From Steroidobacter agaridevorans (GTDB lineage Bacteria > Pseudomonadota > Gammaproteobacteria > Steroidobacterales > Steroidobacteraceae), in the NCBI RefSeq assembly GCF_009932555.1, contig NZ_BLJO01000006.1, forward strand, positions 72,668 to 136,667: a DNA stretch of 64,000 nt, given 5' to 3'. Below the pieces are notes generated by a model that saw only the letters and a list, made by a program, of their open reading frames with translations, searched no databases and was not told the origin of the DNA. The position numbers and the translations under genes were made by a program. The number at the start of each line of letters is the position of its first letter. Position 1 is the stretch's first letter. Of the stretch, positions 1 to 64,000 are shown piece by piece.

Positions 1-1262
1 TGGGCGATTACGTGCCCGAGCATGCAGCGATTCACCAAGGTCGTCGCATCCTGCTCGTCGACGACAACGAGACCAACCGTCGCGTGCTGTCGAGCCAGAT
101 GGTTCACGCCGGCTACGAAGTAGTGACGGCGTCGCATGCTCACGAAGCACTGGCCATTCTTCGTTCGGGTCGGGGCGCGTTCGACGCGGTCGTGCTCGAC
201 TATCAAATGCCCGACATGGATGGCTCCATGCTCGGCGAGCAGATCATGAGCGCGCGCGACATTCCGCCGACGCGTCTGGTGTTGCTCACATCGCTGGATC
301 GTTCCGGCGATATGCAGCGCTTCGCGGACATCGGCTTCTCGGCGTATCTCACCAAGCCGGTGCGCACTCGCGAGCTGCTGGATTGTTTGAATCGCGCGCT
401 GTCACGCGGGCCTGAAGACTGGCACATGCGCAGCCAGCCCATCATCACTCGCGGCACGCTGGTCGCGAACGAAGTCAAACGGATGTACTCGGGCCGTGTA
501 CTGCTGGTCGAGGACAACGCGATCAATCAGCGCGTCGCGCGCCGCTTCCTGGAGCGCCTGGGTTGCGAAGTGCACGTGGTCGGCGACGGCAAGCAAGCCG
601 TCGATGCTTTTGCGTCCAACAGCTACGGCTTCATCCTCATGGACATGCAGATGCCGGTGATGGACGGCTTGGAAGCCACGCAACGCATCCGCCAGATCGA
701 AGGCGAAGAACGCCGCACGCCGATCGTCGCGCTCACCGCGAACGCGATGATGGGCACGCTGGAGCGCTGTCTCGAAGCCGGCATGGACGATTACCTCACC
801 AAGCCGCTCGACATCTCACGCCTGCAGGACGTGCTGGATCGATTCATGGGCGCGGCGTCGTCGGACCTGGAGCCGACGGTCATCGCGTCGATGACGCGCA
901 ACCTCGATGAATCGCTCAAGGCGCGCCTGCAGGAAGTCGCGGGCGACGACGAGGAGTTTGCGGCCGAGCTGGTCAGCGCCTTCATCATGAGCGGCGAGGA
1001 AGCGATTCTGGAACTGCGCGCGGCCGCGCATCGCCAGGATCTCGATCAACTAGCCCGCGCAGCTCACAAGCTCAAAGGTGCGGCGAACAACCTGCATGTG
1101 GCTCGGCTGGGATTGCTCACTGCGGACGTGGAAACCCGAGCGCGCGGCGGCGGCCGCAACGATTGGAGCGAAGAGCTGAAGATGATTTCGGCGGAATTCG
1201 AGCGCGTCTCGGATCAGCTGCGCGCTCTGCTCGACAAGCAGTGGCAGAGGAAGGCGGGCTGA
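1..1262 (+). CDS. Hybrid sensor kinase, C-terminal part (REC-REC-HPt), 5' end outside window
   Basis: The reading frame is open from the first complete codon at base 3, so the true start lies upstream and this is a fragment. It holds two receiver domains and a phosphotransfer domain. The first receiver begins RRILLVDDNETN and has the acceptor Asp in VVLDYQMPDMDG. The second begins VLLVEDNAIN and has ILMDMQMPVMDG. The HPt domain has the motif AAHKLKGAAN, whose His would take the phosphoryl group. The order and wording closely match the end of the hybrid kinase at 6405-10073, so the two are paralogues. The missing N-terminal part probably carries PAS, HisKA and HATPase domains. The gene converges on yggX with one base between stop codons. 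Family-level assignment is firm; the signal sensed and the downstream partner are unknown. Confidence 0.9.
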   Translation, partial: GDYVPEHAAIHQGRRILLVDDNETNRRVLSSQMVHAGYEVVTASHAHEALAILRSGRGAFDAVVLDYQMPDMDGSMLGEQIMSARDIPPTRLVLLTSLDRSGDMQRFADIGFSAYLTKPVRTRELLDCLNRALSRGPEDWHMRSQPIITRGTLVANEVKRMYSGRVLLVEDNAINQRVARRFLERLGCEVHVVGDGKQAVDAFASNSYGFILMDMQMPVMDGLEATQRIRQIEGEERRTPIVALTANAMMGTLERCLEAGMDDYLTKPLDISRLQDVLDRFMGAASSDLEPTVIASMTRNLDESLKARLQEVAGDDEEFAAELVSAFIMSGEEAILELRAAAHRQDLDQLARAAHKLKGAANNLHVARLGLLTADVETRARGGGRNDWSEELKMISAEFERVSDQLRALLDKQWQRKAG

Positions 1263-1263
1263 A

Positions 1264-1536
1264 CTACTCGCCTTCGGGTTTGAATTCCGCGGGTTTGTCC
1301 GAGCCGCCGCCGAAAAAGAATTTCTCCATCTCCTGGACCAGGAACTTGCGGGCCTTGGGCTCGATGGGCGTGAGGCGGTATTCGTTGAGCAGCATCGTCT
1401 GGTGCTTGAGCCAGCGCTGCCACGCCTCCTTGGAAACGTTCTCGTAAATGCGCTGCCCGAGCTCGCCGGGATACGGCGCGTAGTCGAGCCCTTCGGCTTC
1501 GACTCCCAGCAACACACACTTCACCATTCTGGCCAT
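1264..1536 (-). CDS. yggX: YggX, probable Fe(2+)-trafficking protein
   Basis: This 90-residue cytoplasmic protein has the YggX family layout. It starts [11 protein letters not shown] with the conserved Cys, followed by [24 protein letters not shown] and a C-terminal helix ending in EKFFFGG. Family members limit oxidative damage to Fe-S clusters and are proposed to handle ferrous iron. It is the last gene of the minus-strand run asmA, SRPBCC, mutY, DUF2306, yggX, 12 bases after the DUF2306 stop. The pairing with mutY, whose product is an Fe-S glycosylase, is common in Gammaproteobacteria and supports the call. Confidence 0.95.
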
Positions 1537-1548
1537 AGCGATTCCACC

Positions 1549-2169
1549 TTACTTCCGGCGCAGCCACATCTCGGCGACCAGCCAGTTCAACACCCAACTG
1601 CTCCACGCCACGATGGGGAACGCAACATCGAAGTTCAACCCGCCCAGCTGCAGCAAGCCGAGCTCGAGGCGCAAAGTCACCGCGGCGAATGTGAGCGAAT
1701 AATTGCGGATCATCCAGCGTCGATGCGCCACGAAATCCCGGCGGCGAGCAGACCCATAGGCCTGCGCTCCGGTGTACAACCAGAACACCGCGAGAATGCC
1801 GAAGCCGATGACCCCAGGATTGCCGCCAACACTCGTCGGCGCAAAGTATAGCCCGCCCAGCGCGCCGCTCAGCACCGCCAGCAGATACATACGACCCGTC
1901 CAAACGTGGACACGCGGCCAGCGTACCCGTACGCGGCTCAAGAACTGCCACGGCCCGAGCACGACGGCAATCGCTCCGCCGAGCGTATGCATCCAGCCAG
2001 CAATCTCAGTCGCAATGAACCGCGACTTGATGCCCGGATGACCGTAGGCGTCGATGCTCATGAACAGGACTGCATTGGCGGCGGCGAGCATCGCGCCGAG
2101 CAGCATGAATGCCCAGCCCACCTGCAGCCATCGCGAGCGACTCACATCCTGTGGGGCAATCACGCTCAT
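1549..2169 (-). CDS. DUF2306 family integral membrane protein
   Basis: This 206-residue protein has a hydrophobic segment near residues 15-37, several more spread to the C-terminus, and conserved His/Arg positions such as WMHTLGGAIAV, WPRVHVWTGRMYLL and FVAHRRWMIRNYSLTFA. These match the DUF2306 (predicted membrane protein) family, whose His pattern suggests a cofactor or metal site. No biochemical role is established. It starts three bases after the mutY stop and is followed by yggX after 12 bases, so it is co-transcribed with DNA-repair and iron-handling genes. Its insertion between mutY and yggX is unusual. A link to redox or iron metabolism is only a guess from context. Confidence 0.8.
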   Translation of the reverse strand: MSVIAPQDVSRSRWLQVGWAFMLLGAMLAAANAVLFMSIDAYGHPGIKSRFIATEIAGWMHTLGGAIAVVLGPWQFLSRVRVRWPRVHVWTGRMYLLAVLSGALGGLYFAPTSVGGNPGVIGFGILAVFWLYTGAQAYGSARRRDFVAHRRWMIRNYSLTFAAVTLRLELGLLQLGGLNFDVAFPIVAWSSWVLNWLVAEMWLRRK

Positions 2170-2172
2170 TTG

Positions 2173-3315
2173 CTAACTCTGTTCGGTGAGGCCGCGAATC
2201 AGATCGACCGCCGGCTTGGCCAGGCCGATCTTGGCAGGCTGTTTCACGTCGTACCAGCAATAACGCTCGGCGTCGGCAATCGCAGGCTGTTCGCGCGCAT
2301 CGCGCACTAACAGAGGCTGCAATGTGAGATCGAAGTGAGTGAACGAATGTGAGTACGGCGGCAGCGCCTGGGTCGCCAGCGAGGAGTCGCCAGTGTGTCG
2401 CTCCATCCAGGCGCTGGCATCTTCTCGCGTATCGAACTGAGGAAACGTCCACAGACCGCCCCAGATGCCCGTCGGCGGTCTACGCTCCAATAAGACTGCG
2501 CCGTCGGCTCGTTGAAGAATCGCAGCGTATGCCGCGCGTTCCGGCCGTTCCTTGCGAGGCTTGGGCGTCGGCAGGATGGCCTGCATTCCTTCGCGTCGCG
2601 CGACACAGAACTCGTGCATGGGACAGACAACGCATGCGGGTCGTGAGCGGACGCAGACCGTCGCGCCCAGATCCATGATGGCTTGCGTGTAGTGCGCCAC
2701 TCGTTCCGCCGGGGTGCAGTCGTCGGCAATCGACCATAACTCACGTTCGACCGCAGTCTCGCCAGGGAACCCTTCGATGCCGAAGCAGCGAGTGAGCACG
2801 CGCTTGACGTTGCCGTCGAGAATGGGATGTCGCTGGGATTTCGAGATCGCGAGAATGGCGCCCGCCGTCGAGCGGCCGATGCCCGGCAACGCTTGAACCG
2901 CGTCGAGCGTCTCCGGGAACTCACCGCCATGTTCGGCGACGATGGTTCTCGCAGCCTTGAGCAAATTGCGCGCTCTGGCGTAGTAACCCAGGCCAGTCCA
3001 CAGATGCAGCACTTCATCGTCATCGGCGGCGGCCAGCGCCCGCACGTCCGGAAAGCGCTGCATGAAGCGCTCGTAGTAAGGAATGACGGTGGTCACCTGC
3101 GTCTGTTGCAACATGATCTCGGAGATCCAGACGCGGTAGGGCGTGATCTGCTGTTGCCAGGGCAGATGCTTGCGACCGTGTATATCGAACCAAGCCAGCA
3201 AGGCGCTGGCGAATTTCTCGCCAGCCGGACGGGCAGCAGCGCCGGCACGCCCACGCTCGGTGGCGTCCGATAGAGTCAACTGATTGGCGATGGCGGGCTT
3301 GGCGGCAGCTGGCAT
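2173..3315 (-). CDS. mutY: MutY, A/G-specific adenine glycosylase
   Basis: MutY removes adenine mispaired with 8-oxoguanine or G. Visible hallmarks are the catalytic-Glu region SEIMLQQTQV, the helix-hairpin-helix LPGIGRSTAGAI, the catalytic Asp in ILDGNVKRVLTR, and the [4Fe-4S] ligands in CVRSRPACVVCPMHEFC (Cys-x6-Cys-x2-Cys-x5-Cys). A NUDIX-like C-terminal domain for 8-oxoG recognition follows (AILQRADGAVLLERRP). The frame is open back to 3378, but the N-terminal 21 residues of the longer form look non-conserved. I prefer the ATG at 3313-3315 (MPAAAKPAI), without a clear ribosome binding site to decide. The 380-residue product is slightly longer than usual. It lies in the asmA-yggX run. Confidence 0.95.
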   Translation of the reverse strand: MPAAAKPAIANQLTLSDATERGRAGAAARPAGEKFASALLAWFDIHGRKHLPWQQQITPYRVWISEIMLQQTQVTTVIPYYERFMQRFPDVRALAAADDDEVLHLWTGLGYYARARNLLKAARTIVAEHGGEFPETLDAVQALPGIGRSTAGAILAISKSQRHPILDGNVKRVLTRCFGIEGFPGETAVERELWSIADDCTPAERVAHYTQAIMDLGATVCVRSRPACVVCPMHEFCVARREGMQAILPTPKPRKERPERAAYAAILQRADGAVLLERRPPTGIWGGLWTFPQFDTREDASAWMERHTGDSSLATQALPPYSHSFTHFDLTLQPLLVRDAREQPAIADAERYCWYDVKQPAKIGLAKPAVDLIRGLTEQS

Positions 3316-3396
3316 GGCCGGAATGATGCCATGCCGGCGCGAAACACGGACCAGGTGTCGTGGCCTCCCCGAGGCCACGACAACGCCGCATGCGTA

Positions 3397-3990
3397 TCAG
3401 GGCGGCGTAGCCGCCGGATCCCGGGCTTTTTCCTCGACGTTCATGAACAGGTCCCGGGTCTCGTTCTCCAGCGTCCGCAGCAGCATGCGCCGTCCGCCGA
3501 GAGCTGGCACCCAGAAGCCGGGGACCACGTTGGTCACATACTTCACACGGGTCGCCCCGTGGTGTCCGGTGGACAGCTCGCTGCGCGTCTCGCTGAACTT
3601 CACATCGCTGCGTTCGGGGTCGGCGACCGCCAGCAGCGCGTACTTCGATTCCTGCACGCGCTCGACGCGAGTGACATTCCGGCAGAACCAGCCAAAGCAG
3701 ACTTCGACCGTCGTTTCCAGGGTGACGGTGTCGGGCGCGGGCCGCTCCAGGATCTTGGACTCGAGGATGCGATGGTTGAGCGAGGGATAATCGGCGTAGT
3801 CCCGCAATACCTCATCGACGCGCTCGATGGGCGCATCCAGCGTGACTATCAGCTCGTATCTGAAGTGCTTGTCGACGTAGCGGGCTTCGCTGCGCTCGAT
3901 ATTGAAGGCGCCCGCAGCGGGCGCCGACAAGAGCAGCGCCGCGGCGAGCAGAGCATGACGATGCGGCCAATCTGACTTCGAAGCTGCCAT
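3397..3990 (-). CDS. Secreted SRPBCC (START-like) family protein
   Basis: The product is about 197 residues, with a Sec signal peptide (MAASKSDWPHRHALLAAALL, then LSAPAAGA) followed by a helix-grip type domain. LDAPIERVDEVLRDYADYP is the typical first element of SRPBCC/polyketide-cyclase-like proteins, and VPGFWVPALGGRRMLLRTLE the final helix. Such proteins bind hydrophobic ligands, but the ligand here is unknown. A GTG at 4023 would extend the frame by 11 residues; the ATG at 3990 gives a cleaner signal peptide. It sits between asmA and mutY on the same strand, so it may act in the envelope together with AsmA. The function is not established. Confidence 0.7.
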   Translation of the reverse strand: MAASKSDWPHRHALLAAALLLSAPAAGAFNIERSEARYVDKHFRYELIVTLDAPIERVDEVLRDYADYPSLNHRILESKILERPAPDTVTLETTVEVCFGWFCRNVTRVERVQESKYALLAVADPERSDVKFSETRSELSTGHHGATRVKYVTNVVPGFWVPALGGRRMLLRTLENETRDLFMNVEEKARDPAATPP

Positions 3991-4054
3991 CCCGCGACCC
4001 GGAAATATGTGCGCGACACTCACAGCGTAAGTCGCCCGCCATGGCGCTTTAGTT

Positions 4055-6226
4055 TCAACGGTTGAACAAATCCTTGAGCTTGTCCTTCAACTTCTCCTCG
4101 ACCTTGTCCCTTTCCTTGTCGACTCGCTGCTTGAGCTCGTTCTTCAGGTAGCCCTCCAGATCGGGGCGCACCTTCGGATCGCTGAGCGAGCCGGTGATTT
4201 TCACCGGGATCTCCGCATCGACCAGATCCTGCACTTGCGCGGCATCGGCGCTTTCGCGCGGGATCTTCAGCACCGCGGCGATCAGCTTGTAGTCGAGCGT
4301 GCTGGCGGGAACATCGACCGTGCCCTGCCCCGTCACCTTCAGATACTGCATGGCGACGTTCAAGTCGTTGTTGGACAGCACGCCGTTCTTCATCACACCG
4401 CTGCCAGTCAGCGCGGTGAACGGCGTGCGCGCCGGGCCGCTGCGCTCCGGAACCGCCTGCTGTTTCAGCACGGCGCGGGCACGGCGGATTTCATACCAAA
4501 GATCGGTGCCTTCGAGCGCGCCGTCGGCCACTTTGAAATCGACTGTGCCGTCGAGCGTCTTCATCACATCGTCGGTGTTCTTGCCCGAGCCGGCCAGCTT
4601 GATGTTGGCGGCGCCCTTGCCGGAAACACGATCGGTCTCGAAGAAATCTTTGAACAACGGCGCGAAGTCGACGCCGCTGATGTGCTCGTCGAGCGTGATG
4701 CGGGCCACGTCGCCGGTTGCATCGATGCCGATGTCGCCGCTGTAATTGCCGCCGTACATCGAGGCCTGCGAGGGATTGAAGCGCACCTTGCCGTCACGCG
4801 CATTCACACCGAGTTTCAACTTGGTGAACTTGATGCCGGCGAAGATCGCCTCGCCCACCTGCAGCTGACCGCGTGCATTCAACGTCCGCAACATCTCCAC
4901 CGGAATCGGCGTCGGCGGCTCGTCGGCGGCAGCCTTGGTTGGCTGCTCGACCGGCGGCGGCAGGTAGCGATCGGCGTTGATGCGATCGACATTCAGATCG
5001 AAGCGCAGCGCCTTGGCATCGAAGTCGGCGACGCCGAGCATGCCCTTCGCGATCGTGTCATCGAGTTGCAGAACGATGTCGCCCACGTCGGCGCTCGACT
5101 TGGTCATCGACACCGTGCCGGAGAAACTCAGTTTCTCGAACACTTTCGGATCGCTGGTCGCGGGCAGCGACACACCGAGCTTCGGCGCCCAGGTGCGCAG
5201 CGACACTTGATCGAGCTTGAGCGGACCGGTCAGCGCCGGCGCGTCGAGAATTTCCTTGCCGGTGAGCGAGCCGGTCAGATGGCCGCCGGCCAGGTCCAGA
5301 TCGAGGCCGGTGAGCTCGAGGGTCTGCGCGGCGAGGTTCGCGTTGAAATCTTTCGCTTGCAGGATGACGGGCACGCCGGCGCTCGGAAAGCCTTCACCCT
5401 TCCAAGTCGTATTCACGGTCAACGCTTCGAGACGATACAGCTCCTTCGCGACATCGGCGCTCAGTGCGTTGGCGGCGATCTTGACCGGGATGCCTTCCTG
5501 CGGATAACCCTGACCGGTGATCGTGACATCGATCTGCGGCTTTTCCAGCCGATGCGCGTTGGCTTCGAGATCCGCCGTCACCTTGGTCGCAAGCTTCACC
5601 TTCGCGGACAGCGACGGTTCCTGATCGAGCACGAAATCGGTGGTCAGATCGAACGGCTCGCCCGACGCAAGGCGGCCGGTCTTGAGATTGAAGTCGCGAA
5701 CCACACGGCGCGTTTTTTCCTGGCGGTTCTCCACGGTGACCGCGGCGTCCTCGATCTCGAGGCCGGCGATGGTCGGCACTTCCATGGACTTCTCGTCGGC
5801 AGGCGGCGGTGCAGTTTCTTCTTTCTGCTCGCCCAGGTCGGCCCAGTTGTTACGACCTTGCTCGTCGGTGATGAGCCGGATCCGCGCACCGGCCAGACGC
5901 ACGTCGCCGACTTCGACCTTGCCCTGGATCAGTGGCAGCAGGCGCACGCCGACCCGCGCTTCCTGAATGGAAACGAATGGCTCGTCGCCGAAGCCGGGGG
6001 CATCGCCCAGGCTCGCGGGACCGGCCTTGAGCGCCAGCCATGGAAAAATCGACAGGTGCAGATCGCCGCTCAGGGTCAGCTGCCGACCGGTCTTGCTCTC
6101 GACGATGCGCTCGATATCGTCGCGATAGTCGTTCGGATCGACGAACAACACCACCGCCAGCAGCACCACGACGATCAGCGCCACGATGCTGCCGACCACG
6201 ATTCCGGCGATCTTCAATGCCCGCAT
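4055..6226 (-). CDS. asmA: AsmA family protein
   Basis: This 723-residue protein has one N-terminal membrane anchor (residues 5-29, GIVVGSIVALIVVVLLAVVL) and then an AsmA N-terminal domain (VDPNDYRDDIERIVESKTGR, LTLSGDLHLSIFPWLALKAG). A long beta-rich body leads to the C-terminal AsmA_2 region with GSGVMKNGVLSNNDLNVAMQ. AsmA proteins are inner-membrane-anchored periplasmic bridge-like proteins that influence outer-membrane lipid and protein assembly. The extreme C-terminus is charged and coiled (KQRVDKERDKVEEKLKDKLK). The start codon has AAGGAG five to six bases upstream, directly preceded by a perfect CRP-type site at 6238-6253. asmA heads the minus-strand run to yggX. Confidence 0.9.
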   Translation of the reverse strand: MRALKIAGIVVGSIVALIVVVLLAVVLFVDPNDYRDDIERIVESKTGRQLTLSGDLHLSIFPWLALKAGPASLGDAPGFGDEPFVSIQEARVGVRLLPLIQGKVEVGDVRLAGARIRLITDEQGRNNWADLGEQKEETAPPPADEKSMEVPTIAGLEIEDAAVTVENRQEKTRRVVRDFNLKTGRLASGEPFDLTTDFVLDQEPSLSAKVKLATKVTADLEANAHRLEKPQIDVTITGQGYPQEGIPVKIAANALSADVAKELYRLEALTVNTTWKGEGFPSAGVPVILQAKDFNANLAAQTLELTGLDLDLAGGHLTGSLTGKEILDAPALTGPLKLDQVSLRTWAPKLGVSLPATSDPKVFEKLSFSGTVSMTKSSADVGDIVLQLDDTIAKGMLGVADFDAKALRFDLNVDRINADRYLPPPVEQPTKAAADEPPTPIPVEMLRTLNARGQLQVGEAIFAGIKFTKLKLGVNARDGKVRFNPSQASMYGGNYSGDIGIDATGDVARITLDEHISGVDFAPLFKDFFETDRVSGKGAANIKLAGSGKNTDDVMKTLDGTVDFKVADGALEGTDLWYEIRRARAVLKQQAVPERSGPARTPFTALTGSGVMKNGVLSNNDLNVAMQYLKVTGQGTVDVPASTLDYKLIAAVLKIPRESADAAQVQDLVDAEIPVKITGSLSDPKVRPDLEGYLKNELKQRVDKERDKVEEKLKDKLKDLFNR

Positions 6227-6237
6227 GTCTGCTCCTT

Positions 6238-6253
6238 TGTGAGCAAGGTCACA
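6238..6253. promoter_or_regulatory. CRP/Clp-type site, perfect TGTGA-N6-TCACA
   Basis: The sequence TGTGAGCAAGGTCACA matches the canonical CRP-family palindrome at all ten fixed positions, and the flanking T and A extend the symmetry. It lies 12 bases upstream of the asmA start, touching its ribosome binding site, and about 150 bases upstream of the divergent hybrid kinase at 6405. Position suggests repression of asmA and possible activation of the kinase gene. That regulatory direction is inference. Confidence 0.7.
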
Positions 6254-6320
6254 AGCTACGGGATTCTAACAGCCGGGATGCGGGACTAGTTCACACTGGA
6301 CCCGTTAAGGCCATCCCTGA

Positions 6321-6396
6321 AAATCCGATGGGACGGGCAGGCTTCCTTGTCCCTTGCCGATACAGGTGGTGAGGTGGCCCCCCGGCAATCGGATTT
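6321..6396 (+). promoter_or_regulatory. Possible structured leader (three-way junction) before the hybrid kinase
   Basis: Three helices can form with almost no unpaired linker bases. P1 pairs AAATCCGA (6321-6328) with TCGGATTT (6389-6396). P2 pairs GGGAC (6330-6334) with GTCCC (6349-6353). P3 pairs TTGCCG (6354-6359) with CGGCAA (6383-6388). The outer helix closes eight bases before the ATG at 6405. It matches no riboswitch class I recognise. In GC-rich DNA such pairings can arise by chance, so confidence is low. Confidence 0.35.
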
Positions 6397-6404
6397 GCGG
6401 ATCA

Positions 6405-9400
6405 ATGGTTCAGTTCGACGTTACGCACCTGGCCAGCATTGCGCTCGGCGCCCTCCTGGGCGCGGCGGCGCTTTGGGCCTATTGGCGTCTCCGGGGCCGA
6501 TTGCGCAAGTCCGACGAGCTCGAAGAAGACGCTCTGCGCGCCGAGCTGAAGCTCGCCACCGACATCGCCGGCATCGGCGTCTGGCGTCTGGATGTCGCCA
6601 CCCGGCGGGTACTCAGCGATCCGACCCTGCAACGCATGCTCGGTATCGAAGCGCTGCTCGAGGATGGCATGTTGCCCGTGCATCCCGACGATCGCGAACG
6701 CACCGGCCAGGAAATCAACGCGCAAGTCGACGGCCCCAACCAGGGCGGCTCGGTGCGAACCCGGATAGTGCACCCGGACGGCCGGATTCGTCACATTCAC
6801 ACCCATTTCCGCAAGCTGCCGCACAGCAGCCCGGCCCATCCGCGCGGCGAGTTGATCGGCGTCACCCGCGACATCACCGAGGAAGTGGAGCACGCCTCGC
6901 AACAGCAGATGCTCGCTGTGCGACTCAACATGGCGACCGAAGCCGCGAACATCAGCTGCTGGGAAATCGACTCCAAAGCACGCCGCTTCGCGTGGATCGA
7001 GAATCCGTTGTGCAACCTCTTCGGCGACACGCCGGATCTGTCGCTGGATGCTTACTTGGACAAGCTGCATCCCGACGATCGCGACGAGATCGAAGCCGTG
7101 GTGGCCCGCGCTCGCGCCCAAGGCGAAGAGCGCATCTCCTATCGTTATCGCATTCGAGGTGCCGACGGCCGGCTGCTGAACATGCAAACGCACGCCCGCG
7201 TGCTCAGCACCGACGACGGCTATCTGCGTTTGCTGGGCGTATCGTGGGACATCACCAAGGAAATCGAAGCAGCCGACCGGCTGCAACAGCAGACGCAGAT
7301 GCTGCGCGAGGTGGAGAAGCGACTGGAACGCGCCTCGCTGTCCAGCTCCGAAGGGCACTGGGAAAAAGATCTGGTGCACGGGCGCATGTGGTTTTCATCG
7401 AGCTATCACGCGTTGCTGGGTTATGAGGATGGCGAGCTCGATACCACCTCCGCCCAGGTGGAGGCGCTGGTTCATCCGGAAGATATCGGCCGCGGCCGAG
7501 AATCGCTGCTACATCACGTCGAACGAGGCGAGGCGTTCGATGTCACCCTGCGCCTGCGGATGAAGCGCGGCGAGTATCGCTGGTTTCGTCATCGTGGCAT
7601 GGCCGAGCGCACCGAGCAGGGCCTCGCCGTGTTGGTTGCCGGCTCCATTCAAGACGCTCACGAACAGAAGCTCGCCGAGGATGCGCTGCGCCTCACTCAG
7701 CAACGCCTGGAGCGCGCAATCAACGGTACGCAGGACGGCCTGTGGGAAATGGATGCGGACGGCTCGTCATGGCATTCGCCGCGCGTCGCCGAGCTGCTGG
7801 GCTACGACAGTACCGACCTGCCCACCGGCGCAAACTTCCTCAAACAATGCCTGCATGCCGATGACGCCGAAGCGGTCGCCAACGCGACGCGCCTGCATTT
7901 CCAGCAGCGCCAGCCCTACGACGTCGAGATTCGCCTGCGCACTCGCTGGGACGACTATCGTTGGTATCGCGCACGCGCGACTGCCGAACGCGATGCGCAC
8001 GGCCGACCGTTGCGTCTGTCAGGCTCGCTGCAAGACGTGACCGAAGCTAGGTCGGCGCGAGAAGCACTGTTACGCGCGACCGAAGCGGCCGAGAGCGCCA
8101 ACCGCGCCAAGAGCGAATTCCTCGCGAATGTCAGTCACGAGATTCGCACGCCGATGAACGGCATCATCGGCATGACCGGCCTGTTGTTGGAAGGCCCGCT
8201 CAACCGCACTCAGCGCGACTACGCGGAAACCATCCGTTCGAGCGCCGATTCGCTGCTGATCGTCATCAACGATATTCTGGATTTTTCCAAGATCGAAGCC
8301 GGCAAGCTCGACATCGAAGCGCTGGAGCTGGATCTGCGCAACACGGTGGAAGAAGCCGCGGTGATGCTGGCGTTCCAGGCGGCGGCGAAAAATCTCGAGC
8401 TGGTCGTGCACATCCATCCGGACGTGCCGGATCGGGTCGTCGGCGATCCGCAGCGCATCCGGCAATGTTTGCTCAACCTCATCAGCAATGCGATCAAATT
8501 CACCCGCGAAGGCGAGATCGTCATCGAGGTGAGCCGCGTCGACTGGGGCGACGGCCGTCCGCGCGCGCGTTTCGAAGTTCGGGACACGGGCATCGGCATC
8601 GCCGCCGGCACACTGCAGAACTTGTTCCAGCCGTTCGTGCAGGCGGATTCGTCGACCACGCGCCACTTCGGCGGCACGGGCCTCGGATTGTCCATTGTGC
8701 GCCGTCTGGTGCAGATGATGGGTGGCGAAGTCGGCGCGCAGAGCGAGCTCAACAAAGGCTCGTGCTTCTGGTTCACGTTGCCGCTATCGCCAGCAGGACT
8801 CCAGGCGTTGCCGGCACCGGCGCCTGCACTGGTGCTCAGCCGCGTGGGCCGACGCGTGCTTGTCGTCGACGACAACGAAACAAATCGCCGTGTGATCGCC
8901 GGCCAGCTCATGCATGCCGGCTTCGAAGTGAGCCTCGCCGCCGGCGGCATCGAGGCGATGACTTTGTTACATACCGCGGCCGTCGATGGCCAGCCGTTCG
9001 AAGTGGTCCTCGCCGATCACCGCATGCATGACATGGACGGTGCGACGCTCGGCGAGCGCATCAACGCCGATGCGCAGCTGTCGCAAGCGCGCCTCGTGAT
9101 GCTCACATCGATGGACGGCCACGGCGACATCCATCGCTTCGCGGCGCTGGGTTTCGCTGCCTATCTCACCAAGCCGATTCGCGCCCGCGAGCTGCTCGAA
9201 TGTCTCGATCGCGTGCTGGCGCACGACGCCAAGCAGTGGCACATGCAGAGCCAGCCGATCGTGACTCGTAACACGCTGGCGGCGCATATCGTCGCAGCCT
9301 ATCGCGGCACCGTGCTGCTGGTGGAAGACAACGCCGTCAACCAGAAGGTCGCGGTCCGTTTCCTGGAACGCATGGGCTGCACGGTGCGGGTCGCGGACAA

Positions 9401-10073
9401 CGGCGTCGAAGCGGTGCGCGCCTGCGAAGAAACAACGTTCGATCTGATTCTCATGGACCTGCAGATGCCGGTGATGGATGGCATCACCGCGACGCTGCGC
9501 ATCCGCGAACGCGAGACTGGCGACGGCCGGCCGCATGCGCCCATCGTGGCGCTGACGGCAAATGCCATGGCCAGCCAGCTGGAGCGCTGCATGGAAGCGG
9601 GCATGAACGCCTTCCTCACCAAACCTTTGGAAATCCCCCGCTTGCACGAAACATTGACCAAGTTCGGCCTGCGTATCACGGCCGAGGAAACATCGGCGCA
9701 AGTCGATGTGGCGACAAACGTTCCGGTCCATTTGTCACGGCTCAACGAGCTGACGGATGGCGATCCGGAATTCACCCGGGAGCTGGTAGCAACGTTCATT
9801 GCCAGTGGCGAGCAGGCGCTGGATGAAGCGCGCGCCGCACTGGCCGCGCTCGATCGGACTGGCTTGAGCCGTATCGCGCATAAGTTGAAAGGCGCCAGCG
9901 CAAATGTGCACGCCGAGCCGTTGCGCAACTTGTCGCACATGCTGGAGGCGCAAGCCTCGAGTCTGGATCAGCAACGATTGGGCGAACTGGTCGCGCAGCT
10001 GGCGACGGAACTGGAGCGCGCGAAGGAATTTCTGACTCAGTACGCGCCGGACCCGATGGCCAAGGCGGGCTGA
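6405..10073 (+). CDS. Large hybrid sensor kinase: TM-PAS(x4)-HisKA-HATPase-REC-REC-HPt
   Basis: The 1222-residue product has one membrane segment near residues 8-27 and no periplasmic loop, so it is a tethered cytoplasmic sensor. Four PAS-like regions follow to about residue 555, several with PAC ends such as LRLLGVSWDITKEIE and LRLSGSLQDVTEARS. The HisKA box FLANVSHEIRTPMNG holds His578. The HATPase domain has the N box SNAIKFT and DTGIGI. Two receivers have acceptors Asp871 (LADHRMHDMDG, where His replaces the usual Pro) and Asp1018 (LMDLQMPVMDG). The HPt His is near residue 1159 (RIAHKLKGAS). The frame extends up to 6354, but ATG 6405 gives the membrane anchor directly. It is a complete His-Asp-His phosphorelay; no dedicated output regulator is adjacent. 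It converges on the GGDEF gene with no gap. Confidence 0.93.
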   Translation: MVQFDVTHLASIALGALLGAAALWAYWRLRGRLRKSDELEEDALRAELKLATDIAGIGVWRLDVATRRVLSDPTLQRMLGIEALLEDGMLPVHPDDRERTGQEINAQVDGPNQGGSVRTRIVHPDGRIRHIHTHFRKLPHSSPAHPRGELIGVTRDITEEVEHASQQQMLAVRLNMATEAANISCWEIDSKARRFAWIENPLCNLFGDTPDLSLDAYLDKLHPDDRDEIEAVVARARAQGEERISYRYRIRGADGRLLNMQTHARVLSTDDGYLRLLGVSWDITKEIEAADRLQQQTQMLREVEKRLERASLSSSEGHWEKDLVHGRMWFSSSYHALLGYEDGELDTTSAQVEALVHPEDIGRGRESLLHHVERGEAFDVTLRLRMKRGEYRWFRHRGMAERTEQGLAVLVAGSIQDAHEQKLAEDALRLTQQRLERAINGTQDGLWEMDADGSSWHSPRVAELLGYDSTDLPTGANFLKQCLHADDAEAVANATRLHFQQRQPYDVEIRLRTRWDDYRWYRARATAERDAHGRPLRLSGSLQDVTEARSAREALLRATEAAESANRAKSEFLANVSHEIRTPMNGIIGMTGLLLEGPLNRTQRDYAETIRSSADSLLIVINDILDFSKIEAGKLDIEALELDLRNTVEEAAVMLAFQAAAKNLELVVHIHPDVPDRVVGDPQRIRQCLLNLISNAIKFTREGEIVIEVSRVDWGDGRPRARFEVRDTGIGIAAGTLQNLFQPFVQADSSTTRHFGGTGLGLSIVRRLVQMMGGEVGAQSELNKGSCFWFTLPLSPAGLQALPAPAPALVLSRVGRRVLVVDDNETNRRVIAGQLMHAGFEVSLAAGGIEAMTLLHTAAVDGQPFEVVLADHRMHDMDGATLGERINADAQLSQARLVMLTSMDGHGDIHRFAALGFAAYLTKPIRARELLECLDRVLAHDAKQWHMQSQPIVTRNTLAAHIVAAYRGTVLLVEDNAVNQKVAVRFLERMGCTVRVADNGVEAVRACEETTFDLILMDLQMPVMDGITATLRIRERETGDGRPHAPIVALTANAMASQLERCMEAGMNAFLTKPLEIPRLHETLTKFGLRITAEETSAQVDVATNVPVHLSRLNELTDGDPEFTRELVATFIASGEQALDEARAALAALDRTGLSRIAHKLKGASANVHAEPLRNLSHMLEAQASSLDQQRLGELVAQLATELERAKEFLTQYAPDPMAKAG

Positions 10074-11030
10074 TCAGTCCTGGATTTCGGTGGTGATGCG
10101 GTTCCGGCCAGCGGCCTTGCTGGCATAAACGCCGGCGTCACAACGCGCCATCAGGCTGTCGAGCGTTGCACCCTGCGGCACTTTATCCCGCCAGCCGGAC
10201 ACGCCGAAGCTGGCGGACACCGTGAATTCCTGGCCGGGCGCCTTGAACGGCTGTTCGGCAATATGTTTGCGAAGATGCTCGGCCGCATTGGCGGCATTGG
10301 CGACATTGGTCTCCGGCAGCACGATGACGAATTCCTCGCCGCCGTAGCGGGCAATCCAGTCGCTGGAGCGCACGCCGCTCTTGAGCGCGCTACCGAACCA
10401 TTTCAGCACTTCGTCGCCGGTCAGGTGGCCGTAGGTGTCGTTGATCTTCTTGAAGAAGTCGACATCGCACATGATGGCGGCGAGCTGGCGGCCATAGCGG
10501 GCCGCGCGATCGATCTCTCGCGGCAGTTGTTCCATCAGATAACGACGGTTGTATACGCCGGTCAGCGGGTCCGTGATCGACAGCCGCCGGTTTTCTTCAT
10601 TCGCGGCGCGCAGCGAACGTTCCAACGTGACGATGCGGCGGCCGGTATTGAGCCGCGCGATCAGCTCCGGCTCGACCACCGGCTTGATCAGATAATCGTC
10701 GGCGCCGGATTGCAGGCCGGCGACCAGGTGCTCGATGGCATCGCGCGAAGTGAGCAGGATGATGTAAGTGTAGCCCCGCTCCTTGGAGCGCAACGCCCGG
10801 CACAGCGCCACGCCGTCCATCTCCGGCATCTCCCAGTCGGTGATCATCAACGGGAAATCGCCCTGTTCCAGCTTGGCGAGCGCCTCGCGGCCGTTGGCCG
10901 CCATCTCGACCTCATAACCGCCACGCTTGAGCAGCCGCGCCATGATCAGGCGCTGCGTCGGCTCGTCATCGACGAGCAGAATCCGCCAGGCTGGTTGCGC
11001 GGAGGAGGTCTCGGAGGGGGTTGCAGACAT
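10074..11030 (-). CDS. Response regulator with GGDEF output (diguanylate cyclase)
   Basis: This 318-residue protein joins a receiver (VDDEPTQRL, acceptor Asp65 in MITDWEMPEMDG, Lys in DDYLIKPV) to a GGDEF domain. The active-site motif is GGEEF at residues 230-234, a functional variant. The RxxD inhibitory site (RSSD, 221-224) precedes it at the standard spacing, so product feedback is expected. ITDPLTGVYNRRYL and DVDFFKKINDTYGH are the usual substrate and metal motifs. It should make cyclic di-GMP from two GTP when phosphorylated (PleD/WspR-like). ATG 11030 was chosen over a start 19 codons upstream because the extra residues are non-conserved. The upstream region holds a near-consensus CRP site. 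Confidence 0.93.
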   Translation of the reverse strand: MSATPSETSSAQPAWRILLVDDEPTQRLIMARLLKRGGYEVEMAANGREALAKLEQGDFPLMITDWEMPEMDGVALCRALRSKERGYTYIILLTSRDAIEHLVAGLQSGADDYLIKPVVEPELIARLNTGRRIVTLERSLRAANEENRRLSITDPLTGVYNRRYLMEQLPREIDRAARYGRQLAAIMCDVDFFKKINDTYGHLTGDEVLKWFGSALKSGVRSSDWIARYGGEEFVIVLPETNVANAANAAEHLRKHIAEQPFKAPGQEFTVSASFGVSGWRDKVPQGATLDSLMARCDAGVYASKAAGRNRITTEIQD

Positions 11031-11190
11031 CGCCGGGGATCGTACCCGGTGACGGCTTCTGCCGCAAAGCGCAGCTGCGGCACTCAATCACATTTGCGGC
11101 CATCCCCAGCCGGCTACGCCAGGGCCCTTATCCAAAGTTAGATACGATCTGCGACCGCGTTCACCGTTGCCGAATCATCGCGCGGTCGCG

Positions 11191-11206
11191 TGCGAAAGAG
11201 GTCACA
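11191..11206. promoter_or_regulatory. CRP/Clp-type site with one mismatch
   Basis: TGCGAAAGAGGTCACA differs from TGTGA-N6-TCACA by one base. It lies in the 189-base gap between the DUF4097 gene stop and the GGDEF gene, about 160 bases upstream of the latter's ATG at 11030. Together with the perfect sites at 6238 and 19625 it suggests that a CRP-family protein touches several genes of this signalling region. Confidence 0.4.
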
Positions 11207-11219
11207 TTCCTTTGCCAGT

Positions 11220-12119
11220 CTAACGCTTACAGATCATCACACCGCCGTTGAGCGTTTTGACCCGCACGCGCCCGTCGCCCTTGCCTTCCGTGAAACGCAG
11301 CTCGTTGCCGGGGCCGTATTCCCGGCTGCGGCTCGGCTTGGGCCCGAAGCAGTTGTCGATATCGCCATTGAACGTTTCAATATCGAACTCGGCGTTGACC
11401 TGGCCGCGCAAGTTGAAATGCAGGTCGCCGTTGATCGCTTCGGCATCGATGCGCACATCGTCGCCCAGCGCGGCGGTCAGATTCAGATCGCCATTGGTCG
11501 TCTTGATCCGGCCGCGATCGAGCCGGTCGAGCGCCACCGTCATGTCGCCGGAGACGGTATTCAAATCCAGCTCCGGGCCGCCCTTGTTGATTTCCAGATC
11601 GCCGCTCACCGTGGTGGCCCGCACCTGGCCTTTGCCCTCGCCATGCGCCCGGATGTCGCCGCTGACGGTTTTGACTTCCAGATCGCCCGGGCCGAAATCG
11701 GTATCGATGCCGCCGCTGACCGACTGCAGGCGCTGCGAGCCGCGCACACTCTTGATCATCTGATCGGCGCTGACCGTGTTGATGATCAGGCCGCTGCCCT
11801 GGGGCACTCGGATTCTCAGATCGCTCGAGCCGGACGAGCTGCCGCCCCGTGGCAGCACGACTTTGATCAGGGTGCGCTGGCCGTCGCTGCGGAAATCCAG
11901 CCGCTCGACGCTGCTGCCGAGCTCGCCGTCGACTTTCACTTCGGCGCGATCCCAGCCGGTGACTTCGACCGTGCCGGCGACATTGACGATCTCCACCTCG
12001 CCGCGCGCATCGGCCGGCAAAGTTTTGGAAATTTCTTCGGCACCGGCGTGCGATGCCGCCGCCGTCAGCATGGCCATGGCCAGGGCAGCTCGCAGCGCTG
12101 CTGACATGGGGGCGTTCAT
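11220..12119 (-). CDS. Secreted DUF4097 beta-solenoid protein
   Basis: The 299-residue product has a Sec signal peptide (AALRAALAMAMLTAAASHAGA) and a repetitive beta-rich body. Short turns recur about every 20 residues: TVSGDI, TVSGDLE, TVSGDMT, TTNGDLN, AINGDLH, TFNGDI, TLNGGVM. This is the DUF4097/DUF4098 putative-adhesin pattern, expected to fold as a right-handed beta-solenoid at the cell surface or in the periplasm. It is the third gene of an ECF sigma/anti-sigma operon; its ATG overlaps the TGA of the gene before it. It may be an envelope sensor or a structural output of that sigma factor. No enzymatic residues stand out. Confidence 0.85.
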   Translation of the reverse strand: MNAPMSAALRAALAMAMLTAAASHAGAEEISKTLPADARGEVEIVNVAGTVEVTGWDRAEVKVDGELGSSVERLDFRSDGQRTLIKVVLPRGGSSSGSSDLRIRVPQGSGLIINTVSADQMIKSVRGSQRLQSVSGGIDTDFGPGDLEVKTVSGDIRAHGEGKGQVRATTVSGDLEINKGGPELDLNTVSGDMTVALDRLDRGRIKTTNGDLNLTAALGDDVRIDAEAINGDLHFNLRGQVNAEFDIETFNGDIDNCFGPKPSRSREYGPGNELRFTEGKGDGRVRVKTLNGGVMICKR

Positions 12120-12724
12120 AGATCGGTCCTCACGGGATGGGAAACAGGCACTTCGCTAACGTCGGCGAGCAGCTGCAGCTCGCGCTGATAGGTGGACATC
12201 AACAGATCCTGCAGCAGCGGATCGGAGGGATTCTCGGCCAGCGTCGCGGATATCTCGTTGGCCGCGTGACGCAGGTCGGCGAGGTTGCGCTCGAGCTTGG
12301 CGCGGGTCGATGGCGGCAGCGTCTTCATGCGCGCCTCGAAGCTCGCATCCAGCTCCGAGCGGGCCTTCATATAATCGGCGCCCAACGCCTCGGTGCCGAA
12401 GCTCACCGGCATTGCATTCAACGGTGCAGTGGCCGTCGGCACGGGCTGTTGAGCGACCTGCACGGCGGCGTCCTTCTCCATGGAGCTGCGCGTAAGTACA
12501 AACGTAGTGAGGGACGTGGCGAGCACAAGAAGCACCCCCGCGGCCATTTGAAACCAGCGCGTCGACGAGAAATGCACGACCGGCGCGCTGTCGGTGACGA
12601 TGGGCGTCTTGCCGATCTCGGCTTGAATGCCCTGCCACAGATCGCGCTCGGGCTGCACGTCCTTCGGCAGGGCCGCCAGCATCTGGCTCAACGGATCGTC
12701 AGGCTTGTTTGCTTGATTACTCAT
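12116..12724 (-). CDS. Membrane-anchored anti-sigma-like protein
   Basis: This 202-residue protein has a cytoplasmic N-terminus of about 55 residues (MSNQANKPDDPLSQMLAALP), one membrane segment near residues 57-78 (WFQMAAGVLLVLATSLTTFV) and a periplasmic helical domain. The topology and the position right after an ECF sigma gene fit an anti-sigma factor. No HxxxCxxC zinc motif is present, so it is not a ZAS-type. The ATG at 12722-12724 lies inside the end of the sigma gene, an eight-base overlap, indicating translational coupling. Longer upstream starts run through the sigma gene and were discarded. Anti-sigma activity is inferred, not shown by a recognised domain. Confidence 0.75.
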   Translation of the reverse strand: MSNQANKPDDPLSQMLAALPKDVQPERDLWQGIQAEIGKTPIVTDSAPVVHFSSTRWFQMAAGVLLVLATSLTTFVLTRSSMEKDAAVQVAQQPVPTATAPLNAMPVSFGTEALGADYMKARSELDASFEARMKTLPPSTRAKLERNLADLRHAANEISATLAENPSDPLLQDLLMSTYQRELQLLADVSEVPVSHPVRTDL

Positions 12725-13316
12725 CGTCCGCCTCCGCCGCCAGGCCCATGCGCTCGCGTAACAACTTTCGTCCGCGATGCAGTTGCGCCTTGCAAGTGCC
12801 GACTGCGATGCCGAGCATGTCGGCGCATTCTTCGTGGCTGTAACCGTACACAGCCTGCAATACGACCACGTGACGCGCACCCTCGGGCAAGGTGGTGAGC
12901 GCGCGCTCCAGATCCATCACCTGGCCCGCGTCGAGCTCTCGGGCGCCGTCGCCCGGCTCCGCGATGGCGTTCTCGATCGCATCTTCGTTGGATTCGGAGC
13001 GCGTGCCGTGATTCCGGCCATGGCTCAGCACCTCGTTCACCGCGATCCGGTGCAGCCAGGTGCCGAACGAGCTGCGGCCCTCGAAGGCCTGCAGGCTCCG
13101 CCACGCTCTGATGAATGTCTGTTGCACGCAATCCTCCGCCACGTCCCGCCGCCGCGTCATCCGCAGGCACAGGCCCATTACTTTGCCGCTGTGGGTGCGA
13201 TACAGGCGCTCGAACGCGCGCGTATCGCCACCCCGGGCAGCCGTAACCAGGCTCGCGTCGGAGAGCAGGGGGTCCGCTACTGGGACCGATTCGTTGGCGC
13301 CAGCGCCGTATTGCAA
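12717..13316 (-). CDS. ECF-family RNA polymerase sigma factor
   Basis: The 199-residue product has sigma region 2 (AFERLYRTHSGKVMGLCLRM, DVAEDCVQQTFIRAWRSLQA, SSFGTWLHRIAVNEVL) and region 4 (LPEGARHVVVLQAVYGYSHE, ADMLGIAVGTCKAQLHRGRK). These are the core and promoter-binding parts of an ECF sigma. The start is TTG at 13314-13316, supported by GGAGAGG about five bases upstream. Downstream lie a membrane anti-sigma-like protein and a DUF4097 protein, a common operon type answering envelope stress. An inverted repeat at 13389-13421 may be part of its promoter control. Confidence 0.93.
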   Translation of the reverse strand: MQYGAGANESVPVADPLLSDASLVTAARGGDTRAFERLYRTHSGKVMGLCLRMTRRRDVAEDCVQQTFIRAWRSLQAFEGRSSFGTWLHRIAVNEVLSHGRNHGTRSESNEDAIENAIAEPGDGARELDAGQVMDLERALTTLPEGARHVVVLQAVYGYSHEECADMLGIAVGTCKAQLHRGRKLLRERMGLAAEADDE

Positions 13317-13388
13317 GTTGCCCTCTCCACTCCGTTCGCGTGTTACGTCCGCCTTTGTTGAGTTCGATGCGGCGGAGGCCCGGATGGT

Positions 13389-13423
13389 TTAACCCAGGGG
13401 TAGTCGGATGATTACCTGGGTAA
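13389..13423. promoter_or_regulatory. Inverted repeat upstream of the ECF sigma operon
   Basis: ACCCAGG (13392-13398) and CCTGGGT (13415-13421) form a perfect 7-bp inverted repeat with a 16-base spacer. Flanking TTA/TAA nearly extends the symmetry. It lies about 75-105 bases upstream of the sigma start. The centre-to-centre distance of about two helical turns suits a dimeric regulator. The regulator is unknown. Confidence 0.4.
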
Positions 13424-13486
13424 GAGCTTAACAGTAATGAGGTTTTTGTCAGAATCCGCCGGCCGGGGACAGTGCCGGCCGCAGGG

Positions 13487-14683
13487 CTATTTTTGCTTGC
13501 TGTTCCATTCGCGCACGGCGATTTCCAGCGCCGTGCCGGCCATGGGACGGCCGATGAAATAGCCTTGGGCGCGGTCGCAGCCGACCGAGTCGAGAAAGTC
13601 CAGGACCTCCTGGGATTCGACGCCCTCGGCGCAGGCGGTCAAGCGCAGTTTGTGAGCGAGCAGGACCATGGTCTCGACCATCGTCCTCGCATCTTCGTGG
13701 GCAAACACATCGCGCACGAACGAGGTGTCGATTTTCAGCTCGCTGAAGGGCATCAGGTACAGCTGCTTCAGCGACGAGTAGCCGGTGCCGAAGTCGTCGA
13801 TGGACAGGCCGAAGTTCTTCACGCGCATGCGGGTCAGCACGTCCATGGTCGTGCCCGGGTCGAACATGGCGGCGCTTTCGGTTACTTCGAAAATAATGCG
13901 TCGCGCATCGGCGCCGACCTGCGTCGCCATGCGGGCGACCTGATCGGGGAACGCGAGGTCGTTCAACAGCTGGGGCGAAAGATTGATCGCCACCGATAAC
14001 TGCAGGCCAACGGCATCCCAGGCGCGGCATTGAGACAGCGCCGTTTCCAGCACCTGTTCGGTGAGCCGACGGATCAGACCGTTCTTCTCGGCCAGCGGGA
14101 TGAAACGAACCGGCGACACAAAGCCCAGCGATGGATGATTCCAACGCGCCAGCGCTTCCACGCCTTCGACGATCCAGCGATTCGGCGCGAGACGCGTCGC
14201 CTTGGGCTGGTAGTGAACGATGATCTCGCGCTTATCGAGCGCTGCGGTCAGCGCCGCGGCGCTGATCGGCGTATCGCTGCTCAAACATTGGCGCAGCGTC
14301 GCTTCGAGATCCGCGAGCAGGATCGGCTTTTGAAGCGCGCCCAACATCTGCAGGCCATGGGCCTTGCCGATCTGTTGAGCCGTCTGCAGCACTCGCTGAT
14401 CCATGCCGCTGGCGACCAGGATCTGTGCCTTGCTGCCGCGCTCGCCCAGGTAACGCAACAGCTCGATGCCATCGGCGCCGGGCATCTGCAGATCGAGCAC
14501 TACCACCGAGGGCTGGAATTCCTGCACGGCGCGTCGGAACGCTTCCGGATCGGTGACGCCCTTGGATTCGAAGCCAAGACCGGCCGCGGCCTCCGAGATG
14601 AACTCGCAGAGGTCGGGCTGATCGTCGATGACCAGCAGTTTGTTGGTTTGATCAGGCGACACGAGCCTCCCTATCGAGGACAT
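13487..14683 (-). CDS. Response regulator with EAL output (cyclic di-GMP phosphodiesterase), copy A
   Basis: The 398-residue product joins a receiver (VIDDQPDL, acceptor Asp64 in VVLDLQMPGADG, Lys119) to an EAL domain. The expected metal and catalytic motifs are all present: EAL at 176-178 (VEGVEALARW), Asn in INLSP, Glu in FEVTES, the Asp pair in SIDDFGTGYSS, Lys in ELKID, Glu in CAEGVES and Gln in AQGYFIG. It should hydrolyse cyclic di-GMP to pGpG under receiver control. The gene starts inside the last 32 bases of the hybrid kinase gene before it, so kinase and regulator are probably coupled. It is a close paralogue of the protein at 21986-23203, sharing for example ASGMDQRVL. Confidence 0.94.
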   Translation of the reverse strand: MSSIGRLVSPDQTNKLLVIDDQPDLCEFISEAAAGLGFESKGVTDPEAFRRAVQEFQPSVVVLDLQMPGADGIELLRYLGERGSKAQILVASGMDQRVLQTAQQIGKAHGLQMLGALQKPILLADLEATLRQCLSSDTPISAAALTAALDKREIIVHYQPKATRLAPNRWIVEGVEALARWNHPSLGFVSPVRFIPLAEKNGLIRRLTEQVLETALSQCRAWDAVGLQLSVAINLSPQLLNDLAFPDQVARMATQVGADARRIIFEVTESAAMFDPGTTMDVLTRMRVKNFGLSIDDFGTGYSSLKQLYLMPFSELKIDTSFVRDVFAHEDARTMVETMVLLAHKLRLTACAEGVESQEVLDFLDSVGCDRAQGYFIGRPMAGTALEIAVREWNSKQK

Positions 14684-17051
14684 GGCGAATCCGCATAGCC
14701 AGATCTTCGTTGCGATAGGGTTTATGGATTACATCCGACGACGTGAGCCCCGCAGTCCCCGCGAGCACGGCGTTGTCGGCATAGCCGGTAGTAAAGAGCA
14801 CATCGATGTCCGGGCGCAATTCCCGGGCGCGCTTGGCCAGCGCCGGCCCGAGCATGCCACCGGGCATCATCACATCGGTGAACAACAGATCGATGCGCTC
14901 CGGTCCGGACAGAATGCGCACGGCCGCCGCGCCATTGGCAGCAGCGAGCGCGCGATAACCAAGCTGAGTCAGCGCAGTCACGACGGTGTCGCGCAGGTCG
15001 GCGTCGTCCTCGACCACCAGAATGGTCTCGGTGCCGCCCGGCGCAGCCCGCGTGACGATGGTGTCTTCGCGAGCCGATTGTTCCTCTTGCGAGCGCGGCA
15101 GGAAGATGGTCACCGTCGTGCCGACACCGACCGTGCTTTCGATCGTTGCGATGCCGCCCGCCTGCTCAGCGAAGCTGTGAACCATCGCGAGGCCCAGGCC
15201 GCTGCCCTTGCCCGATTCCTTGGTCGTGAAGAACGGCTCGAACCCGCGCTTGAGCACTTCCGCTTCCATGCCGACGCCGTTGTCGTTGACGCTGATGGCC
15301 ACGAAGTCGCCCGGCTCGATGGAGGGATACTCGGCGCAGAACTTGGCGTCGAGCGTGACGTTCTGGGTGCGCACCGTGAGGCGGCCGCCCTGAGGCATGG
15401 CGTCGCGCGCATTGATGGCCAGATTCAAGATCGCGTTCTCGAACTGGCCCGGATCGGCGCTGGTGTGCCACAGATCATGGGCCTGGATCATACGCACTTC
15501 GATGGATTCGCCAATGGTGCGCTGGACCAGCTCGCTCAGGCCCGACAGCTGACGATTCAGATCGAGCACCGCCGGCTCGAGGATCTGCCGACGCGCAAAC
15601 GCGAGCAAACGACGCGTCAGATCGGCGCCACGCGCAGCAGCGCGCATGGCCGTGTGAACTTTTCTCGCCAGGGTCGGCGTCTCTGCGACGCTGCGATCGA
15701 GCAGCTGCAAGTTGCCGATGACCACGCCGAGCAGATTGTTGAAGTCGTGCGCGATGCCGCCGGTGAGCTGGCCGATCGCTTCCATCTTCTGCGCCTGCAT
15801 GAGACGCCCTTCGAGGCGCTTCTGCTCGGTGAGGTCGTAGACGATGGAGAAGAAGCCCAGCACTTCGCCGTTCGGGCCCATCTGCGGCACGAAATGATTC
15901 TGCCATTCGCGATGCCGGCCGTTGCGCACGCCACTCTGCGTGACGCGCACGAACTCTCCGGCCATGACCTTCCTGATCAGCGGCTCGACTTCGGCGAACT
16001 GCTCCTCGCTGATGCTGTCGCGTAACGGCCGGCCCAGCACCGCATCGGCGGGCTGTGCAACCCATTCTTCCAGCGCCTTGTTCACATACGTCACGATCAT
16101 GCTCGAGTTGACGTAGGTCACCGGCGTCGGCACGGCATTCAACGTCAGCTCGAAGAAATCGCGCGTCTCGCGCAACTTGCGCTCGGCGCTGACCAGGTCG
16201 GTGACGTCCTGGATCGTGCCATGCAGACGCACGGTGTTGCCGCCGCGCCGCTCGGCTTTGACGATGCTTCTGACCCAGAGCTGGCGGCCGCGCGCACTGG
16301 TCATTCGTAACAGCAGATCGGACGGCAGGCCCGCGTCGATGGCCATGCGCTCGGCGCTCTGCATTTTCAAGCGGTCTTCGGGATGGAAGAACGCACGATG
16401 CGCCTCGACATCGATCAGATGCCCGACCGGCAGATCGTGGATGGCGTACAGCGCCTCGGTCCAATGCAATTGTTTGCTGGTGACGTCGTATTCCCAGCCG
16501 CCGATCTTGGCGGTGGCCTGCATGTCCTTGAGCAGGTTGTCGAGCCGCACGCGCTCGCCGATGTCACGGAACACCAGCACGGTGCCGACTGACGCGCCTT
16601 CTTCGGTCACCGGCAGAATTTTGTATTCGACCGGACGGAACGTGCCGTTCTTCCGGCGCAACAACGCGCCGACGCCGCGCATGATGTCGGTCGTGTAACG
16701 CACGCGACGGACAGGATCCGTGCGCGAATCGCCGTCCTCTTGAGTATTGATGAGCACGCGATAGTCGAGGCCGGCCAGCTCCTCGGGCTCGTAGCCGAGC
16801 ATCTTGGCCGCCGCCGGATTCGCGTAACGGACATGACCGACGTTATCGAGCTCGAGCACGCCCTCGCCCGAGCCCTCGACGATGGATTGGTTGCGTCGAT
16901 TGGCGGCCGTGAGTTGGGCGTGACGTCGGCGCAGTCGGCTGCGGAGCTTGCCCAGCAACGCAAGAGAAATAATCGCCGGCACCAGGCCGAGGGCGACGCC
17001 CACGGCCAGGCTGACGAGATTCCCGCCGAGCAGTCCTTGCAATGAGTTCAT
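14652..17051 (-). CDS. PAS hybrid histidine kinase with C-terminal receiver, copy A
   Basis: This 799-residue protein has one N-terminal membrane segment (about 12-35) and three PAS regions (about 55-165, 180-285, 300-415). The HisKA box has His435 ([18 protein letters not shown]), and the HATPase domain has [14 protein letters not shown] and [12 protein letters not shown]. The C-terminal receiver has acceptor Asp726 ([11 protein letters not shown]). The IAHDFNNLL kinase type with its own receiver is typical of PAS-rich soluble-ligand or redox sensors. The REC-EAL gene follows with a 32-base overlap, so that phosphodiesterase is the likely partner. The stop of an upstream NarL regulator gene is 26 bases before its start. 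Confidence 0.92.
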
Positions 17052-17077
17052 TTATTGCGCGGTCGCGCGCGAGGCTC

Positions 17078-17800
17078 TCAAGGCTTCGCGCCCGGCTCCC
17101 TCCCGGCATACCAGTTGACCGCGTACTGCATCAGTTGGGCCGAAGTGCGCAACGAGAGCTTGCGTTTGATGCGTTGACGATGCGATTCCACGGTCTTCAC
17201 GCTGAGATTCAAAGCTTCTGCGGTCTGTCGCGTCGACAGGCCCTTGCCGATCATGTGCAGCACCTGCAGCTCACGATTGGTCAGGCTGTCGACCGGATTC
17301 GAGGAGATGTACGCCCCACCCGAGGCGAACTTCTCGATCATGCTGTTGCCGACGGCTTCGCTCACATAGATGCCGCCATCGAGCACGCGCCGGAGCGCGA
17401 TCAGGAACTGGTCCGAGGCCGCCTGTTTCATGATGTAACCGTTCGCGCCCGCCGAGAGCATGCGTTCCGCATAGATCGCCTCGTCGTGCATCGACAACAC
17501 GAGCAGAGGAAGCGCCGGGTAGTGAGCGCGCGCGTCCTTCACCAATTCCAGGCCATCGCCCTGCTTGAGCGAGACGTCCACGATCACGGCATCCGGCTCC
17601 TGCTCGCGAATCATCGACTTTGCTTCGCGGGCCGTCTCGGCTTCACCGCACACTTCCAGATCCGCCTCCGCTTCGATCAAACGCCGCAGTCCCTGACGCA
17701 CGATGGGATGGTCGTCGACGATCAGCACGCGGCGCTTCTGGTCCTTGGACATACCGGGGGGCTTATGTGCCGGTTTGAACAGAGAAGGCCCAACGCTCAT
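17078..17800 (-). CDS. NarL/FixJ-type response regulator, copy A
   Basis: The 240-residue regulator has a receiver (RVLIVDDHPIVRQGLRRLIE, acceptor in AVIVDVSLKQGDG, Lys in GYIMKQA) and a LuxR-type helix-turn-helix (LTNRELQVLHMIGKGLSTRQ, LNLSVKTVESHRQRIKRKL). ATG 17800 was chosen because AGGAG sits eight bases upstream; a GTG nine bases earlier would place AGGAG too close. The kinase gene at 17897-19378 lies directly upstream on the same strand and is the probable partner. About 17 residues precede the receiver, more than usual. Targets are unknown. Confidence 0.92.
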   Translation of the reverse strand: MSVGPSLFKPAHKPPGMSKDQKRRVLIVDDHPIVRQGLRRLIEAEADLEVCGEAETAREAKSMIREQEPDAVIVDVSLKQGDGLELVKDARAHYPALPLLVLSMHDEAIYAERMLSAGANGYIMKQAASDQFLIALRRVLDGGIYVSEAVGNSMIEKFASGGAYISSNPVDSLTNRELQVLHMIGKGLSTRQTAEALNLSVKTVESHRQRIKRKLSLRTSAQLMQYAVNWYAGREPGAKP

Positions 17801-17896
17801 TGCACTCACTCCTGCTACTTATACTGGTCGAAAGCGGCCGAGGCCCTTTCGACAACGTCCGGCAAAAGGCGCGACTTTTGCCGGACTACAACCTGT

Positions 17897-19378
17897 TCAG
17901 CTGGCGCGCTTACGGGAACGACGCGCCTTGGCGGCATCGGCTGCGGGCTCGAGGGGACATTCGCAAACGATGCGTGTGCCGGGCCGGCTCTGCTCGGAGG
18001 AACTATCCGGCCCGCCCCGCTCGAAACGAACTTCGCCGCCCAGGATCCGTGCGCGGTACCGCATGATTTTCAGGCCCATGCCTGCTGCGTCCACCGCATC
18101 GGCCGGCATGCCAATGCCGTCGTCAGTTACCGTCAGCCGAACCTTAGCGCGGGCCCCATGCAAATGCAGTCGTATAGACCGCGCCTGGCCGTGGCGGACC
18201 GCGTTCCGAACCGCTTCCTGCGCAATCCGATAGAGATGATTGGCCAATTCAGTGCTCAGCGGGCGAATGGTCTTCACACGATGAGTACAAGTGACGTCGA
18301 CCCCATAAAGCTCCTGCGCATGCATCGCCAGGCCTTCGAGCGCGTCGGACAGGCCGCCGCGTTCCAGATTGACCGGCGACAGACCACGCGCCAGCGCCCG
18401 CGTGCTCTCGATGGAGCTGTTCACCAGCCGGGTAATGCCTTCGATTTCCGGCAGAATCGTCGGGTATTCCGTGGTCAGACGGCCGGCCAGCCCACGCAGC
18501 ATCAGTGCGATGCCCGTCAACTCCTGACCGAGGCCGTCGTGTAGATCATTACCAATGCGATATTGCTCGCGACTCACTGCCTGCAGGATCGCGCGCTCCA
18601 GCTGCTTGCGCTCGCTGACATCCTGAAGCACCAGCAGACTGTGATTGCGCCCCGCGACTTCGAAACGGGACAGCACGCCCAGCGCCGCGAAGTGCGTGTC
18701 ATCGGCGCGACGTCCGTCGAACTCGACCTGCATGGAGCGGCCCTGTTCCACTGACAGCGGTTGCCAACGCTCCGGCTGCTCGAACGGCCAGCCGGCGAGC
18801 TGCGCCATATTGCGGCCGATGAGCTCGCCGCGACGATAGCTGAACAACATGTCGAAGGCCGGATTGGTGATCTCGATGACACCCTGCTCGTTGATCACCG
18901 CGACACCTTCGAGCATCGACTCGATCATGCGCGCCTGAGTCGCGATGGCGCGCTCGGCCCGCACTTGCTCGGTCGTCTCAGTGGTTACAACCGCGAGCGC
19001 GACGATTTTCTGCTCGTCGCGGATCGGGCTCACACGCACGTCGAAATGCCGTGACTGTCCATCGTTGCCTTCGATCTCGGCGACGTAGCCATCGACCTGA
19101 CCGTTGGCGAGCACTCGATGCAGCGTCGACAAGGCCCGCGCATGCAGGCTCTGTGGGAATAAATCGGTAACGAGCGCGCCTTCGAGCTGCTTGGCCGAGC
19201 GCTCGCCGATGCCGCGATTGGCCACGATCACACGCAAGCCGCGATCGACCACGAACACGAATTCGCCGACCGCGCCGACCAGCTGCCGCATCGTGTCCGT
19301 TTGCAGCGTCGTACGCAGCCCGGTCTCGACCGGCGAGGGGCCGGCGAGCGCAAGATCGTATGTTTTCGCAGTATTCAA
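17897..19378 (-). CDS. PAS-containing NarX-type (HisKA_3) sensor kinase, copy A
   Basis: Two PAS regions (MRQLVGAVGEFVFVVDRGLR and MIESMLEGVAVINEQGVIEI) precede a HisKA_3 box with His280 (RIGNDLHDGLGQELTGIALM). The HATPase domain has HLYRIAQEAVRNAVRHGQA, DDGIGMPAD and GMGLKIMRYRARILGG. There is no membrane segment, so it is cytoplasmic. The open frame continues to 19573, but the extra residues look non-coding. TTG at 19376-19378 follows a weak AGGGA element; ATG 19294 is the other option. The NarL-type regulator gene follows after 96 bases. The product resembles the kinase at 20521-21984. The start is the least certain part. Confidence 0.88.
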   Translation of the reverse strand: MNTAKTYDLALAGPSPVETGLRTTLQTDTMRQLVGAVGEFVFVVDRGLRVIVANRGIGERSAKQLEGALVTDLFPQSLHARALSTLHRVLANGQVDGYVAEIEGNDGQSRHFDVRVSPIRDEQKIVALAVVTTETTEQVRAERAIATQARMIESMLEGVAVINEQGVIEITNPAFDMLFSYRRGELIGRNMAQLAGWPFEQPERWQPLSVEQGRSMQVEFDGRRADDTHFAALGVLSRFEVAGRNHSLLVLQDVSERKQLERAILQAVSREQYRIGNDLHDGLGQELTGIALMLRGLAGRLTTEYPTILPEIEGITRLVNSSIESTRALARGLSPVNLERGGLSDALEGLAMHAQELYGVDVTCTHRVKTIRPLSTELANHLYRIAQEAVRNAVRHGQARSIRLHLHGARAKVRLTVTDDGIGMPADAVDAAGMGLKIMRYRARILGGEVRFERGGPDSSSEQSRPGTRIVCECPLEPAADAAKARRSRKRAS

Positions 19379-19472
19379 GCCGTGCTGTTCCCTGCGGGGC
19401 GACAATGGCAGAACGCATCGCAGGCAGAACTGAGCCCGCGAACATGGGCAGCATGGTGTTGTAGCGGCGTTG

Positions 19473-19496
19473 TAGGGGATATCAGCCACTCCCCTA
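19473..19496. promoter_or_regulatory. Inverted TAGGGG/CCCCTA pair upstream of kinase
   Basis: TAGGGG (19473-19478) and CCCCTA (19491-19496) form an inverted pair with a 12-base spacer, about 95-118 bases upstream of the TTG start at 19378. The same half-sites occur as a tight hairpin upstream of the other PAS kinase (25993-26011). NarL/LuxR-type regulators bind such inverted heptamers, so autoregulation is possible. This is pattern recognition only. Confidence 0.3.
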
Positions 19497-19617
19497 ATGT
19501 CGCACGCGGTGTGAGCGTCTTTACCCGGACTGTGGCGTGTTTCTCGCTTGGTCGATAAAACCAAGCTGGGCAATTACTTATACGTCGCGTTGCGCGTATT
19601 GCTCACTTAAGGGAACG

Positions 19618-19647
19618 CAGTGAGTGTGATGCGTGTCACACTCACTG
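19618..19647. promoter_or_regulatory. CRP/Clp-type site, perfect core within a 12-bp palindrome
   Basis: The core TGTGATGCGTGTCACA (19625-19640) is a perfect TGTGA-N6-TCACA match. The symmetry extends to 12 bases on each side (19618-19629 with 19636-19647). It lies 23 bases past the stop of the NarL-type gene at 19670-20359 and about 250 bases upstream of the kinase start at 19378. It could also act as a terminator hairpin for the regulator gene, but no T-run follows on that strand. I favour a CRP-family binding site. Confidence 0.65.
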
Positions 19648-19669
19648 GACGGCCGTTAGTAGTTTTTAC

Positions 19670-20359
19670 TCAGTGGGTTCCACTAGGGGCCGCGTCGGCG
19701 GCGCCGCCTCGATCCGACACCCATTGCGTGGCGTAACGGATCAGCTCGCTGGTGGAGCGCAGATTCAATTTCTCGCGCATGTGACGACGATGCGCGTCGA
19801 CCGTCTTCATGGACAGGTCGAGCCGTTGCGAAATTTCACGGGTACTGATGCCTTCACCGATCAGGCGAAACACTTCCAGCTCACGATCGGTGAGCGCCGA
19901 GACCGGATCTTCATCGGCCGCGGGTGAGCGACCTCGCGCGACCTGGCTGAGCAATCGCTCGCCCATGGCAGAACTGACATGCCGCTGGCCACGGGCGACC
20001 TTGCGCAAAGCGCCGAGGAAATCCGTGCCTGCGACGTTCTTCATTACATAACCACTGACGCCGAGGCGGAGCAGGCGCTCGGCGTAGAGCGCTTCGTCCT
20101 GCATCGACAGCACCAGCACACGGACATTGGGATGATCACTGCGAATCCAGCGCACCAGTTCGATGCCGTCGTCCGGGCCCAGCGCCAGATCGACTACGGC
20201 GACGTCGGGTTCTTCGCCGGCTATGGCGGTTTGCGCGGCCTGCACCGACGCAGCCTCTCCTTGCAGGACGAATTCGCTCTGCCCAGCGAGCAATTGCTTC
20301 AAACCTTCGCGGACAAATGGATGGTCATCAACGATCAGGATCCTTGTTGGATCGGCCAT
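19670..20359 (-). CDS. NarL/FixJ-type response regulator, copy B
   Basis: The 229-residue regulator has a receiver (RILIVDDHPFVREGLKQLLA, acceptor in VAVVDLALGPDDG, Lys in GYVMKNVAG) and a LuxR-type helix-turn-helix (LTDRELEVFRLIGEGISTRE, LDLSMKTVDAHRRHMREKL). ATG 20359 is preferred because GAGGA lies six bases upstream; the ATG two codons earlier would abut it. It is divergent from the REC-PAS kinase at 20521, its probable partner, and paralogous to the regulator at 17078-17800. The 161-base divergent region between them has a GGGCAC/GTGCCC inverted pair (20426-20431, 20460-20465). Confidence 0.92.
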   Translation of the reverse strand: MADPTRILIVDDHPFVREGLKQLLAGQSEFVLQGEAASVQAAQTAIAGEEPDVAVVDLALGPDDGIELVRWIRSDHPNVRVLVLSMQDEALYAERLLRLGVSGYVMKNVAGTDFLGALRKVARGQRHVSSAMGERLLSQVARGRSPAADEDPVSALTDRELEVFRLIGEGISTREISQRLDLSMKTVDAHRRHMREKLNLRSTSELIRYATQWVSDRGGAADAAPSGTH

Positions 20360-20520
20360 GGTCATTCCTCAAAAGGGCGGCCGTCGTGGCGCCCCTCGTT
20401 ACCAGCTCTACCTTTAATCTTCAGTGGGCACAAGGAAGGAGCAATCCCCATTTTCCACAGTGCCCTCAGGGTGATACGTTCGCTCCCGGCGCGCCCGTGT
20501 ACAAATTGGGCACCACCGAT

Positions 20521-21984
20521 ATGAAAAAGGACTCAACAGAACCGCTGCATTTCGTCCTGCTGGAGGACGATCCCAACGATGCCGAGCTGATTCAATTGCA
20601 GCTAGCGAGGAACGATCTCGACATTACGTGGCGTCACGTGATGTCGGAAAGCGATTTTCGCGCAGCGCTCGCCGGCACGCCACCCGATCTGGTGCTGGCC
20701 GACTACACGCTGCCTGGCTTCGACGGTCTCGCCGCCCTGCGCATCGTGCTGGAGCGATCGGCCGACATCCCATTTATTTTCGTGTCCGGTTCGCTCGGCG
20801 AAGAGCGCGCGATCGAAGCACTCAAGAGTGGCGCCACTGACTACGTGTTGAAGGATCGACTACAGCGCCTGCCGATGGTGGTGAATCGCGCGCTGTCCGA
20901 AACACGCGTGCGTCGCGAGCGGCGCTTGGCGCAGACCGCGCTCGAAGAACAACGCGTCCTGCTCAGCACGCTCATCGACAGCCTGCCCGAGATCATTTAT
21001 GCGGTGGACACCGAGAACCGCGTAACCGTCGTCAATCGCGCACTGCTCGAAACGTTGAACAAGAAACGTGAAGAGGTCATCGGCCGGCTCCTATCCGAGT
21101 TGTGGACCGAGGAAAATGTCGTCGACATGGAAGGACAAGCCGCAACGACCATGCGCACCGGCCGGCCGCTCACCGATCAGGAGCGCGCGTGGATCGGGCT
21201 CGATGGCTCGGTCCGCTGGTTCACGATCACGCACGTCCCGTTGCGGGATCATGGCACCGTGTCCGGCCTCGTCTGCACTGTGCAGGAAGTGACTCAACGC
21301 AAAGAGCTCGAGCAGGAGATCCTGGAAATCTCCAATCGCGAGCAGCGCCGCCTCGGCAGCGATCTGCACGACGGCCTCGGCCAGGAGCTCACCGGCCTGT
21401 CGCTGTTGATGAAGGGTCTCGAGATGCAGATGGCGCGCGAGTCGCCGCAGTACTCGGCGCAAGTCACGAAGATCACCGACTTGCTGGCGCGAGCGATTCA
21501 AAGCACTCGCTCATTGGCGCGCGGCCTGGCGCCGGTCAATCTCGAACGTGGCGGCCTGCCCGAAGCGCTCAAGCATCTCGTGGCTCGCTGCACGGACATG
21601 TACAGCATGGAAACCACCTTTACGATGGGCGGTCAGAAGCTGCCCGATCTCGAAGAGGGCGCCGCGACTCATCTGTATCGAATCGCGCAAGAAGCATCGA
21701 CGAATGCGGCCCGCTACGCGCGCGCCACGTCGATCAACATCGATCTGCGCTCGACCGGTCGCAAGCTGCAGCTCTCCATTTCCGACAACGGCATCGGCCT
21801 GAGCGCGGGCCTCGCGCAAGGCCGGCCCGGCATGGGCTTGAAGATCATGGAATACCGCGCGCGCATGCTCGGCGGCTCGATCAGTTTCGACGAGCCCGGC
21901 GCGGGCACGAGGATTACGCTGACGGCGCCTCTGCACTTGCTCCGACAGAGCAAGGACAAGAAGCGCCTCGCAGCGAGCGGTTGA
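20521..21984 (+). CDS. REC-PAS-HisKA_3 sensor kinase, copy B
   Basis: The 487-residue cytoplasmic protein starts with a receiver (FVLLEDDPNDAELIQLQLA, acceptor in LVLADYTLPGFDG, Ser in the FVSGS position, Lys in YVLKDRL). A PAS region follows (STLIDSLPEIIYAVDTENRV). The NarX-type kinase part has His283 (RLGSDLHDGLGQELTGLSLL), the N box HLYRIAQEASTNAARYA, SDNGIGLSAG and GMGLKIMEYRARMLGG. The N-terminal receiver lets another kinase modulate it. ATG 20521 was chosen because translation upstream of it is not protein-like. It converges on the REC-EAL gene with one base between stop codons. Confidence 0.92.
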   Translation: MKKDSTEPLHFVLLEDDPNDAELIQLQLARNDLDITWRHVMSESDFRAALAGTPPDLVLADYTLPGFDGLAALRIVLERSADIPFIFVSGSLGEERAIEALKSGATDYVLKDRLQRLPMVVNRALSETRVRRERRLAQTALEEQRVLLSTLIDSLPEIIYAVDTENRVTVVNRALLETLNKKREEVIGRLLSELWTEENVVDMEGQAATTMRTGRPLTDQERAWIGLDGSVRWFTITHVPLRDHGTVSGLVCTVQEVTQRKELEQEILEISNREQRRLGSDLHDGLGQELTGLSLLMKGLEMQMARESPQYSAQVTKITDLLARAIQSTRSLARGLAPVNLERGGLPEALKHLVARCTDMYSMETTFTMGGQKLPDLEEGAATHLYRIAQEASTNAARYARATSINIDLRSTGRKLQLSISDNGIGLSAGLAQGRPGMGLKIMEYRARMLGGSISFDEPGAGTRITLTAPLHLLRQSKDKKRLAASG

Positions 21985-21985
21985 C

Positions 21986-23203
21986 CTATTTGCGAACCAC
22001 CGGGACGAGCGTGTGATCCGCGCCGTTCCACACATCGATGAACGATTCGATCTCCGACGCCGGCATCGATGGTGCAATGAAATCGCCCTGAAGCGCATCG
22101 CAGCCACACTGCTCCAGGAACTCGAACGACGGCGAGTTCTCGATACCTTCGGCGCATGCCGTGAGCGACAGGTTATGCGCCAGCTCGACGATGGCGCGGA
22201 CGACCGTCGCAGCGGCCTTGCTCTGCGCGATCTCGGAGATCAACAGACCGTCGATCTTCACTTCGCTGAACGGCATCTTGTAGAGCAGCGTCAGCGACGA
22301 CGTGCCGATGCCGAAATCGTCGAGCGACAGACCGACACCCTTCACACGCAAGCGCGTGAAGATGTCCATCACCAGTTCCGGATCGTCGACCGAGGCCGCT
22401 TCCGTCACTTCCAACGTGAGCTGTTCGGGGCGCACCTCGAACTCGCGCAACACGCGCGACAACCGCTCTGGGAACTCCAGATCCTGCACCAGCCTCGGGG
22501 ACAAGTTCACCGCCGCGCCAAGATCCAGCCCGCGCGTGCCCCAGTGACCGATCTGACGAATCGCATCGGTGAGCACGAAGTCGGTGAGATCGACGATCAG
22601 ACCGGACTGCTCCGCCAGCGGCAGGAACTCGCCCGGATATAACAATCCCAGGCGCGGATGACGCCAACGCACCAGCGCCTCGGCGCTGCGCACGTGCCAA
22701 TCGTTCGCCGAACGCACGACCTTCGGCTGGTAGTGCACGATGAGCTCGTGCTCGTCGATCGCCGTCCGCAGCTCTTCGACCGAAATGCGCGAGCTGGGCT
22801 CGAGATGTTTGGCAAGCAACGTTTCGATGTCTTCGAGCATCGCCGGCTTCTGCAGCGTGCCGAGCATCTTCAATCCCAGCGATTCGCCGAGCTGCCGCGC
22901 GCTCGCAAGTACTCGCTGGTCCATGCCGCTCGCCAGCAGGATTCCGGATGTCACATTCTGGCGCGCCAGGTAGCGCAGCGCCTCGATGCCATCCATGCCC
23001 GGCATTTGCAGATCGAGCAGGATCAAAGCCGGCTGCCGCTGAGACAATTGCTCGCGGAAGCTGGCTGCGCTGTCGGCCGTGATGACGGTGCAGCCGACGC
23101 CTTTGCCGATCTGCTCGATCAGCTCCAGGAAGTCCGCTTCGTCATCGACCGCCAGTAACAAATTCCTCTCACGCCGGAACACGCTTGTTCTCCTCTTTAC
23201 CAT
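21986..23203 (-). CDS. Response regulator with EAL output (cyclic di-GMP phosphodiesterase), copy B
   Basis: This 405-residue paralogue of the protein at 13487-14683 has a receiver (AVDDEADFLELIEQ, acceptor Asp64 in ILLDLQMPGMDG, Lys119) and an EAL domain with EAL at 175-177 (RSAEALVRW). The motifs AVNLSP, LEVTEA, SLDDFGIGTSS, EVKID, CAEGIEN and LQGDFIA follow. Key catalytic positions are kept, though DDFGIGTSS replaces DDFGTGYSS of copy A, so activity may differ. Its start lies 35 bases inside the kinase gene before it, the same overlapped arrangement as copy A. Confidence 0.93.
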   Translation of the reverse strand: MVKRRTSVFRRERNLLLAVDDEADFLELIEQIGKGVGCTVITADSAASFREQLSQRQPALILLDLQMPGMDGIEALRYLARQNVTSGILLASGMDQRVLASARQLGESLGLKMLGTLQKPAMLEDIETLLAKHLEPSSRISVEELRTAIDEHELIVHYQPKVVRSANDWHVRSAEALVRWRHPRLGLLYPGEFLPLAEQSGLIVDLTDFVLTDAIRQIGHWGTRGLDLGAAVNLSPRLVQDLEFPERLSRVLREFEVRPEQLTLEVTEAASVDDPELVMDIFTRLRVKGVGLSLDDFGIGTSSLTLLYKMPFSEVKIDGLLISEIAQSKAAATVVRAIVELAHNLSLTACAEGIENSPSFEFLEQCGCDALQGDFIAPSMPASEIESFIDVWNGADHTLVPVVRK

Positions 23204-25865
23204 CCAGCAGCGCGCGAACCCGTCGCGCCAGCTCTTCTAATTGATACGGCTTGGGCAGCAGCTCGACCGAGCCGTCGAGCAGACTCCGATGCATCAGGCT
23301 GCTGTCGCTGAAGCCGGAGGTGAGCAGCACCTTCAACTCGGCGCGCCGCTCGGTGAGTTTCTCCACCAGCTGCGGGCCGAGCAGGCCGCCGGGCAACATG
23401 ATGTCCGTGAACACCAGCGCGATATCCGGATGTCGCATGAATCGCTCCAGAGCCTGATGCCCGTTGGCAGCCTCGTGCACTCGATAGCCGAGACTGGTAA
23501 GAATTTCAACCGTAGTCCCCCGCACTTCGGCATTGTCCTCCACTACGAGGATTGTTTCATGGCCGCGCGGCAGATCGGCTTGTTCGGTGCCCTCGGGCCG
23601 GGTCTCATCGGCGCCCGCCTGCGACCGTGGAAAATACAACCGCACGGTCGTGCCCTGTTGCGGAACGCTGATGATGTGCACATGGCCGCCGGACTGCTTC
23701 ACGAAGCCATAGACCATCGACAGACCGAGGCCGCTGCCCTTCCCCACTTCCTTGGTCGTGAAGAACGGCTCGAAGACCCGTTTCAACGTTTCGGCGGACA
23801 TGCCGGCTCCCGTGTCGGCGACTTCGACCAGCGCGTACTCTCCGGGCGTCAGACCATCTTCACGGGCTTGTCGGTCCGCGCCGATAATCACATTTCGAGT
23901 CGCAATGGTGATTGCGCCGCCGCTCGGCATCGCATCGCGCGCATTGATCACCAGATTGAGCACCGCATTCTCCAGCTGTCCCGGATCGGCTCGCGTAAAC
24001 CACGTATCCGTGCCCAGCTGACTGTGAATCTCGATATCGCCTGTCAAAGAGCGACGCAGCAATTCGTACATCCCGCCAATCAGCGCATTCAGATCGACGA
24101 TCTTCGGCTCGAGCACCTGCTGGCGGGCGAAGGCCAGCAATCGCTTGATCAACTCGCCGCCACGCATTGCGGCGTTCAGCGCAGTCTCTGCCTGTCGTAA
24201 CAAACGCGGCGTCTGGTGCAACGAGCGCGTCAGCAACTGCATGTTGCCGACGATGACCGAGAGCAAATTGTTGAAGTCATGCGCGATGCCGCCGGTGAGA
24301 CGCCCCACCGCTTCCATCTTCTGACTCTGCCGCAGCTCGGCTTCGAGCAAACGTTTCTCGGTGATGTCACGAGCGGCGACGAAACAACCTAGCAACTCGC
24401 CGTCGTCGAAGTGAGGAATGAACGCGGCCTCCAGATCGACCTGCTTGCCGTTCGCATCTCGATAACGCCCCTGGCCTTCGAGCGTCTTGCCTTGCAGAGC
24501 TTCGCGCACGTAGGGACCGATCGCGCCATAACGCCGATCGCCGATGACGTCTTTGATGACGCGTCCCCGAGAGTCGGCCAGTGGGGTCGCGAAGAATTGT
24601 TGAAAGATTCGATTGGCGTAGAGAATGCGCTCGTCGCGATCCGCGTATGCAACGAACAGCGGCAGCGAGTCCAACACGGTGCCGTAGAAGTCCTGGCTGC
24701 GACTCAGCGCCTTTTCCGCATCGATCTGTGCACTGATGTCACTGAGCGAGCCCGCGAGTCGCGTCGGCCGGCCGGAGGCATCACGCTCGGCTTCGCCTCG
24801 CAAACGACACCAGACAATGTTTCCTTTACGAGTGACGACTCGGCAGCGTGTGTCGAGCCGGCTTTGATTCTCCAGATGCGCGCGGATCTTGCTCAAGACG
24901 GCGACACGGTCTTCCGCGTGCAGCACGTTCTGGAATGCCTGGAACGTATTGGCGAAGTTCACATCGGCACAACCGATGATGTCGCGGAAGCGGCTTGCGT
25001 ACCAGACGTGGCCCGTCAGCAGATCCCATTCATACAAGCCGTCCAACGTGCCACGGATCGCGCGCTCCCAGCGCTGTTCGACTTCATGCGCCGTGCGCTG
25101 ATCTTGTTTGCTACGCGAGATGTCCTGCAGGACACCGATGACTCGCAGCGCCTTGCCCGCCGCATCTCGGCGCACGACCTTGGCGTGCGCGAGGAACCAT
25201 TTTTGCGTGCCGTCGTGGGTGGTCAGTCGATATTCGGATTGGAAGTACGGCGCGCCGCCATGGAAGTGACGCTCGAACTTTTCGAGCACGCTGTGATCGT
25301 CGGCCGGCAGCATCAAGCGATCGCTCAGTTCCTCGCGTTTCAACAACTCGCTCGGATCGAGGCCGAGGGAAATGCGCCACTGATCGTTGTAGGAAACCTG
25401 GTCCTGCTCGACGTTCCAGTCCCACATCGACAGCTCGCTCGCTTCCATCGCCAATTCGAGCCGCGCTTCGGTGGCACGCAGCGATTCGCGGGCGCGCTTG
25501 TAGTCGGTGATGTCTTCGAGAGTGATGACGACTTGTTTGGAATCTGCGGCGCGGGTGCTCACGCGAGTCCACAACATCCGATCGCCTTGAGACCGGATCA
25601 GCCATTCGGCGGTGAAGTCCTCGCCGGCGACGATCGCGTCACGCAGATGCTGATAAATGGATGTGTCGCTGGATCGATCGGCAAGCAATTGCAGGCCGCC
25701 GTGCAGGATCTCGTCGCGCCCGTACCCGGTCAGCCGGCAGAACGCGGCGTTGACCTGGCTCAGTCCGACCTGCCCGCCATTCCGGGTCGCAATAGCGATC
25801 CCGTGAACGACGGCATCGAGCGCGACGGACGCGTCGATGACTGAGGTGCGGTCGGCGACAGACAT
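23169..25865 (-). CDS. PAS hybrid histidine kinase with C-terminal receiver, copy B
   Basis: This 898-residue protein has about four PAS regions (about 15-125, 130-250, 260-385, 390-510), each ending in a PAC-like stretch such as VIGVLQDISRSKQD or LAGSLSDISAQIDA. The HisKA box holds His529 ([18 protein letters not shown]), and the HATPase has [14 protein letters not shown] and GSGLGLSMVYGF. The C-terminal receiver has Asp821 (LVFTDIMLPGG). Unlike copy A there is no membrane segment, so it senses cytoplasmic signals. The partner REC-EAL gene overlaps its end by 35 bases. The upstream 468-base gap holds a TTAGGGG hairpin and long inverted repeats. Confidence 0.92.
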   Translation of the reverse strand: MSVADRTSVIDASVALDAVVHGIAIATRNGGQVGLSQVNAAFCRLTGYGRDEILHGGLQLLADRSSDTSIYQHLRDAIVAGEDFTAEWLIRSQGDRMLWTRVSTRAADSKQVVITLEDITDYKRARESLRATEARLELAMEASELSMWDWNVEQDQVSYNDQWRISLGLDPSELLKREELSDRLMLPADDHSVLEKFERHFHGGAPYFQSEYRLTTHDGTQKWFLAHAKVVRRDAAGKALRVIGVLQDISRSKQDQRTAHEVEQRWERAIRGTLDGLYEWDLLTGHVWYASRFRDIIGCADVNFANTFQAFQNVLHAEDRVAVLSKIRAHLENQSRLDTRCRVVTRKGNIVWCRLRGEAERDASGRPTRLAGSLSDISAQIDAEKALSRSQDFYGTVLDSLPLFVAYADRDERILYANRIFQQFFATPLADSRGRVIKDVIGDRRYGAIGPYVREALQGKTLEGQGRYRDANGKQVDLEAAFIPHFDDGELLGCFVAARDITEKRLLEAELRQSQKMEAVGRLTGGIAHDFNNLLSVIVGNMQLLTRSLHQTPRLLRQAETALNAAMRGGELIKRLLAFARQQVLEPKIVDLNALIGGMYELLRRSLTGDIEIHSQLGTDTWFTRADPGQLENAVLNLVINARDAMPSGGAITIATRNVIIGADRQAREDGLTPGEYALVEVADTGAGMSAETLKRVFEPFFTTKEVGKGSGLGLSMVYGFVKQSGGHVHIISVPQQGTTVRLYFPRSQAGADETRPEGTEQADLPRGHETILVVEDNAEVRGTTVEILTSLGYRVHEAANGHQALERFMRHPDIALVFTDIMLPGGLLGPQLVEKLTERRAELKVLLTSGFSDSSLMHRSLLDGSVELLPKPYQLEELARRVRALLDGKEENKRVPA

Positions 25866-25992
25866 GAAGTGAAGGTTTCGGTCCGCTTGCGAGTTTGGAT
25901 GAGTGACATAAGCGGCCTGGCTCCAGCCGCAAGTGCGCGATTCTGAAGAAATCCGCGCCGGGAAAGTGTGTTGTGGCGCGCGTCGGCGCTCG

Positions 25993-26011
25993 GTTAGGGG
26001 TTTCCCCTAAC
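25993..26011. promoter_or_regulatory. GTTAGGGG/CCCCTAAC hairpin or operator
   Basis: GTTAGGGG and CCCCTAAC form a perfect 8-bp inverted repeat around a TTT loop, 128-146 bases upstream of the PAS kinase start at 25865. The same TAGGGG half-site occurs inverted at 19473-19496 before another kinase of the island. It may bind a NarL-type regulator, or be only a hairpin. Confidence 0.35.
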
Positions 26012-26077
26012 GCTGAAGGGCGGCGCGCGCTCGGCGCAGTGGCCCCCAGATTAGGAGGCCCAGTGGCTCGCGAAGGC

Positions 26078-26217
26078 CAGGGCGGGGTAGGTCCTCCGGG
26101 CACCGTGCTCCCCGTCACTCGCGCTATCGCGCGGATTCCTTGGGTCCCGTCCCTGGGCGCACTGCTCCGGCGAGATCCCTCTCGTCCGAAGCTGCCCGGA
26201 GGACCTACCCCGCCCTG
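26078..26217. repeat. 140-base element bounded by perfect 24-bp inverted repeats
   Basis: Bases 26078-26101 are the exact reverse complement of 26194-26217. The arms carry GGGGTAGGTCCTCCGGG and its complement, and the 92-base interior includes CGCGC-TATC-GCGCG. Outside the arms the complementarity continues imperfectly for about seven more bases. No transposase or target-site duplication was seen. It could be a MITE-like or REP-type dispersed repeat, or a structured transcript. Confidence 0.6.
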
Positions 26218-26271
26218 TCCTCCGCCGACGCGGCGGACTCACTCTGCCCGGAAGAGGGGATCGGAATGTTC

Positions 26272-26311
26272 CGCCGAGGCCGCGGACTTAGCTTTTCGTG
26301 AAGCCTCGGCG
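26272..26311 (-). terminator. Possible terminator hairpin after kduD
   Basis: CGCCGAGGC (26272-26280) and GCCTCGGCG (26303-26311) form a perfect 9-bp stem with a 22-base loop, starting 23 bases past the kduD stop on the minus strand. No T-run follows, so an intrinsic terminator is only a possibility; it may instead protect the mRNA 3' end. Confidence 0.3.
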
Positions 26312-26333
26312 AGCGAGAGCGAGACGAGTCGCG

Positions 26334-27098
26334 CTAGCGAGCGAGCCACCCGCCGTCGACTGGAAGAATCGTCCCGTGCACGTAATCGGACGCGGCCGAC
26401 GAAAGAAACACAGCCGCGCCGCCCAAATCCGACGGCTTGCCCCACCGGCCGGCAGGGATGCGATTGAGGATGTCCTTGTTCCGTTGCTCGTCGGCCCGAA
26501 GCGCCGTCGTGTTGTTCGTTTCGAAGTAACCGGGCGCAATCGCATTCACATTGATGCCATACCCCGCCCACTCATTCGCCAACAGTTTCGTCACGCCAGC
26601 AATACCGCTCTTGCTCGCCGTGTACGACGCGGTACGAATGCCGCCTTGGAAGGACAACATCGAAGCGATGTTGATGATCTTCCCTCCCCGCCCCGCATTC
26701 ACCATCGACTGCGCCACCGCCTGGGCGAGAAAGAACGGCGTCTTCAAATTCACATTGAGCGCCGCGTCCCAATCCTGCTCCGTGAACACCAGCGCGTCGT
26801 TGCGACGGATGATGCCCGCGTTGTTGATCAGGATGTCGACGCGACCGGCCGCGTCGATGGCGCGAGCCACGACCTGGTGGGCTTCATGGCTGCGCTCCAG
26901 ATCGGCGTACAGCGAATGAAACTTGCGGCCGGCGGCGACCACGCCCCTTTCGGTATCGACCGTGCTGGAACGGGCGATGCCGACGATGTCGGCGCCGGCT
27001 TGAGCCAGCGCGACGGCGATGCCCTGTCCCAGGCCGGTGTTGGCGCCGGTGACCAGCGCCACTTTGCCAGCGAGCGAAAACGAAACGGGTTGGCTCAT
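26334..27098 (-). CDS. kduD: KduD, 2-dehydro-3-deoxy-D-gluconate 5-dehydrogenase (SDR)
   Basis: This 254-residue short-chain dehydrogenase has the nucleotide motif TGANTGLGQGIA, NNAGIIRR, the catalytic Ser in INIASMLSFQGG and Tyr-Lys in ASYTASKSG. PGYFETNNTTALRADEQRN and PAGRWGKPSDLGGAAVFL are characteristic of KduD. It reduces 2,5-diketo-3-deoxygluconate to 2-keto-3-deoxygluconate (KDG) in breakdown of unsaturated galacturonate from pectin. It follows kduI by one base, the expected preceding step, in the uxaC-kduI-kduD operon. Confidence 0.95.
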   Translation of the reverse strand: MSQPVSFSLAGKVALVTGANTGLGQGIAVALAQAGADIVGIARSSTVDTERGVVAAGRKFHSLYADLERSHEAHQVVARAIDAAGRVDILINNAGIIRRNDALVFTEQDWDAALNVNLKTPFFLAQAVAQSMVNAGRGGKIINIASMLSFQGGIRTASYTASKSGIAGVTKLLANEWAGYGINVNAIAPGYFETNNTTALRADEQRNKDILNRIPAGRWGKPSDLGGAAVFLSSAASDYVHGTILPVDGGWLAR

Positions 27099-27099
27099 G

Positions 27100-27951
27100 T
27101 TATTGCAGCTGGCAGATGTCGAGGACGTTCATGTCGGTGTAGTCCAGGTTCTCGCCGCCCATGGCCCAGATGAAGCTGTAGTTGCGAGTGCCCGCGCCCA
27201 TGTGAATGGACCACGGCGGCGACATCACAGCCTCTTCGTTGCCGATCACGAGACTGCGCATCTCGTCCGGCTCGCCCATGAAGTGCATGACGCGCTGCTG
27301 GTCGCCTTCCAGATCGAAATAGAAATAAATCTCCGAGCGGCGATCGTGCAGATGCGGCGGCATGGTGTTCCACACGCTGCCGGTCTTCAGCAGTGTCATG
27401 CCCAGCAGCAGCTGCGAGGACTTGCACGTGGCCGGCACGATGTACTGATAGATCGTGCGCTCGTTCGATGTTTCCAACGCGCCGCGCTCCAGCGGCACCG
27501 CCTTGTCGATCGAGATGTGCACGGCTTCGAAGCGCGCGTGCGCCGGTGTCGAAGCCAGATAGAACTTGGCAGTCTCGCCGGCCTTGGCCGCTTCGAACAC
27601 CACGTCCTTCGTACCCATCGGCACATACAAACCGTCCTTGGGCGCGAGGTTATAAACGGTGCCGTCGAGCGTCACCTTGCCGGCAGTCTTGCCGATGTTG
27701 ACGACGCCCAGCTCGCGACGCTCCAGAAACGGCTTGCCTTTCGCCGACGCCGGCTCGGTCTGCTCGGGCAGCTTCAACGCCTGGCCGGCAGCCATGGCGC
27801 CGCCGATGACGAAGCGCTCGTAGTGCGTGTAGTTCAGCGTGATCTGATTCTCTTTGAACAGATCCTGCACCAGGTAGCGCTCGCGCAGCTGCTCGGTGGT
27901 GGCCCCGGCCATCATGTCCGGGTGCGTGGCGTGATACGTTTTCTTGAACAC
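27100..27951 (-). CDS. kduI: KduI, 5-dehydro-4-deoxy-D-glucuronate isomerase
   Basis: The 283-residue cupin-fold enzyme converts 4-deoxy-L-threo-5-hexosulose uronate to 2,5-diketo-3-deoxygluconate. It has the zinc ligands in [17 protein letters not shown] (His, His, Glu) and a later His in [20 protein letters not shown], plus the family start [19 protein letters not shown]. Length and motifs fit KduI throughout. It lies 29 bases after uxaC and one base before kduD. The genes for removing the unsaturated residue and opening its ring (GH88/GH105, kdgF) were not found in the window. Confidence 0.96.
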
Positions 27952-27980
27952 AGTGATTCCCCTGCGATAGAGCGGCGCCG

Positions 27981-29393
27981 TCAGAGCTTGTAAGCCTGCT
28001 TCGGCAGCCGATAGGCGAGATCGCGAGCGACTTGCGCCGCCGCGTCCTCATCGATGCGATGTTCCGCGACCAGGCGCGACAGATAGACACAATCGATACG
28101 ACGCGCCAGATCGTGGCGGGCCGGAATCGACAGGAACGCGCGCGTGTCGTCATTGAAACCGACGGTGTTGTAGAAACCCGCGGTCTCGGTGGTGTACTCA
28201 CGGAAGCGCAACATGCCTTCCGGACTATCGTGGAACCACCACGACGGACCCAGCTTGAGCGCCGGATAATGACCGGCGAGCGGCGCGAGCTCGCGGCTGT
28301 ACACAGTCTCATCCAGCGTGAACAGGATGATGCTCAGCGTCTTGCTGTTGCCGAAGCGATCCAGCAACGGACGCAGCGCCTGGACATACTCGGTCTTCTC
28401 CGGAATGTCCGCGCCCTTGTCGCGGCCGAAGGTTTCGAACAACCAGCGGTTGTGATTGCGGAACGCGCCCGGGTGGATCTGCATCACCAGGCCGTCTTCC
28501 TCGCTCATCTTCGCCATCTCGACCAGCATGGCCGCGCGGAACAGCTCGGCATCGGTCGGCGTGAACTTGCCCGACGTGACTTTCTCGAACAGACGCTGCG
28601 CCTCGACCGGGCTCAGGTCCGCAGTGGCGGCGGTCGGATGACCATGGTCGGTCGAAGTCGCGCCGGCCTTCGCGAAATCGGCGCGACGCTTGCGATGCGC
28701 GCTGAGATAACCCTTCCACGAGTAAACATCTTCGCCCGTGATCTCGGCGAAGCGCTGCAAGGCATCCTTGAACTGCTCGTGCTCGGGATCGATCACGGCA
28801 TCCGGGCGATAGGCCGTGATGACGCGACCTTTCCAGCCGCTGCTCTGGATCTTGTGATGATGATCGAGGGTATCGACCGGCGACTCGGTGGTGGCGAGCA
28901 CTTCGATGTTGAAACGTTCGAACAACGCACGCGGACGGAAGGCATCCGTCGCGAGCTTCTCGCCGATGACATCGAAATAATGATCGGCAGTCGACGGCTC
29001 GAGCCGCACCTTGAGATCGAACACTTTGGCGAACACATAGTTCAGCCACAGCCACGACGGCGTGCCGTTGAACAAATAGAAGTTCGCCGCGAACTTGCGC
29101 CAGGCTTCGCGCGGGTTGGCGTTCGACGGCCCGCGTCGCGAGGGAACGCCCAGCTCGTTCAGGTCGACGCCCTGGCTGTACAACATGCGAAACAAATAAT
29201 GATCCGGCGCGAGCAACAGCTCGGTGGCGTTGCCGAACGGCGCATTGCCGGCGAACCACTGCGGATCGGTGTGGCCGTGCGGGCTCAGGATCGGCAGATC
29301 GCGAACTTCCGCGTACAGACGGCGCGCAATCTGGCGGACGGCCGGGTCAGCGGGGAACAGTCGGTCTTCGTGCAGGTGTAACGGTGTGCTCAT
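27981..29393 (-). CDS. uxaC: UxaC, glucuronate/galacturonate isomerase
   Basis: This 470-residue TIM-barrel isomerase of the amidohydrolase superfamily converts D-galacturonate to D-tagaturonate and D-glucuronate to D-fructuronate. It has the HxH motif in [16 protein letters not shown], the typical [20 protein letters not shown] and the C-terminal [20 protein letters not shown]. It is first in the operon uxaC-kduI-kduD. A candidate LacI operator lies at 29439-29452, 46 bases upstream of the start codon. The LacI gene stop is 126 bases upstream on the same strand. Confidence 0.96.
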
Positions 29394-29438
29394 TGATCAA
29401 TGCCGGGTCGCTTTTGAGGGAGCGTCAGCGTAGCAAAT

Positions 29439-29452
29439 GGTAACCGGTGTCA
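29439..29452 (+). promoter_or_regulatory. Candidate LacI operator before uxaC-kduI-kduD
   Basis: GGTAACCGGTGTCA matches the recurring motif (T/G)GNNACCGGTGTCA seen upstream of the other pectin genes. It sits 46 bases upstream of the uxaC start, a position suited to blocking a promoter. The extended context AAATGGTAACCGGTGTCA resembles the sites before the receptor and GH43 genes. Confidence 0.65.
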
Positions 29453-29519
29453 TGTTCCGCCGCCAGCAATCTATTCCTCAGGAAACCTGAACCGTGCGCA
29501 AAATTCGCGCGCTGGCCCG

Positions 29520-30668
29520 CTAACTCGTGGGGCGTCCGGACGACTCGCGCACCACCAAGTGCGGGAAAACCGTGGTAGCCGCGATCGACGGCCCTTCGGT
29601 GCGCGAAATCTTGGAGATCAGTTTCTCCGCCGCCAGCCGCCCCATGTCGCGGATCGGTTGTCTCATGGTGGTCAATGAGGGACAAAGCCGCGAAGCCAGC
29701 GGACTGTCGTCGAAGCCAATGATGGTGAGGTCGTGCGGAATGCGCAGGCCTCGCAGGTACGCCGTGCGATAGACACCGGCCGCCGTCTCGTCGTTACCGG
29801 CGAAGATCGCGGTGGGCCGCGGCGAGCGCGATAACAGCATTTCGGCGCAAGCTGCGCCGGATTCGAAGGTGTACGCGCCTTCTGCGATGTAATCGGGCGA
29901 CAGCGTCAGGCCCCGATCGGCGAGCGCATTCGAGAATCCCTCGAGACGCTCTTGCGAAGAACGATACGTCGTCGGGCCGATGATCATGGCGATGCGCGTA
30001 TGTCCCAGCTTCGCCAGATGCTCGGCCACCTCGGCGGCGGACTGGCGATCCATGGACTGCACCAGGTTCTGCGGCTCATCGAGCGCGGCCGAGAGAATGC
30101 GAATGTAGGGGCAGCCGATCTCGCGCAGCATGTCGGCCAACGTATTGTTCTCTGACACCGGCGGCAGGATCAGCATGCCGTCGAGCTTTTGACGGCCGAC
30201 CAGCTGACGAATATCGCTCAGGAATTCCGGGCTGTTGCGATCGCAGGGATGGACCACCAGCTCATAGCCCACGCGCCGGAGCGCGCCGAGCGCGCCTTCC
30301 TGCACATTGATCACGTACGGCGCGTTCGGGTTGTCGTAAACCAAGCCGATCAGGTACGAGCGGCGAAATGCCAGGCCGCGAGCCTGGGGATCCGGCGTGA
30401 AGCCCGTGCTCCGAATGATCTCGGCAATGCGCGTTCGCGTTTCTTCACGCACGAACGGCGATTCGTTGATGACCCGCGAGACCGTCTTCTTCGAGACATT
30501 CGCCAGCCGGGCGATGTCGTTGATGGTGTGCTTCTTATCGGGATTCCGACGCAACATGGCCGGCGCCGGTTCGGGAACCGCTGCGGGCCGCGTTTCGACG
30601 ACCGCGCGCGCGGCGGCGGCCGGAGGAGTCGGCTGACGAGTCGCTTTTTTGGCCGATTTTTTCGCCAT
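29520..30668 (-). CDS. LacI-family regulator of the pectin/uronate locus
   Basis: The 382-residue regulator has a LacI helix-turn-helix (HTINDIARLANVSKKTVSRV, then INESPFVREETRTRIAEI) and a periplasmic-binding-protein-like effector domain (SYLIGLVYDNPNAPYVINVQ; GFDDSPLASRLCPSLTTMRQ). An unusual Lys/Ala/Pro-rich N-terminal extension of about 46 residues (MAKKSAKKATRQPTPP) precedes the DNA-binding domain; an internal ATG at 30557 would remove most of it. It lies between uxaC and uxaA, and the shared motif around CCGGTGTCA is its likely operator, including one site 92 bases upstream of itself. The inducer may be KDG or a uronate; this is inferred from context. Confidence 0.9.
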   Translation of the reverse strand: MAKKSAKKATRQPTPPAAAARAVVETRPAAVPEPAPAMLRRNPDKKHTINDIARLANVSKKTVSRVINESPFVREETRTRIAEIIRSTGFTPDPQARGLAFRRSYLIGLVYDNPNAPYVINVQEGALGALRRVGYELVVHPCDRNSPEFLSDIRQLVGRQKLDGMLILPPVSENNTLADMLREIGCPYIRILSAALDEPQNLVQSMDRQSAAEVAEHLAKLGHTRIAMIIGPTTYRSSQERLEGFSNALADRGLTLSPDYIAEGAYTFESGAACAEMLLSRSPRPTAIFAGNDETAAGVYRTAYLRGLRIPHDLTIIGFDDSPLASRLCPSLTTMRQPIRDMGRLAAEKLISKISRTEGPSIAATTVFPHLVVRESSGRPTS

Positions 30669-30759
30669 CGACGAGATAACCTGCTTTAAGGTCGGGCCGC
30701 GTCAGAATACCCTGCGTGTAGGCTCGAGCGCAGTAACGGTACCAGAACCGGGCGCCAGC

Positions 30760-30773
30760 TGACACCGGTTTCC
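30760..30773 (-). promoter_or_regulatory. Candidate LacI operator between lacI-type gene and uxaA
   Basis: TGACACCGGTTTCC is the exact reverse complement of the motif GGAAACCGGTGTCA before the PL1 gene at 34779. It lies 24 bases upstream of the uxaA start and 92 bases upstream of the divergent LacI-type gene, so it could control both and give autoregulation. Confidence 0.65.
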
Positions 30774-30796
30774 CGATCCGACCCATCAGTGCCATC

Positions 30797-32326
30797 ATGC
30801 AGACCATGAACGCGCCCGCTGCTGCCAATTCCGTATCTCCCGCGGTCTATCGAGTCTCGACCGAAGACGACGTTGCCGTGGCCCTGCGAGACCTCGCCGC
30901 GCAGGAAACCATTGCGGTCGGCGACCGCTCGGTGCTGGTCACCGTTGCGATCCCGCGTGGACATAAGCTGGCCATCCGCCCTGTGTCCGCGGGACAAGTG
31001 GTGCGCAAGTACGGCTGGCCGATCGGTCGGGCAACGGCCGACATCGCGGTCGGGTCGCACGTCCACTCGCATAATCTGGAAACGCTGTTGAGCGGGGCCG
31101 ATGAATACGAATACGGCGGCTCGAGCGCACCAGCGGCCAGCAAAGCCATAAGCAAAGGCGGTTCCTTCCTGGGCTACCGTCGCGCCAATGGCAAGGTCGG
31201 CACGCGTAACGAGATCTGGATTCTGTGCACCGTCGGCTGTGTCGGCCGCACCGCCGAACGCATCGCGCGTCTTGCCGCCCAGAAATACGCAGGTCGCGTC
31301 GATAACGTCGTCGCCTTCCCGCATCAGTTCGGTTGCTCGCAACTCGGTGGCGATCTGGATCGCACGCGCCGGTTGATCGCCGGCCTAGCGCGTCATCCGA
31401 ATGCGGGTGGCGTGTTGATCCTCGGACTGGGGTGCGAATCGAATCAGCTGTCCAAGCTGCTCAGCGAAATCCCCGAGGCAGAGCGCGCGCGCATTCGATA
31501 CTTCGCCGCGCAAGCGACGGAGGACGAAACCGAAGCGGGATTGCAGGCTGTTGAAGAGCTCGTGCAACTCGCCGAAAAGGATCGGCGCGTAGCGTGCGGC
31601 CTGGACGATCTGGTCGTCGGTTTGAAATGCGGCGGCTCCGATGGATTCAGCGGCATCACGGCGAATCCTCTGGTCGGTCGCATCGCCGATCGAGTGACGG
31701 AAGCAGGCGGTACAGCCGTGCTCACCGAGATTCCAGAAATCTTCGGCGCCGAGCAGCTGTTGATGGAGCGCGCCGCAAGCCGCGAAGTGTTCGATGGCAT
31801 CGTGACCATCGTGAATGATTTCAAGGAATACTTCCTGCGCAACAACCAGCCGGTGCACGAGAATCCATCGCCGGGCAACAAGGCGGGCGGGATCACGACG
31901 CTGGAAGAGAAATCTCTCGGCGCCGTGCAGAAAGGCGGCCACGCGACGGTCACGCAGGTGCTGCGCTATGGTGAGCGCACGACCAAGCCCGGACTGACGC
32001 TGCTCGAAGCGCCCGGCAACGATGGCGTTTCATCGACGGCGCTGGTCGCAGCGGGCGCGACGATTCTGTTGTTCACCACTGGCCGCGGCACGCCGCTGGG
32101 TTTCCCGGTGCCTACGCTGAAGATCAGCTCGAATTCCGTGCTCGCCCAACACAAAGCGCATTGGATCGATTTCGATGCCGGCAAGGCGCTGACGGCCGTC
32201 GACCCCGAAACGGTGACCGATGAATTCCTGCAGCTGATCGTCGCCACCGCGTCGGGCCAACCCGCACGCAACGAGCTGAACGAGCAGCGTGAAATTGCAA
32301 TCTGGAAAGATGGTGTGACTCTGTGA
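30797..32326 (+). CDS. uxaA: UxaA, altronate dehydratase
   Basis: This 509-residue enzyme dehydrates D-altronate to KDG. The N-terminal SAF-like domain has IPRGHKLAIRPVSAGQVVRK, WPIGRATADIAVGSHVHSHN and a linker; the C-terminal UxaA domain has VGTRNEIWILCTVGCVGRTA, PHQFGCSQLGGDLDRTRRL and GLKCGGSDGFSGITANPL. Cys residues there are probable iron ligands. Both halves are fused as in E. coli UxaA. The stop overlaps the GTG start of the next gene (GTGA), so translation is coupled. A candidate LacI operator lies 24 bases upstream. Confidence 0.94.
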   Translation: MQTMNAPAAANSVSPAVYRVSTEDDVAVALRDLAAQETIAVGDRSVLVTVAIPRGHKLAIRPVSAGQVVRKYGWPIGRATADIAVGSHVHSHNLETLLSGADEYEYGGSSAPAASKAISKGGSFLGYRRANGKVGTRNEIWILCTVGCVGRTAERIARLAAQKYAGRVDNVVAFPHQFGCSQLGGDLDRTRRLIAGLARHPNAGGVLILGLGCESNQLSKLLSEIPEAERARIRYFAAQATEDETEAGLQAVEELVQLAEKDRRVACGLDDLVVGLKCGGSDGFSGITANPLVGRIADRVTEAGGTAVLTEIPEIFGAEQLLMERAASREVFDGIVTIVNDFKEYFLRNNQPVHENPSPGNKAGGITTLEEKSLGAVQKGGHATVTQVLRYGERTTKPGLTLLEAPGNDGVSSTALVAAGATILLFTTGRGTPLGFPVPTLKISSNSVLAQHKAHWIDFDAGKALTAVDPETVTDEFLQLIVATASGQPARNELNEQREIAIWKDGVTL

Positions 32327-33795
32327 CTTTATCGCTCGCCTCCGTCGCGGTACTGGGCAGCCGCAATCTGAAAATTCCTGCGTACGATCGCAAAGCCGTC
32401 AGCATCGGCGTCGTGCACTTCGGGCCGGGCGCGTTTCATCGCGTCCACCAGGCTTGTTATCTCGACGATGTATTGCATACCGATCCGCGCTGGGGCATTT
32501 GCGAGGTTTCTCTGCACAGCACCGGCGTGCGCGACGCGCTCGTGCCGCAGGATGGCCTGTACACCATCGCGATTCTCGACGCGGAATCCTCGTTCCGAGT
32601 CATCGGCTCGGTGAAAGAAGTGCTGGTGGCGCCCGAGTCGCCAAGCGCGGTGCTCGATCGCATGGTCGCTCCGACCACTTATATCGTCAGCGCGACCATC
32701 ACCGAGAAGGGTTACTGCCTGAACAAGGAAGGCGGGCTCGACTTCTCGCATCCCGACATCGCTTACGATTTGAAACATCCCGAAACGCCGAAGACGTTTG
32801 TCGGTTTTCTGGCCCGCGCCTTGCGCTTGCGCCATGACAAAGGCCATGAGCCCTTCAACGTCATCAGCTGCGACAACCTCGCGGACAACGGCCATCGGCT
32901 GCGCCGCGCCGTGCTGGAGTTCGTTCGCTCGAGCGATCCCACTCTCGCGGCATGGATCGAGAAGGAAGTGACGTTCCCCTGCACGATGGTGGACAGCATC
33001 ACCCCAGCGACCGACGACGCACTTCGCACGCGCGTGAAAGATGCATTGGGCGTCGAAGATCTCTGGCCGGTACAGCGTGAGTTCTTCTGCCAGTGGGTGA
33101 TCGAAAACAAACTGCGCGGACCGCAGCCCGACTGGGCGTCGGTTGGAGTCACGGTAACTGATGACGTTGCAGGCTTCGAACGCGCCAAGCTGCGCTTGTT
33201 GAATGGTGCGCACTCGACGCTGGCCTACACGGGCAGCCTCGCTGGCTACGAAACCGTTTCTGCCGCGATGGGCGACACCGCGCTCGCGACGTTCGTTCGT
33301 CGCATGATGCTCGAGAACATCCGCTCGGGGCTGGCCGCTCCGCAGGGATTGGATCTGGATCAATACATCGAAGCGGTGCTGCGTCGCTTCCGCAATCCGA
33401 CGATCCGTCATTTGCTGGCGCAGATCGCGTGGGACGGCTCGCAGAAGCTGCCGTTCCGAATTCTGCCGACCATCACGGAGAACCTGGCCGCCGGTCGCTC
33501 GATTGCGCGCCTGTGCGTGCCGCTGGCCGCTTGGTTTCATTTCATCCGTCGCATGACACGCGACGAGCGTCAGATCATGGATCCGCTGGCGGCGCAGCTG
33601 AGCGAGCTTGCCAAGCGATGCACCGGCGACGCTGCGGCAGATGTGTCCGTCTTCCTCAGTCTGGAGAAGGTGTTCAACAGCGACCTGGCGCGGAATGGAA
33701 CATTCCGTGCGGCGCTCGAGAATGCGTATGCCCGACTGGCTGCGGTGGAGAGCCCCGCCCAACTCGGCGAGGCTCTAAGCGGCATCGATGCTTGA
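32323..33795 (+). CDS. UxuB-type polyol/uronate dehydrogenase (mannitol dehydrogenase family)
   Basis: The 490-residue NAD-dependent long-chain dehydrogenase begins with VSIGVVHFGPGAFHRVHQAC and has TITEKGYCLN, FNVISCDNLADNG and the catalytic Lys region ERAKLRLLNGAHSTLAYTG. This is the mannitol dehydrogenase/fructuronate reductase family. By wording it resembles UxuB (fructuronate to mannonate), but it is coupled by a 4-base overlap to uxaA, which needs altronate made from tagaturonate. It may therefore act as the tagaturonate reductase of this locus. No uxuA or typical uxaB was seen, and substrate specificity cannot be read from sequence alone. Confidence 0.85.
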   Translation: MTLSLASVAVLGSRNLKIPAYDRKAVSIGVVHFGPGAFHRVHQACYLDDVLHTDPRWGICEVSLHSTGVRDALVPQDGLYTIAILDAESSFRVIGSVKEVLVAPESPSAVLDRMVAPTTYIVSATITEKGYCLNKEGGLDFSHPDIAYDLKHPETPKTFVGFLARALRLRHDKGHEPFNVISCDNLADNGHRLRRAVLEFVRSSDPTLAAWIEKEVTFPCTMVDSITPATDDALRTRVKDALGVEDLWPVQREFFCQWVIENKLRGPQPDWASVGVTVTDDVAGFERAKLRLLNGAHSTLAYTGSLAGYETVSAAMGDTALATFVRRMMLENIRSGLAAPQGLDLDQYIEAVLRRFRNPTIRHLLAQIAWDGSQKLPFRILPTITENLAAGRSIARLCVPLAAWFHFIRRMTRDERQIMDPLAAQLSELAKRCTGDAAADVSVFLSLEKVFNSDLARNGTFRAALENAYARLAAVESPAQLGEALSGIDA

Positions 33796-33798
33796 GGA

Positions 33799-34635
33799 TT
33801 AACGGGGCGCGCCGGACAAATACGGACCGGCGCGAACCGCGCGGCATTCGACTTCGCCACAACCTTCGAACACCAGCCGCGAGTGCTGGCCGCTACGAAT
33901 GTCGTGCACGCCGGTGATGGCGCCGGTAGAAATGTAGTCGCCAGCACGCAGCGGACGGCCACGCTCGGCGCATTTGCTCAGCGCGAACGCCAAAGCTCCC
34001 AGTGCGCCCGGACGGATGAATGCGGTGCCACGACCGACGAACCCATCATCGATGAACGTCAGCGCGACGATTTCTTCGATGGAGCGCCATTCGCCAATGC
34101 TCGCGCCCACGATGACGCCCCAGTTGTTGCCAAAATCGGAGATCACGGCGCCCGGCCCGAGCTCGTTCAGTGTTGCGAGCGGACTGACTGCGGTTTCGAC
34201 GCCTAAGTGAAAGCTGCGGACCATCTCCGCGGCTTCATCGATGCTCCAGACCTTCTTATCGGCCGGCGCATCTTCATTCACACGCAGCACGATCTCCGCT
34301 TCCACCGCGCCGAAGCCGCCTTCGATCACCGGAAAATCCACGACCTGACCGATCCGAGCGGTGTGCAGATTTCGCGAGAACACCGGACCGACCAGGCGAT
34401 CTTCGGGGAATTGTTGAGCGAACGCCGCGCCGATGCGTGCGACCTTCCAACCGACAACCTGGTCGGGGAAACGCTCGATCGCCAGCTCCTGGCAACGATA
34501 GGCATCGGCCAGGGTCGTGGGCACGATGCCCGGATATTGCGGCAACGATTGTCCGGCCAGACGCGCGCGGACAAACTGCTCGGCAATCATTTCGGCGCCG
34601 TCGCCCGGCAGCCCATGCAACACCGCGCTACTCAT
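33799..34635 (-). CDS. 2-keto-4-pentenoate hydratase-like protein (FAH superfamily)
   Basis: The 278-residue protein has the MhpD/hydratase motifs VGWKVARIGA, GGFGAVEAEIVLRV, FHLGVETAVSPL and AVISDFGNNWGVIVG; the two Glu residues of EAEIVL are likely metal ligands. Family members hydrate or decarboxylate 2-oxo acids. It converges on the UxuB-type gene with three bases between stops and diverges from the PL1 lyase gene, so it shares the promoter region holding the operator at 34719-34732. A role on a keto-deoxy sugar acid is plausible but unproven. Confidence 0.8.
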   Translation of the reverse strand: MSSAVLHGLPGDGAEMIAEQFVRARLAGQSLPQYPGIVPTTLADAYRCQELAIERFPDQVVGWKVARIGAAFAQQFPEDRLVGPVFSRNLHTARIGQVVDFPVIEGGFGAVEAEIVLRVNEDAPADKKVWSIDEAAEMVRSFHLGVETAVSPLATLNELGPGAVISDFGNNWGVIVGASIGEWRSIEEIVALTFIDDGFVGRGTAFIRPGALGALAFALSKCAERGRPLRAGDYISTGAITGVHDIRSGQHSRLVFEGCGEVECRAVRAGPYLSGAPR

Positions 34636-34718
34636 GTCGCCGTATTCCTCTTTCCAACATTAAATTTCACGATCGCGGCGGCCGTAGGGACCCCGCGACA
34701 GGCGAAAAACTGTATATA

Positions 34719-34732
34719 GGAAACCGGTGTCA
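34719..34732 (+). promoter_or_regulatory. Candidate LacI operator before PL1 lyase gene
   Basis: GGAAACCGGTGTCA lies 46 bases upstream of the lyase start at 34779, the same spacing as at uxaC. It is preceded by an AT-rich TGTATATAGG stretch that may be part of a promoter. The divergent hydratase gene starts 84 bases away on the other side. Confidence 0.65.
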
Positions 34733-34778
34733 TTTACAATCCACCGCACTCATACCAAGTCAGTCTCAGGGGGTCTCG

Positions 34779-36086
34779 ATGCTCGTCAAGCCGTTGTCGC
34801 TGCGATCTAAATTAGCCTCGCTGCTCTTATTGTTAACAGCGGTAACGTCGCTCGCCGCGGCCGACAATCTGCTGGCGTTTCCGGGTGCCCAGGGAGCCGC
34901 GGCGCAAACCCCGGGCGGCCGCGGCGGCAAGATCATCCGCGTCACCACGCTCGACGCCACCGGTCCGGGCTCACTGCTCGAAGCGCTGGAAACCAAGGGT
35001 CCACGCATCGTCGTGTTCGAAGTCGGCGGCGTGATCGACATGCAGAAGCATGAGATCAAGATCAAAGAGCCATTCCTCACGGTCGCAGGACAGACCGCGC
35101 CCTCGCCGGGCATCACGATCATTCGCACCGGCATCGACGTGCTCACTCACGACGTGATCCTCCAGCACATCCGCGTGCGCACCGGTTCGGCCGGCGCCGA
35201 GCCCCGCAAAGGTTGGGAGCCCGATTCGTTCTCGACGATCGGTGCTTACAACGTGATCGTCGACCACTGCTCCATGACTTGGGCCGTCGATGAGAATCTT
35301 TCGGCGTCGGGCCCCCGCTTCACCGGCAAGACGGTCGAGGAATGGCGCAAGGGCACGTCCCACGCCATCACGTTCAGCAACAACATCGTTGCCGAAGGAC
35401 TGCGTCACTCGACCCATTCGAAGGGCGAGCATTCCAAAGGCTCGCTGATCCATGACAACGCCAGCGACATTCTGATCGTCAACAACCTGTACGCGCACAA
35501 CTACGAACGCAACCCGCTGTTCAAAGGCGGCGTGCACGGCATGGTGATCAACAATCTGATCTATAACCCGGGGCCGCGCGCGGTTCACTACAACTTGATT
35601 GCCGAAGAGTGGCGCGGTCAGCCCTACCAGAACGGCCGGCTGGCGCTGATCGGCAATGTGCTGCGCGGTGGCCCGTCGACGCCGGCGCATCTGCCGCTGC
35701 TCATGCTGGGCGGCTCGGGCGATCTCGAATATTACGAAGCCGACAACATCGCGGTGGACTGGATCGGCCAGGAGCTGCCCAAGTTCGGCCGTTACACGAA
35801 CTCATCGGCAAAGCTGATTCCGATGGCGAAGCCGGCGCTGCCGTTTGGCGTTCAGCCGCTCGCGGCTGCCGACGTGCAGGACGCTGTGATTCGTAATGCT
35901 GGCGCGCGCCCGTGGGACCGCGATCCGGTCGATGCACGCATCGTCGCGGACACCATCGAAGGCCGCGGCGAGATCATCGACAGCGAAGAGGATGTCGGCG
36001 GCTATCCGGCGTACAAAGAAACTCGCCAGAAGTTCGACGAGAAGAATTGGGATCTGCGGTACATGACACCGCGCGAGAAGAAATAA
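34779..36086 (+). CDS. Secreted pectate lyase, PL1 family (first copy)
   Basis: The 435-residue product has a Sec signal peptide (KLASLLLLLTAVTSLAAADN) and a parallel beta-helix lyase body. Family signs are FPGAQGAAAQTPGGRGGKII, the calcium-binding region VIVDHCSMTWAVDENLSASG, NNIVAEGLRHSTHSKGEHSK and asparagine-rich rungs (ILIVNNLYAHNYERNPLFKG). It should cleave polygalacturonate by beta-elimination, giving unsaturated oligomers. ATG 34779 was chosen because AGGGGG lies about six bases upstream and a signal peptide begins there; longer frames upstream overlap the divergent gene. A bidirectional hairpin follows the stop. Confidence 0.92.
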   Translation: MLVKPLSLRSKLASLLLLLTAVTSLAAADNLLAFPGAQGAAAQTPGGRGGKIIRVTTLDATGPGSLLEALETKGPRIVVFEVGGVIDMQKHEIKIKEPFLTVAGQTAPSPGITIIRTGIDVLTHDVILQHIRVRTGSAGAEPRKGWEPDSFSTIGAYNVIVDHCSMTWAVDENLSASGPRFTGKTVEEWRKGTSHAITFSNNIVAEGLRHSTHSKGEHSKGSLIHDNASDILIVNNLYAHNYERNPLFKGGVHGMVINNLIYNPGPRAVHYNLIAEEWRGQPYQNGRLALIGNVLRGGPSTPAHLPLLMLGGSGDLEYYEADNIAVDWIGQELPKFGRYTNSSAKLIPMAKPALPFGVQPLAAADVQDAVIRNAGARPWDRDPVDARIVADTIEGRGEIIDSEEDVGGYPAYKETRQKFDEKNWDLRYMTPREKK

Positions 36087-36094
36087 AGCAGTCC

Positions 36095-36124
36095 GCCGCC
36101 GGTCCTGAGTTCAGGGCCGGCGGC
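36095..36124. terminator. Bidirectional terminator hairpin between PL1 and carboxylesterase genes
   Basis: GCCGCCGGTCCTGA (36095-36108) pairs with TCAGGGCCGGCGGC (36111-36124), giving a 14-bp stem with one wobble pair. It fills the 45-base gap between the convergent genes. Runs of T are short on both sides, but place and strength of the stem argue for a terminator. Confidence 0.65.
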
Positions 36125-36131
36125 AGCTTCT

Positions 36132-37754
36132 TCAGTAAGTGCCGCGCTGGATGTAAGGCGCCTGCGCGAACAGTTTCCGCTCCTCACCCCGAGGATCGTC
36201 GGCCAGCTGAGACTTCAGGTCGAACACCATGGTCGCGCGCGACGGCAACCCATACGGCTTCCATTCTGGAATACCGGCGTGTGCCGGGTTGCCAGTGCGG
36301 GCAAAGGCGATGAAAGCTTCGCTCATCTGATCCGCCGTCTTCTGCGCATCCGCATCCGTGCCGGTCAGCGAGCCGGGCTGAGCGATGTTGTCGAACACCA
36401 GTGGAATATCCATCGTATGCATCGCGCCGTACCGGCCATTCTCGAGAGGCGACCGATAGTTCAGCTGATATGCATACGTCGGCGAACCTTGCGCGGCCCG
36501 TAATTCTGCTTCGATCACGGCGCCGCGCCACGATCGTCCTGCCGTCGTCGCGGCAAAGAACACTTCCGTCGCCGAATATTTCGGATACAGCTTGCGGTAC
36601 TCGGCGATGACGTACTCGGGCGGGATGTCCACATGCAGTTGCGGCAGCAGGCGCTCGGGCAGCTCTTCCCACGTCAGATTTTCCACGCCCGGCTCATTGC
36701 CGAGAAACGCCCGCGTCTCGTCGAGCGTATTGCCGATGATCATGGGAATGCCTGCCGCCAGCGGCGGAGCATCCGGATAGAACGGGTGACGTGGCAGCGC
36801 GGAATGATCCAGCACCGGACCGAAATAGATATTGCGCCCGACCATCGACGGATCGTTGGCGCGAGTCGCGGCGACCAGGTCGGCGGTCGGCACATCGTTG
36901 AGTTTCGCGACCTCGGATGGCGCAATCTTCAATGTTTCCAAAATCGTCCGCGCACGCTGAGTCGCCCCGCGGGGCCCGGCAGCGGTGATTTGCTGTCCGC
37001 TCATCGTCGCGGCTCGGTGGAATGAGCCTTGCGCAGCGGGCATCGCCATCAAGGTCGCGATTTTCGCGCCGCCGCCCGACTGGCCGAATACCATGATCCG
37101 CTGCGGATCGCCGCCGATCGTTTCGGCATGATCGCGCACCCAGGCGAGCGCTTGCACCAGATCGAGAATGCCGACATTGCCCGATGCGGCGTACTTCGGC
37201 CCCGCCAGCCGGGCAAGATACAAATGACCGAACACGTTCAGGCGATGATTGACGGTGACCACCACGACATCGCCGCGCTGACACAACCGTGTGCCGTCGT
37301 ACAGCGCACTCGATCCCGAGCCGTTGCTGAATTCGCCGCCGTGGAAATAGACCATCACGGGCCGCTTGCCGCCGTCTTTCAATGCCGGCGTCCACACGTT
37401 GAGAACCAGACAGTCCTCACTCATCTGCTCGCGTGAGCTGGGCTGCGGACAGGATGGGCCGTAGTTCGAGGCGTCGCGCGTCTTCTTCCAGGCGACTGGA
37501 GGCTGCGGCGGCAGGAAACGTCTGGTGCGAGTATCGGCACCGTAAGGAATGCCCTTGAAGACGTGCACGCCCTGCGCCTTGATGCCGGCAACATTGCCGT
37601 AGCGCGTTGCCAAGAGACTGCTCTTGTCCGCACGCGCATGAACGACGGACGGCAGGCTCAAACCAGACGCCAGCAACAGCGAACTGCCAAGCAGTTCCCG
37701 GCGAGAGAGGGTCGTGTCGACGGCACGGCGTGCATCGACGGATCGGCTATTCAT
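36132..37754 (-). CDS. Tat-exported type-B carboxylesterase
   Basis: The 540-residue alpha/beta-hydrolase has a twin-arginine signal ([19 protein letters not shown]) and the type-B carboxylesterase layout: [32 protein letters not shown], the oxyanion region [12 protein letters not shown] and the nucleophile motif GQSGGGAK in place of the usual GESAGG. Acid and His positions are probably in [13 protein letters not shown] and [13 protein letters not shown]. Gene context suggests removal of acetyl, methyl or feruloyl groups from pectin or its side chains. It is the last gene of the GH43-esterase-esterase run, 18 bases after the preceding gene. Confidence 0.85.
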
Positions 37755-37772
37755 CGGACGCTCGTGGTCGAG

Positions 37773-38699
37773 TTACGAGATCCAGCCTTGGCTCTGCAGC
37801 CATTGCCGGCAACGATCGATCCAGCGATCGCCGGTAGTAGGATTGTTCAGGCCATACCCATGGCCGCCCGCCGGATAGATCATGAGCTGCGCCGGAATCT
37901 TGTGAGCCTGCAAGGCCTGGAAGAACAGAATGCTGTTCTCGACCGGCACCGTCTGATCGTCCGCCGCGTGGATCAGGAATGTCGGCGGCGTTTCGCCTGT
38001 GACAGCCAGCTCCGCCGAGAAGCGTTTCATATCATCCTGCGATGGCGTGGCGCCCAGTAGCTGCTGGCGCGAGCCCCGATGCACCGTCGATTCGGTGAAG
38101 GTGATCACGGGATAGATCAGCATCAGGAAGTCGGGTCGCACATCGGCGCTCCTCCACTGAGGCAGCACAGGATTGCTGAACAGCGTGCCCGTCGTCGCCG
38201 CGAGATGCCCGCCGGCCGAGAACCCCATGACTCCGATGCGCTTCGGATCGATCTGCCACTTCTGAGCATCACGCCGCACGGTCGCAATAGCCTGCTGGGC
38301 ATCCTGCAACGGCCCGGTGCGCTTGTCTTTCATGTGCTTGTCGCTGGGCGTTCGATACTTCACGACAAACGCCGTGACTCCCATGTCGTTGAAGGCGCGC
38401 GCCACGTCGTAACCTTCCTTGAGAACCGACGTGCCACGATAGCCACCGCCCGGCAGGATGACGACGGCGGCTCGCTTCCGATCCTGCTTTGCCGGGCGGT
38501 ATGCCGTGATCGTCGGGCGAGAGGTGTTCTCGAGAAACCACGGCGCCTTGGGATCGCGCGGCGTTTCTTCGTCCGGCGCGACAATCGCGCCGGGAATATT
38601 CCCCGAGTACAACGGCTGCGCCGGCGGCTCGGCCGCCTGGACCGATGCCATCACTGCCAGCCCGCCCAACCAACCCAGCACGCTCTTGTTGGAAATCAT
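37773..38699 (-). CDS. Secreted alpha/beta-hydrolase, probable polysaccharide acetylesterase
   Basis: The 308-residue product has a Sec signal peptide (GWLGGLAVMASVQAAEP) and the BD-FAE/acetyl-esterase signature: the oxyanion motif LPGGGYRGTS, the nucleophile GFSAGGHLAA, the acid in HAADDQTVPVENS and the His in PAGGHGYGLNN. Such enzymes remove acetyl groups from xylan or pectin sugars. Its ATG overlaps the stop of the GH43 gene (ATGA), so the two are translationally coupled and likely act on the same polymer. The exact ester substrate is unknown. Confidence 0.85.
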   Translation of the reverse strand: MISNKSVLGWLGGLAVMASVQAAEPPAQPLYSGNIPGAIVAPDEETPRDPKAPWFLENTSRPTITAYRPAKQDRKRAAVVILPGGGYRGTSVLKEGYDVARAFNDMGVTAFVVKYRTPSDKHMKDKRTGPLQDAQQAIATVRRDAQKWQIDPKRIGVMGFSAGGHLAATTGTLFSNPVLPQWRSADVRPDFLMLIYPVITFTESTVHRGSRQQLLGATPSQDDMKRFSAELAVTGETPPTFLIHAADDQTVPVENSILFFQALQAHKIPAQLMIYPAGGHGYGLNNPTTGDRWIDRCRQWLQSQGWIS

Positions 38700-40327
38700 G
38701 ACTTCGCGGAATCCTCCAGCGCCTCGTAGCGCATATCACGAAATATCGCCGCGCCCTGCCCCGCCGCATAAAGCGCCGGCCGCAGGCTGAGGAAGTCGCC
38801 GGCCACGTTGTGGTGATAGCCCGAGACTTCCATCTGCACGTCGTACTTCTGCCACTGCTTGCCGTCGAGGCTATGACGAATCGTCACGATGTGACGGTCG
38901 TTCTCGATCTGCAGGTGCAGACGACGCTCGACGCCCGGCGGCATTTTGCCACGACGCTCCAGCCCATACCGATGCATGGTCAGACCGCGAGCATCGAAGC
39001 CCAGCCCACAATACAGCCGCTTGCTATAGAACAACAGCAGACCGGCCTGCACGTCGCCTTCGAGCTCGATATCGACGGTCACCCGATAGGCGATGTCCGG
39101 TGTGATGAAAGACATCGGCGAGCAGTCATTCGGCTGCGAGCCCTTGCCGGCAACGCGCAGCGCCTTGGCCTGGTACTGCACGCGCGACATCTCGTTCGGA
39201 CCCGGATTGTAGAAGCCCCACTGCACGCCGAAACGATTGCTGGAGAAATCATCCGAGAGCGGCATGCCATTGGGCGATGGCTTGCCTTTCGCCGGCTTGG
39301 CGATGGGCTGCGACAGATCGCCGCCTTTCGCACGGAACCAGCCCTCCTTGGTCCATTCCACCGGATCGAGCAGCGCCTGCCGTCCCAGCGTCCAGTAACC
39401 GTTCTCGTAACCGTGGTAAACCATCCACCAGTCGCCGGCTGGCCCTTCGACCAGCGTGGCATGCCCGCGCGACCACCATTTCTCCTTCGCATCGTAGGTG
39501 CGAACGATGGGATTCGCGGGGTCGTTCTCCCATGGACCGTGAATCGATTTGGAGCGAGCGACGATCACCATGTGTCCGGTTGGCGGTCCAGCCGTGCCAC
39601 CCACTGCAGTGATCATGTAGAAGTACTGGCCATGCCGCATGACCTTCGGGCCTTCGGGCGCGAATCCTTCGACCACCCAGTCCTCGGGGTAGCGCCACGG
39701 ATCGTAGACGTGCTCGACCGGCCCGTCGGTTTTCAAACCATCATCGGTCAGTCGCACGCGATCGCCGCCGCTTAGAAACAAATAGCGCTTGCCATCCTCG
39801 CCGACCACGTGACCGGGATCGATGTGGTTCGGCAAGTTCAGATCGATGGGATCGCTCCACGGCCCGCGGATATTGTCCGCGTGGATGACATACGTTGACT
39901 TGCGATCAGGCCAGCGCGCCGGAATGTAGATGTAATAACGGCCCTTGTGCTTGATGAGCTCGCAGGCCCACACCGAGCCGATCGGCTTGGTGAGCGCGGC
40001 CACGACGGGCTGCCAGTTCACCAGGTCGCGCGAATGCCAGATCACGACGCCCGGATAGGCATCGAACGACGAGAACGTCATGTAGTAATCGTCGCCGTCC
40101 TTGAGAATGGTCGGATCGGCGTGATCGCCCGCCACGATGGGATTGAGGAACGTGCCATCGCCCAGGTCGGCCTGCCGTTGTCCCTCGATGCCTCGTCGCC
40201 ACGTCTTCGCCGGCGCCTTCTCATCGTTCGCGCACGGAGTCGCACTTTGTGCCGCGACAGGAAGCGTTCCCGCTGCCGCACCCAGAATGGCCGAGCTCAA
40301 CAGCTCGCGTCGACTGATCTCTGTCAT
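38696..40327 (-). CDS. Tat-exported GH43 family glycoside hydrolase with C-terminal beta-sandwich
   Basis: The 543-residue product has a twin-arginine signal (ISRRELLSSAILGAAAG) and a five-bladed beta-propeller of GH43 type. The catalytic base Asp is in GDHADPTILKDGDDYYMTF and the general acid Glu in FAPEGPKVMRHGQYFYM. From about residue 365 a separate beta-sandwich follows (LSDDFSSNRFGVQWGFYNPG; DIELEGDVQAGLLLFYSKRL), as in many xylosidase/arabinofuranosidase-type GH43 proteins. It probably removes arabinose, xylose or galactose side chains of pectin. The ATG at 40327 was chosen over 40339 because GGCGG lies just upstream and it directly starts the Tat signal. A weak operator-like site precedes it. 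Confidence 0.87.
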   Translation of the reverse strand: MTEISRRELLSSAILGAAAGTLPVAAQSATPCANDEKAPAKTWRRGIEGQRQADLGDGTFLNPIVAGDHADPTILKDGDDYYMTFSSFDAYPGVVIWHSRDLVNWQPVVAALTKPIGSVWACELIKHKGRYYIYIPARWPDRKSTYVIHADNIRGPWSDPIDLNLPNHIDPGHVVGEDGKRYLFLSGGDRVRLTDDGLKTDGPVEHVYDPWRYPEDWVVEGFAPEGPKVMRHGQYFYMITAVGGTAGPPTGHMVIVARSKSIHGPWENDPANPIVRTYDAKEKWWSRGHATLVEGPAGDWWMVYHGYENGYWTLGRQALLDPVEWTKEGWFRAKGGDLSQPIAKPAKGKPSPNGMPLSDDFSSNRFGVQWGFYNPGPNEMSRVQYQAKALRVAGKGSQPNDCSPMSFITPDIAYRVTVDIELEGDVQAGLLLFYSKRLYCGLGFDARGLTMHRYGLERRGKMPPGVERRLHLQIENDRHIVTIRHSLDGKQWQKYDVQMEVSGYHHNVAGDFLSLRPALYAAGQGAAIFRDMRYEALEDSAKS

Positions 40328-40343
40328 TTCACCGCCCATCGGA

Positions 40344-40357
40344 TGATATCGGTAACA
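40344..40357 (-). promoter_or_regulatory. Weak LacI operator-like site before GH43 gene
   Basis: Read on the minus strand, TGTTACCGATATCA preserves the frame of the locus motif with two changes in the right half (CCGGTGTCA to CCGATATCA). The outer AAATG context matches the site before the receptor. It lies 17 bases upstream of the chosen GH43 start, immediately after a terminator. Confidence 0.4.
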
Positions 40358-40368
40358 TTTCAACACGA

Positions 40369-40400
40369 AAGCAAGCGCTCGTGCTGGCGAGCGCTTGCTT
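40369..40400 (-). terminator. Strong terminator hairpin after pectate lyase gene
   Basis: AAGCAAGCGCTCG (40369-40381) and CGAGCGCTTGCTT (40388-40400) form a perfect 13-bp stem with a 6-base loop, 17 bases past the lyase stop codon. On the minus strand it is followed by TT then CGTGTTG, a short T-rich tail. It separates the receptor-lyase unit from the GH43-esterase unit. Confidence 0.7.
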
Positions 40401-40416
40401 CAACGAGGTACCGGCC

Positions 40417-41763
40417 TCACCAGAACATAGGCCCGGCGAACAGCGGCACCGTCAACGGTGTAGTCCAGGCCGGCGACAACTGATGATTCAACTCCGGCAC
40501 CCAGCCCGCGTCCGCGCCGAGGTCGGGATCGTTGCTGTCGTTCCAAGCAGCGATGACATCGACCGGGTTGCGCGCGGGCGGCCCGACGAGCAGCGTCCCC
40601 GACGCGGACAATGCCGTGCCGTTGAACCGATCCAGAATCTGGTCCGGCATGAAGCTGCGCGGCGCGAGGAAGAAATTTTCTTCGGCATAGAGCGCCGACT
40701 CGATTCCCACGCCCCAACTGTACTGATAGTTCGGCGTGTTACGCACATCGTAGAAGTTGTTATATACGTGCACCTGGCCGAAGCGTACGCGCGGCACACG
40801 TTGTCCCACTCGCTCGAACAAATTGTGATGCAAGGTAACTCGCAGCTTGCCGCGATCCGCGGCGGCACTGTCGGAAGAGCCAATCAACATCACCTTGTCG
40901 TGATTGCGGAAGCGGTTCCAGGAGACGGTCACGAGGTCGGATGCGTTGGTGATATCGAGCGCGCCGTCGTGCTGCTGGAACAGCACGCCAAAGTAGCTCG
41001 GCGCGATGCTGTCGGCAGTGGTCTTGTCCTCGAACGTGTTGTGATCGATCCAGACGTTGTTCGAGTCGCGCAACGAGATCGAATCGTAGAGCGCATTCCA
41101 GGCGCCGAGCGACCCATCGGTCGGCGACCACTGCGGGAAGCAGTCGTAGGTGTCCTGGAATGTGATGTTGCGAATGATGATGTTGGTGCGGCTGTTAGCG
41201 ACACCGGCCGTGCCGCGAATGTCCATCCAAGCGCCGCGAATCGTCGCTTTGTTCCCAACACCAACGATGGTCGTATTCGAACCGACACGGATTCGAACTC
41301 GTAACTGCTGCGCGGACGCCGATGCCGCGCGCGCCGACTCGAGCGGACCCGACGGATTCACTCGACCCCAGACAGCTGGATCGTAAGTGGCAAGGAAGGC
41401 TTCCGGCGTGTAGCCGTTGCGATAGTAGTCGCTGCAACTCAGCGGCTGATTGGCGTCGTCGACGTTGGCGTCGATGGCGCCTTTGACGTAGATGATCTTG
41501 GATTCGTTGGACGGATTGGCTGGCGAGGTCGAGGACACCACGCCGTTGTTGAGCGCTGCGATCAGCTCGCTGCGATTGGTGACGACATACACCTGCTCCG
41601 GCGCCGCCGCGGCGCCGCCTGTAACTCCGGCACCACTGGCGGCCCAACCATTCCCGGCAGGCAGCGTCTCGAGACCCAAATCTCTTCGATCATGCGCGTT
41701 TGCCGTTACGCAGCCCGCAGCTGCGAACAGGCATGCCGCGCGCAGTATTCCCTTCGCACGCAT
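40417..41763 (-). CDS. Secreted pectate lyase, PL1 family (PelB/PelC type, second copy)
   Basis: The 448-residue product has a signal peptide (GILRAACLFAAAGCVTANA) and the Amb_all/PL1 beta-helix core. Signs are VVTNRSELIAALNN, the conserved SDYYRNGYTPEAFLATYDPA insertion, TIVGVGNKATIRGAWMDIRG, NIIIRNITFQDTYDCFPQWS and NNVWIDHNTFED with the calcium-binding Asp. The usual RFGQVHVYNNFYDV follows. ATG 41763 is supported by AGGGGG four bases upstream; the longer frame overlaps the receptor gene. It lies 82 bases after the receptor gene and is probably co-transcribed with it. Confidence 0.93.
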   Translation of the reverse strand: MRAKGILRAACLFAAAGCVTANAHDRRDLGLETLPAGNGWAASGAGVTGGAAAAPEQVYVVTNRSELIAALNNGVVSSTSPANPSNESKIIYVKGAIDANVDDANQPLSCSDYYRNGYTPEAFLATYDPAVWGRVNPSGPLESARAASASAQQLRVRIRVGSNTTIVGVGNKATIRGAWMDIRGTAGVANSRTNIIIRNITFQDTYDCFPQWSPTDGSLGAWNALYDSISLRDSNNVWIDHNTFEDKTTADSIAPSYFGVLFQQHDGALDITNASDLVTVSWNRFRNHDKVMLIGSSDSAAADRGKLRVTLHHNLFERVGQRVPRVRFGQVHVYNNFYDVRNTPNYQYSWGVGIESALYAEENFFLAPRSFMPDQILDRFNGTALSASGTLLVGPPARNPVDVIAAWNDSNDPDLGADAGWVPELNHQLSPAWTTPLTVPLFAGPMFW

Positions 41764-41784
41764 ACATCCCCCTTCATTAGTGTT

Positions 41785-41809
41785 GTCCGGCGGCGTGTCG
41801 CCGCCGGAC
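41785..41809. terminator. Hairpin between receptor and pectate lyase genes
   Basis: GTCCGGCGGCG and CGCCGCCGGAC form a perfect 11-bp stem with a TGT loop in the gap between the receptor stop (41846) and the lyase start (41763). No T-run follows on the minus strand. It may attenuate transcription or stabilise the lyase message rather than end it. Confidence 0.45.
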
Positions 41810-41845
41810 TTGTTTCCAAATCTCGACCCTCGTCTCGCGCGCCAG

Positions 41846-44614
41846 TTAGAACTTGTAACGCGCACCCAACAGATACTGGCGACCCTGGTGGTGGTAGTAC
41901 GACAGGCGATCGCCGGTCGAGTCCACGTACTGGTCCTGGAACTGATCGGTGAGATTGAGCGCCTCGAGCGTGAGCGTGAGGTTGTCGTTCACCGTGAAGC
42001 TCGACGACGCGTCGATGGTCATCGTGTCCGCCGTTCCTTCCACGTCGTTGCCGTTACGGCCCGGAACCGTCGTCAGGAATTCATCGCGATAGGCGGCCGA
42101 TACGCGCGCGCTGAACTTCTCGTTTTCCCAATACAGCGTCGCGTTGTAAGCCGACTTCGACAGACCCGTGAGATCTTCCTTGGCGGCCAGCGCGCCGGTC
42201 TGCGACAGGTACTCGATCTCGGACTCGACGCCGGTGTAGTTCAGGATCAGACCGAAGTTGCTCCAGAAGCCCGGCAGGAACGAGAACGGCTGCTGATAGC
42301 TGATCTCGAAGCCCTTCAGGTCGCCGCCGTCGGTGTTGGTCGGCAGCGAGAACTGCCAACCTGCCAGACACTCCGCCGCATCCGGAATGACCGTGCCGCA
42401 CGCGGCGAGCGCGACGCTGTCCGGCAAGCCGAGCGGGTTGTTCTGGAAGTCGTCCGTGGCGCGGATGATCTGCACGAAGCTGTCGATGTCCTTCATGAAC
42501 AGCGCCAGCGACAGCAGCGAGTCTTCGGCGAAATACCACTCGAACGACAAGTCATACGCCTTGGCGCGGTACGGATCCAGATTCGGATTGCCGGCCGACA
42601 CGGTCTTGAGGGAAGCGGTGGAGGCTGTCACTGCCGCACCTGGCGCAAGAATGCCCAGGCCGGCCGTGCCGCCACCGCCGTTCGGACGCACCATCACCTT
42701 TGCAGCCGACGCGCGAACGACGAACTGATCCGTCACGTCGAGCGCGACGTTCAACGATGGCAGTGTGTCGCTGTAGGTCCGCTCGACGGTCGTCAACAGC
42801 GGCGCGCCAGCGGTAAAGGTGTAACCCGACGACGTTTGTTTGGTTTCGACGTAACGCACGCCGACGTTGGCGCGCAGCGGACGGTCGAACAGGAACGTGT
42901 TGAAGTCGGCCTGCAGGTAGCCGCCCGTGTCCTCCTCCTCGATGTTGTAATTGTTGGCCAACGCGGGCTCGATGCCGAGCGGGAAGCGCGAACGGTCGTA
43001 GATCCCGAACTGCGACGCGACGGCGTCGATGTCTGGAATCAGCCACGTGGTCGGCGTGCCATTGGCCACGTTCAGGTTGTTGCTGATGCTGACCAGCTCG
43101 CTGTAGGGCCCGACCGCCGTCGCGGGAATGCCCGGCAGCTGGTTTTCCTGGTTGCCGGTCGTGCCGTTCGAGCGGACCAGCGCAGTCGTGTCGAACTCGA
43201 ACTTCTTGTACTGCGGGCCGGCCTTCAACGTGACCACGTCGGTCACGTCCCAGGCCACGTCGAACGACACGGTCTTGAAGGTATTTTCCGAGCTCTGCGG
43301 ACGCAAACGAATCTGCGACAGCCGCCATGAGGCTGGATCGGTCACGTCGACATCGCCGTACGTGATCTGCGGCAGCCGGTCGTTGCCACGGAAATCGTAG
43401 GTATAACCGTCGACGTCATTGCGATCGAACAGCAGCGTGGTCTGAATCGGATTGTCGTGCTTGGCTTCCGAGTAGCCGACCAGGCCTTTGAAGCGCACCC
43501 GATCGGTGAATTCGTGCGTGCCTTCCAGCGTCAGGTGCGTGAAGTCGGTCTCGAGCTCGTCATGACGCGCTTCAGAGCGAATGTCGACGTTGTCGAACAC
43601 GCCGTAGACGATCGTGTTGCTGTCGTCGACCACCGACTCGCGCACCGTCATGGCTGCGCTGCCAGCGTTATTGCCGCTGAATCCCGGCGCCTCGAGGAAG
43701 ATTTCGTCGCGCTGGGCTTCGAACTTGGCGTGCAGAGCATCCAGGCTGATCGTCGTCTTGTCGGTCGGCGCCCACTGCAGCGAGCCGGTGAGGCCGAGGC
43801 GCTCCTGATCGTGCTTGTAAATGTCGTAGCGAGGAATGCGCGGAACGAAGGCCCCAGTGGGCCCAGCCTGCCAACGCACCGTGCTCGAACCTTCGTCGAG
43901 CAGCTTGCGCTCGCTGTACGCAACCGAGAACAACGCGCCAAAACGGCCGTCTGCAAACGTGTTGCTGATGAGGAAGGCGCCGCGCGGGTCGACGTCCTCT
44001 TGAATATCGTTGTAGCTGGCCTGTGCGCTGGTGACGACAGTGAAGCCGTCATAGTCGAACGGCCGGCCCGAACGCAGGTCGACGGTCGCACCCAGCGAGC
44101 CTTCTTCCACTTCGGCAGCCGACGTTTTGCGAATCGTGATCGAGTTGAACAACTCGGACGCAAAGGTATTGAAGTCGAACGAGCGGTCGCGATTGGTGCC
44201 GCCGGCAGCGTCGGTGCCGCCGTTCGCGCTCATCGCTTCCATGCCGTTGATTCGTACTCGCGTGAACTGCGGACCCAGGCCGCGCACGCTGATGTTTCGG
44301 CCTTCGCCCGCGTCGCGCGCGATGGACACGCCAGGCACGCGCTGAATGGACTCGGCCAGGTTCAGATCAGGAAAATCGGCGATGTCCTCGGCGACGATGG
44401 CATCGACCGCGCCAACGGCTTCGCGCTTTTGATCCAGCGCCAGGCTCAAGCTTTCCTTGAAGCCGGTGACGATGACCTCTTCCAGCGCGCCTTCCTGTTG
44501 AGGCGCCTGGGCCGCTTGTTGTGAAAATGCCGCAGCGCTGGCAGACAGCGCGGCAACTCCTAACACGGTCCGAACCGCAACGCGGATGGACCCGTGCCGA
44601 CCTGACTTCGACAT
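41846..44614 (-). CDS. TonB-dependent receptor for pectin-derived oligosaccharides
   Basis: The 922-residue outer-membrane receptor has a signal peptide (VRTVLGVAALSASAAAFSQQ), a TonB-box-like EEVIVTGFKESLSLAL and a plug (DAIVAEDIADFPDLNLAESI, then QRVPGVSIARDAGEGRNISV). The beta-barrel ends in aromatic QYLLGARYKF. The wording is typical of carbohydrate-utilising receptors in Xanthomonadales and Caulobacterales. It should take up galacturonate oligomers using TonB energy. ATG 44614 was chosen because GGGGGT lies about eight bases upstream. Two candidate LacI operators lie in its upstream region, which it shares with kdgK. No inner-membrane sugar transporter is in the window. Confidence 0.92.
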   Translation of the reverse strand: MSKSGRHGSIRVAVRTVLGVAALSASAAAFSQQAAQAPQQEGALEEVIVTGFKESLSLALDQKREAVGAVDAIVAEDIADFPDLNLAESIQRVPGVSIARDAGEGRNISVRGLGPQFTRVRINGMEAMSANGGTDAAGGTNRDRSFDFNTFASELFNSITIRKTSAAEVEEGSLGATVDLRSGRPFDYDGFTVVTSAQASYNDIQEDVDPRGAFLISNTFADGRFGALFSVAYSERKLLDEGSSTVRWQAGPTGAFVPRIPRYDIYKHDQERLGLTGSLQWAPTDKTTISLDALHAKFEAQRDEIFLEAPGFSGNNAGSAAMTVRESVVDDSNTIVYGVFDNVDIRSEARHDELETDFTHLTLEGTHEFTDRVRFKGLVGYSEAKHDNPIQTTLLFDRNDVDGYTYDFRGNDRLPQITYGDVDVTDPASWRLSQIRLRPQSSENTFKTVSFDVAWDVTDVVTLKAGPQYKKFEFDTTALVRSNGTTGNQENQLPGIPATAVGPYSELVSISNNLNVANGTPTTWLIPDIDAVASQFGIYDRSRFPLGIEPALANNYNIEEEDTGGYLQADFNTFLFDRPLRANVGVRYVETKQTSSGYTFTAGAPLLTTVERTYSDTLPSLNVALDVTDQFVVRASAAKVMVRPNGGGGTAGLGILAPGAAVTASTASLKTVSAGNPNLDPYRAKAYDLSFEWYFAEDSLLSLALFMKDIDSFVQIIRATDDFQNNPLGLPDSVALAACGTVIPDAAECLAGWQFSLPTNTDGGDLKGFEISYQQPFSFLPGFWSNFGLILNYTGVESEIEYLSQTGALAAKEDLTGLSKSAYNATLYWENEKFSARVSAAYRDEFLTTVPGRNGNDVEGTADTMTIDASSSFTVNDNLTLTLEALNLTDQFQDQYVDSTGDRLSYYHHQGRQYLLGARYKF

Positions 44615-44721
44615 GATTGCTACCCCCATTCCAAATCGCCTAACCCGCTGATCTCGGCCATCGGCTCCTGGCGCCCGGGTATGGCCGCATGCCAACCCTT
44701 TGATTGGCCATCCCGAATTGG

Positions 44722-44735
44722 TGACACCGGTAGCA
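44722..44735 (-). promoter_or_regulatory. Candidate LacI operator (receptor-proximal)
   Basis: On the minus strand TGCTACCGGTGTCA matches the locus motif, 108 bases upstream of the receptor start. Its flank AAATG is shared with the sites before uxaC and the GH43 gene. Confidence 0.65.
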
Positions 44736-44752
44736 TTTGGTAAACATGGCTA

Positions 44753-44766
44753 TGACACCGGTGACA
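44753..44766 (-). promoter_or_regulatory. Candidate LacI operator (kdgK-proximal)
   Basis: On the minus strand TGTCACCGGTGTCA is the most symmetrical copy, differing from the ideal palindrome TGACACCGGTGTCA by two central-left bases. It lies 139-140 bases from both the receptor and kdgK starts. With the site at 44722 it gives two sites with centres 31 bases apart, close to three helical turns, which would suit cooperative binding. Confidence 0.7.
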
Positions 44767-44905
44767 ATGCGGAGGCTAACAGAGCACCCTGGCGGGCGGC
44801 AAGACACCCTGTTTGGTTTCCTTGCAACACCCAAAGCCGAGCCTGATCCGCCTACAATCCAGCCGCAGTGCTGCCATTCACATTTCCCACGGAACATTTG
44901 CCCGC

Positions 44906-45913
44906 ATGAAACCGGCCATCGTTTGCTTCGGTGAAGTCCTGTTGCGTTTGTCCTCCCCAGGCAAGGAACTGCTGTTGCAATCGCCACGGTTCGACGCCCA
45001 TATCGGCGGCGCCGAAGCGAACGTTGCAGTGTCATTGCATAAGTTCGGTCATCGCACGCGGGTCGTGAGCGCGCTGCCGGACTCGACACTCGGTCGCGCC
45101 TGCGCCGACGAGTTGCGCCGGCATGGCGTCGACACCGATTCGATTCATTTCGGCGACGGGCGCATGGGCATGTATTTCCTCACGCATGGCGCGGGTCATC
45201 GTCCGGCGGAAGTGCTCTACGATCGCGCGAATTCCTCGTTCGCAATCGCACCGCCGGCCACTTATGACTGGGCATCGTTGCTCGCAGATGCACGGTGGCT
45301 GCATGTTTCCGGCATTACTCCTGCCGTGAGTGCCGCCACTGCCGAGGCTGCTTCGCAAGCGATGCAGGCTGCACGCAAGGCCAACGTGCAGATTTCTTTC
45401 GATTGTAATTTCCGAGCGCGCTTGTGGGGCTCACGCTCCCCCGAAGCTCCGCGATTGTTGACTCGTTTGTGCGAACAAGCGGATGTGATCTTCGGCGACG
45501 ACCGTGACATCGCCTTCATGCTCGGCTTCAAAGCGTCGGCAGCGGATGCACGGCGCGAGGCCGCCGATGTCGCTTTCAAAACATTCAAACATCTGCGCTA
45601 CATCGTCTGCACCGAGCGCGCGCGTCACAGCGTCGACGTTCAACAGCTGACGGGTTTGCTGTTCGATTCGAAGAACGCCTACACCAGCCGCTCGTATCCT
45701 TTGCACAGCATCGTCGATCGCATCGGCGGCGGCGACGCTTTCGCCGCGGGCGTACTGCATGGATTGCTGACAGGCATGACGCCACAAGAGTCCATCGACT
45801 TCGGCGCCGCCGCGGGTTGCCTGAAGCATTCGATTCCAGGCGACTTCAACCTGTTGGGCGTGTCCGACGTGGAACTGTTGTTATCCGAGAAAGGCGGCGA
45901 CGTCCGCCGCTAA
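44906..45913 (+). CDS. kdgK: KdgK, 2-keto-3-deoxygluconate kinase
   Basis: The 335-residue PfkB-family kinase phosphorylates KDG to KDPG. It has the start IVCFGEVLLRLSSPG, the substrate region FDAHIGGAEANVAVSLHKFG and the second PfkB signature RIGGGDAFAAGVLHGLL with the catalytic Asp. It joins the altronate and KduI/KduD branches, both of which end in KDG. The frame is open further upstream, but ATG 44906 starts the conserved domain; a weak GGAA lies upstream. It diverges from the receptor gene across a region with two candidate operators. No KDPG aldolase gene is in the window. Confidence 0.92.
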   Translation: MKPAIVCFGEVLLRLSSPGKELLLQSPRFDAHIGGAEANVAVSLHKFGHRTRVVSALPDSTLGRACADELRRHGVDTDSIHFGDGRMGMYFLTHGAGHRPAEVLYDRANSSFAIAPPATYDWASLLADARWLHVSGITPAVSAATAEAASQAMQAARKANVQISFDCNFRARLWGSRSPEAPRLLTRLCEQADVIFGDDRDIAFMLGFKASAADARREAADVAFKTFKHLRYIVCTERARHSVDVQQLTGLLFDSKNAYTSRSYPLHSIVDRIGGGDAFAAGVLHGLLTGMTPQESIDFGAAAGCLKHSIPGDFNLLGVSDVELLLSEKGGDVRR

Positions 45914-45940
45914 AGAGCTATTATTGTCCTCCCTTTTTCG

Positions 45941-45980
45941 CCGCACGCCCGACCTGCTCTGCGGGCGTTCTGGTGTGCGG
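45941..45980 (+). promoter_or_regulatory. Nested hairpin in the leader of the aldehyde dehydrogenase gene
   Basis: CCGCAC (45941-45946) pairs with GTGCGG (45975-45980), and CGCCCG (45946-45951) with CGGGCG (45962-45967), forming a stacked hairpin in the 91-base gap after kdgK. It ends 15 bases before the GGAGG ribosome binding site. It may act as a weak terminator for kdgK or set translation of the next gene. Confidence 0.35.
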
Positions 45981-46004
45981 ATCGCGCTGTTTGGCGGAGG
46001 ACAC

Positions 46005-47435
46005 ATGTACGAGTTCAAGCGGTTTTATATCGATGGCGCCTGGGTCACCCCGCCGGGGCGCCGCGAGCTGGCGGTCATCAATCCGGCGACCGAGCAGCAG
46101 GTCGGCACGATCATGCTCGGCACGGCCGAGGACGTCGATGTGGCAGTGAAAGCGGCGCGCGCTGCTTTCGAAACCTATTCGCAGACCTCGCGTGAAGAGC
46201 GCGTCGCGCTGCTCGAGCGCATCATCAAGGTCTATCAGAGCCGGATGAAGGACGTCGCCCAGGCGATTTCCGACGAGATGGGCGCGCCGATGAAGTTTGC
46301 GTTGAATGCGCAGGCCGGCAGCGGCCTCGGACATTTCATGTCGACGCTCGCGGCACTCAAGGAATTCGAGTTCGAAGAAACATTGGGCACCACGCAGATC
46401 CGTCGCGAGCCGGTCGGCGTCTGCGGCTTGATCACGCCGTGGAACTGGCCGCTCAATCAGATCGGCTGCAAAGTCGCGCCCGCGCTCGCGGCCGGCTGCA
46501 CCATGGTGCTCAAGCCCAGCGAAGTCGCACCGCTCAGCGCGCATATTTTCGCCGAGATCATGCACGAGGCTGGCGTGCCGAAAGGCGTGTTCAACATGAT
46601 CGATGGCGACGGCCCGACCGTGGGCGAGGCGCTGTCGCGTCATCCGGACATCGACATGATGTCCTTCACCGGCTCGACGCGCGCTGGCGTGCAAGTCGCC
46701 AAGGCTGCCGCGGAGACGGTGAAGCGCGTGTCGCAAGAACTGGGCGGCAAATCGGCCAACATCATTTTGGAAGACGCCGATCTGAACGCCGCGGTGAAGA
46801 GCGGCGTGTTGTCGATGATGTCCAACACCGGCCAGTCGTGTAACGCGCCCTCGCGCATGCTCGTGCCGAAGAAGCTGTATGAAGAAGCGGTGAACATCGC
46901 GAAAGCCGTCGCCGCCAAGCCCGTCGTCGGCGATCCGAAGAAGGACGGCGTGACCATGGGCCCGGTCGCCAACAAAACTCAGTTCGAGAAAATCCAGCGC
47001 TTGTTACAGACCGGCATCGACGAAGGCGCGACCGCGGTGGTCGGCGGTCCGGGCCGGCCGGACGGCATCGACAAGGGCTATTTCATCAAGCCCACCGTGT
47101 TCGCGAACGTGAACAACAACATGACCATCGCGCGCGAAGAAATCTTCGGCCCGGTGCTCGTGATGATTCCGTACGAGACCGAAGAGGAAGCGGTGCGCAT
47201 CGCCAATGACACGGTCTACGGCCTGTCCGGCTATGTTTATTCCGGCGACATCGAGCACGCCCGCAAAGTCGCGCGCCGGCTGCGCACCGGCATGGTCCAT
47301 CTGAATGGCGCCTCGACGGATGTGAACGCGCCGTTCGGCGGTTACAAACAATCGGGCAATGGCCGCGAGTGGGGCAAGGAAGGCCTCAAGGAATTCCTCG
47401 AGGTGAAGGCCATGATGGGCTATTCGGCGGCCTGA
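46005..47435 (+). CDS. NAD(P)-dependent aldehyde dehydrogenase
   Basis: The 476-residue enzyme has the class signature: LITPWNWPLNQIGCKVAPAL, MSFTGSTRAGVQVAKAAAET, catalytic Glu in VSQELGGKSANII and catalytic Cys in SNTGQSCNAPSRMLVP, with EEIFGPVLVMIPY later. The start is fixed by GGAGG four bases before the ATG; a longer frame begins within the leader. It follows kdgK on the same strand. The substrate is unknown. In a sugar-acid locus, 2-ketoglutarate semialdehyde or a sugar-derived aldehyde are possible, but its wording also resembles general-purpose aldehyde dehydrogenases. Confidence 0.9.
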   Translation: MYEFKRFYIDGAWVTPPGRRELAVINPATEQQVGTIMLGTAEDVDVAVKAARAAFETYSQTSREERVALLERIIKVYQSRMKDVAQAISDEMGAPMKFALNAQAGSGLGHFMSTLAALKEFEFEETLGTTQIRREPVGVCGLITPWNWPLNQIGCKVAPALAAGCTMVLKPSEVAPLSAHIFAEIMHEAGVPKGVFNMIDGDGPTVGEALSRHPDIDMMSFTGSTRAGVQVAKAAAETVKRVSQELGGKSANIILEDADLNAAVKSGVLSMMSNTGQSCNAPSRMLVPKKLYEEAVNIAKAVAAKPVVGDPKKDGVTMGPVANKTQFEKIQRLLQTGIDEGATAVVGGPGRPDGIDKGYFIKPTVFANVNNNMTIAREEIFGPVLVMIPYETEEEAVRIANDTVYGLSGYVYSGDIEHARKVARRLRTGMVHLNGASTDVNAPFGGYKQSGNGREWGKEGLKEFLEVKAMMGYSAA

Positions 47436-47445
47436 CCCGCTCGCG

Positions 47446-48132
47446 CTATGGCAGCGGCCCGTGATCCGGATTCGATGCCGGCACGGGCCCGGTGCGGCGA
47501 TCGTACAGACGCCGCACTTTGATTCCCGCCAGCTCGCTATCGCCGCTCCACTTCATCAGATATTCGAGCTGGCCGGTCTTGGTCAGACGAAACTGCTCCA
47601 ACGCCCGCGGCCCGCGGCGCACGCGCCGTTCGATCACGAACCACTCGCCGTCCCAGCCGACCCACGAATCCGCGAGCTGACCTTCGGGCATCGACACCTG
47701 CGTGTGGCTGCCGGCCTGGACCCGTCGCGAATCGACAGCGGAAATCACATCGAAGCGGCCCGAATCGACTTGTTTGATCTCCAGCGTGGGACTGACACCG
47801 AGCATCCGGAGCAGATTTTCCTGCTGCTGCTTCTGCCAGGGTCGCGGGCCACGACGCCGGCTACCCTCGCCCGCTGGCGGCGCATCGACATCGATCGGGG
47901 GCGGAATATTGGCAGGCCGCGACTCTTCTTCCCGCCGCCGCATGCGTTCGAATCGCTCCCATTCCTTGGACTGTTTCTCGAACAGCAGCGCTTCGGGATC
48001 GTCGCTGACGGCGCTGTTCAGCACCCAGAAACCGGTCAGATCGATGGGTTTCTTGGGAGCGGCGGCATAGTCCGCCAAGGCCAGCGCGGACCAAAGGCAC
48101 AGAGCGAGTGTGCAAAATGACCGGTTGAACAA
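47446..48132 (-). CDS. Secreted protein of unknown function
   Basis: I do not recognise this 228-residue protein. It has a Sec signal peptide (FCTLALCLWSALALADYA), a motif DLTGFWVLNSAVSDDP, an Arg/Glu-rich helix near residues 55-75 (RMRRREEESRP), a Pro-rich linker and a C-terminal beta-type region (LEIKQVDSGRFDVISAVDSR; SWVGWDGEWFVIERRVRRGP). 'LTGFWVLN' and the later strands recall small secreted beta-barrel-like proteins of Gammaproteobacteria, but this is not firm. It converges on the aldehyde dehydrogenase gene with ten bases between them and is followed upstream by the efflux outer-membrane gene after 88 bases. Confidence 0.6.
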   Translation of the reverse strand: MFNRSFCTLALCLWSALALADYAAAPKKPIDLTGFWVLNSAVSDDPEALLFEKQSKEWERFERMRRREEESRPANIPPPIDVDAPPAGEGSRRRGPRPWQKQQQENLLRMLGVSPTLEIKQVDSGRFDVISAVDSRRVQAGSHTQVSMPEGQLADSWVGWDGEWFVIERRVRRGPRALEQFRLTKTGQLEYLMKWSGDSELAGIKVRRLYDRRTGPVPASNPDHGPLP

Positions 48133-48220
48133 GGTGGCTCGCGCGTTATGGCAGATGAATGGAGATCGCTGCGGGTCAGCTTAAAGACTGACCTGCGCTG
48201 GTTCAACCGCGGTCCCTGTC

Positions 48221-49618
48221 TCAGCCTTCCCAGCCCCCGCCAAGCGCCCGGATCAGCGCCACGCTGGCTCGCAGCTGCCGTGTTTCCAGATCGAGAGCCT
48301 GACGCTGGGCAGTCAGCGCGGTGGTCTGGGACTGAACGACTTCGAGATAGCTGACCGCCCCTTCGCGGTAGCGATTCATGGCGAAATCCAGCGATTGCTG
48401 GGCCGAGGTGACGGCGGAACGCTCGGCGTCTGCGGCATTTCCGTAGTGATAGAGCAAGGCCAGGTTGTCTTCGACTTCCTGGAAGGCGCCCAGCACCACG
48501 CCTCGGTACGTCGCGCCCGCCTCATCCAGTACAGCCCGTGCCTGGGCAACGCGCGCCTGACGGCGGCCGGCGTCGAAGAGTTCGAGCAGGATGGAGGGAC
48601 CAATGGACCAGGCGGCGTTGGGCGCAGTCAGCCAGTCGGTCGAGCGATTGCTCTCGAAACCATAAACGCCGTTGAGCGTGATCGATGGGAAATAGGCTGC
48701 GCGAGCGACGCCGACGCTGGCATTGGCGGCGGCGGTGCGGCGTTGGGCCGCGGCGATGTCGGGGCGGCGCTGCAGGAGGTTGGTCGGCACATCGGCGGGA
48801 ATCTGCGGCAGCTGTAATGGAACAGAACGAGGCGCCAGGGCGAACTGCGAAGGCGACTCGCCGACCAGGACCGCGATCGCGTGCTCGAGCGTCGCGCGCT
48901 GAGCCTGATTCTGCGAAACCTGCGAACGCGCGCTGTCCAGCTGAGTTTGAGCCCGCGCCACGTCCAGCCCCGAAACGATGCCCGCCTGATGACGCTCCTT
49001 CGTCAACGCCACCGCGCGGTCATAGGCAGCAACCGTATCCCCGAGTAACGCAGCCTCGCGATCCAGACCATAGAGCGCGATGTAGAAATCAGCGAGCTGC
49101 GCTTGCAGACTGAGCCGCGCCGATTCGAGATCGGCGGCGGCCGCGCTCGCTTCCAGCTTCCCAGCCTTCACGTCATTGCGGACGCGACCCCAAAGGTCGA
49201 CTTCATAGATTGCTTCGACCCCAGCGCCGTACGAGTTGTAGTAACGAGGCGAAGACTGACCGGCCGGCGGACTCGTTTCCGATTGCCGCGTCCGAGCACC
49301 ATCGGCGCGCAAGGAGAAGGAAGGAAACAAACCGGACCGCAGCTGATCCGAAAACGCCTTCGCTTGTTGATAGCGCGCCAGTGCGGCCTGCAGATCCGGG
49401 CTGTTCTGAACGAGCTGCGCTTGCAGACGATTCAGTTCTTCATCGCCATACAACAGCCACCAGGCATCGCGCGGCAAACGATCGGCGGGCGCGGCCTGGG
49501 TCCAGGGAGCGGGCTCTTTGTAAGACTCGGCAACGGCAACTTCAGGCAGCTCGAGCTTGGGCGCGAACGAGCAGCCCGCCAGCGCCAACAACGCGACGAT
49601 CGATAGCTCAGCCCGCAT
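48221..49618 (-). CDS. RND efflux outer-membrane factor (TolC/OprM type lipoprotein)
   Basis: The 465-residue product has a lipobox (LLALAGCSFAP), so it is lipidated, then two TolC-like repeats: ALARYQQAKAFSDQLRSGLF, GVEAIYEVDLWGRVRNDVKA and LPADVPTNLLQRRPDIAAAQ-type wording, with SYLEVVQSQTTALTAQRQAL near the end. It forms the exit duct of a tripartite pump. It is last in the operon permease-adaptor-outer membrane factor, overlapping the adaptor gene by 11 bases. The NodT-family layout is clear. Confidence 0.93.
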   Translation of the reverse strand: MRAELSIVALLALAGCSFAPKLELPEVAVAESYKEPAPWTQAAPADRLPRDAWWLLYGDEELNRLQAQLVQNSPDLQAALARYQQAKAFSDQLRSGLFPSFSLRADGARTRQSETSPPAGQSSPRYYNSYGAGVEAIYEVDLWGRVRNDVKAGKLEASAAAADLESARLSLQAQLADFYIALYGLDREAALLGDTVAAYDRAVALTKERHQAGIVSGLDVARAQTQLDSARSQVSQNQAQRATLEHAIAVLVGESPSQFALAPRSVPLQLPQIPADVPTNLLQRRPDIAAAQRRTAAANASVGVARAAYFPSITLNGVYGFESNRSTDWLTAPNAAWSIGPSILLELFDAGRRQARVAQARAVLDEAGATYRGVVLGAFQEVEDNLALLYHYGNAADAERSAVTSAQQSLDFAMNRYREGAVSYLEVVQSQTTALTAQRQALDLETRQLRASVALIRALGGGWEG

Positions 49619-50768
49619 TGGCTTGCTGCGCGGCAGGCTCGATCACACGCACGGCGCTGCCGCCCATCAAGCCATCTGGCGGCGTCGAGATGACACGATC
49701 GGTAGCCTCGATGCCGCCGGCGACTTCGATGAAGTGTCCGTGATCGCGAGCGATGGTGATGGGCTTCATGACCACGCGGCTCTGCGAATCGACAGTGGCC
49801 ACACGCAGTCCCGCTTGATCGAAGATCAACGCGCTGGCCGGCACACGCAGCGCCTGCACCCCGCCCGCCAGCTCGAAGCTCACGTTGGCATAACCGCCGG
49901 GCAGTAACTCGCCCGCCTGGTTGTCGACCGTAAGCTGCATCAGCGTCGTCCCAGTAGCGACGTTCACAGCGCCCGCCGACGCAGCGACCGCCGCCGAATA
50001 TTCCTTACCGGGATGTTCGGGTACGGTAATCAGTGCTTTCGCATCCGTATTCAATCGGCTCACATACGATTGCGGCACGTTCACGTATACGCGCAACCTG
50101 CGTGTATCCGAAACAACAAACAACTCCCGTCCCGAGCCGCCGCCGGCGGTGATCAGCTCACCAATATCTGTATTGCGCGCGGTCACCACGCCGTCGAACG
50201 GCGCCACGATGCGCGTGAAACCCCGCATCGTTCGCAGACGCTCGACGTTGGCTCGCGCGGCTTTAGCCAAAGCTTCCTTGGCAGCGAGATCGCCCACCTT
50301 CTCATCCACTTCCTGTTTGGAAACGGAATCGCGACCGAGCATCGACTGCCAGCGCTTGGCGGTGCTCGCAGCGAGCGCGGCATTCGCTTCGGCGCTGGCG
50401 AGATCTGCCTCGGCCTGCAGCAACTGCTGTTCGATATCGGGAGCTTCGATCTCCGCAATCAACTGACCGGCCTTCACCGGTGTGCCGATGTCGGCCTTCC
50501 ATGTCTTCAAGTAGCCCGACACGCGCGCATTCAGCGGCGCCCGCGCAAACGCTTCCAACCGGCCAGGCAAGTCGATCCGTGCGTCGGCTTCACCTTGGGT
50601 GGGCGCGACCACCGCGACTGTGGGAATGGCCTGCTCTTCGGTCCACTCGGTCATCTGACGATGATCGTTGACGCGTATCCCGATGCCGGAGACGACGAGC
50701 ACGATGGCAATGACGGCGATGACGATGCCGGCGCGGCGTAACCCGCGATGCGATTCAGTGGGCGGCAT
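49608..50768 (-). CDS. RND efflux periplasmic adaptor
   Basis: The 386-residue adaptor has one N-terminal membrane anchor (IVIAVIAIVLVVSGIGI), a biotinyl-lipoyl-like motif (FARAPLNARVSGYLKTWKAD and GQLIAEIEAPDIEQQLLQAE), a coiled-coil hairpin and beta-barrel regions (GELITAGGGSGRELFVVSDT). ATG 50768 follows GGAGAG and overlaps the permease gene end by 14 bases; a start five codons upstream is less likely. It links the permease to the outer-membrane factor. The presence of a membrane anchor rather than a lipobox is notable but common. Confidence 0.93.
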   Translation of the reverse strand: MPPTESHRGLRRAGIVIAVIAIVLVVSGIGIRVNDHRQMTEWTEEQAIPTVAVVAPTQGEADARIDLPGRLEAFARAPLNARVSGYLKTWKADIGTPVKAGQLIAEIEAPDIEQQLLQAEADLASAEANAALAASTAKRWQSMLGRDSVSKQEVDEKVGDLAAKEALAKAARANVERLRTMRGFTRIVAPFDGVVTARNTDIGELITAGGGSGRELFVVSDTRRLRVYVNVPQSYVSRLNTDAKALITVPEHPGKEYSAAVAASAGAVNVATGTTLMQLTVDNQAGELLPGGYANVSFELAGGVQALRVPASALIFDQAGLRVATVDSQSRVVMKPITIARDHGHFIEVAGGIEATDRVISTPPDGLMGGSAVRVIEPAAQQANAG

Positions 50769-53700
50769 GAGGCTCTCCGGCAAGCAGCGGATGTTCCGCC
50801 GGCTTGCGGACGTAATTACGGTGCACGATGCTGAAGACGACCGGGACGAATATGAGCGTGGCGACGGTGGCGAAGATCAGGCCGCCGATCACGGCGCGAC
50901 CCAGCGGCGCATTCTGCTCACCGCCATCGCCGAGCCCCAGCGCCATCGGCGCCATGCCGATGATCATGGCCAGGGCCGTCATCAGCACGGGACGGAAACG
51001 CACGAAGCCAGCATCGATGGCAGCGGCGACAGGGTCTGCCAATTGCTCGAGCCGTTCGCGCGCAAAGCTGATAACCAGCACGCTATTCGCGGTCGCCACG
51101 CCCATACACATGATCGCGCCCGTCAACGCCGGCACCGACAACGTAGTAAATGTTGTGAACAGCATCCAGACGATGCCGGCCAGCGCCGCAGGCAGCGCAC
51201 TGATAATGACCAGCGGATCGCTCCACGACTGGAAATTCACGACGATCAGCAGATAGATCAGCACGATGGCGCCGACCAGGCCCCACATCAGCCCCGAGAA
51301 GGAGCTCTCCATGGTGCGAACCTGGCCAAGCAGCGCCACCGACGAGCCCTTCGGCAGGTCCTCGGCATGCGCGTCGAGTATCTTGCGGATCTGCGATGCC
51401 ACGGCGCCGAGATCGGTGCCCTGCGTGGTCCCGTAGATCTGCACGATCGGTTGAATGTTGTATTGAGAGACCACGCCACTCGAGGTGGTGCGAGTGATAT
51501 CCGCAATGCCGCCGAGCAGATGCGCCGACTTGGAGCCCGCGCCGGTGATCGGCATCGTCTCCAGCGAGTTCAACTCGTCCATCTTGTATTGCGGGGTCTG
51601 CATCACGATGGGGTACTGGATGTTGGTCTTCGGATTCAGCCAGAAGGTCGGTGCGACCTGCACCGATCCCGCCAGATTCACGACCATGCTGTTAGTGACA
51701 TCGCGCTCGGTGAGACCGGCGAACTGCGCGCGTGTACGGTCGACATCGACGTTGAACGTCGGCAGGCCGCGTGCCTGCTGGATGCGCGCATCGGCGATGC
51801 CGGGAATCCGCTTGATATCAGCGAGCAAAGCTTCGGCGTAAGCGAAGTTCGCTGCGAAGTCCTTGCCGCGGATTTGCAGATCGATGGGCGATGGCGTGCC
51901 GAAGTTCAGGATCTGGCTGACGATGTCGGCCGGCGTGAACGCGAACGTCGTGCCGGGGAATCGTCTCGGCAGCTCCTCGCGCAGCTTGCGAACGTAATCC
52001 GCGGTCGGCTGGTGATCTTCCTCGAGCGTTATCTGAATATCGCCATCCGCCGTGCCGATGGTGCCGGTGTTGTTGTAGGTCATGTTGATGCTGGAGAACG
52101 GCATGCCGATGTTGTCCACCACCAGCGCCAGCTCATGCGGCGGAATGACCTGCCGGATCACATCCTGGATGCGCGCCGAGACGGCCGCCGTTTCCTCCAC
52201 ACGCGTGCCCGGCTGCGCGCGGAAGTGAATCATGATGCGGCCGGCATCGACCGCCGGAAAGAAATTGCGCCCAAGGAACGGCACCAGCGCGAACGACGCG
52301 ACCACGAACAACATGAAAGCTGTCACGAAGCCGCGCCGATGGGCCATCGCCACCGTCAGCAACTCCTTATAGCCGCTGCGGAAGCGTTCGAACTTTTCCG
52401 AGAAGCCGCGCTGAAACTTCACCAGCGGATTGGATGACGGCGCCATCGCATCGTCGTGCGAGTGCGGCTTCAACAGATACATGGCCATGGTCGGCACCAG
52501 CGTGCGCGACAGAATGAACGAACACACCATCGCGTAGATCACGGCCAACGCCATCGGCACGAACAGGAAGCGCGCCACGCCTTCGAGAAAGAACATCGGC
52601 ACGAACACGATACAAATGCACAACAGCGAGACGAACGCGGGCGTCACGATCTGCGCCGCGCCGTCGAGGATGGAGGTGTGCACGTCCTTGCCGTGTTCGA
52701 GATGCCAGTTGATGTTTTCGATGGTCACGGTCGCATCGTCGACCAGGATGCCCACCGCCAGCGCCAGTCCGCCCAGCGTCATGATGTTGAGCGTCTGGCC
52801 GGTCAGCGCCAGCAGGAAGATCGAGCCGAGAATGGCCAGCGGAATCGAGGTGGCGATGATGACGGTGGAGCGCCAGCTGCCCAGGAACAGCAGGATCATC
52901 AGGCTGGTCAGCAGCGCCGCGATGGCGCCTTCGGCGACCACGCCGCTGATGGCGCTGCGCACGAAGATGGACTGATCGCCGATGAGCCGGATCTGCAGCG
53001 ACTCCGGCAGCTGATCCTTGACTTCCTCGACTCGTTGCTTGATGCCTTCGATCACGGACAGCGTCGACGCGCCGCCGTTCTTGAGCACCGTGAGCAGCAC
53101 CGAGCGATTGCCGGCGACGTGCACGATATTGGTCTGCGGCGAATTGCCGTCGCGCACATGGGCGACATCGCGCAAATAAACCATCGCGCCGTCGACCAGA
53201 CGAATCGGCAGGCGGCCGAGGTCCTCGATCGCGGACGGGCTGTTGTTCAAATTGATGGCGTACTCGAAGCCGCCGATCTTCTGCGTGCCCACCGGCGTGA
53301 TCAGATTCTGAGCCGCGAGGGCGTTGGCGACGTCCGTGCCCGACAGGCCGCGCGCCTGCAGCGCTGCGGGGTCCAGATCGATCTGGATCTGCCGGTTCTT
53401 GCCGCCGAACGGATACGGCATCGAGGCGCCGGGCACGGTGATCAGGAAGGTGCGGACGTAGTTGATGCCTAGGTCGCTGAGCTCCTGCTCCGTCATGCCC
53501 TCGCCGGACAGCGCCAGCTGCAGGATGCCCACGGTGGAGGCGTTGTAGTTGAGGATGTTCGGCGGGTTCGTGCCTTGTGGCATCTGGCGCAACGTTGTCT
53601 GCGCGGCGGCGGTCACCTGCGCATTGGCCATGTTGATGTCGACGGCAGGTTGGAAGAAAACCTTGATCACGCCGAAGCCGGTATACGACGTGGCTTCGAT

Positions 53701-53943
53701 GTGCTCGATATCGTTGACCATGGTGGTCAGCGAGCGCTGGAAGTTGGTCGTGATGCGCCCGGCCATGCCATCGGGCGGCAGACCGGCGTAGGTCCACACC
53801 ACGCTGATCACGGGAATGCGGATGTTCGGAAAGATGTCCGTCGGCGTGCGCAGGATCGAGAGCACGCCGAAGATCAGGATGAGCAACGCCAGCACGATGA
53901 ACGTGTACGGGCGGCGTAAAGCGATTTTTACGATTCCGAGCAT
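50755..53943 (-). CDS. RND efflux permease (AcrB-like)
   Basis: The 1062-residue inner-membrane pump has the RND layout: 12 membrane segments and two large periplasmic loops. The start is IALRRPYTFIVLALLILIFG and the proton-relay Asp pair lies in AVGILVDDATVTIENINWHL. Later comes GRNFFPAVDAGRIMIHFRAQ and, near the end, GVATANSVLVISFARERLEQ. The family pumps hydrophobic and amphiphilic compounds by proton antiport; substrate cannot be read from sequence. It is the first efflux gene of the operon, 111 bases after the sensor kinase gene on the same strand, so the pair of genes before it likely controls it. Confidence 0.94.
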   Translation of the reverse strand: MLGIVKIALRRPYTFIVLALLILIFGVLSILRTPTDIFPNIRIPVISVVWTYAGLPPDGMAGRITTNFQRSLTTMVNDIEHIEATSYTGFGVIKVFFQPAVDINMANAQVTAAAQTTLRQMPQGTNPPNILNYNASTVGILQLALSGEGMTEQELSDLGINYVRTFLITVPGASMPYPFGGKNRQIQIDLDPAALQARGLSGTDVANALAAQNLITPVGTQKIGGFEYAINLNNSPSAIEDLGRLPIRLVDGAMVYLRDVAHVRDGNSPQTNIVHVAGNRSVLLTVLKNGGASTLSVIEGIKQRVEEVKDQLPESLQIRLIGDQSIFVRSAISGVVAEGAIAALLTSLMILLFLGSWRSTVIIATSIPLAILGSIFLLALTGQTLNIMTLGGLALAVGILVDDATVTIENINWHLEHGKDVHTSILDGAAQIVTPAFVSLLCICIVFVPMFFLEGVARFLFVPMALAVIYAMVCSFILSRTLVPTMAMYLLKPHSHDDAMAPSSNPLVKFQRGFSEKFERFRSGYKELLTVAMAHRRGFVTAFMLFVVASFALVPFLGRNFFPAVDAGRIMIHFRAQPGTRVEETAAVSARIQDVIRQVIPPHELALVVDNIGMPFSSINMTYNNTGTIGTADGDIQITLEEDHQPTADYVRKLREELPRRFPGTTFAFTPADIVSQILNFGTPSPIDLQIRGKDFAANFAYAEALLADIKRIPGIADARIQQARGLPTFNVDVDRTRAQFAGLTERDVTNSMVVNLAGSVQVAPTFWLNPKTNIQYPIVMQTPQYKMDELNSLETMPITGAGSKSAHLLGGIADITRTTSSGVVSQYNIQPIVQIYGTTQGTDLGAVASQIRKILDAHAEDLPKGSSVALLGQVRTMESSFSGLMWGLVGAIVLIYLLIVVNFQSWSDPLVIISALPAALAGIVWMLFTTFTTLSVPALTGAIMCMGVATANSVLVISFARERLEQLADPVAAAIDAGFVRFRPVLMTALAMIIGMAPMALGLGDGGEQNAPLGRAVIGGLIFATVATLIFVPVVFSIVHRNYVRKPAEHPLLAGEPHAAH

Positions 53944-54054
53944 GCGGGCGTGAGAATCCTCGAGCGAACCATTATGGGTCCGATCGCAGCCCGCTACAGT
54001 GCCGTAGAGATGAAAGCTTTTTTAGTCTTTCTTGCCGAGTTTTTTGGGCAGGTT

Positions 54055-55446
54055 TTATCGGCTGGCGCTGCGCAGCTGGGCGGCGTTCGGTCCACATAAC
54101 AGCGCCAGCCAGGCGCCGCCGGCGGGATTGTCGACGATCTGCAGTTTGAAGCCGTGCAGCTTGACGATGGCCGCGACGATCGACAGCCCCAGCCCCGAGC
54201 CCGAGACATCTTTGTTACTACACGTGCCGCGATAGAACCGCTGCAGGACCGCTTCGCGCTCCGAGCTCTGGATGCCCGGGCCGCTGTCGATCACATCGAT
54301 GCGCGCGCCGGCGTCCGCATCTTTGATCAGGCGCAAATGAATGCTGCCGCCCGCCGGGGTGAACTTGATGGCGTTGTCGACGATGTTCGACAGGGCTTCC
54401 AGCAGCAGATTCGGATCGCCACGCACGGTCGGAACATCGGGCGCGATCTCGAACGTGAACGCGATGTGCTTGTCTTCCGCCAGCGGCGTGTACATTTCAC
54501 GCACGTGAGCGAGCGTGCTCGCCAGGTATACCTCGGTGAACCCGGCGCGCCGGTGCATGTCTTCGAGCTCGGAGATCCGTAACAACGCGCGGAACCGATC
54601 GAGCAACGAATCGACATCGAGAATCGCCTGCTCGACGACACCGGCATGCGCGCCATCGTTCGCTTCGCGATGCATACGATGCAACTGCGAGCGCAGTCGG
54701 GTCAGCGGTGTGCGTAAGTCATGAGCGATGCTGTCGCAGACACCTTTGACTTCGCTCATCAAACGTTCGATCTCTTCGAGCATCGAATTGACGATGCCGG
54801 CGAGCATGTCGAGCTCGTCACGGCGGCCGGACACCGGCAGGCGCTGATGCAAATCCCCGCGCATGATGGGTTGCGCCGCCGACTCGAGCGCACGAATGCG
54901 CCGTAGTGGACCGCGCGCCAGCCAGAGGCCACCGATCAAACCCGGGATGATGGTGAGCGTGAGGCCCCAGAACAGGGAGCGATAGATGATGCTGTTGACC
55001 TGGTCGACCACGCTGGTGGCGCGCGCGAGAATCAACACTTCACCATTGCCTATCGCTTTGGCCACGCCGCGCGCACGTACCGGTTCCTTGCCGCCGATCT
55101 GCTGCGCTCCAACGCTCAGAGAATGCACGACGCCGTCGATCGAAACGCCTGCTGGAATCCGCTCGATGTTGCCGGCGATCCTGCGGCCTTGCTCATCGAA
55201 CAGACCTTGCATCACGCGCAGATCGAGCGCACCGGTTTGTGCGATCACCTCGGGCAGGCGGTCGCGGTCGACGTGACTGAGGTAATGCATGCGCTGGCGG
55301 AGGATTTCGTCCACCACGCCGGAGAGATAACGTTTGGTGTCGTACTGCACCCAGCCGATCAGCAGCACGCTCCACAATACGAACAGAAAGCCGTAGACCG
55401 GCAGCAATCGAACTGTGCTGATGCGTGACAGCTCACCGAGCTTCAA
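54055..55446 (-). CDS. Sensor histidine kinase of the RND efflux operon (EnvZ/QseC type)
   Basis: The 463-residue membrane kinase has a first membrane segment near residues 14-32 (LLPVYGFLFVLWSVLLIGWV), a periplasmic region of about 130 residues and a second segment (LFWGLTLTIIPGLIGGLWLA). HAMP follows, then HisKA with His in CDSIAHDLRTPLTRLRSQLH, and HATPase with SNIVDNAIKFTPAGG, VIDSGPGI and GSGLGLSIVAAIV. Its periplasmic domain should sense an envelope or drug signal. Its start overlaps the regulator gene end by 14 bases, indicating translational coupling. The order regulator, kinase, permease, adaptor, outer-membrane factor suggests one transcription unit. Confidence 0.93.
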   Translation of the reverse strand: MKLGELSRISTVRLLPVYGFLFVLWSVLLIGWVQYDTKRYLSGVVDEILRQRMHYLSHVDRDRLPEVIAQTGALDLRVMQGLFDEQGRRIAGNIERIPAGVSIDGVVHSLSVGAQQIGGKEPVRARGVAKAIGNGEVLILARATSVVDQVNSIIYRSLFWGLTLTIIPGLIGGLWLARGPLRRIRALESAAQPIMRGDLHQRLPVSGRRDELDMLAGIVNSMLEEIERLMSEVKGVCDSIAHDLRTPLTRLRSQLHRMHREANDGAHAGVVEQAILDVDSLLDRFRALLRISELEDMHRRAGFTEVYLASTLAHVREMYTPLAEDKHIAFTFEIAPDVPTVRGDPNLLLEALSNIVDNAIKFTPAGGSIHLRLIKDADAGARIDVIDSGPGIQSSEREAVLQRFYRGTCSNKDVSGSGLGLSIVAAIVKLHGFKLQIVDNPAGGAWLALLCGPNAAQLRSASR

Positions 55447-56110
55447 GCACGTACCCTACTCCGCGAACGGTATGAATGAGCGGCTCCCGGTCCGGCGGAT
55501 CGAGCTTGCGCCGCAGCCGGCCGATGTGAACTTCGATCACATTGGTGCCGGGATCGAAATGATAGCCCCACACCGCTTCGAAGATCATGGTGCGCGTCAG
55601 CACGCGGCCGCTGTGACGCATGAGAAATTCGAGCAGCCGGAATTCGGTGGGCAACAGGTCGAGCAAGGTATCGGCGCGCCTGGCGGTGCGGTCGATCAGA
55701 TCGAGCTGCAGATCCCCGACCCGCAGCATCATGGGCCGGGACGCACCTGCGTGCCGCCGCAGCAGCACTTCGATGCGAGCGGCCATTTCGTCGGGATTGA
55801 ATGGCTTGGTGAGATAGTCGTCGCCACCCGCCCGCAGGCCACGCACCCGTTCGTCCGCATCGGACAGGGCGCTGATCATCAGCACCGGCGTCTGTACACC
55901 GTACTCGCGCAGCCGCGTAACTACCGTCAAGCCGTCCATGCCGGGGAGCATGCGATCCAGTGTGATCGCGTCATAAAAACCCCCTCGCGCGCGCTCCAGG
56001 CCGGTGGCGCCGTCGCCCACCCATTCCGTGTCCAGGCCATACCGCTGCAACTCGGCGCAGATTTCATCAGCGGTCACGCGATCGTCTTCGATGATGAGTA
56101 CTCTAGCCAC
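55433..56110 (-). CDS. OmpR-family response regulator of the RND efflux operon
   Basis: The 225-residue regulator has a receiver (RVLIIEDDRVTADEICAELQ, acceptor in DAITLDRMLPGMDG, Lys in DDYLTKPFNPDEM) and a winged-helix DNA-binding domain (LLPTEFRLLEFLMRHSGRVL, then IEVHIGRLRRKLDPPDREPL). It is first in the run that continues with the kinase and the RND genes. It probably activates that operon when phosphorylated by the neighbouring kinase. The length fits the family exactly. Confidence 0.94.
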   Translation of the reverse strand: MARVLIIEDDRVTADEICAELQRYGLDTEWVGDGATGLERARGGFYDAITLDRMLPGMDGLTVVTRLREYGVQTPVLMISALSDADERVRGLRAGGDDYLTKPFNPDEMAARIEVLLRRHAGASRPMMLRVGDLQLDLIDRTARRADTLLDLLPTEFRLLEFLMRHSGRVLTRTMIFEAVWGYHFDPGTNVIEVHIGRLRRKLDPPDREPLIHTVRGVGYVLEAR

Positions 56111-56149
56111 GGCTCCCAGCCACGCGTGTCAAGGAAGTGGCAGGGTACC

Positions 56150-56168
56150 GCCCCTCCCGGGGAGGGGC
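56150..56168. terminator. GC-rich hairpin after pntB
   Basis: GCCCCTCC (56150-56157) and GGAGGGGC (56161-56168) form an 8-bp stem with a 3-base loop, in the 85-base gap between the pntB stop and the efflux regulator start. No T-run follows on the minus strand, so its role as terminator is tentative; it also lies where the regulator promoter should be. Confidence 0.4.
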
Positions 56169-56195
56169 AATTAAGGTTGCTTTATGAAGCCGGCG

Positions 56196-57629
56196 CTAGT
56201 GGCCGCCGCCCTCGAGCGACTTCACCGCCTGAATCATCGCGACCATCACCTTCTGCGCGTCGCCGTAGACCAGGTTGCAGTTGTCGGCGAAGAACAGCTC
56301 GTTCTCGACGCCCGAGTAACCCTTACCCTGGCCGCGCTTGATGACATAAACCTGCCTGGCCTGGTCCACGTTCAAGATCGGCATGCCGTAGATCGGGCTG
56401 GACTTGTTGGTGCGCGCCGCCGGGTTGACCGTGTCGTTCGCGCCGATGACGACGGCAACGTCGGCCTCCTTGAACTCGCCGTTGATATCTTCCAAGTCGT
56501 AGATCATGTCGTACGGCACGCCCGCTTCCGCAAGCAGCACGTTCATGTGGCCCGGCATGCGGCCCGCGACTGGATGGATCGCGAATTTCACTTCCACGCC
56601 GGCATCCGTCAGCAGCTTCACGAACTCATACAACTTGTGCTGAGCCTGCGCGACCGCCAGGCCGTAGCCCGGCGCGATGATGACCTTCGATGCGTACCGC
56701 ATATTGATCGCGGCGTCGCCGGCTTCGGCCGGCTTCTGCGAGCCTTTGATCTCGCCTTGTTGTTCGCCGCCGCCATCGCCGAAATTACTGAAGATCACAT
56801 TCGACACGCTGCGGTTCATCGCTTTCGCCATCAACAGCGTGAGCAACGTACCCGCCGAGCCGACCACCATGCCGGCGATCATCAGCGCCGGGTTCTGCAG
56901 CACGTAACCTTCGAAGCCCACCGCCAGACCGGTGAATGCGTTGTATAGCGAGATCACGACCGGCATGTCCGCGCCGCCGATCGGCATTGTCATCATCACA
57001 CCGAAGATCAGCGCGCCGATGAAGAACGCCGCGACGATGCCGGGCGCCGCATGACCGTGCGCGACGAACACGATGTAAATGCCGACGCCGAGCGTCGCGA
57101 GAAACACGATACCGTTGAGAATTTGCTGACCGCCGATGCGCCATACGCCGTTGATGCGGCCGTCGAGCTTGGCCCACGCAATCAACGATCCGGACAGCGA
57201 CACGGCGCCGATCAGCGCACCCACGACCGCGAGCAGGAGTGGAATCGTTTGATGAACTGCATTGGTCCGTAACAGCTCGACCGCGGCGATACAGGCAGCC
57301 GCGCCGCCGCCCATGCCGTTGTAGAGCGCGACCATCTGAGGCATGGCGGTCATCGCGACCCGTTTGCCGCTCCACCATGCCCAGGCGGTGCCGAGGAACA
57401 ATGCTACCGCTGCGAACACGACGTTCGTACCCAGGTGCGGCAGCGCTGCGTCGTTGACGCCGAAGTAATAAAGGAAGCTGGCCAGCACCGCGACCAGCAT
57501 GCCGATGCCGGCCACCATGATGCCGGAGCGCGCCGTCACCGGCGACGACATGCGCTTCAAGCCGTAAATGAACAGAAACGCCGCGGCGAAATAGCAGGCG
57601 TCGATGATGAACTGCGGAGTGAGGTTCAT
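56196..57629 (-). CDS. pntB: PntB, NAD(P) transhydrogenase beta subunit
   Basis: The 477-residue subunit has about nine membrane segments in its N-terminal 280 residues and a cytoplasmic NADPH-binding domain III. That domain shows APGYGLAVAQAQHKLYEFVK, FAIHPVAGRMPGHMNVLLAE, VIGANDTVNPAARTNKSSPI and the final KRGQGKGYSGVENELFF. It translocates protons while moving hydride between NADH and NADP. It lies seven bases after the membrane alpha subunit gene in the order alpha-1, alpha-2, beta. The enzyme could supply NADPH for polyketide-like synthesis nearby, but this is general metabolism. Confidence 0.96.
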   Translation of the reverse strand: MNLTPQFIIDACYFAAAFLFIYGLKRMSSPVTARSGIMVAGIGMLVAVLASFLYYFGVNDAALPHLGTNVVFAAVALFLGTAWAWWSGKRVAMTAMPQMVALYNGMGGGAAACIAAVELLRTNAVHQTIPLLLAVVGALIGAVSLSGSLIAWAKLDGRINGVWRIGGQQILNGIVFLATLGVGIYIVFVAHGHAAPGIVAAFFIGALIFGVMMTMPIGGADMPVVISLYNAFTGLAVGFEGYVLQNPALMIAGMVVGSAGTLLTLLMAKAMNRSVSNVIFSNFGDGGGEQQGEIKGSQKPAEAGDAAINMRYASKVIIAPGYGLAVAQAQHKLYEFVKLLTDAGVEVKFAIHPVAGRMPGHMNVLLAEAGVPYDMIYDLEDINGEFKEADVAVVIGANDTVNPAARTNKSSPIYGMPILNVDQARQVYVIKRGQGKGYSGVENELFFADNCNLVYGDAQKVMVAMIQAVKSLEGGGH

Positions 57630-57635
57630 GGGCGC

Positions 57636-57965
57636 TTATGCCTTCTTCTGCTCGCCGGCGGGCTGTTTTTTATCGCTGGGCTTGAACATTTCCAGCATGC
57701 GTTCGGTCACGACGTAGCCGCCGGCCGCGTTGCCCGCGCCCAGCAGCACGCCGACGAAGCCGATGATCTGTTCGACCAGCGAGGTGGCGTTGAGCAGCGC
57801 ATACATCGCACCGACCACGACGATGCCGTGCACGAAGTTCGAGCCCGACATCAGCGGCGTATGCAGAATCGACGGCACGCGGCCGATGATCTCGTAGCCG
57901 GTGAAGGCGGCGAGCATGAAGATGTACAGGGCGACGAAGCCCGTCAGCGTGGTAGCGAGGTCCAT
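57636..57965 (-). CDS. pntAB: PntA part 2, membrane alpha subunit of transhydrogenase
   Basis: The 109-residue protein has three membrane segments (ATTLTGFVALYIFMLAAFTG, NFVHGIVVVGAMYALL, IIGFVGVLLGAGNAAGGYVV) with the motif YEIIGRVPSILHTPLMSGSN. It is the membrane domain that is fused to the alpha subunit in E. coli but encoded separately here, as in Rhodospirillum. A charged tail ends in KKA. It lies between the soluble alpha gene (75 bases upstream) and pntB. Confidence 0.95.
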   Translation of the reverse strand: MDLATTLTGFVALYIFMLAAFTGYEIIGRVPSILHTPLMSGSNFVHGIVVVGAMYALLNATSLVEQIIGFVGVLLGAGNAAGGYVVTERMLEMFKPSDKKQPAGEQKKA

Positions 57966-58039
57966 ATTTTCCTCGAAAGCATTCGTTACTTATGACTGAT
58001 GCTTGGGCCGGACAGCGGCCCGGCTGGCGCCGGGTGCTG

Positions 58040-59161
58040 TCATGCAATGAGTTTCTGCGCGGCTTCGTTGACGATCTTGCCGTCGTGCGTGAGCGCGGTT
58101 TTGGCGACCACCTCGTCGGTCCAGTCGAGCTTGACGCCGCCGTCCTTGACGAACAGCTCGATCAAGTTGAATTGGTTCTTCGCATACAGCTCGCTGGCGT
58201 GCTCGCCGAGCATGCTGGGCACGTTGAGCGGCGCGACGATGGTCACCTGGCCTATTTGTATGGTCTCGCCCGGCTGGGTGTATTCACAATTGCCGCCACC
58301 TTCGGCGGCCAAGTCCACGATCACGCTGCCTGCTTTCATCCCATCGACCTGCGCCTTGCTGATCAGCTTCGGCGAAGGCCGGCCGGGAATGGCCGCGGTC
58401 GTGATGATGATGTCGGCTTGTTGAATGTGCTTGGTGACGACACTGGCAATCTTGTCTTTCTCTTCCTGAGTGAGCTCGCGCGCATAGCCGCCTGCACCGC
58501 GGGCATCGACGCCGGTATCGACGAACTTCGCGCCGAGCGACTCGGCTTGTTCCTTCGTTTCGGGCCTCACGTCGTAACCTTCGGTCATCGCGCCCAGGCG
58601 CCGGGCCGTCGCCAATGCTTGCAAACCAGCGACACCGAGGCCCATCACCAACGTGCGAGCGGGACGAATCGAACCAACCGCGGTGGTCATCATTGGCAGG
58701 ATGCGCGCCAGATGGGTGGCGCCGATCAGGGCTGCGTAATAACCGGAAAGCGCCGCCTGGCTCGACAGCGCGTCCATGGCTTGAGCGCGAGTGATACGCG
58801 GCACCAGCTCCATCGCAAACGTCGTGATATGACGATCGCGCAATCGTTTGGTCAGCTCGACTTCCTTGTGGGCGTAGACGAATGAAATCAGGATGGCGCC
58901 CGGCTTCATTGCCTCGACGATGCCGGGATCGGGCGGCTGGACGCTCGCGACCACATCGGCGTCGCGCACCAGCGCGAGCGGATCGGCGCTGAATTTCACG
59001 TTCTTGAATGCGGAATCGGGCAGTTTTACAGCGTCGCCGGCGCCGGCCTGCATGTGAATTTCAGCGCCGAGCTTGCTGAGCTTGTCGGCCACCGCGGGCA
59101 CCAGGGCGACGCGCTTTTCGTTGGCGCGAGTTTCCTTCAGAACAGCGATCTTCACCGTCAT
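58040..59161 (-). CDS. pntAA: PntA part 1, soluble NAD-binding alpha subunit of transhydrogenase
   Basis: The 373-residue subunit resembles alanine dehydrogenase in fold: IAVLKETRANEKRVALVPAV, SFVYAHKEVELTKRLRD, MELVPRITRAQAMDALSSQA, and the NAD-binding ARTLVMGLGVAGLQALATAR with EGYDVRPETKEQAESLGAKF. It binds NAD(H) and works with the two membrane subunits. It is first in the three-gene operon. The gap to the next gene upstream, on the opposite strand, is 207 bases and holds no clear motif. Confidence 0.96.
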   Translation of the reverse strand: MTVKIAVLKETRANEKRVALVPAVADKLSKLGAEIHMQAGAGDAVKLPDSAFKNVKFSADPLALVRDADVVASVQPPDPGIVEAMKPGAILISFVYAHKEVELTKRLRDRHITTFAMELVPRITRAQAMDALSSQAALSGYYAALIGATHLARILPMMTTAVGSIRPARTLVMGLGVAGLQALATARRLGAMTEGYDVRPETKEQAESLGAKFVDTGVDARGAGGYARELTQEEKDKIASVVTKHIQQADIIITTAAIPGRPSPKLISKAQVDGMKAGSVIVDLAAEGGGNCEYTQPGETIQIGQVTIVAPLNVPSMLGEHASELYAKNQFNLIELFVKDGGVKLDWTDEVVAKTALTHDGKIVNEAAQKLIA

Positions 59162-59368
59162 GCCGACTGATCCTCCCCCACAAATTTATTTAACCCGGGC
59201 GCCAGTTTGCACATAAAATTCCCACCATTGTGGATGCCTTGTTCGCACTCGGCAACACGCGCATGCTGCGCGCCCGGTGACAAGCGCGGTTCATCAAACC
59301 ACGCGACCCCACCAGGATGCCAGCGGTTCACGCTGCTTTGATTGAACAAACATGGCCACGCGCGATAA

Positions 59369-60079
59369 ATGGCAGTTGACTCCCGAGTATTGACTTCGAT
59401 CGGCCGCGCCGCCCTGGTGCTCGCGTATCCGCTGGTCGCTCACTTCGGCGTCATTCAGAACAGCGTGACGCTGATCGCTATCGCGCTGGGTCTGTTGATC
59501 GTGCTGCCCATGGTTCCGGCCCTCGGACGAGGCAGCGTCGTCGCCTGGCTGGTGCTGCTGCCGGTGGTCGGCGGGCTATGGTGGTTATCACGTTCCACGC
59601 ACGCGACACTGCCGCTGTATATCGCACCGGTACTGGTGCCAGGATTCATGGCCGGCGTGTTTGGCAGCAGCCTGCTCGCCGGGCAGGTTCCGCTAATCGA
59701 ACAATTGATCCGCATCATGGAGCCCGAGCAGCAGCCCGAGCCGGAGGTGCTGGCGTACGCCCACCAGCTGACCAAGGCCTGGACGCTGTTCTTCGTGACG
59801 TTGGCGCTGACCAATCTGGTGCTGGGGCTGCTGGCCGAGCCCGACGGCATGCTGCTGGCCGCCGGCATCGCGCCGCCGGTGACGGTGCCCGAGCTGTGGT
59901 GGTCGCTGGTCGCCAACCTGATCGGATATTTGCTGGTCGCGGCTTTCTTCCTGATTGAGTACGCTTACCGCCGCCACCGCTTCCCGCGGCAACCCTATCG
60001 CAACATGTTGGATTTTTTTCTAAAGGTACTCGCGGCCATGCCGCGCCTGGTCAGCAGCGCCGCTGGCCCTCGTCGCTGA
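59369..60079 (+). CDS. Aryl polyene cluster membrane protein (COG4648 type)
   Basis: The 236-residue membrane protein has about five to six hydrophobic segments (LVLAYPLVAHFGVIQNSVTL, LGLLIVLPMVPALGRG, WLVLLPVVGGLWWLSRSTHA, TLFFVTLALTNLVLGLLAEP, LIGYLLVAAFFLIEYAYRRH). In aryl polyene/xanthomonadin-type clusters a protein of this size precedes a small dehydratase, an LpxL-like acyltransferase, a LolA-like carrier and an MMPL exporter, which is exactly the order here. Its role is unknown; it may help polyene-lipid assembly in the inner membrane. The start is not supported by a clear ribosome binding site. Confidence 0.75.
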   Translation: MAVDSRVLTSIGRAALVLAYPLVAHFGVIQNSVTLIAIALGLLIVLPMVPALGRGSVVAWLVLLPVVGGLWWLSRSTHATLPLYIAPVLVPGFMAGVFGSSLLAGQVPLIEQLIRIMEPEQQPEPEVLAYAHQLTKAWTLFFVTLALTNLVLGLLAEPDGMLLAAGIAPPVTVPELWWSLVANLIGYLLVAAFFLIEYAYRRHRFPRQPYRNMLDFFLKVLAAMPRLVSSAAGPRR

Positions 60080-60084
60080 ATCAC

Positions 60085-60408
60085 ATGAACCCCGCCGCCC
60101 ACGCAACCGTTCTGCGGATCGCCGCGAATCATCCGTCGCTGCCCGGTCATTTTCCGGGTCAGCCGATCGTGCCTGGCGTCGTCCTGCTCGACTGCGTACT
60201 GCAGGAAGCGGAGCGCTGGCTGCAACGCCCGGTGCGCGTGCTCGCGCTGCCCAACGCGAAGTTCACCGCGCCGCTGCTGCCCGATCAGGCCGCAGAGCTG
60301 CAATTGAAACTGGATGCCGACGAACTGCGCTTCACTTTGAGCCGCGACGGCGCGGACCTGGCGCAGGGATTGTTTCGCATCGCCCCTATGGGAAACGCAG
60401 CGGCGTGA
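60085..60408 (+). CDS. Small FabA/FabZ-like hotdog dehydratase of polyene cluster
   Basis: The 107-residue protein has the hotdog dehydratase signature HPSLPGHFPGQPIVPGVVLL with the catalytic His in GHFPG. An Asp (in VVLLDCVLQ) occupies the place of the catalytic Glu/Asp. It is shorter than FabZ, as is usual for the 3-hydroxyacyl-ACP dehydratase-like proteins of aryl polyene clusters. It would dehydrate polyene precursors on an acyl carrier. It lies five bases after the membrane gene, and its stop overlaps the GTG of the next gene. Confidence 0.83.
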   Translation: MNPAAHATVLRIAANHPSLPGHFPGQPIVPGVVLLDCVLQEAERWLQRPVRVLALPNAKFTAPLLPDQAAELQLKLDADELRFTLSRDGADLAQGLFRIAPMGNAAA

Positions 60409-61376
60409 AGCAGCAATGGCTCGAGCGCCCCGAAGCCGGCTCGCTCTTCGGGTATCGATTGATCAGCACGTTCGCACGACTGTGCGGGCGGACCGCCGCG
60501 CGCCTGGTGCTCTTTCCGATCACGGCGTTCTTCCTCGTGAGGCGAGGACCGGAGCGGCGCGCCGCGCGTGCTTATTTGCCGCGGGTGCTGGGCCGCGAAC
60601 CGACGCTGAAGGATGTCGCCAAGCAGTTCTACTACTTCGCCTCGGTGCTCCTGGATCGCGTGTTCCTGCTGTCCGAGAGCTTCAAACGTTTCGATGTCCA
60701 GGTGCATGGGCTGGATGAGTTGCGTGCGCAGTGGGCCAAGAAACAAGGCGTGCTGGTCTTCGGCTCGCATCTGGGCAGCTTCGACGCCTTGCGCGCCCTG
60801 AGCGAATTCCGCAAGGACGTGAAAGTCCGAGTGGTGCTGGACACGGAACAGAATCCTGAGATCACCCGCTTCCTTGCCGCATTCAATCCGGAGCTGGCGC
60901 GGTCCATCATCAACGCCCGGCAGGATGGCGCGATCACCGCGCTGGCGATCAAGGAAGCGCTCGATGAAGGCGCACTGGTCACGCTGCTGGTCGATCGCTC
61001 ACGGCCGGGCAATCAAGTCTCGGTTGTCGATTTCCTCGGCCAGCCCGCGGCATTCCCGACTGGGCCGTGGCAAATCGCGGCCGCGCTCAAGGTACCGGTG
61101 GTTCTATGCTTCGGCCTGTACGGCGGCGGCAATCGGTACGACCTGCATTTCGAATCGTTCGCGGACACGGTCCGAGTGGAACGCAAGGACCGCGAGGCGA
61201 GTCTCAATGCCATCATTCAACGGTATGCGGACCGACTGGCCCACTACACCCGCCGCGCACCGTACAATTGGTTCAACTTCTATGATTTCTGGCACCTCAA
61301 CTCGTCTGCCTCTGATGCTGGCTCTGCTGGGGGCGCTGATCGCGCCGCTGACGGCGGGGAGCGCGGCCCTCAGTGA
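60405..61376 (+). CDS. LpxL/HtrB-like acyltransferase of polyene cluster
   Basis: The 323-residue protein has the lysophospholipid/lauroyl acyltransferase signature: YFASVLLDRVFLLSESFKRF, the HX4D motif with His122 and Asp127 in VFGSHLGSFDALRAL, LLVDRSRPGNQVSVVDFLG, then FPTGPWQIAAALKVPVVLCF. A hydrophobic N-terminal stretch (TAARLVLFPITAFFLV) anchors it. It probably transfers an acyl or polyene chain to a lipid. It starts with GTG overlapping the previous stop (GTGA). The last 20 residues (Gly/Ala/Asp-rich) extend into the next gene's start and look weakly conserved. Confidence 0.87.
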   Translation: MKQQWLERPEAGSLFGYRLISTFARLCGRTAARLVLFPITAFFLVRRGPERRAARAYLPRVLGREPTLKDVAKQFYYFASVLLDRVFLLSESFKRFDVQVHGLDELRAQWAKKQGVLVFGSHLGSFDALRALSEFRKDVKVRVVLDTEQNPEITRFLAAFNPELARSIINARQDGAITALAIKEALDEGALVTLLVDRSRPGNQVSVVDFLGQPAAFPTGPWQIAAALKVPVVLCFGLYGGGNRYDLHFESFADTVRVERKDREASLNAIIQRYADRLAHYTRRAPYNWFNFYDFWHLNSSASDAGSAGGADRAADGGERGPQ

Positions 61377-61953
61377 GCAGGACGCCGATGCTCTGATCGG
61401 CCGGCTGGCCAAGCCTGCGCCGGCCACCATCTCATTCACCGAAGTGCGCTTCTCGAAGCTGCTGCGCGCCCCGCTGATCGTCTCCGGCGACCTGGGCTAT
61501 TCCGGCCCGGAAAGTCTGGATCGGCGGGTCACTACGCCTTATCGCGAACAGACGTCGATTCGCGGCGAATCCGTCAAAGTGGAGCGCGAAGGCGAAAAGC
61601 CGCGCAGCTTCGCTTTGAAACATGCGCCGGAGCTGCGGGGATTGTTGTCTGGATTCTCCGCCATGCTGGCGGGCGACCCCGTTGCGCTAAGAAAGACGTT
61701 CGATGTCGAGATGACCGGCAATGACGATGGCTGGACGCTCAAGCTGACGCCGACCGACACCAAAGCTCGCCGCCGCTTGCAGCAGATCGAAGTCAACGGC
61801 CGCCACAGCGAACCGCGCTGCTTTTCGATGACGACGGCCGATGGCGCGTCCAGTGTCTTGCTGTTAGGCGCCGCTTCCGCCGAACCCGTGGCGCCGGATG
61901 TGACTTTGATTGCCCTGCAGCGGCGCTGCGGCGGCTCCGGCCAGGGCAGCTAA
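61282..61953 (+). CDS. LolA-like periplasmic carrier of polyene cluster
   Basis: The 223-residue product has a signal peptide (LPLMLALLGALIAPLTAGSA) and a LolA-like half-barrel: ISFTEVRFSKLLRAPLIVSG, YREQTSIRGESVKVEREGEK, DGWTLKLTPTDTKARRRLQQ and IEVNGRHSEPRC. LolA-type proteins in these clusters are thought to carry the lipid product across the periplasm. The ATG at 61282 overlaps the acyltransferase gene by 95 bases; ATG 61315 is an alternative that still keeps the signal peptide. The MMPL exporter gene follows after 27 bases. Confidence 0.8.
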   Translation: MISGTSTRLPLMLALLGALIAPLTAGSAALSEQDADALIGRLAKPAPATISFTEVRFSKLLRAPLIVSGDLGYSGPESLDRRVTTPYREQTSIRGESVKVEREGEKPRSFALKHAPELRGLLSGFSAMLAGDPVALRKTFDVEMTGNDDGWTLKLTPTDTKARRRLQQIEVNGRHSEPRCFSMTTADGASSVLLLGAASAEPVAPDVTLIALQRRCGGSGQGS

Positions 61954-61980
61954 GCCCGGCACTGCGCTGCTCGCTCCCTC

Positions 61981-64000
61981 ATGAAGCTCACCCGCCCGGC
62001 GTTACTGCTCCTGTTCCTCTGGCTCGTGCTGCTCGCGGGCCTGACGTGGTTCGTGCAACGGCAGCTGCAGGTCGGCACCGATCTGCGTTTGTTTCTTCCC
62101 AGTCCGACCACACCCGAGCAGCGCTTGCTGCTGGAAGAGATCGGCGAGGGTCCGGCCTCGCGCGTGATGGTGATATCGCTGGAAGGCGCGGAACCGGAAC
62201 AGCTCGCCGATGCATCGCGCACCCTCGTCGAGAATCTGCAGTCGAGCCCGAATTTCCGTCTGGTCACCAACGGCGACATCTCGCTCGACAGCGTGCCGGA
62301 CGAGCTGCTGGCCTATCGATATCTGCTGTCGCCCACCTTGGATGAACGGCCGCTCGATCAGAAATATCTGCATTCGGAGCTGCAAGAGCGCGCGCGTGAC
62401 CTGGCGTCTCCCGCGGGAGCCTTCCTCGAGCCGTGGCTGCCGCGCGATCCGACGCTCGAACTGCTGAAAGTTTTGCAGCGATGGCAGCCGATGCAGGAGC
62501 CGAATCGACTGTTCGATGTTTGGTTCGATCAGGAAGGCAAACGCGCGCTGCTGCTCGCACAAACGCGCGCCGCCGCCTTCGATCCGGATCAACAGCGCCT
62601 GGCCGTCGAACAACTGAACGCCGAAGCAGAACGACTGAAGGGTGACGACGTGACACTCACCTTCAGTGGCGCCGGCAAGTTCTCGGTGATGATGGAAGAG
62701 CGGACGCGCGACGAAGCGACGGCGCTCGGTACCGCAGCCACCGTCGGCATGATCATCCTGCTGCTGATCGCCTATCGACGCATCGGCAGCGTCATATTGA
62801 GCGCTTTGCCGCTGGCAAGCGCGGGATTGGCGGGACTCGCGGCCGTCAGCGCGCTGTTCGGGACAGTGCACGGGATCACGCTGGCATTTGGTTTTACGTT
62901 GATCGGCGTCGCGCAGGATTATCCGATTCATTTGCTGAGCCACCGGCACGCCACGCGATCTCCCGTCGAAGCCGCTCGCGAACTGTGGCCGACGCTTGCA
63001 ACGGGCGTAGCAAGCACCTGCATCGCGTATGTCACCTTCCTGTTTTCCGGCGTTATCGGACTGGCTCAACTCGCGTGCTTCACCGTCGCCGGTCTAGCGG
63101 TCGCCGGCTTGACGACTCGATTTGCGCTGCCGGTGCTGATGGACCCCGAAGGTCGCGATTTCGGCGAATCGGCCTGGCTCGGCAAAGTTTGGCAACGGAT
63201 GGAACGCCTCCCGCGTCCGCGCTGGGCCGGCGTGGCTGCCATCGCTCTCTCCATCGCTGCGATGGTGTTCGCGCCTCAACCCATGTGGGAAAGCGACTTG
63301 AGCAAGCTCACTCCCGTGCCGAAGGAGCTGTTGATCCAGGATCAGGAGCTACGCTCCGAGCTGGGCACTCCCGACGTTCGCTATCTGCTGGTGATCACCG
63401 CGGCCGACACGGAATACGCGCTGCAGAAGCTCGAAGAGCTGGACGAGCCGCTTCAGAAGATGGTCGCCGACGGCGCGATCAGTGGCTATGACCACGCCGC
63501 ACGCTATGTGCCGACGGCTGAGAAACAGCGCCAACGACAGGCTCGTCTGCCGGAGCCCGCGACCTTGCGTGACGATGTCGATGCGGCCGTCGAGGACACG
63601 CCATTCCGCCCCGACGTCTTTGAGCCCTTCCTCGCAGACGTGGAGAAAGCGCGTCACCTGCGATTGCTGACGGTCGATCAACTGCGCGACTCGCCGCTGG
63701 GCGTGAGCGTGGAAATGTTGTTGACCCAGCACGGCGACGGAAACGATAAGACGGCTGCCCGAACCACCGCCCTGGTGACGTTCAGCGGCGTTCAAGACGT
63801 CAGTGCGCTGGAGCGCTTCGCCAAGGCCGCCGGATCGGGCGTGACCTTGCTGGACACCAAGAACGCCTCGGAAACGCTGGTGACCAACCAGCGCATCAAG
63901 ATTCTGTGGAGCCTGGCGGTCGCCGCCGTGCTGCTCGCGGGCGTCGTCACGTTCGCATTGCGCCGAGCCTCACGTGTTTATCGGGTGCTCGCGCCGATGG
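61981..64000 (+). CDS. MMPL/RND-like exporter of polyene cluster, 3' end outside window
   Basis: The frame from ATG 61981 stays open to the window end (673 codons), so the gene is truncated. It has a first membrane segment (LLLLFLWLVLLAGLTWFV), a periplasmic domain to about residue 245 and five segments at about 248-385, including ITLAFGFTLIGVAQDYPIHL. Another lies near 415-432, then a second periplasmic domain, and a segment near 640-660 (ILWSLAVAAVLLAGVVTFAL). This is the COG4258 exporter family found in aryl polyene clusters. It should move the polyene lipid outward. Expected further genes (ketosynthases, ACPs, ligase) lie beyond the edge. Confidence 0.88.
   Translation, partial: MKLTRPALLLLFLWLVLLAGLTWFVQRQLQVGTDLRLFLPSPTTPEQRLLLEEIGEGPASRVMVISLEGAEPEQLADASRTLVENLQSSPNFRLVTNGDISLDSVPDELLAYRYLLSPTLDERPLDQKYLHSELQERARDLASPAGAFLEPWLPRDPTLELLKVLQRWQPMQEPNRLFDVWFDQEGKRALLLAQTRAAAFDPDQQRLAVEQLNAEAERLKGDDVTLTFSGAGKFSVMMEERTRDEATALGTAATVGMIILLLIAYRRIGSVILSALPLASAGLAGLAAVSALFGTVHGITLAFGFTLIGVAQDYPIHLLSHRHATRSPVEAARELWPTLATGVASTCIAYVTFLFSGVIGLAQLACFTVAGLAVAGLTTRFALPVLMDPEGRDFGESAWLGKVWQRMERLPRPRWAGVAAIALSIAAMVFAPQPMWESDLSKLTPVPKELLIQDQELRSELGTPDVRYLLVITAADTEYALQKLEELDEPLQKMVADGAISGYDHAARYVPTAEKQRQRQARLPEPATLRDDVDAAVEDTPFRPDVFEPFLADVEKARHLRLLTVDQLRDSPLGVSVEMLLTQHGDGNDKTAARTTALVTFSGVQDVSALERFAKAAGSGVTLLDTKNASETLVTNQRIKILWSLAVAAVLLAGVVTFALRRASRVYRVLAPM

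Follow-up and report, generated by a model that had tools for sequence, protein, structure and literature searches.

The genes between positions 13487 and 25865 of the window, a stretch of 64,000 nucleotides from Steroidobacter agaridevorans, probably encode an ancient branched two-component network of a Roc/Pvr-like kind, which would act both on c-di-GMP and on transcription. This reading is held jointly, and at the same strength, with the view that the island to which the genes belong is old and has been vertically kept in Steroidobacteraceae and their order. The A and B copies found at the locus are true paralogues, and the trees indicate that they represent old separate lineages and not one freshly copied block.

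Gene content of the mutY locus

All eight genes of the original prediction are present in this interval according to the open reading frames and Pfam domains, and its description of two hybrid kinase/REC-EAL pairs and two HisKA_3 kinase/NarL units holds. The minus strand carries the REC-EAL response regulator EAL_A (13487-14683), the hybrid kinase HHK_A (14652-17051; a membrane segment and three PAS domains, then HisKA-HATPase-REC), the REC-GerE regulator NarL_A (17078-17800), the kinase NarX_A (17897-19378; two PAS domains and HisKA_3-HATPase), a second REC-GerE regulator, NarL_B (19670-20359; start picked by Shine-Dalgarno spacing), a second REC-EAL protein, EAL_B (21986-23203), and the hybrid kinase HHK_B (23169-25865; four PAS domains and HisKA-HATPase-REC). 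NarX_A, NarL_A, HHK_A and EAL_A are separated by small gaps and share one direction. NarX_B (20521-21984; REC-PAS-HisKA_3-HATPase) lies on the plus strand and has an N-terminal receiver, so the two kinase/NarL units differ in layout, unit A being same-strand and unit B divergent.

The proposed contrast between the two hybrid kinases is supported by Pfam and hydropathy. In HHK_A, hydropathy peaks near residues 15-33 in a hydrophobic segment (Kyte-Doolittle 2.55), whereas the maximum of HHK_B, 1.63, falls within one of its PAS regions; the highest values of the two NarX proteins are 1.47 and 1.36. EAL_A and EAL_B each score 215 bits with the Pfam EAL domain. The metal and substrate residues E176, N234, E266, D296, D297, K317, E353, E356 and Q373 are invariant in all 34 aligned sequences (17 A and 17 B, two of the B-type rows, from G038 and G133, being weakly placed with B and not resolved in a later EAL tree). 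Both proteins thus have the fold and active site of a c-di-GMP phosphodiesterase, and hydrolysis is predicted for them.

Each hybrid kinase gene overlaps the adjacent REC-EAL gene as predicted, but the proposed overlaps of 32 and 35 bases depend on upstream ATG starts and other starts are preferred. By eye, these are in-frame GTG codons at 14662 for EAL_A and at 23182 for EAL_B, which reduce the overlaps to 11 bases with HHK_A and 14 bases with HHK_B. A Shine-Dalgarno-like GGGAGG or GAGGAG precedes each GTG within the 3' end of the kinase gene, and in the seven genus relatives examined by eye the start position is GTG for EAL_B and GTG or TTG for EAL_A. The divergent NarL_B and NarX_B genes are separated by a region with a conserved 20-base element (20442-20461, minus strand), present with at most three mismatches in 12 of the 13 genus genomes read and absent from G009; at the same threshold no second site occurs in the 8-Mb genome. 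Scans of promoters (3 matches vs 2.7 in shuffles) and terminators (11 vs 11.5) gave no excess, an Rfam search of positions 1-30000 gave no match, and no tRNA was found in the window. Repeats of about 160 bases at a spacing of 8532 are explained by the coding similarity of the kinase genes in which they sit.

As read from the sequence, the eight genes form the distal part of a signalling island of about 24 kb that starts at the locus anchor mutY (2173-3378, minus strand; Pfam, and 457 bits against an NCBIfam cut-off of 427) and is flanked by a gene for an AsmA family protein (4055-6226, minus; Pfam). HHK_C (6354-10073, plus) is a PAS-HisKA-HATPase-REC-REC-HPt hybrid kinase; by Pfam, HHK_A and HHK_B are without the HPt domain. 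Its gene lies tail to tail with that of a REC-GGDEF response regulator (10074-11087, minus), a predicted diguanylate cyclase with the motifs expected of this enzyme: GGEEF, with RxxD five residues upstream, and a score of 174 bits against the TIGR00254 cut-off of 37.4. The remaining genes, all on the minus strand, encode a DUF4097 protein (11220-12119; Pfam), a putative anti-sigma factor (12116-12880), so named from its position and without a Pfam match, and an ECF-type sigma factor (12717-13316; Pfam) that adjoins EAL_A and neighbours the same locus in several other families.

Relationships between kinases and regulators

In the network that we favor, HHK_A and HHK_B would use their PAS sets to sense different inputs, in the case of HHK_A at the membrane, and would phosphorylate the REC-EAL proteins, leading to c-di-GMP degradation. 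HHK_C would drive the opposing REC-GGDEF cyclase; the pairs NarX_A/NarL_A and NarX_B/NarL_B would set gene expression, and NarX_B may itself be gated through its own receiver. Since HHK_A and HHK_B have no HPt domain, phosphate may be transferred directly, or the HPt of HHK_C may be borrowed, as PvrS relies on RcsC. Some exchange between the arms is to be expected from relatives in which two REC-EAL genes lie beside one hybrid kinase gene or none.

A possible alternative, although one we regard as clearly the less probable, is that each kinase works with its own REC-EAL or NarL partner only, A and B then being parallel arms insulated from each other; this concerns the wiring and is compatible with the evolutionary reading. 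The overlap of the kinase and EAL genes agrees with it, and so does the congruence of hybrid kinase and EAL distances over 22 pairs (Mantel r 0.91, the best of 5000 permutations reaching 0.39), a correlation raised partly by the shared species tree; with A/B partners swapped in five genomes it was 0.82. On the other hand, EAL_B occurs without an adjoining HHK_B in two genomes (G028, which also lacks NarX_A, and G029), and G038, which like G133 has two REC-EAL genes in tandem, has a single hybrid kinase gene ahead of them.

Specificity positions were mapped onto OmpR and EnvZ. At helix positions +7, +8, +11 and +12 HHK_A and HHK_B are nearly identical (p 0.58), and the helix-1 positions of the REC-EAL proteins do not diverge significantly more than the rest (p 0.096; 0.089 with genus rows only), although at residue 26 of this helix 15 of the 17 A proteins have C and 14 of the 17 B proteins have L, a difference in the direction of insulation. 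The specificity residues therefore establish neither cognate pairing nor insulation. The NarL helix-1 positions do diverge more than the rest of the protein (p 0.026), which makes unrestricted exchange between the two NarL units less likely. The position mapping is matched in part by PMC2991266 (excerpt).

It is rather doubtful that the hybrid kinases act chiefly on the NarL regulators, as RocS1 does on RocA1, with the REC-EAL proteins serving as feedback dampers. The Roc sensor indeed feeds both a NarL-type and an EAL regulator (PMC3083521, excerpt), the four A genes are co-directional with short gaps, and NarL regulators lack an adjoining HisKA_3 kinase in two loci (L154, L156). However, the hybrid kinase and EAL genes overlap, and in f4 and f15 stretches they occur as a pair without NarL_A.

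Distribution and origin of the A and B copies

Alignment of the copies confirmed their paralogy at 36-46% identity: 46% for EAL, 43% each for the hybrid kinases and the NarL-type regulators, and 36% for the HisKA_3 kinases, with blastp E-values of 9e-122, 2e-153, 2e-66 and 2e-63, far above chance. The motif ASGMDQRVL of the EAL proteins and the one quoted for the NarX kinases were each found in both copies. Among the EAL proteins, HisKA_3 kinases and NarL regulators, A and B are mutual best in-genome paralogues. HHK_A and HHK_B are best by score among the paralogues of their genome (489 bits vs 356), other paralogues being up to 49% identical over a shorter kinase core against 43% for this pair. 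The suggestion that the sensors have changed between copies is borne out, the sensor regions being different and the least conserved parts (49-98% identity for HHK_A and 53-94% for HHK_B over nine genus loci); NarL_A is the most constant part, with 97-100% identity of its HTH in the same loci.

The eight-gene order recurs through the genus. With loci assigned to genomes through the lengths of their contigs, 9 of the 14 genomes have it complete on a single contig, G009 has seven of the eight genes (without NarX_A), and the loci of the other four are interrupted by contig ends; both EAL types, as well as a REC-GGDEF orthologue at most 3 kb from EAL_A, occur in all 14. Of 18 genomes outside the genus, 13 have mutY and NarL_A within one stretch. 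The 18 genomes vary in the c-di-GMP enzyme near NarL_A, some having a phosphodiesterase, some a cyclase and others both or none, as tallied with our own small HMMs (2 to 7 sequences each) in stretches of 5-19 kb. Five of these genomes have neither enzyme within the stretch read, and the island is thus not fixed there; G023 has both HisKA_3/NarL units and no REC-EAL gene in its stretch.

Such patchiness, with REC-EAL proteins at E ≤1e-85 in 27 of 196 genomes of the order, could also suggest that horizontal transfer into a hotspot beside mutY brought together unrelated kinase/regulator sets, alike only as members of broad families, and REC-EAL response regulators are indeed carried by plasmids (279 records at E ≤1e-40, all below 60% identity). 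We consider this unlikely, since HHK_A and HHK_B group with the same-locus hybrid kinases from other genera and families in a single clade (19 rows, support 100/98), outside which six own-genome paralogues remain, and since mutY and the ECF and DUF4097 genes recur beside the locus across families.

In the trees of the four families, A and B members fall into separate clades, each of which also includes proteins from other genera or families; by this evidence the copies parted before the genus arose. Lineage-level A/B sisterhood was rejected for EAL (p-AU 0.0018) and NarL (about 0.0007; 0.00065), and modestly for the hybrid kinases (0.020) and the HisKA_3 kinases (about 0.030; 0.0295), with groups taken from the hypothesis of the original prediction, rows picked after the first trees were seen, and G028 rows included for EAL, hybrid kinase and NarX and G029 rows for EAL and NarX. 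Of the duplicated and rearranged block originally proposed, the paralogy and the sensor change therefore stand, and the duplication within this lineage does not; grouping with distant families, named beforehand as the outcome that would speak against it, was found for EAL_A and the HHK_A-type copies. That one four-gene block was copied in this lineage and then rearranged is very improbable: both gene types do occur twice within 12 kb, with A and B as mutual best paralogues in three of four families, but the AU tests reject it in all four, and other genera and families contain loci that are incomplete or have a single type. The parts also have no one common history, as the loci of G028, G009, G038, G133 and G023 show. 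Deep branches on the A side of the EAL tree are weak (92/90 and 81/83). The same is true of a family-level sisterhood of all A-type and all B-type NarL proteins (66/53), which may reflect an older split, with a kinase/NarL unit already doubled when the family began to spread.

Comparison with known systems

The Roc system of Pseudomonas aeruginosa, in which RocS1 feeds RocA1 and RocR (PMC3083521, excerpt), is likewise a single network built from kinases of hybrid type, a NarL-type (GerE) regulator and a phosphodiesterase of REC-EAL architecture, with parts in paralogous copies (RocS1/RocA1/RocR with RocS2/RocA2; PMC12051241 and PMC3083521, excerpts). Here, too, a REC-EAL protein of RocR layout is encoded near a kinase and a NarL-type regulator, but the kinase is not of RocS type: RocS1 and RocS2 have, besides HPt, a periplasmic SBP_bac_3 region (PMC12051241, excerpt), and HHK_A and HHK_B, devoid of HPt, have PAS only. 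In further contrast to Roc, separate HisKA_3 kinases adjoin the NarL genes and a REC-GGDEF arm is present.

The PvrSR/RcsCB system of P. aeruginosa PA14 is similar in its two sensors and two adjacent regulators, one REC-EAL and one HTH, and in PvrS, a hybrid kinase that lacks HPt, acts through RcsC as a phosphorelay and relies on the HPt of the latter (PMC3842833, excerpt). The window differs in the HisKA_3 kinases that accompany its NarL regulators, in having two copies of the parts and in its additional cyclase arm. PvrR (NF052596) is the best-scoring NCBIfam model for both EAL proteins, which at 242.7 and 232 bits are far below its cut-off of 580 and do not qualify as PvrR. A HisKA_3 kinase with a REC-GerE regulator also resembles NarX/NarL. 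The NarX sensor consists of a membrane sensor with HAMP; Pfam detects none in our kinases, which have PAS or REC-PAS in its place, and the regulators score 122.6 and 132.9 bits against the PRK10651 cut-off of 250 for NarL.

In the literature searched for Steroidobacter with c-di-GMP, the only match was a root-microbiome survey, and a broader search gave no mention of Steroidobacter among the matches listed. If the network reading is right, a whole order, made up largely of environmental bacteria, possesses a conserved c-di-GMP island that has apparently not been described before, that combines enzyme arms of opposite action and in which gains and losses have occurred naturally. It could then be tested there whether paralogous kinase/regulator pairs stay separate or have partners in common, and whether a regulator retains its targets once the adjoining enzyme changes sign. 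A more speculative extension, to which we give little weight, is that the mutY locus serves as a c-di-GMP switchboard able to evolve: NarL_A would be the fixed transcriptional output, the enzyme arm would be retained or lost, or would change between phosphodiesterase and cyclase, from genus to genus, flipping the sign of the c-di-GMP response, and the single HPt of HHK_C, where present, would link both arms.

The top full-length Foldseek match of the EAL_A AlphaFold model is RocR (3sy8), with a TM-score of about 0.59 and an rmsd of 13-17, values which indicate that the domain orientation differs between the model and the RocR structure.

Two versions of four signaling genes

ORF and domain searches confirmed all eight predicted genes, which comprise two versions (A and B) of each of four types: REC-EAL proteins (EAL_A, 13487-14683, and EAL_B, 21986-23203, both on the minus strand), hybrid kinases (HHK_A, 14652-17051, and HHK_B, 23169-25865, both minus), NarL-type regulators (NarL_A, 17078-17800, and NarL_B, 19670-20359, both minus), and HisKA_3 kinases (NarX_A, 17897-19378, minus, and NarX_B, 20521-21984, plus, with an N-terminal receiver domain). 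In all four families the A and B proteins are paralogs by blastp, with 46% identity between the REC-EAL proteins, 43% across 583 residues between the hybrid kinases, 43% between the regulators, and 36% between the HisKA_3 kinases. The sensors differ as proposed: HHK_A has a membrane segment and three PAS domains, whereas HHK_B has four PAS domains and lacks a clear membrane segment. The hybrid kinase and REC-EAL genes do overlap, but probably by 11 and 14 bases rather than the predicted 32 and 35, because GTG codons, which would be the EAL starts, stand behind Shine-Dalgarno-like stretches (both read by eye).

Upstream of EAL_A lie genes for an ECF sigma factor, a presumed anti-sigma factor (an ORF so named from its position), DUF4097, a REC-GGDEF protein, the third hybrid kinase HHK_C, AsmA, and mutY. 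The island from mutY to HHK_B spans about 24 kb of the 8.0-Mb genome. HHK_C carries a REC-REC-HPt arrangement, and a domain search found no HPt in HHK_A or HHK_B. Just past mutY, the window edge truncates a further hybrid kinase gene, leaving a REC-REC-HPt fragment (3-1262, plus). An inverted repeat (26070-26225) lies in the gap separating HHK_B from its next gene; its 33-base arms are 94% complementary and 90 bases apart, and among 275 loci its core had no match beyond its own copy in locus L227.

Age of the A/B split

The original prediction interpreted these genes as a duplicated and rearranged block. As a recent event this is not supported by the initial trees (77 EAL, 68 NarL, 45 NarX, and 65 HHK rows) or by focused trees with AU tests, in which A and B fall into separate clades. 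EAL_A clusters with families f3, f4, and f6 (92/90) and EAL_B with other genera of its own family (96/91), although not all deep EAL branches are starred. HHK_A groups with f4 (91/89) and HHK_B with genera g23 and g24 (97/94); the NarL_A clade includes other genera along with f3 and f6 (96/91), and that of NarL_B stays inside the family (91/99). NarX_A joins kinases adjoining NarL_A in other genera (95/91), and support is lower for the set containing NarX_B (85/93 for the genus with genomes G028 and G029). Forcing A and B of the lineage together costs 31 log-likelihood units for EAL (p-AU 0.0018), 19 for HHK (0.020), 161 for NarL (0.00065), and 15 for NarX (0.0295). In the best tree all A-type and B-type NarL proteins are united (66/53), so these two types may be sisters at the family level.

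Across 22 pairs, HHK and EAL distances agree (Mantel r 0.91, versus 0.82 when A/B partners are swapped in five genomes). The doubled modules are real and old, and functionally plausible.

Conservation within and beyond the genus

The order of the block runs through the genus, but outside it the parts vary. The closest named loci are those of Peristeroidobacter agariperforans KA5-B (EAL_B 100%), P. soli, Steroidobacter gossypii, and Povalibacter uvarum, which places the window in the Steroidobacteraceae. Both EAL types, and a REC-GGDEF gene at most 3 kb from EAL_A (69-100% identity), occur in 14 of 14 genus genomes. All eight genes stand in one order on a single contig in nine; G009 has seven, the absence of NarX_A being confirmed by reading the gap sequence, and contig breaks interrupt the locus in G004, G005, G006, and G008. 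Variation is greatest in the sensors and least in NarL_A. Between NarL_B and NarX_B lies a 20-base element (20442-20461, minus). With up to three mismatches allowed, it has one site in the genome and recurs in 12 of the 13 genus genomes examined; G009, besides NarX_A, lacks this element as well.

Eighteen genomes outside the genus have a NarL_A ortholog (61-82% identity), and c-di-GMP enzymes were scored in the stretch fetched around it. REC-EAL alone was found in four (G018, G025, G028, G036), REC-GGDEF alone in four (G015, G023, G027, G194), both in three (G029, G184, G211), and neither in five (G026, G095, G101, G160, G214), absence being weak in G015, G018, G038, G095, and G160, where the sequence fetched is short or runs out with the contig. 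In G032, REC-GGDEF is accompanied by an EAL ORF about 6 kb away, and the REC-EAL genes of G038 are on a different contig from NarL_A. The stretch includes mutY in 13 of the 18. In family f10 the order is mutY, DUF4097, ECF, EAL, NarL, NarX, HHK, and the association of EAL with the ECF operon is therefore old.

Two other families have tandem REC-EAL genes (L078:2611-5055, plus; L162:3841-6258, minus), one copy grouping with EAL_A and the other copy falling near EAL_B or unresolved in the trees. Beside EAL_A in G029, HHK_A is cut down to a receiver (L075:12098-12562, minus) in which the phosphoacceptor Asp is retained along with Thr and Lys. This domain could still function as a receiver on its own, or it could be a relic of the gene.

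Predicted enzymes and wiring

EAL active-site residues are invariant across 17 A-type and 17 B-type sequences, and both proteins are thus predicted phosphodiesterases; the predicted REC-GGDEF cyclase has a GGEEF motif. Loop 6 reads DFGTGYSS in EAL_A and DFGIGTSS in EAL_B (residues near 300). Its Tyr position is better kept in the A-type (Tyr 12, Phe 4, Ala 1) than in the B-type, where T, L, M, Y, H, or F occurs and Tyr is replaced in 13 of 17; the Thr of the loop is Ile or Val in 4 of the 17 B-type sequences. This variation may reflect different regulation. The AlphaFold model of EAL_A (mean pLDDT 88.6, pTM 0.66) has RocR as its top Foldseek match over the full length, with a different domain orientation. 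By profile score, neither EAL protein passed the PvrR cut-off and neither NarL protein the NarL cut-off.

Gene pairing suggests that hybrid kinases would signal to REC-EAL proteins, and HisKA_3 kinases to NarL. Specificity positions do not indicate insulation of the HHK/EAL pairs, and relatives with two REC-EAL genes but one or no adjoining hybrid kinase suggest that kinases are shared. In Pseudomonas aeruginosa, PvrS is described as requiring RcsC as a phosphorelay (PMC3842833), and RocS1 and RocS2 as having common regulators (PMC3083521; PMC12051241); by analogy, such relay dependence or sharing could operate here. The doubled modules are probably part of a Roc/Pvr-like network, an already known type, in which the arrangement, with its opposing cyclase arm, is new.
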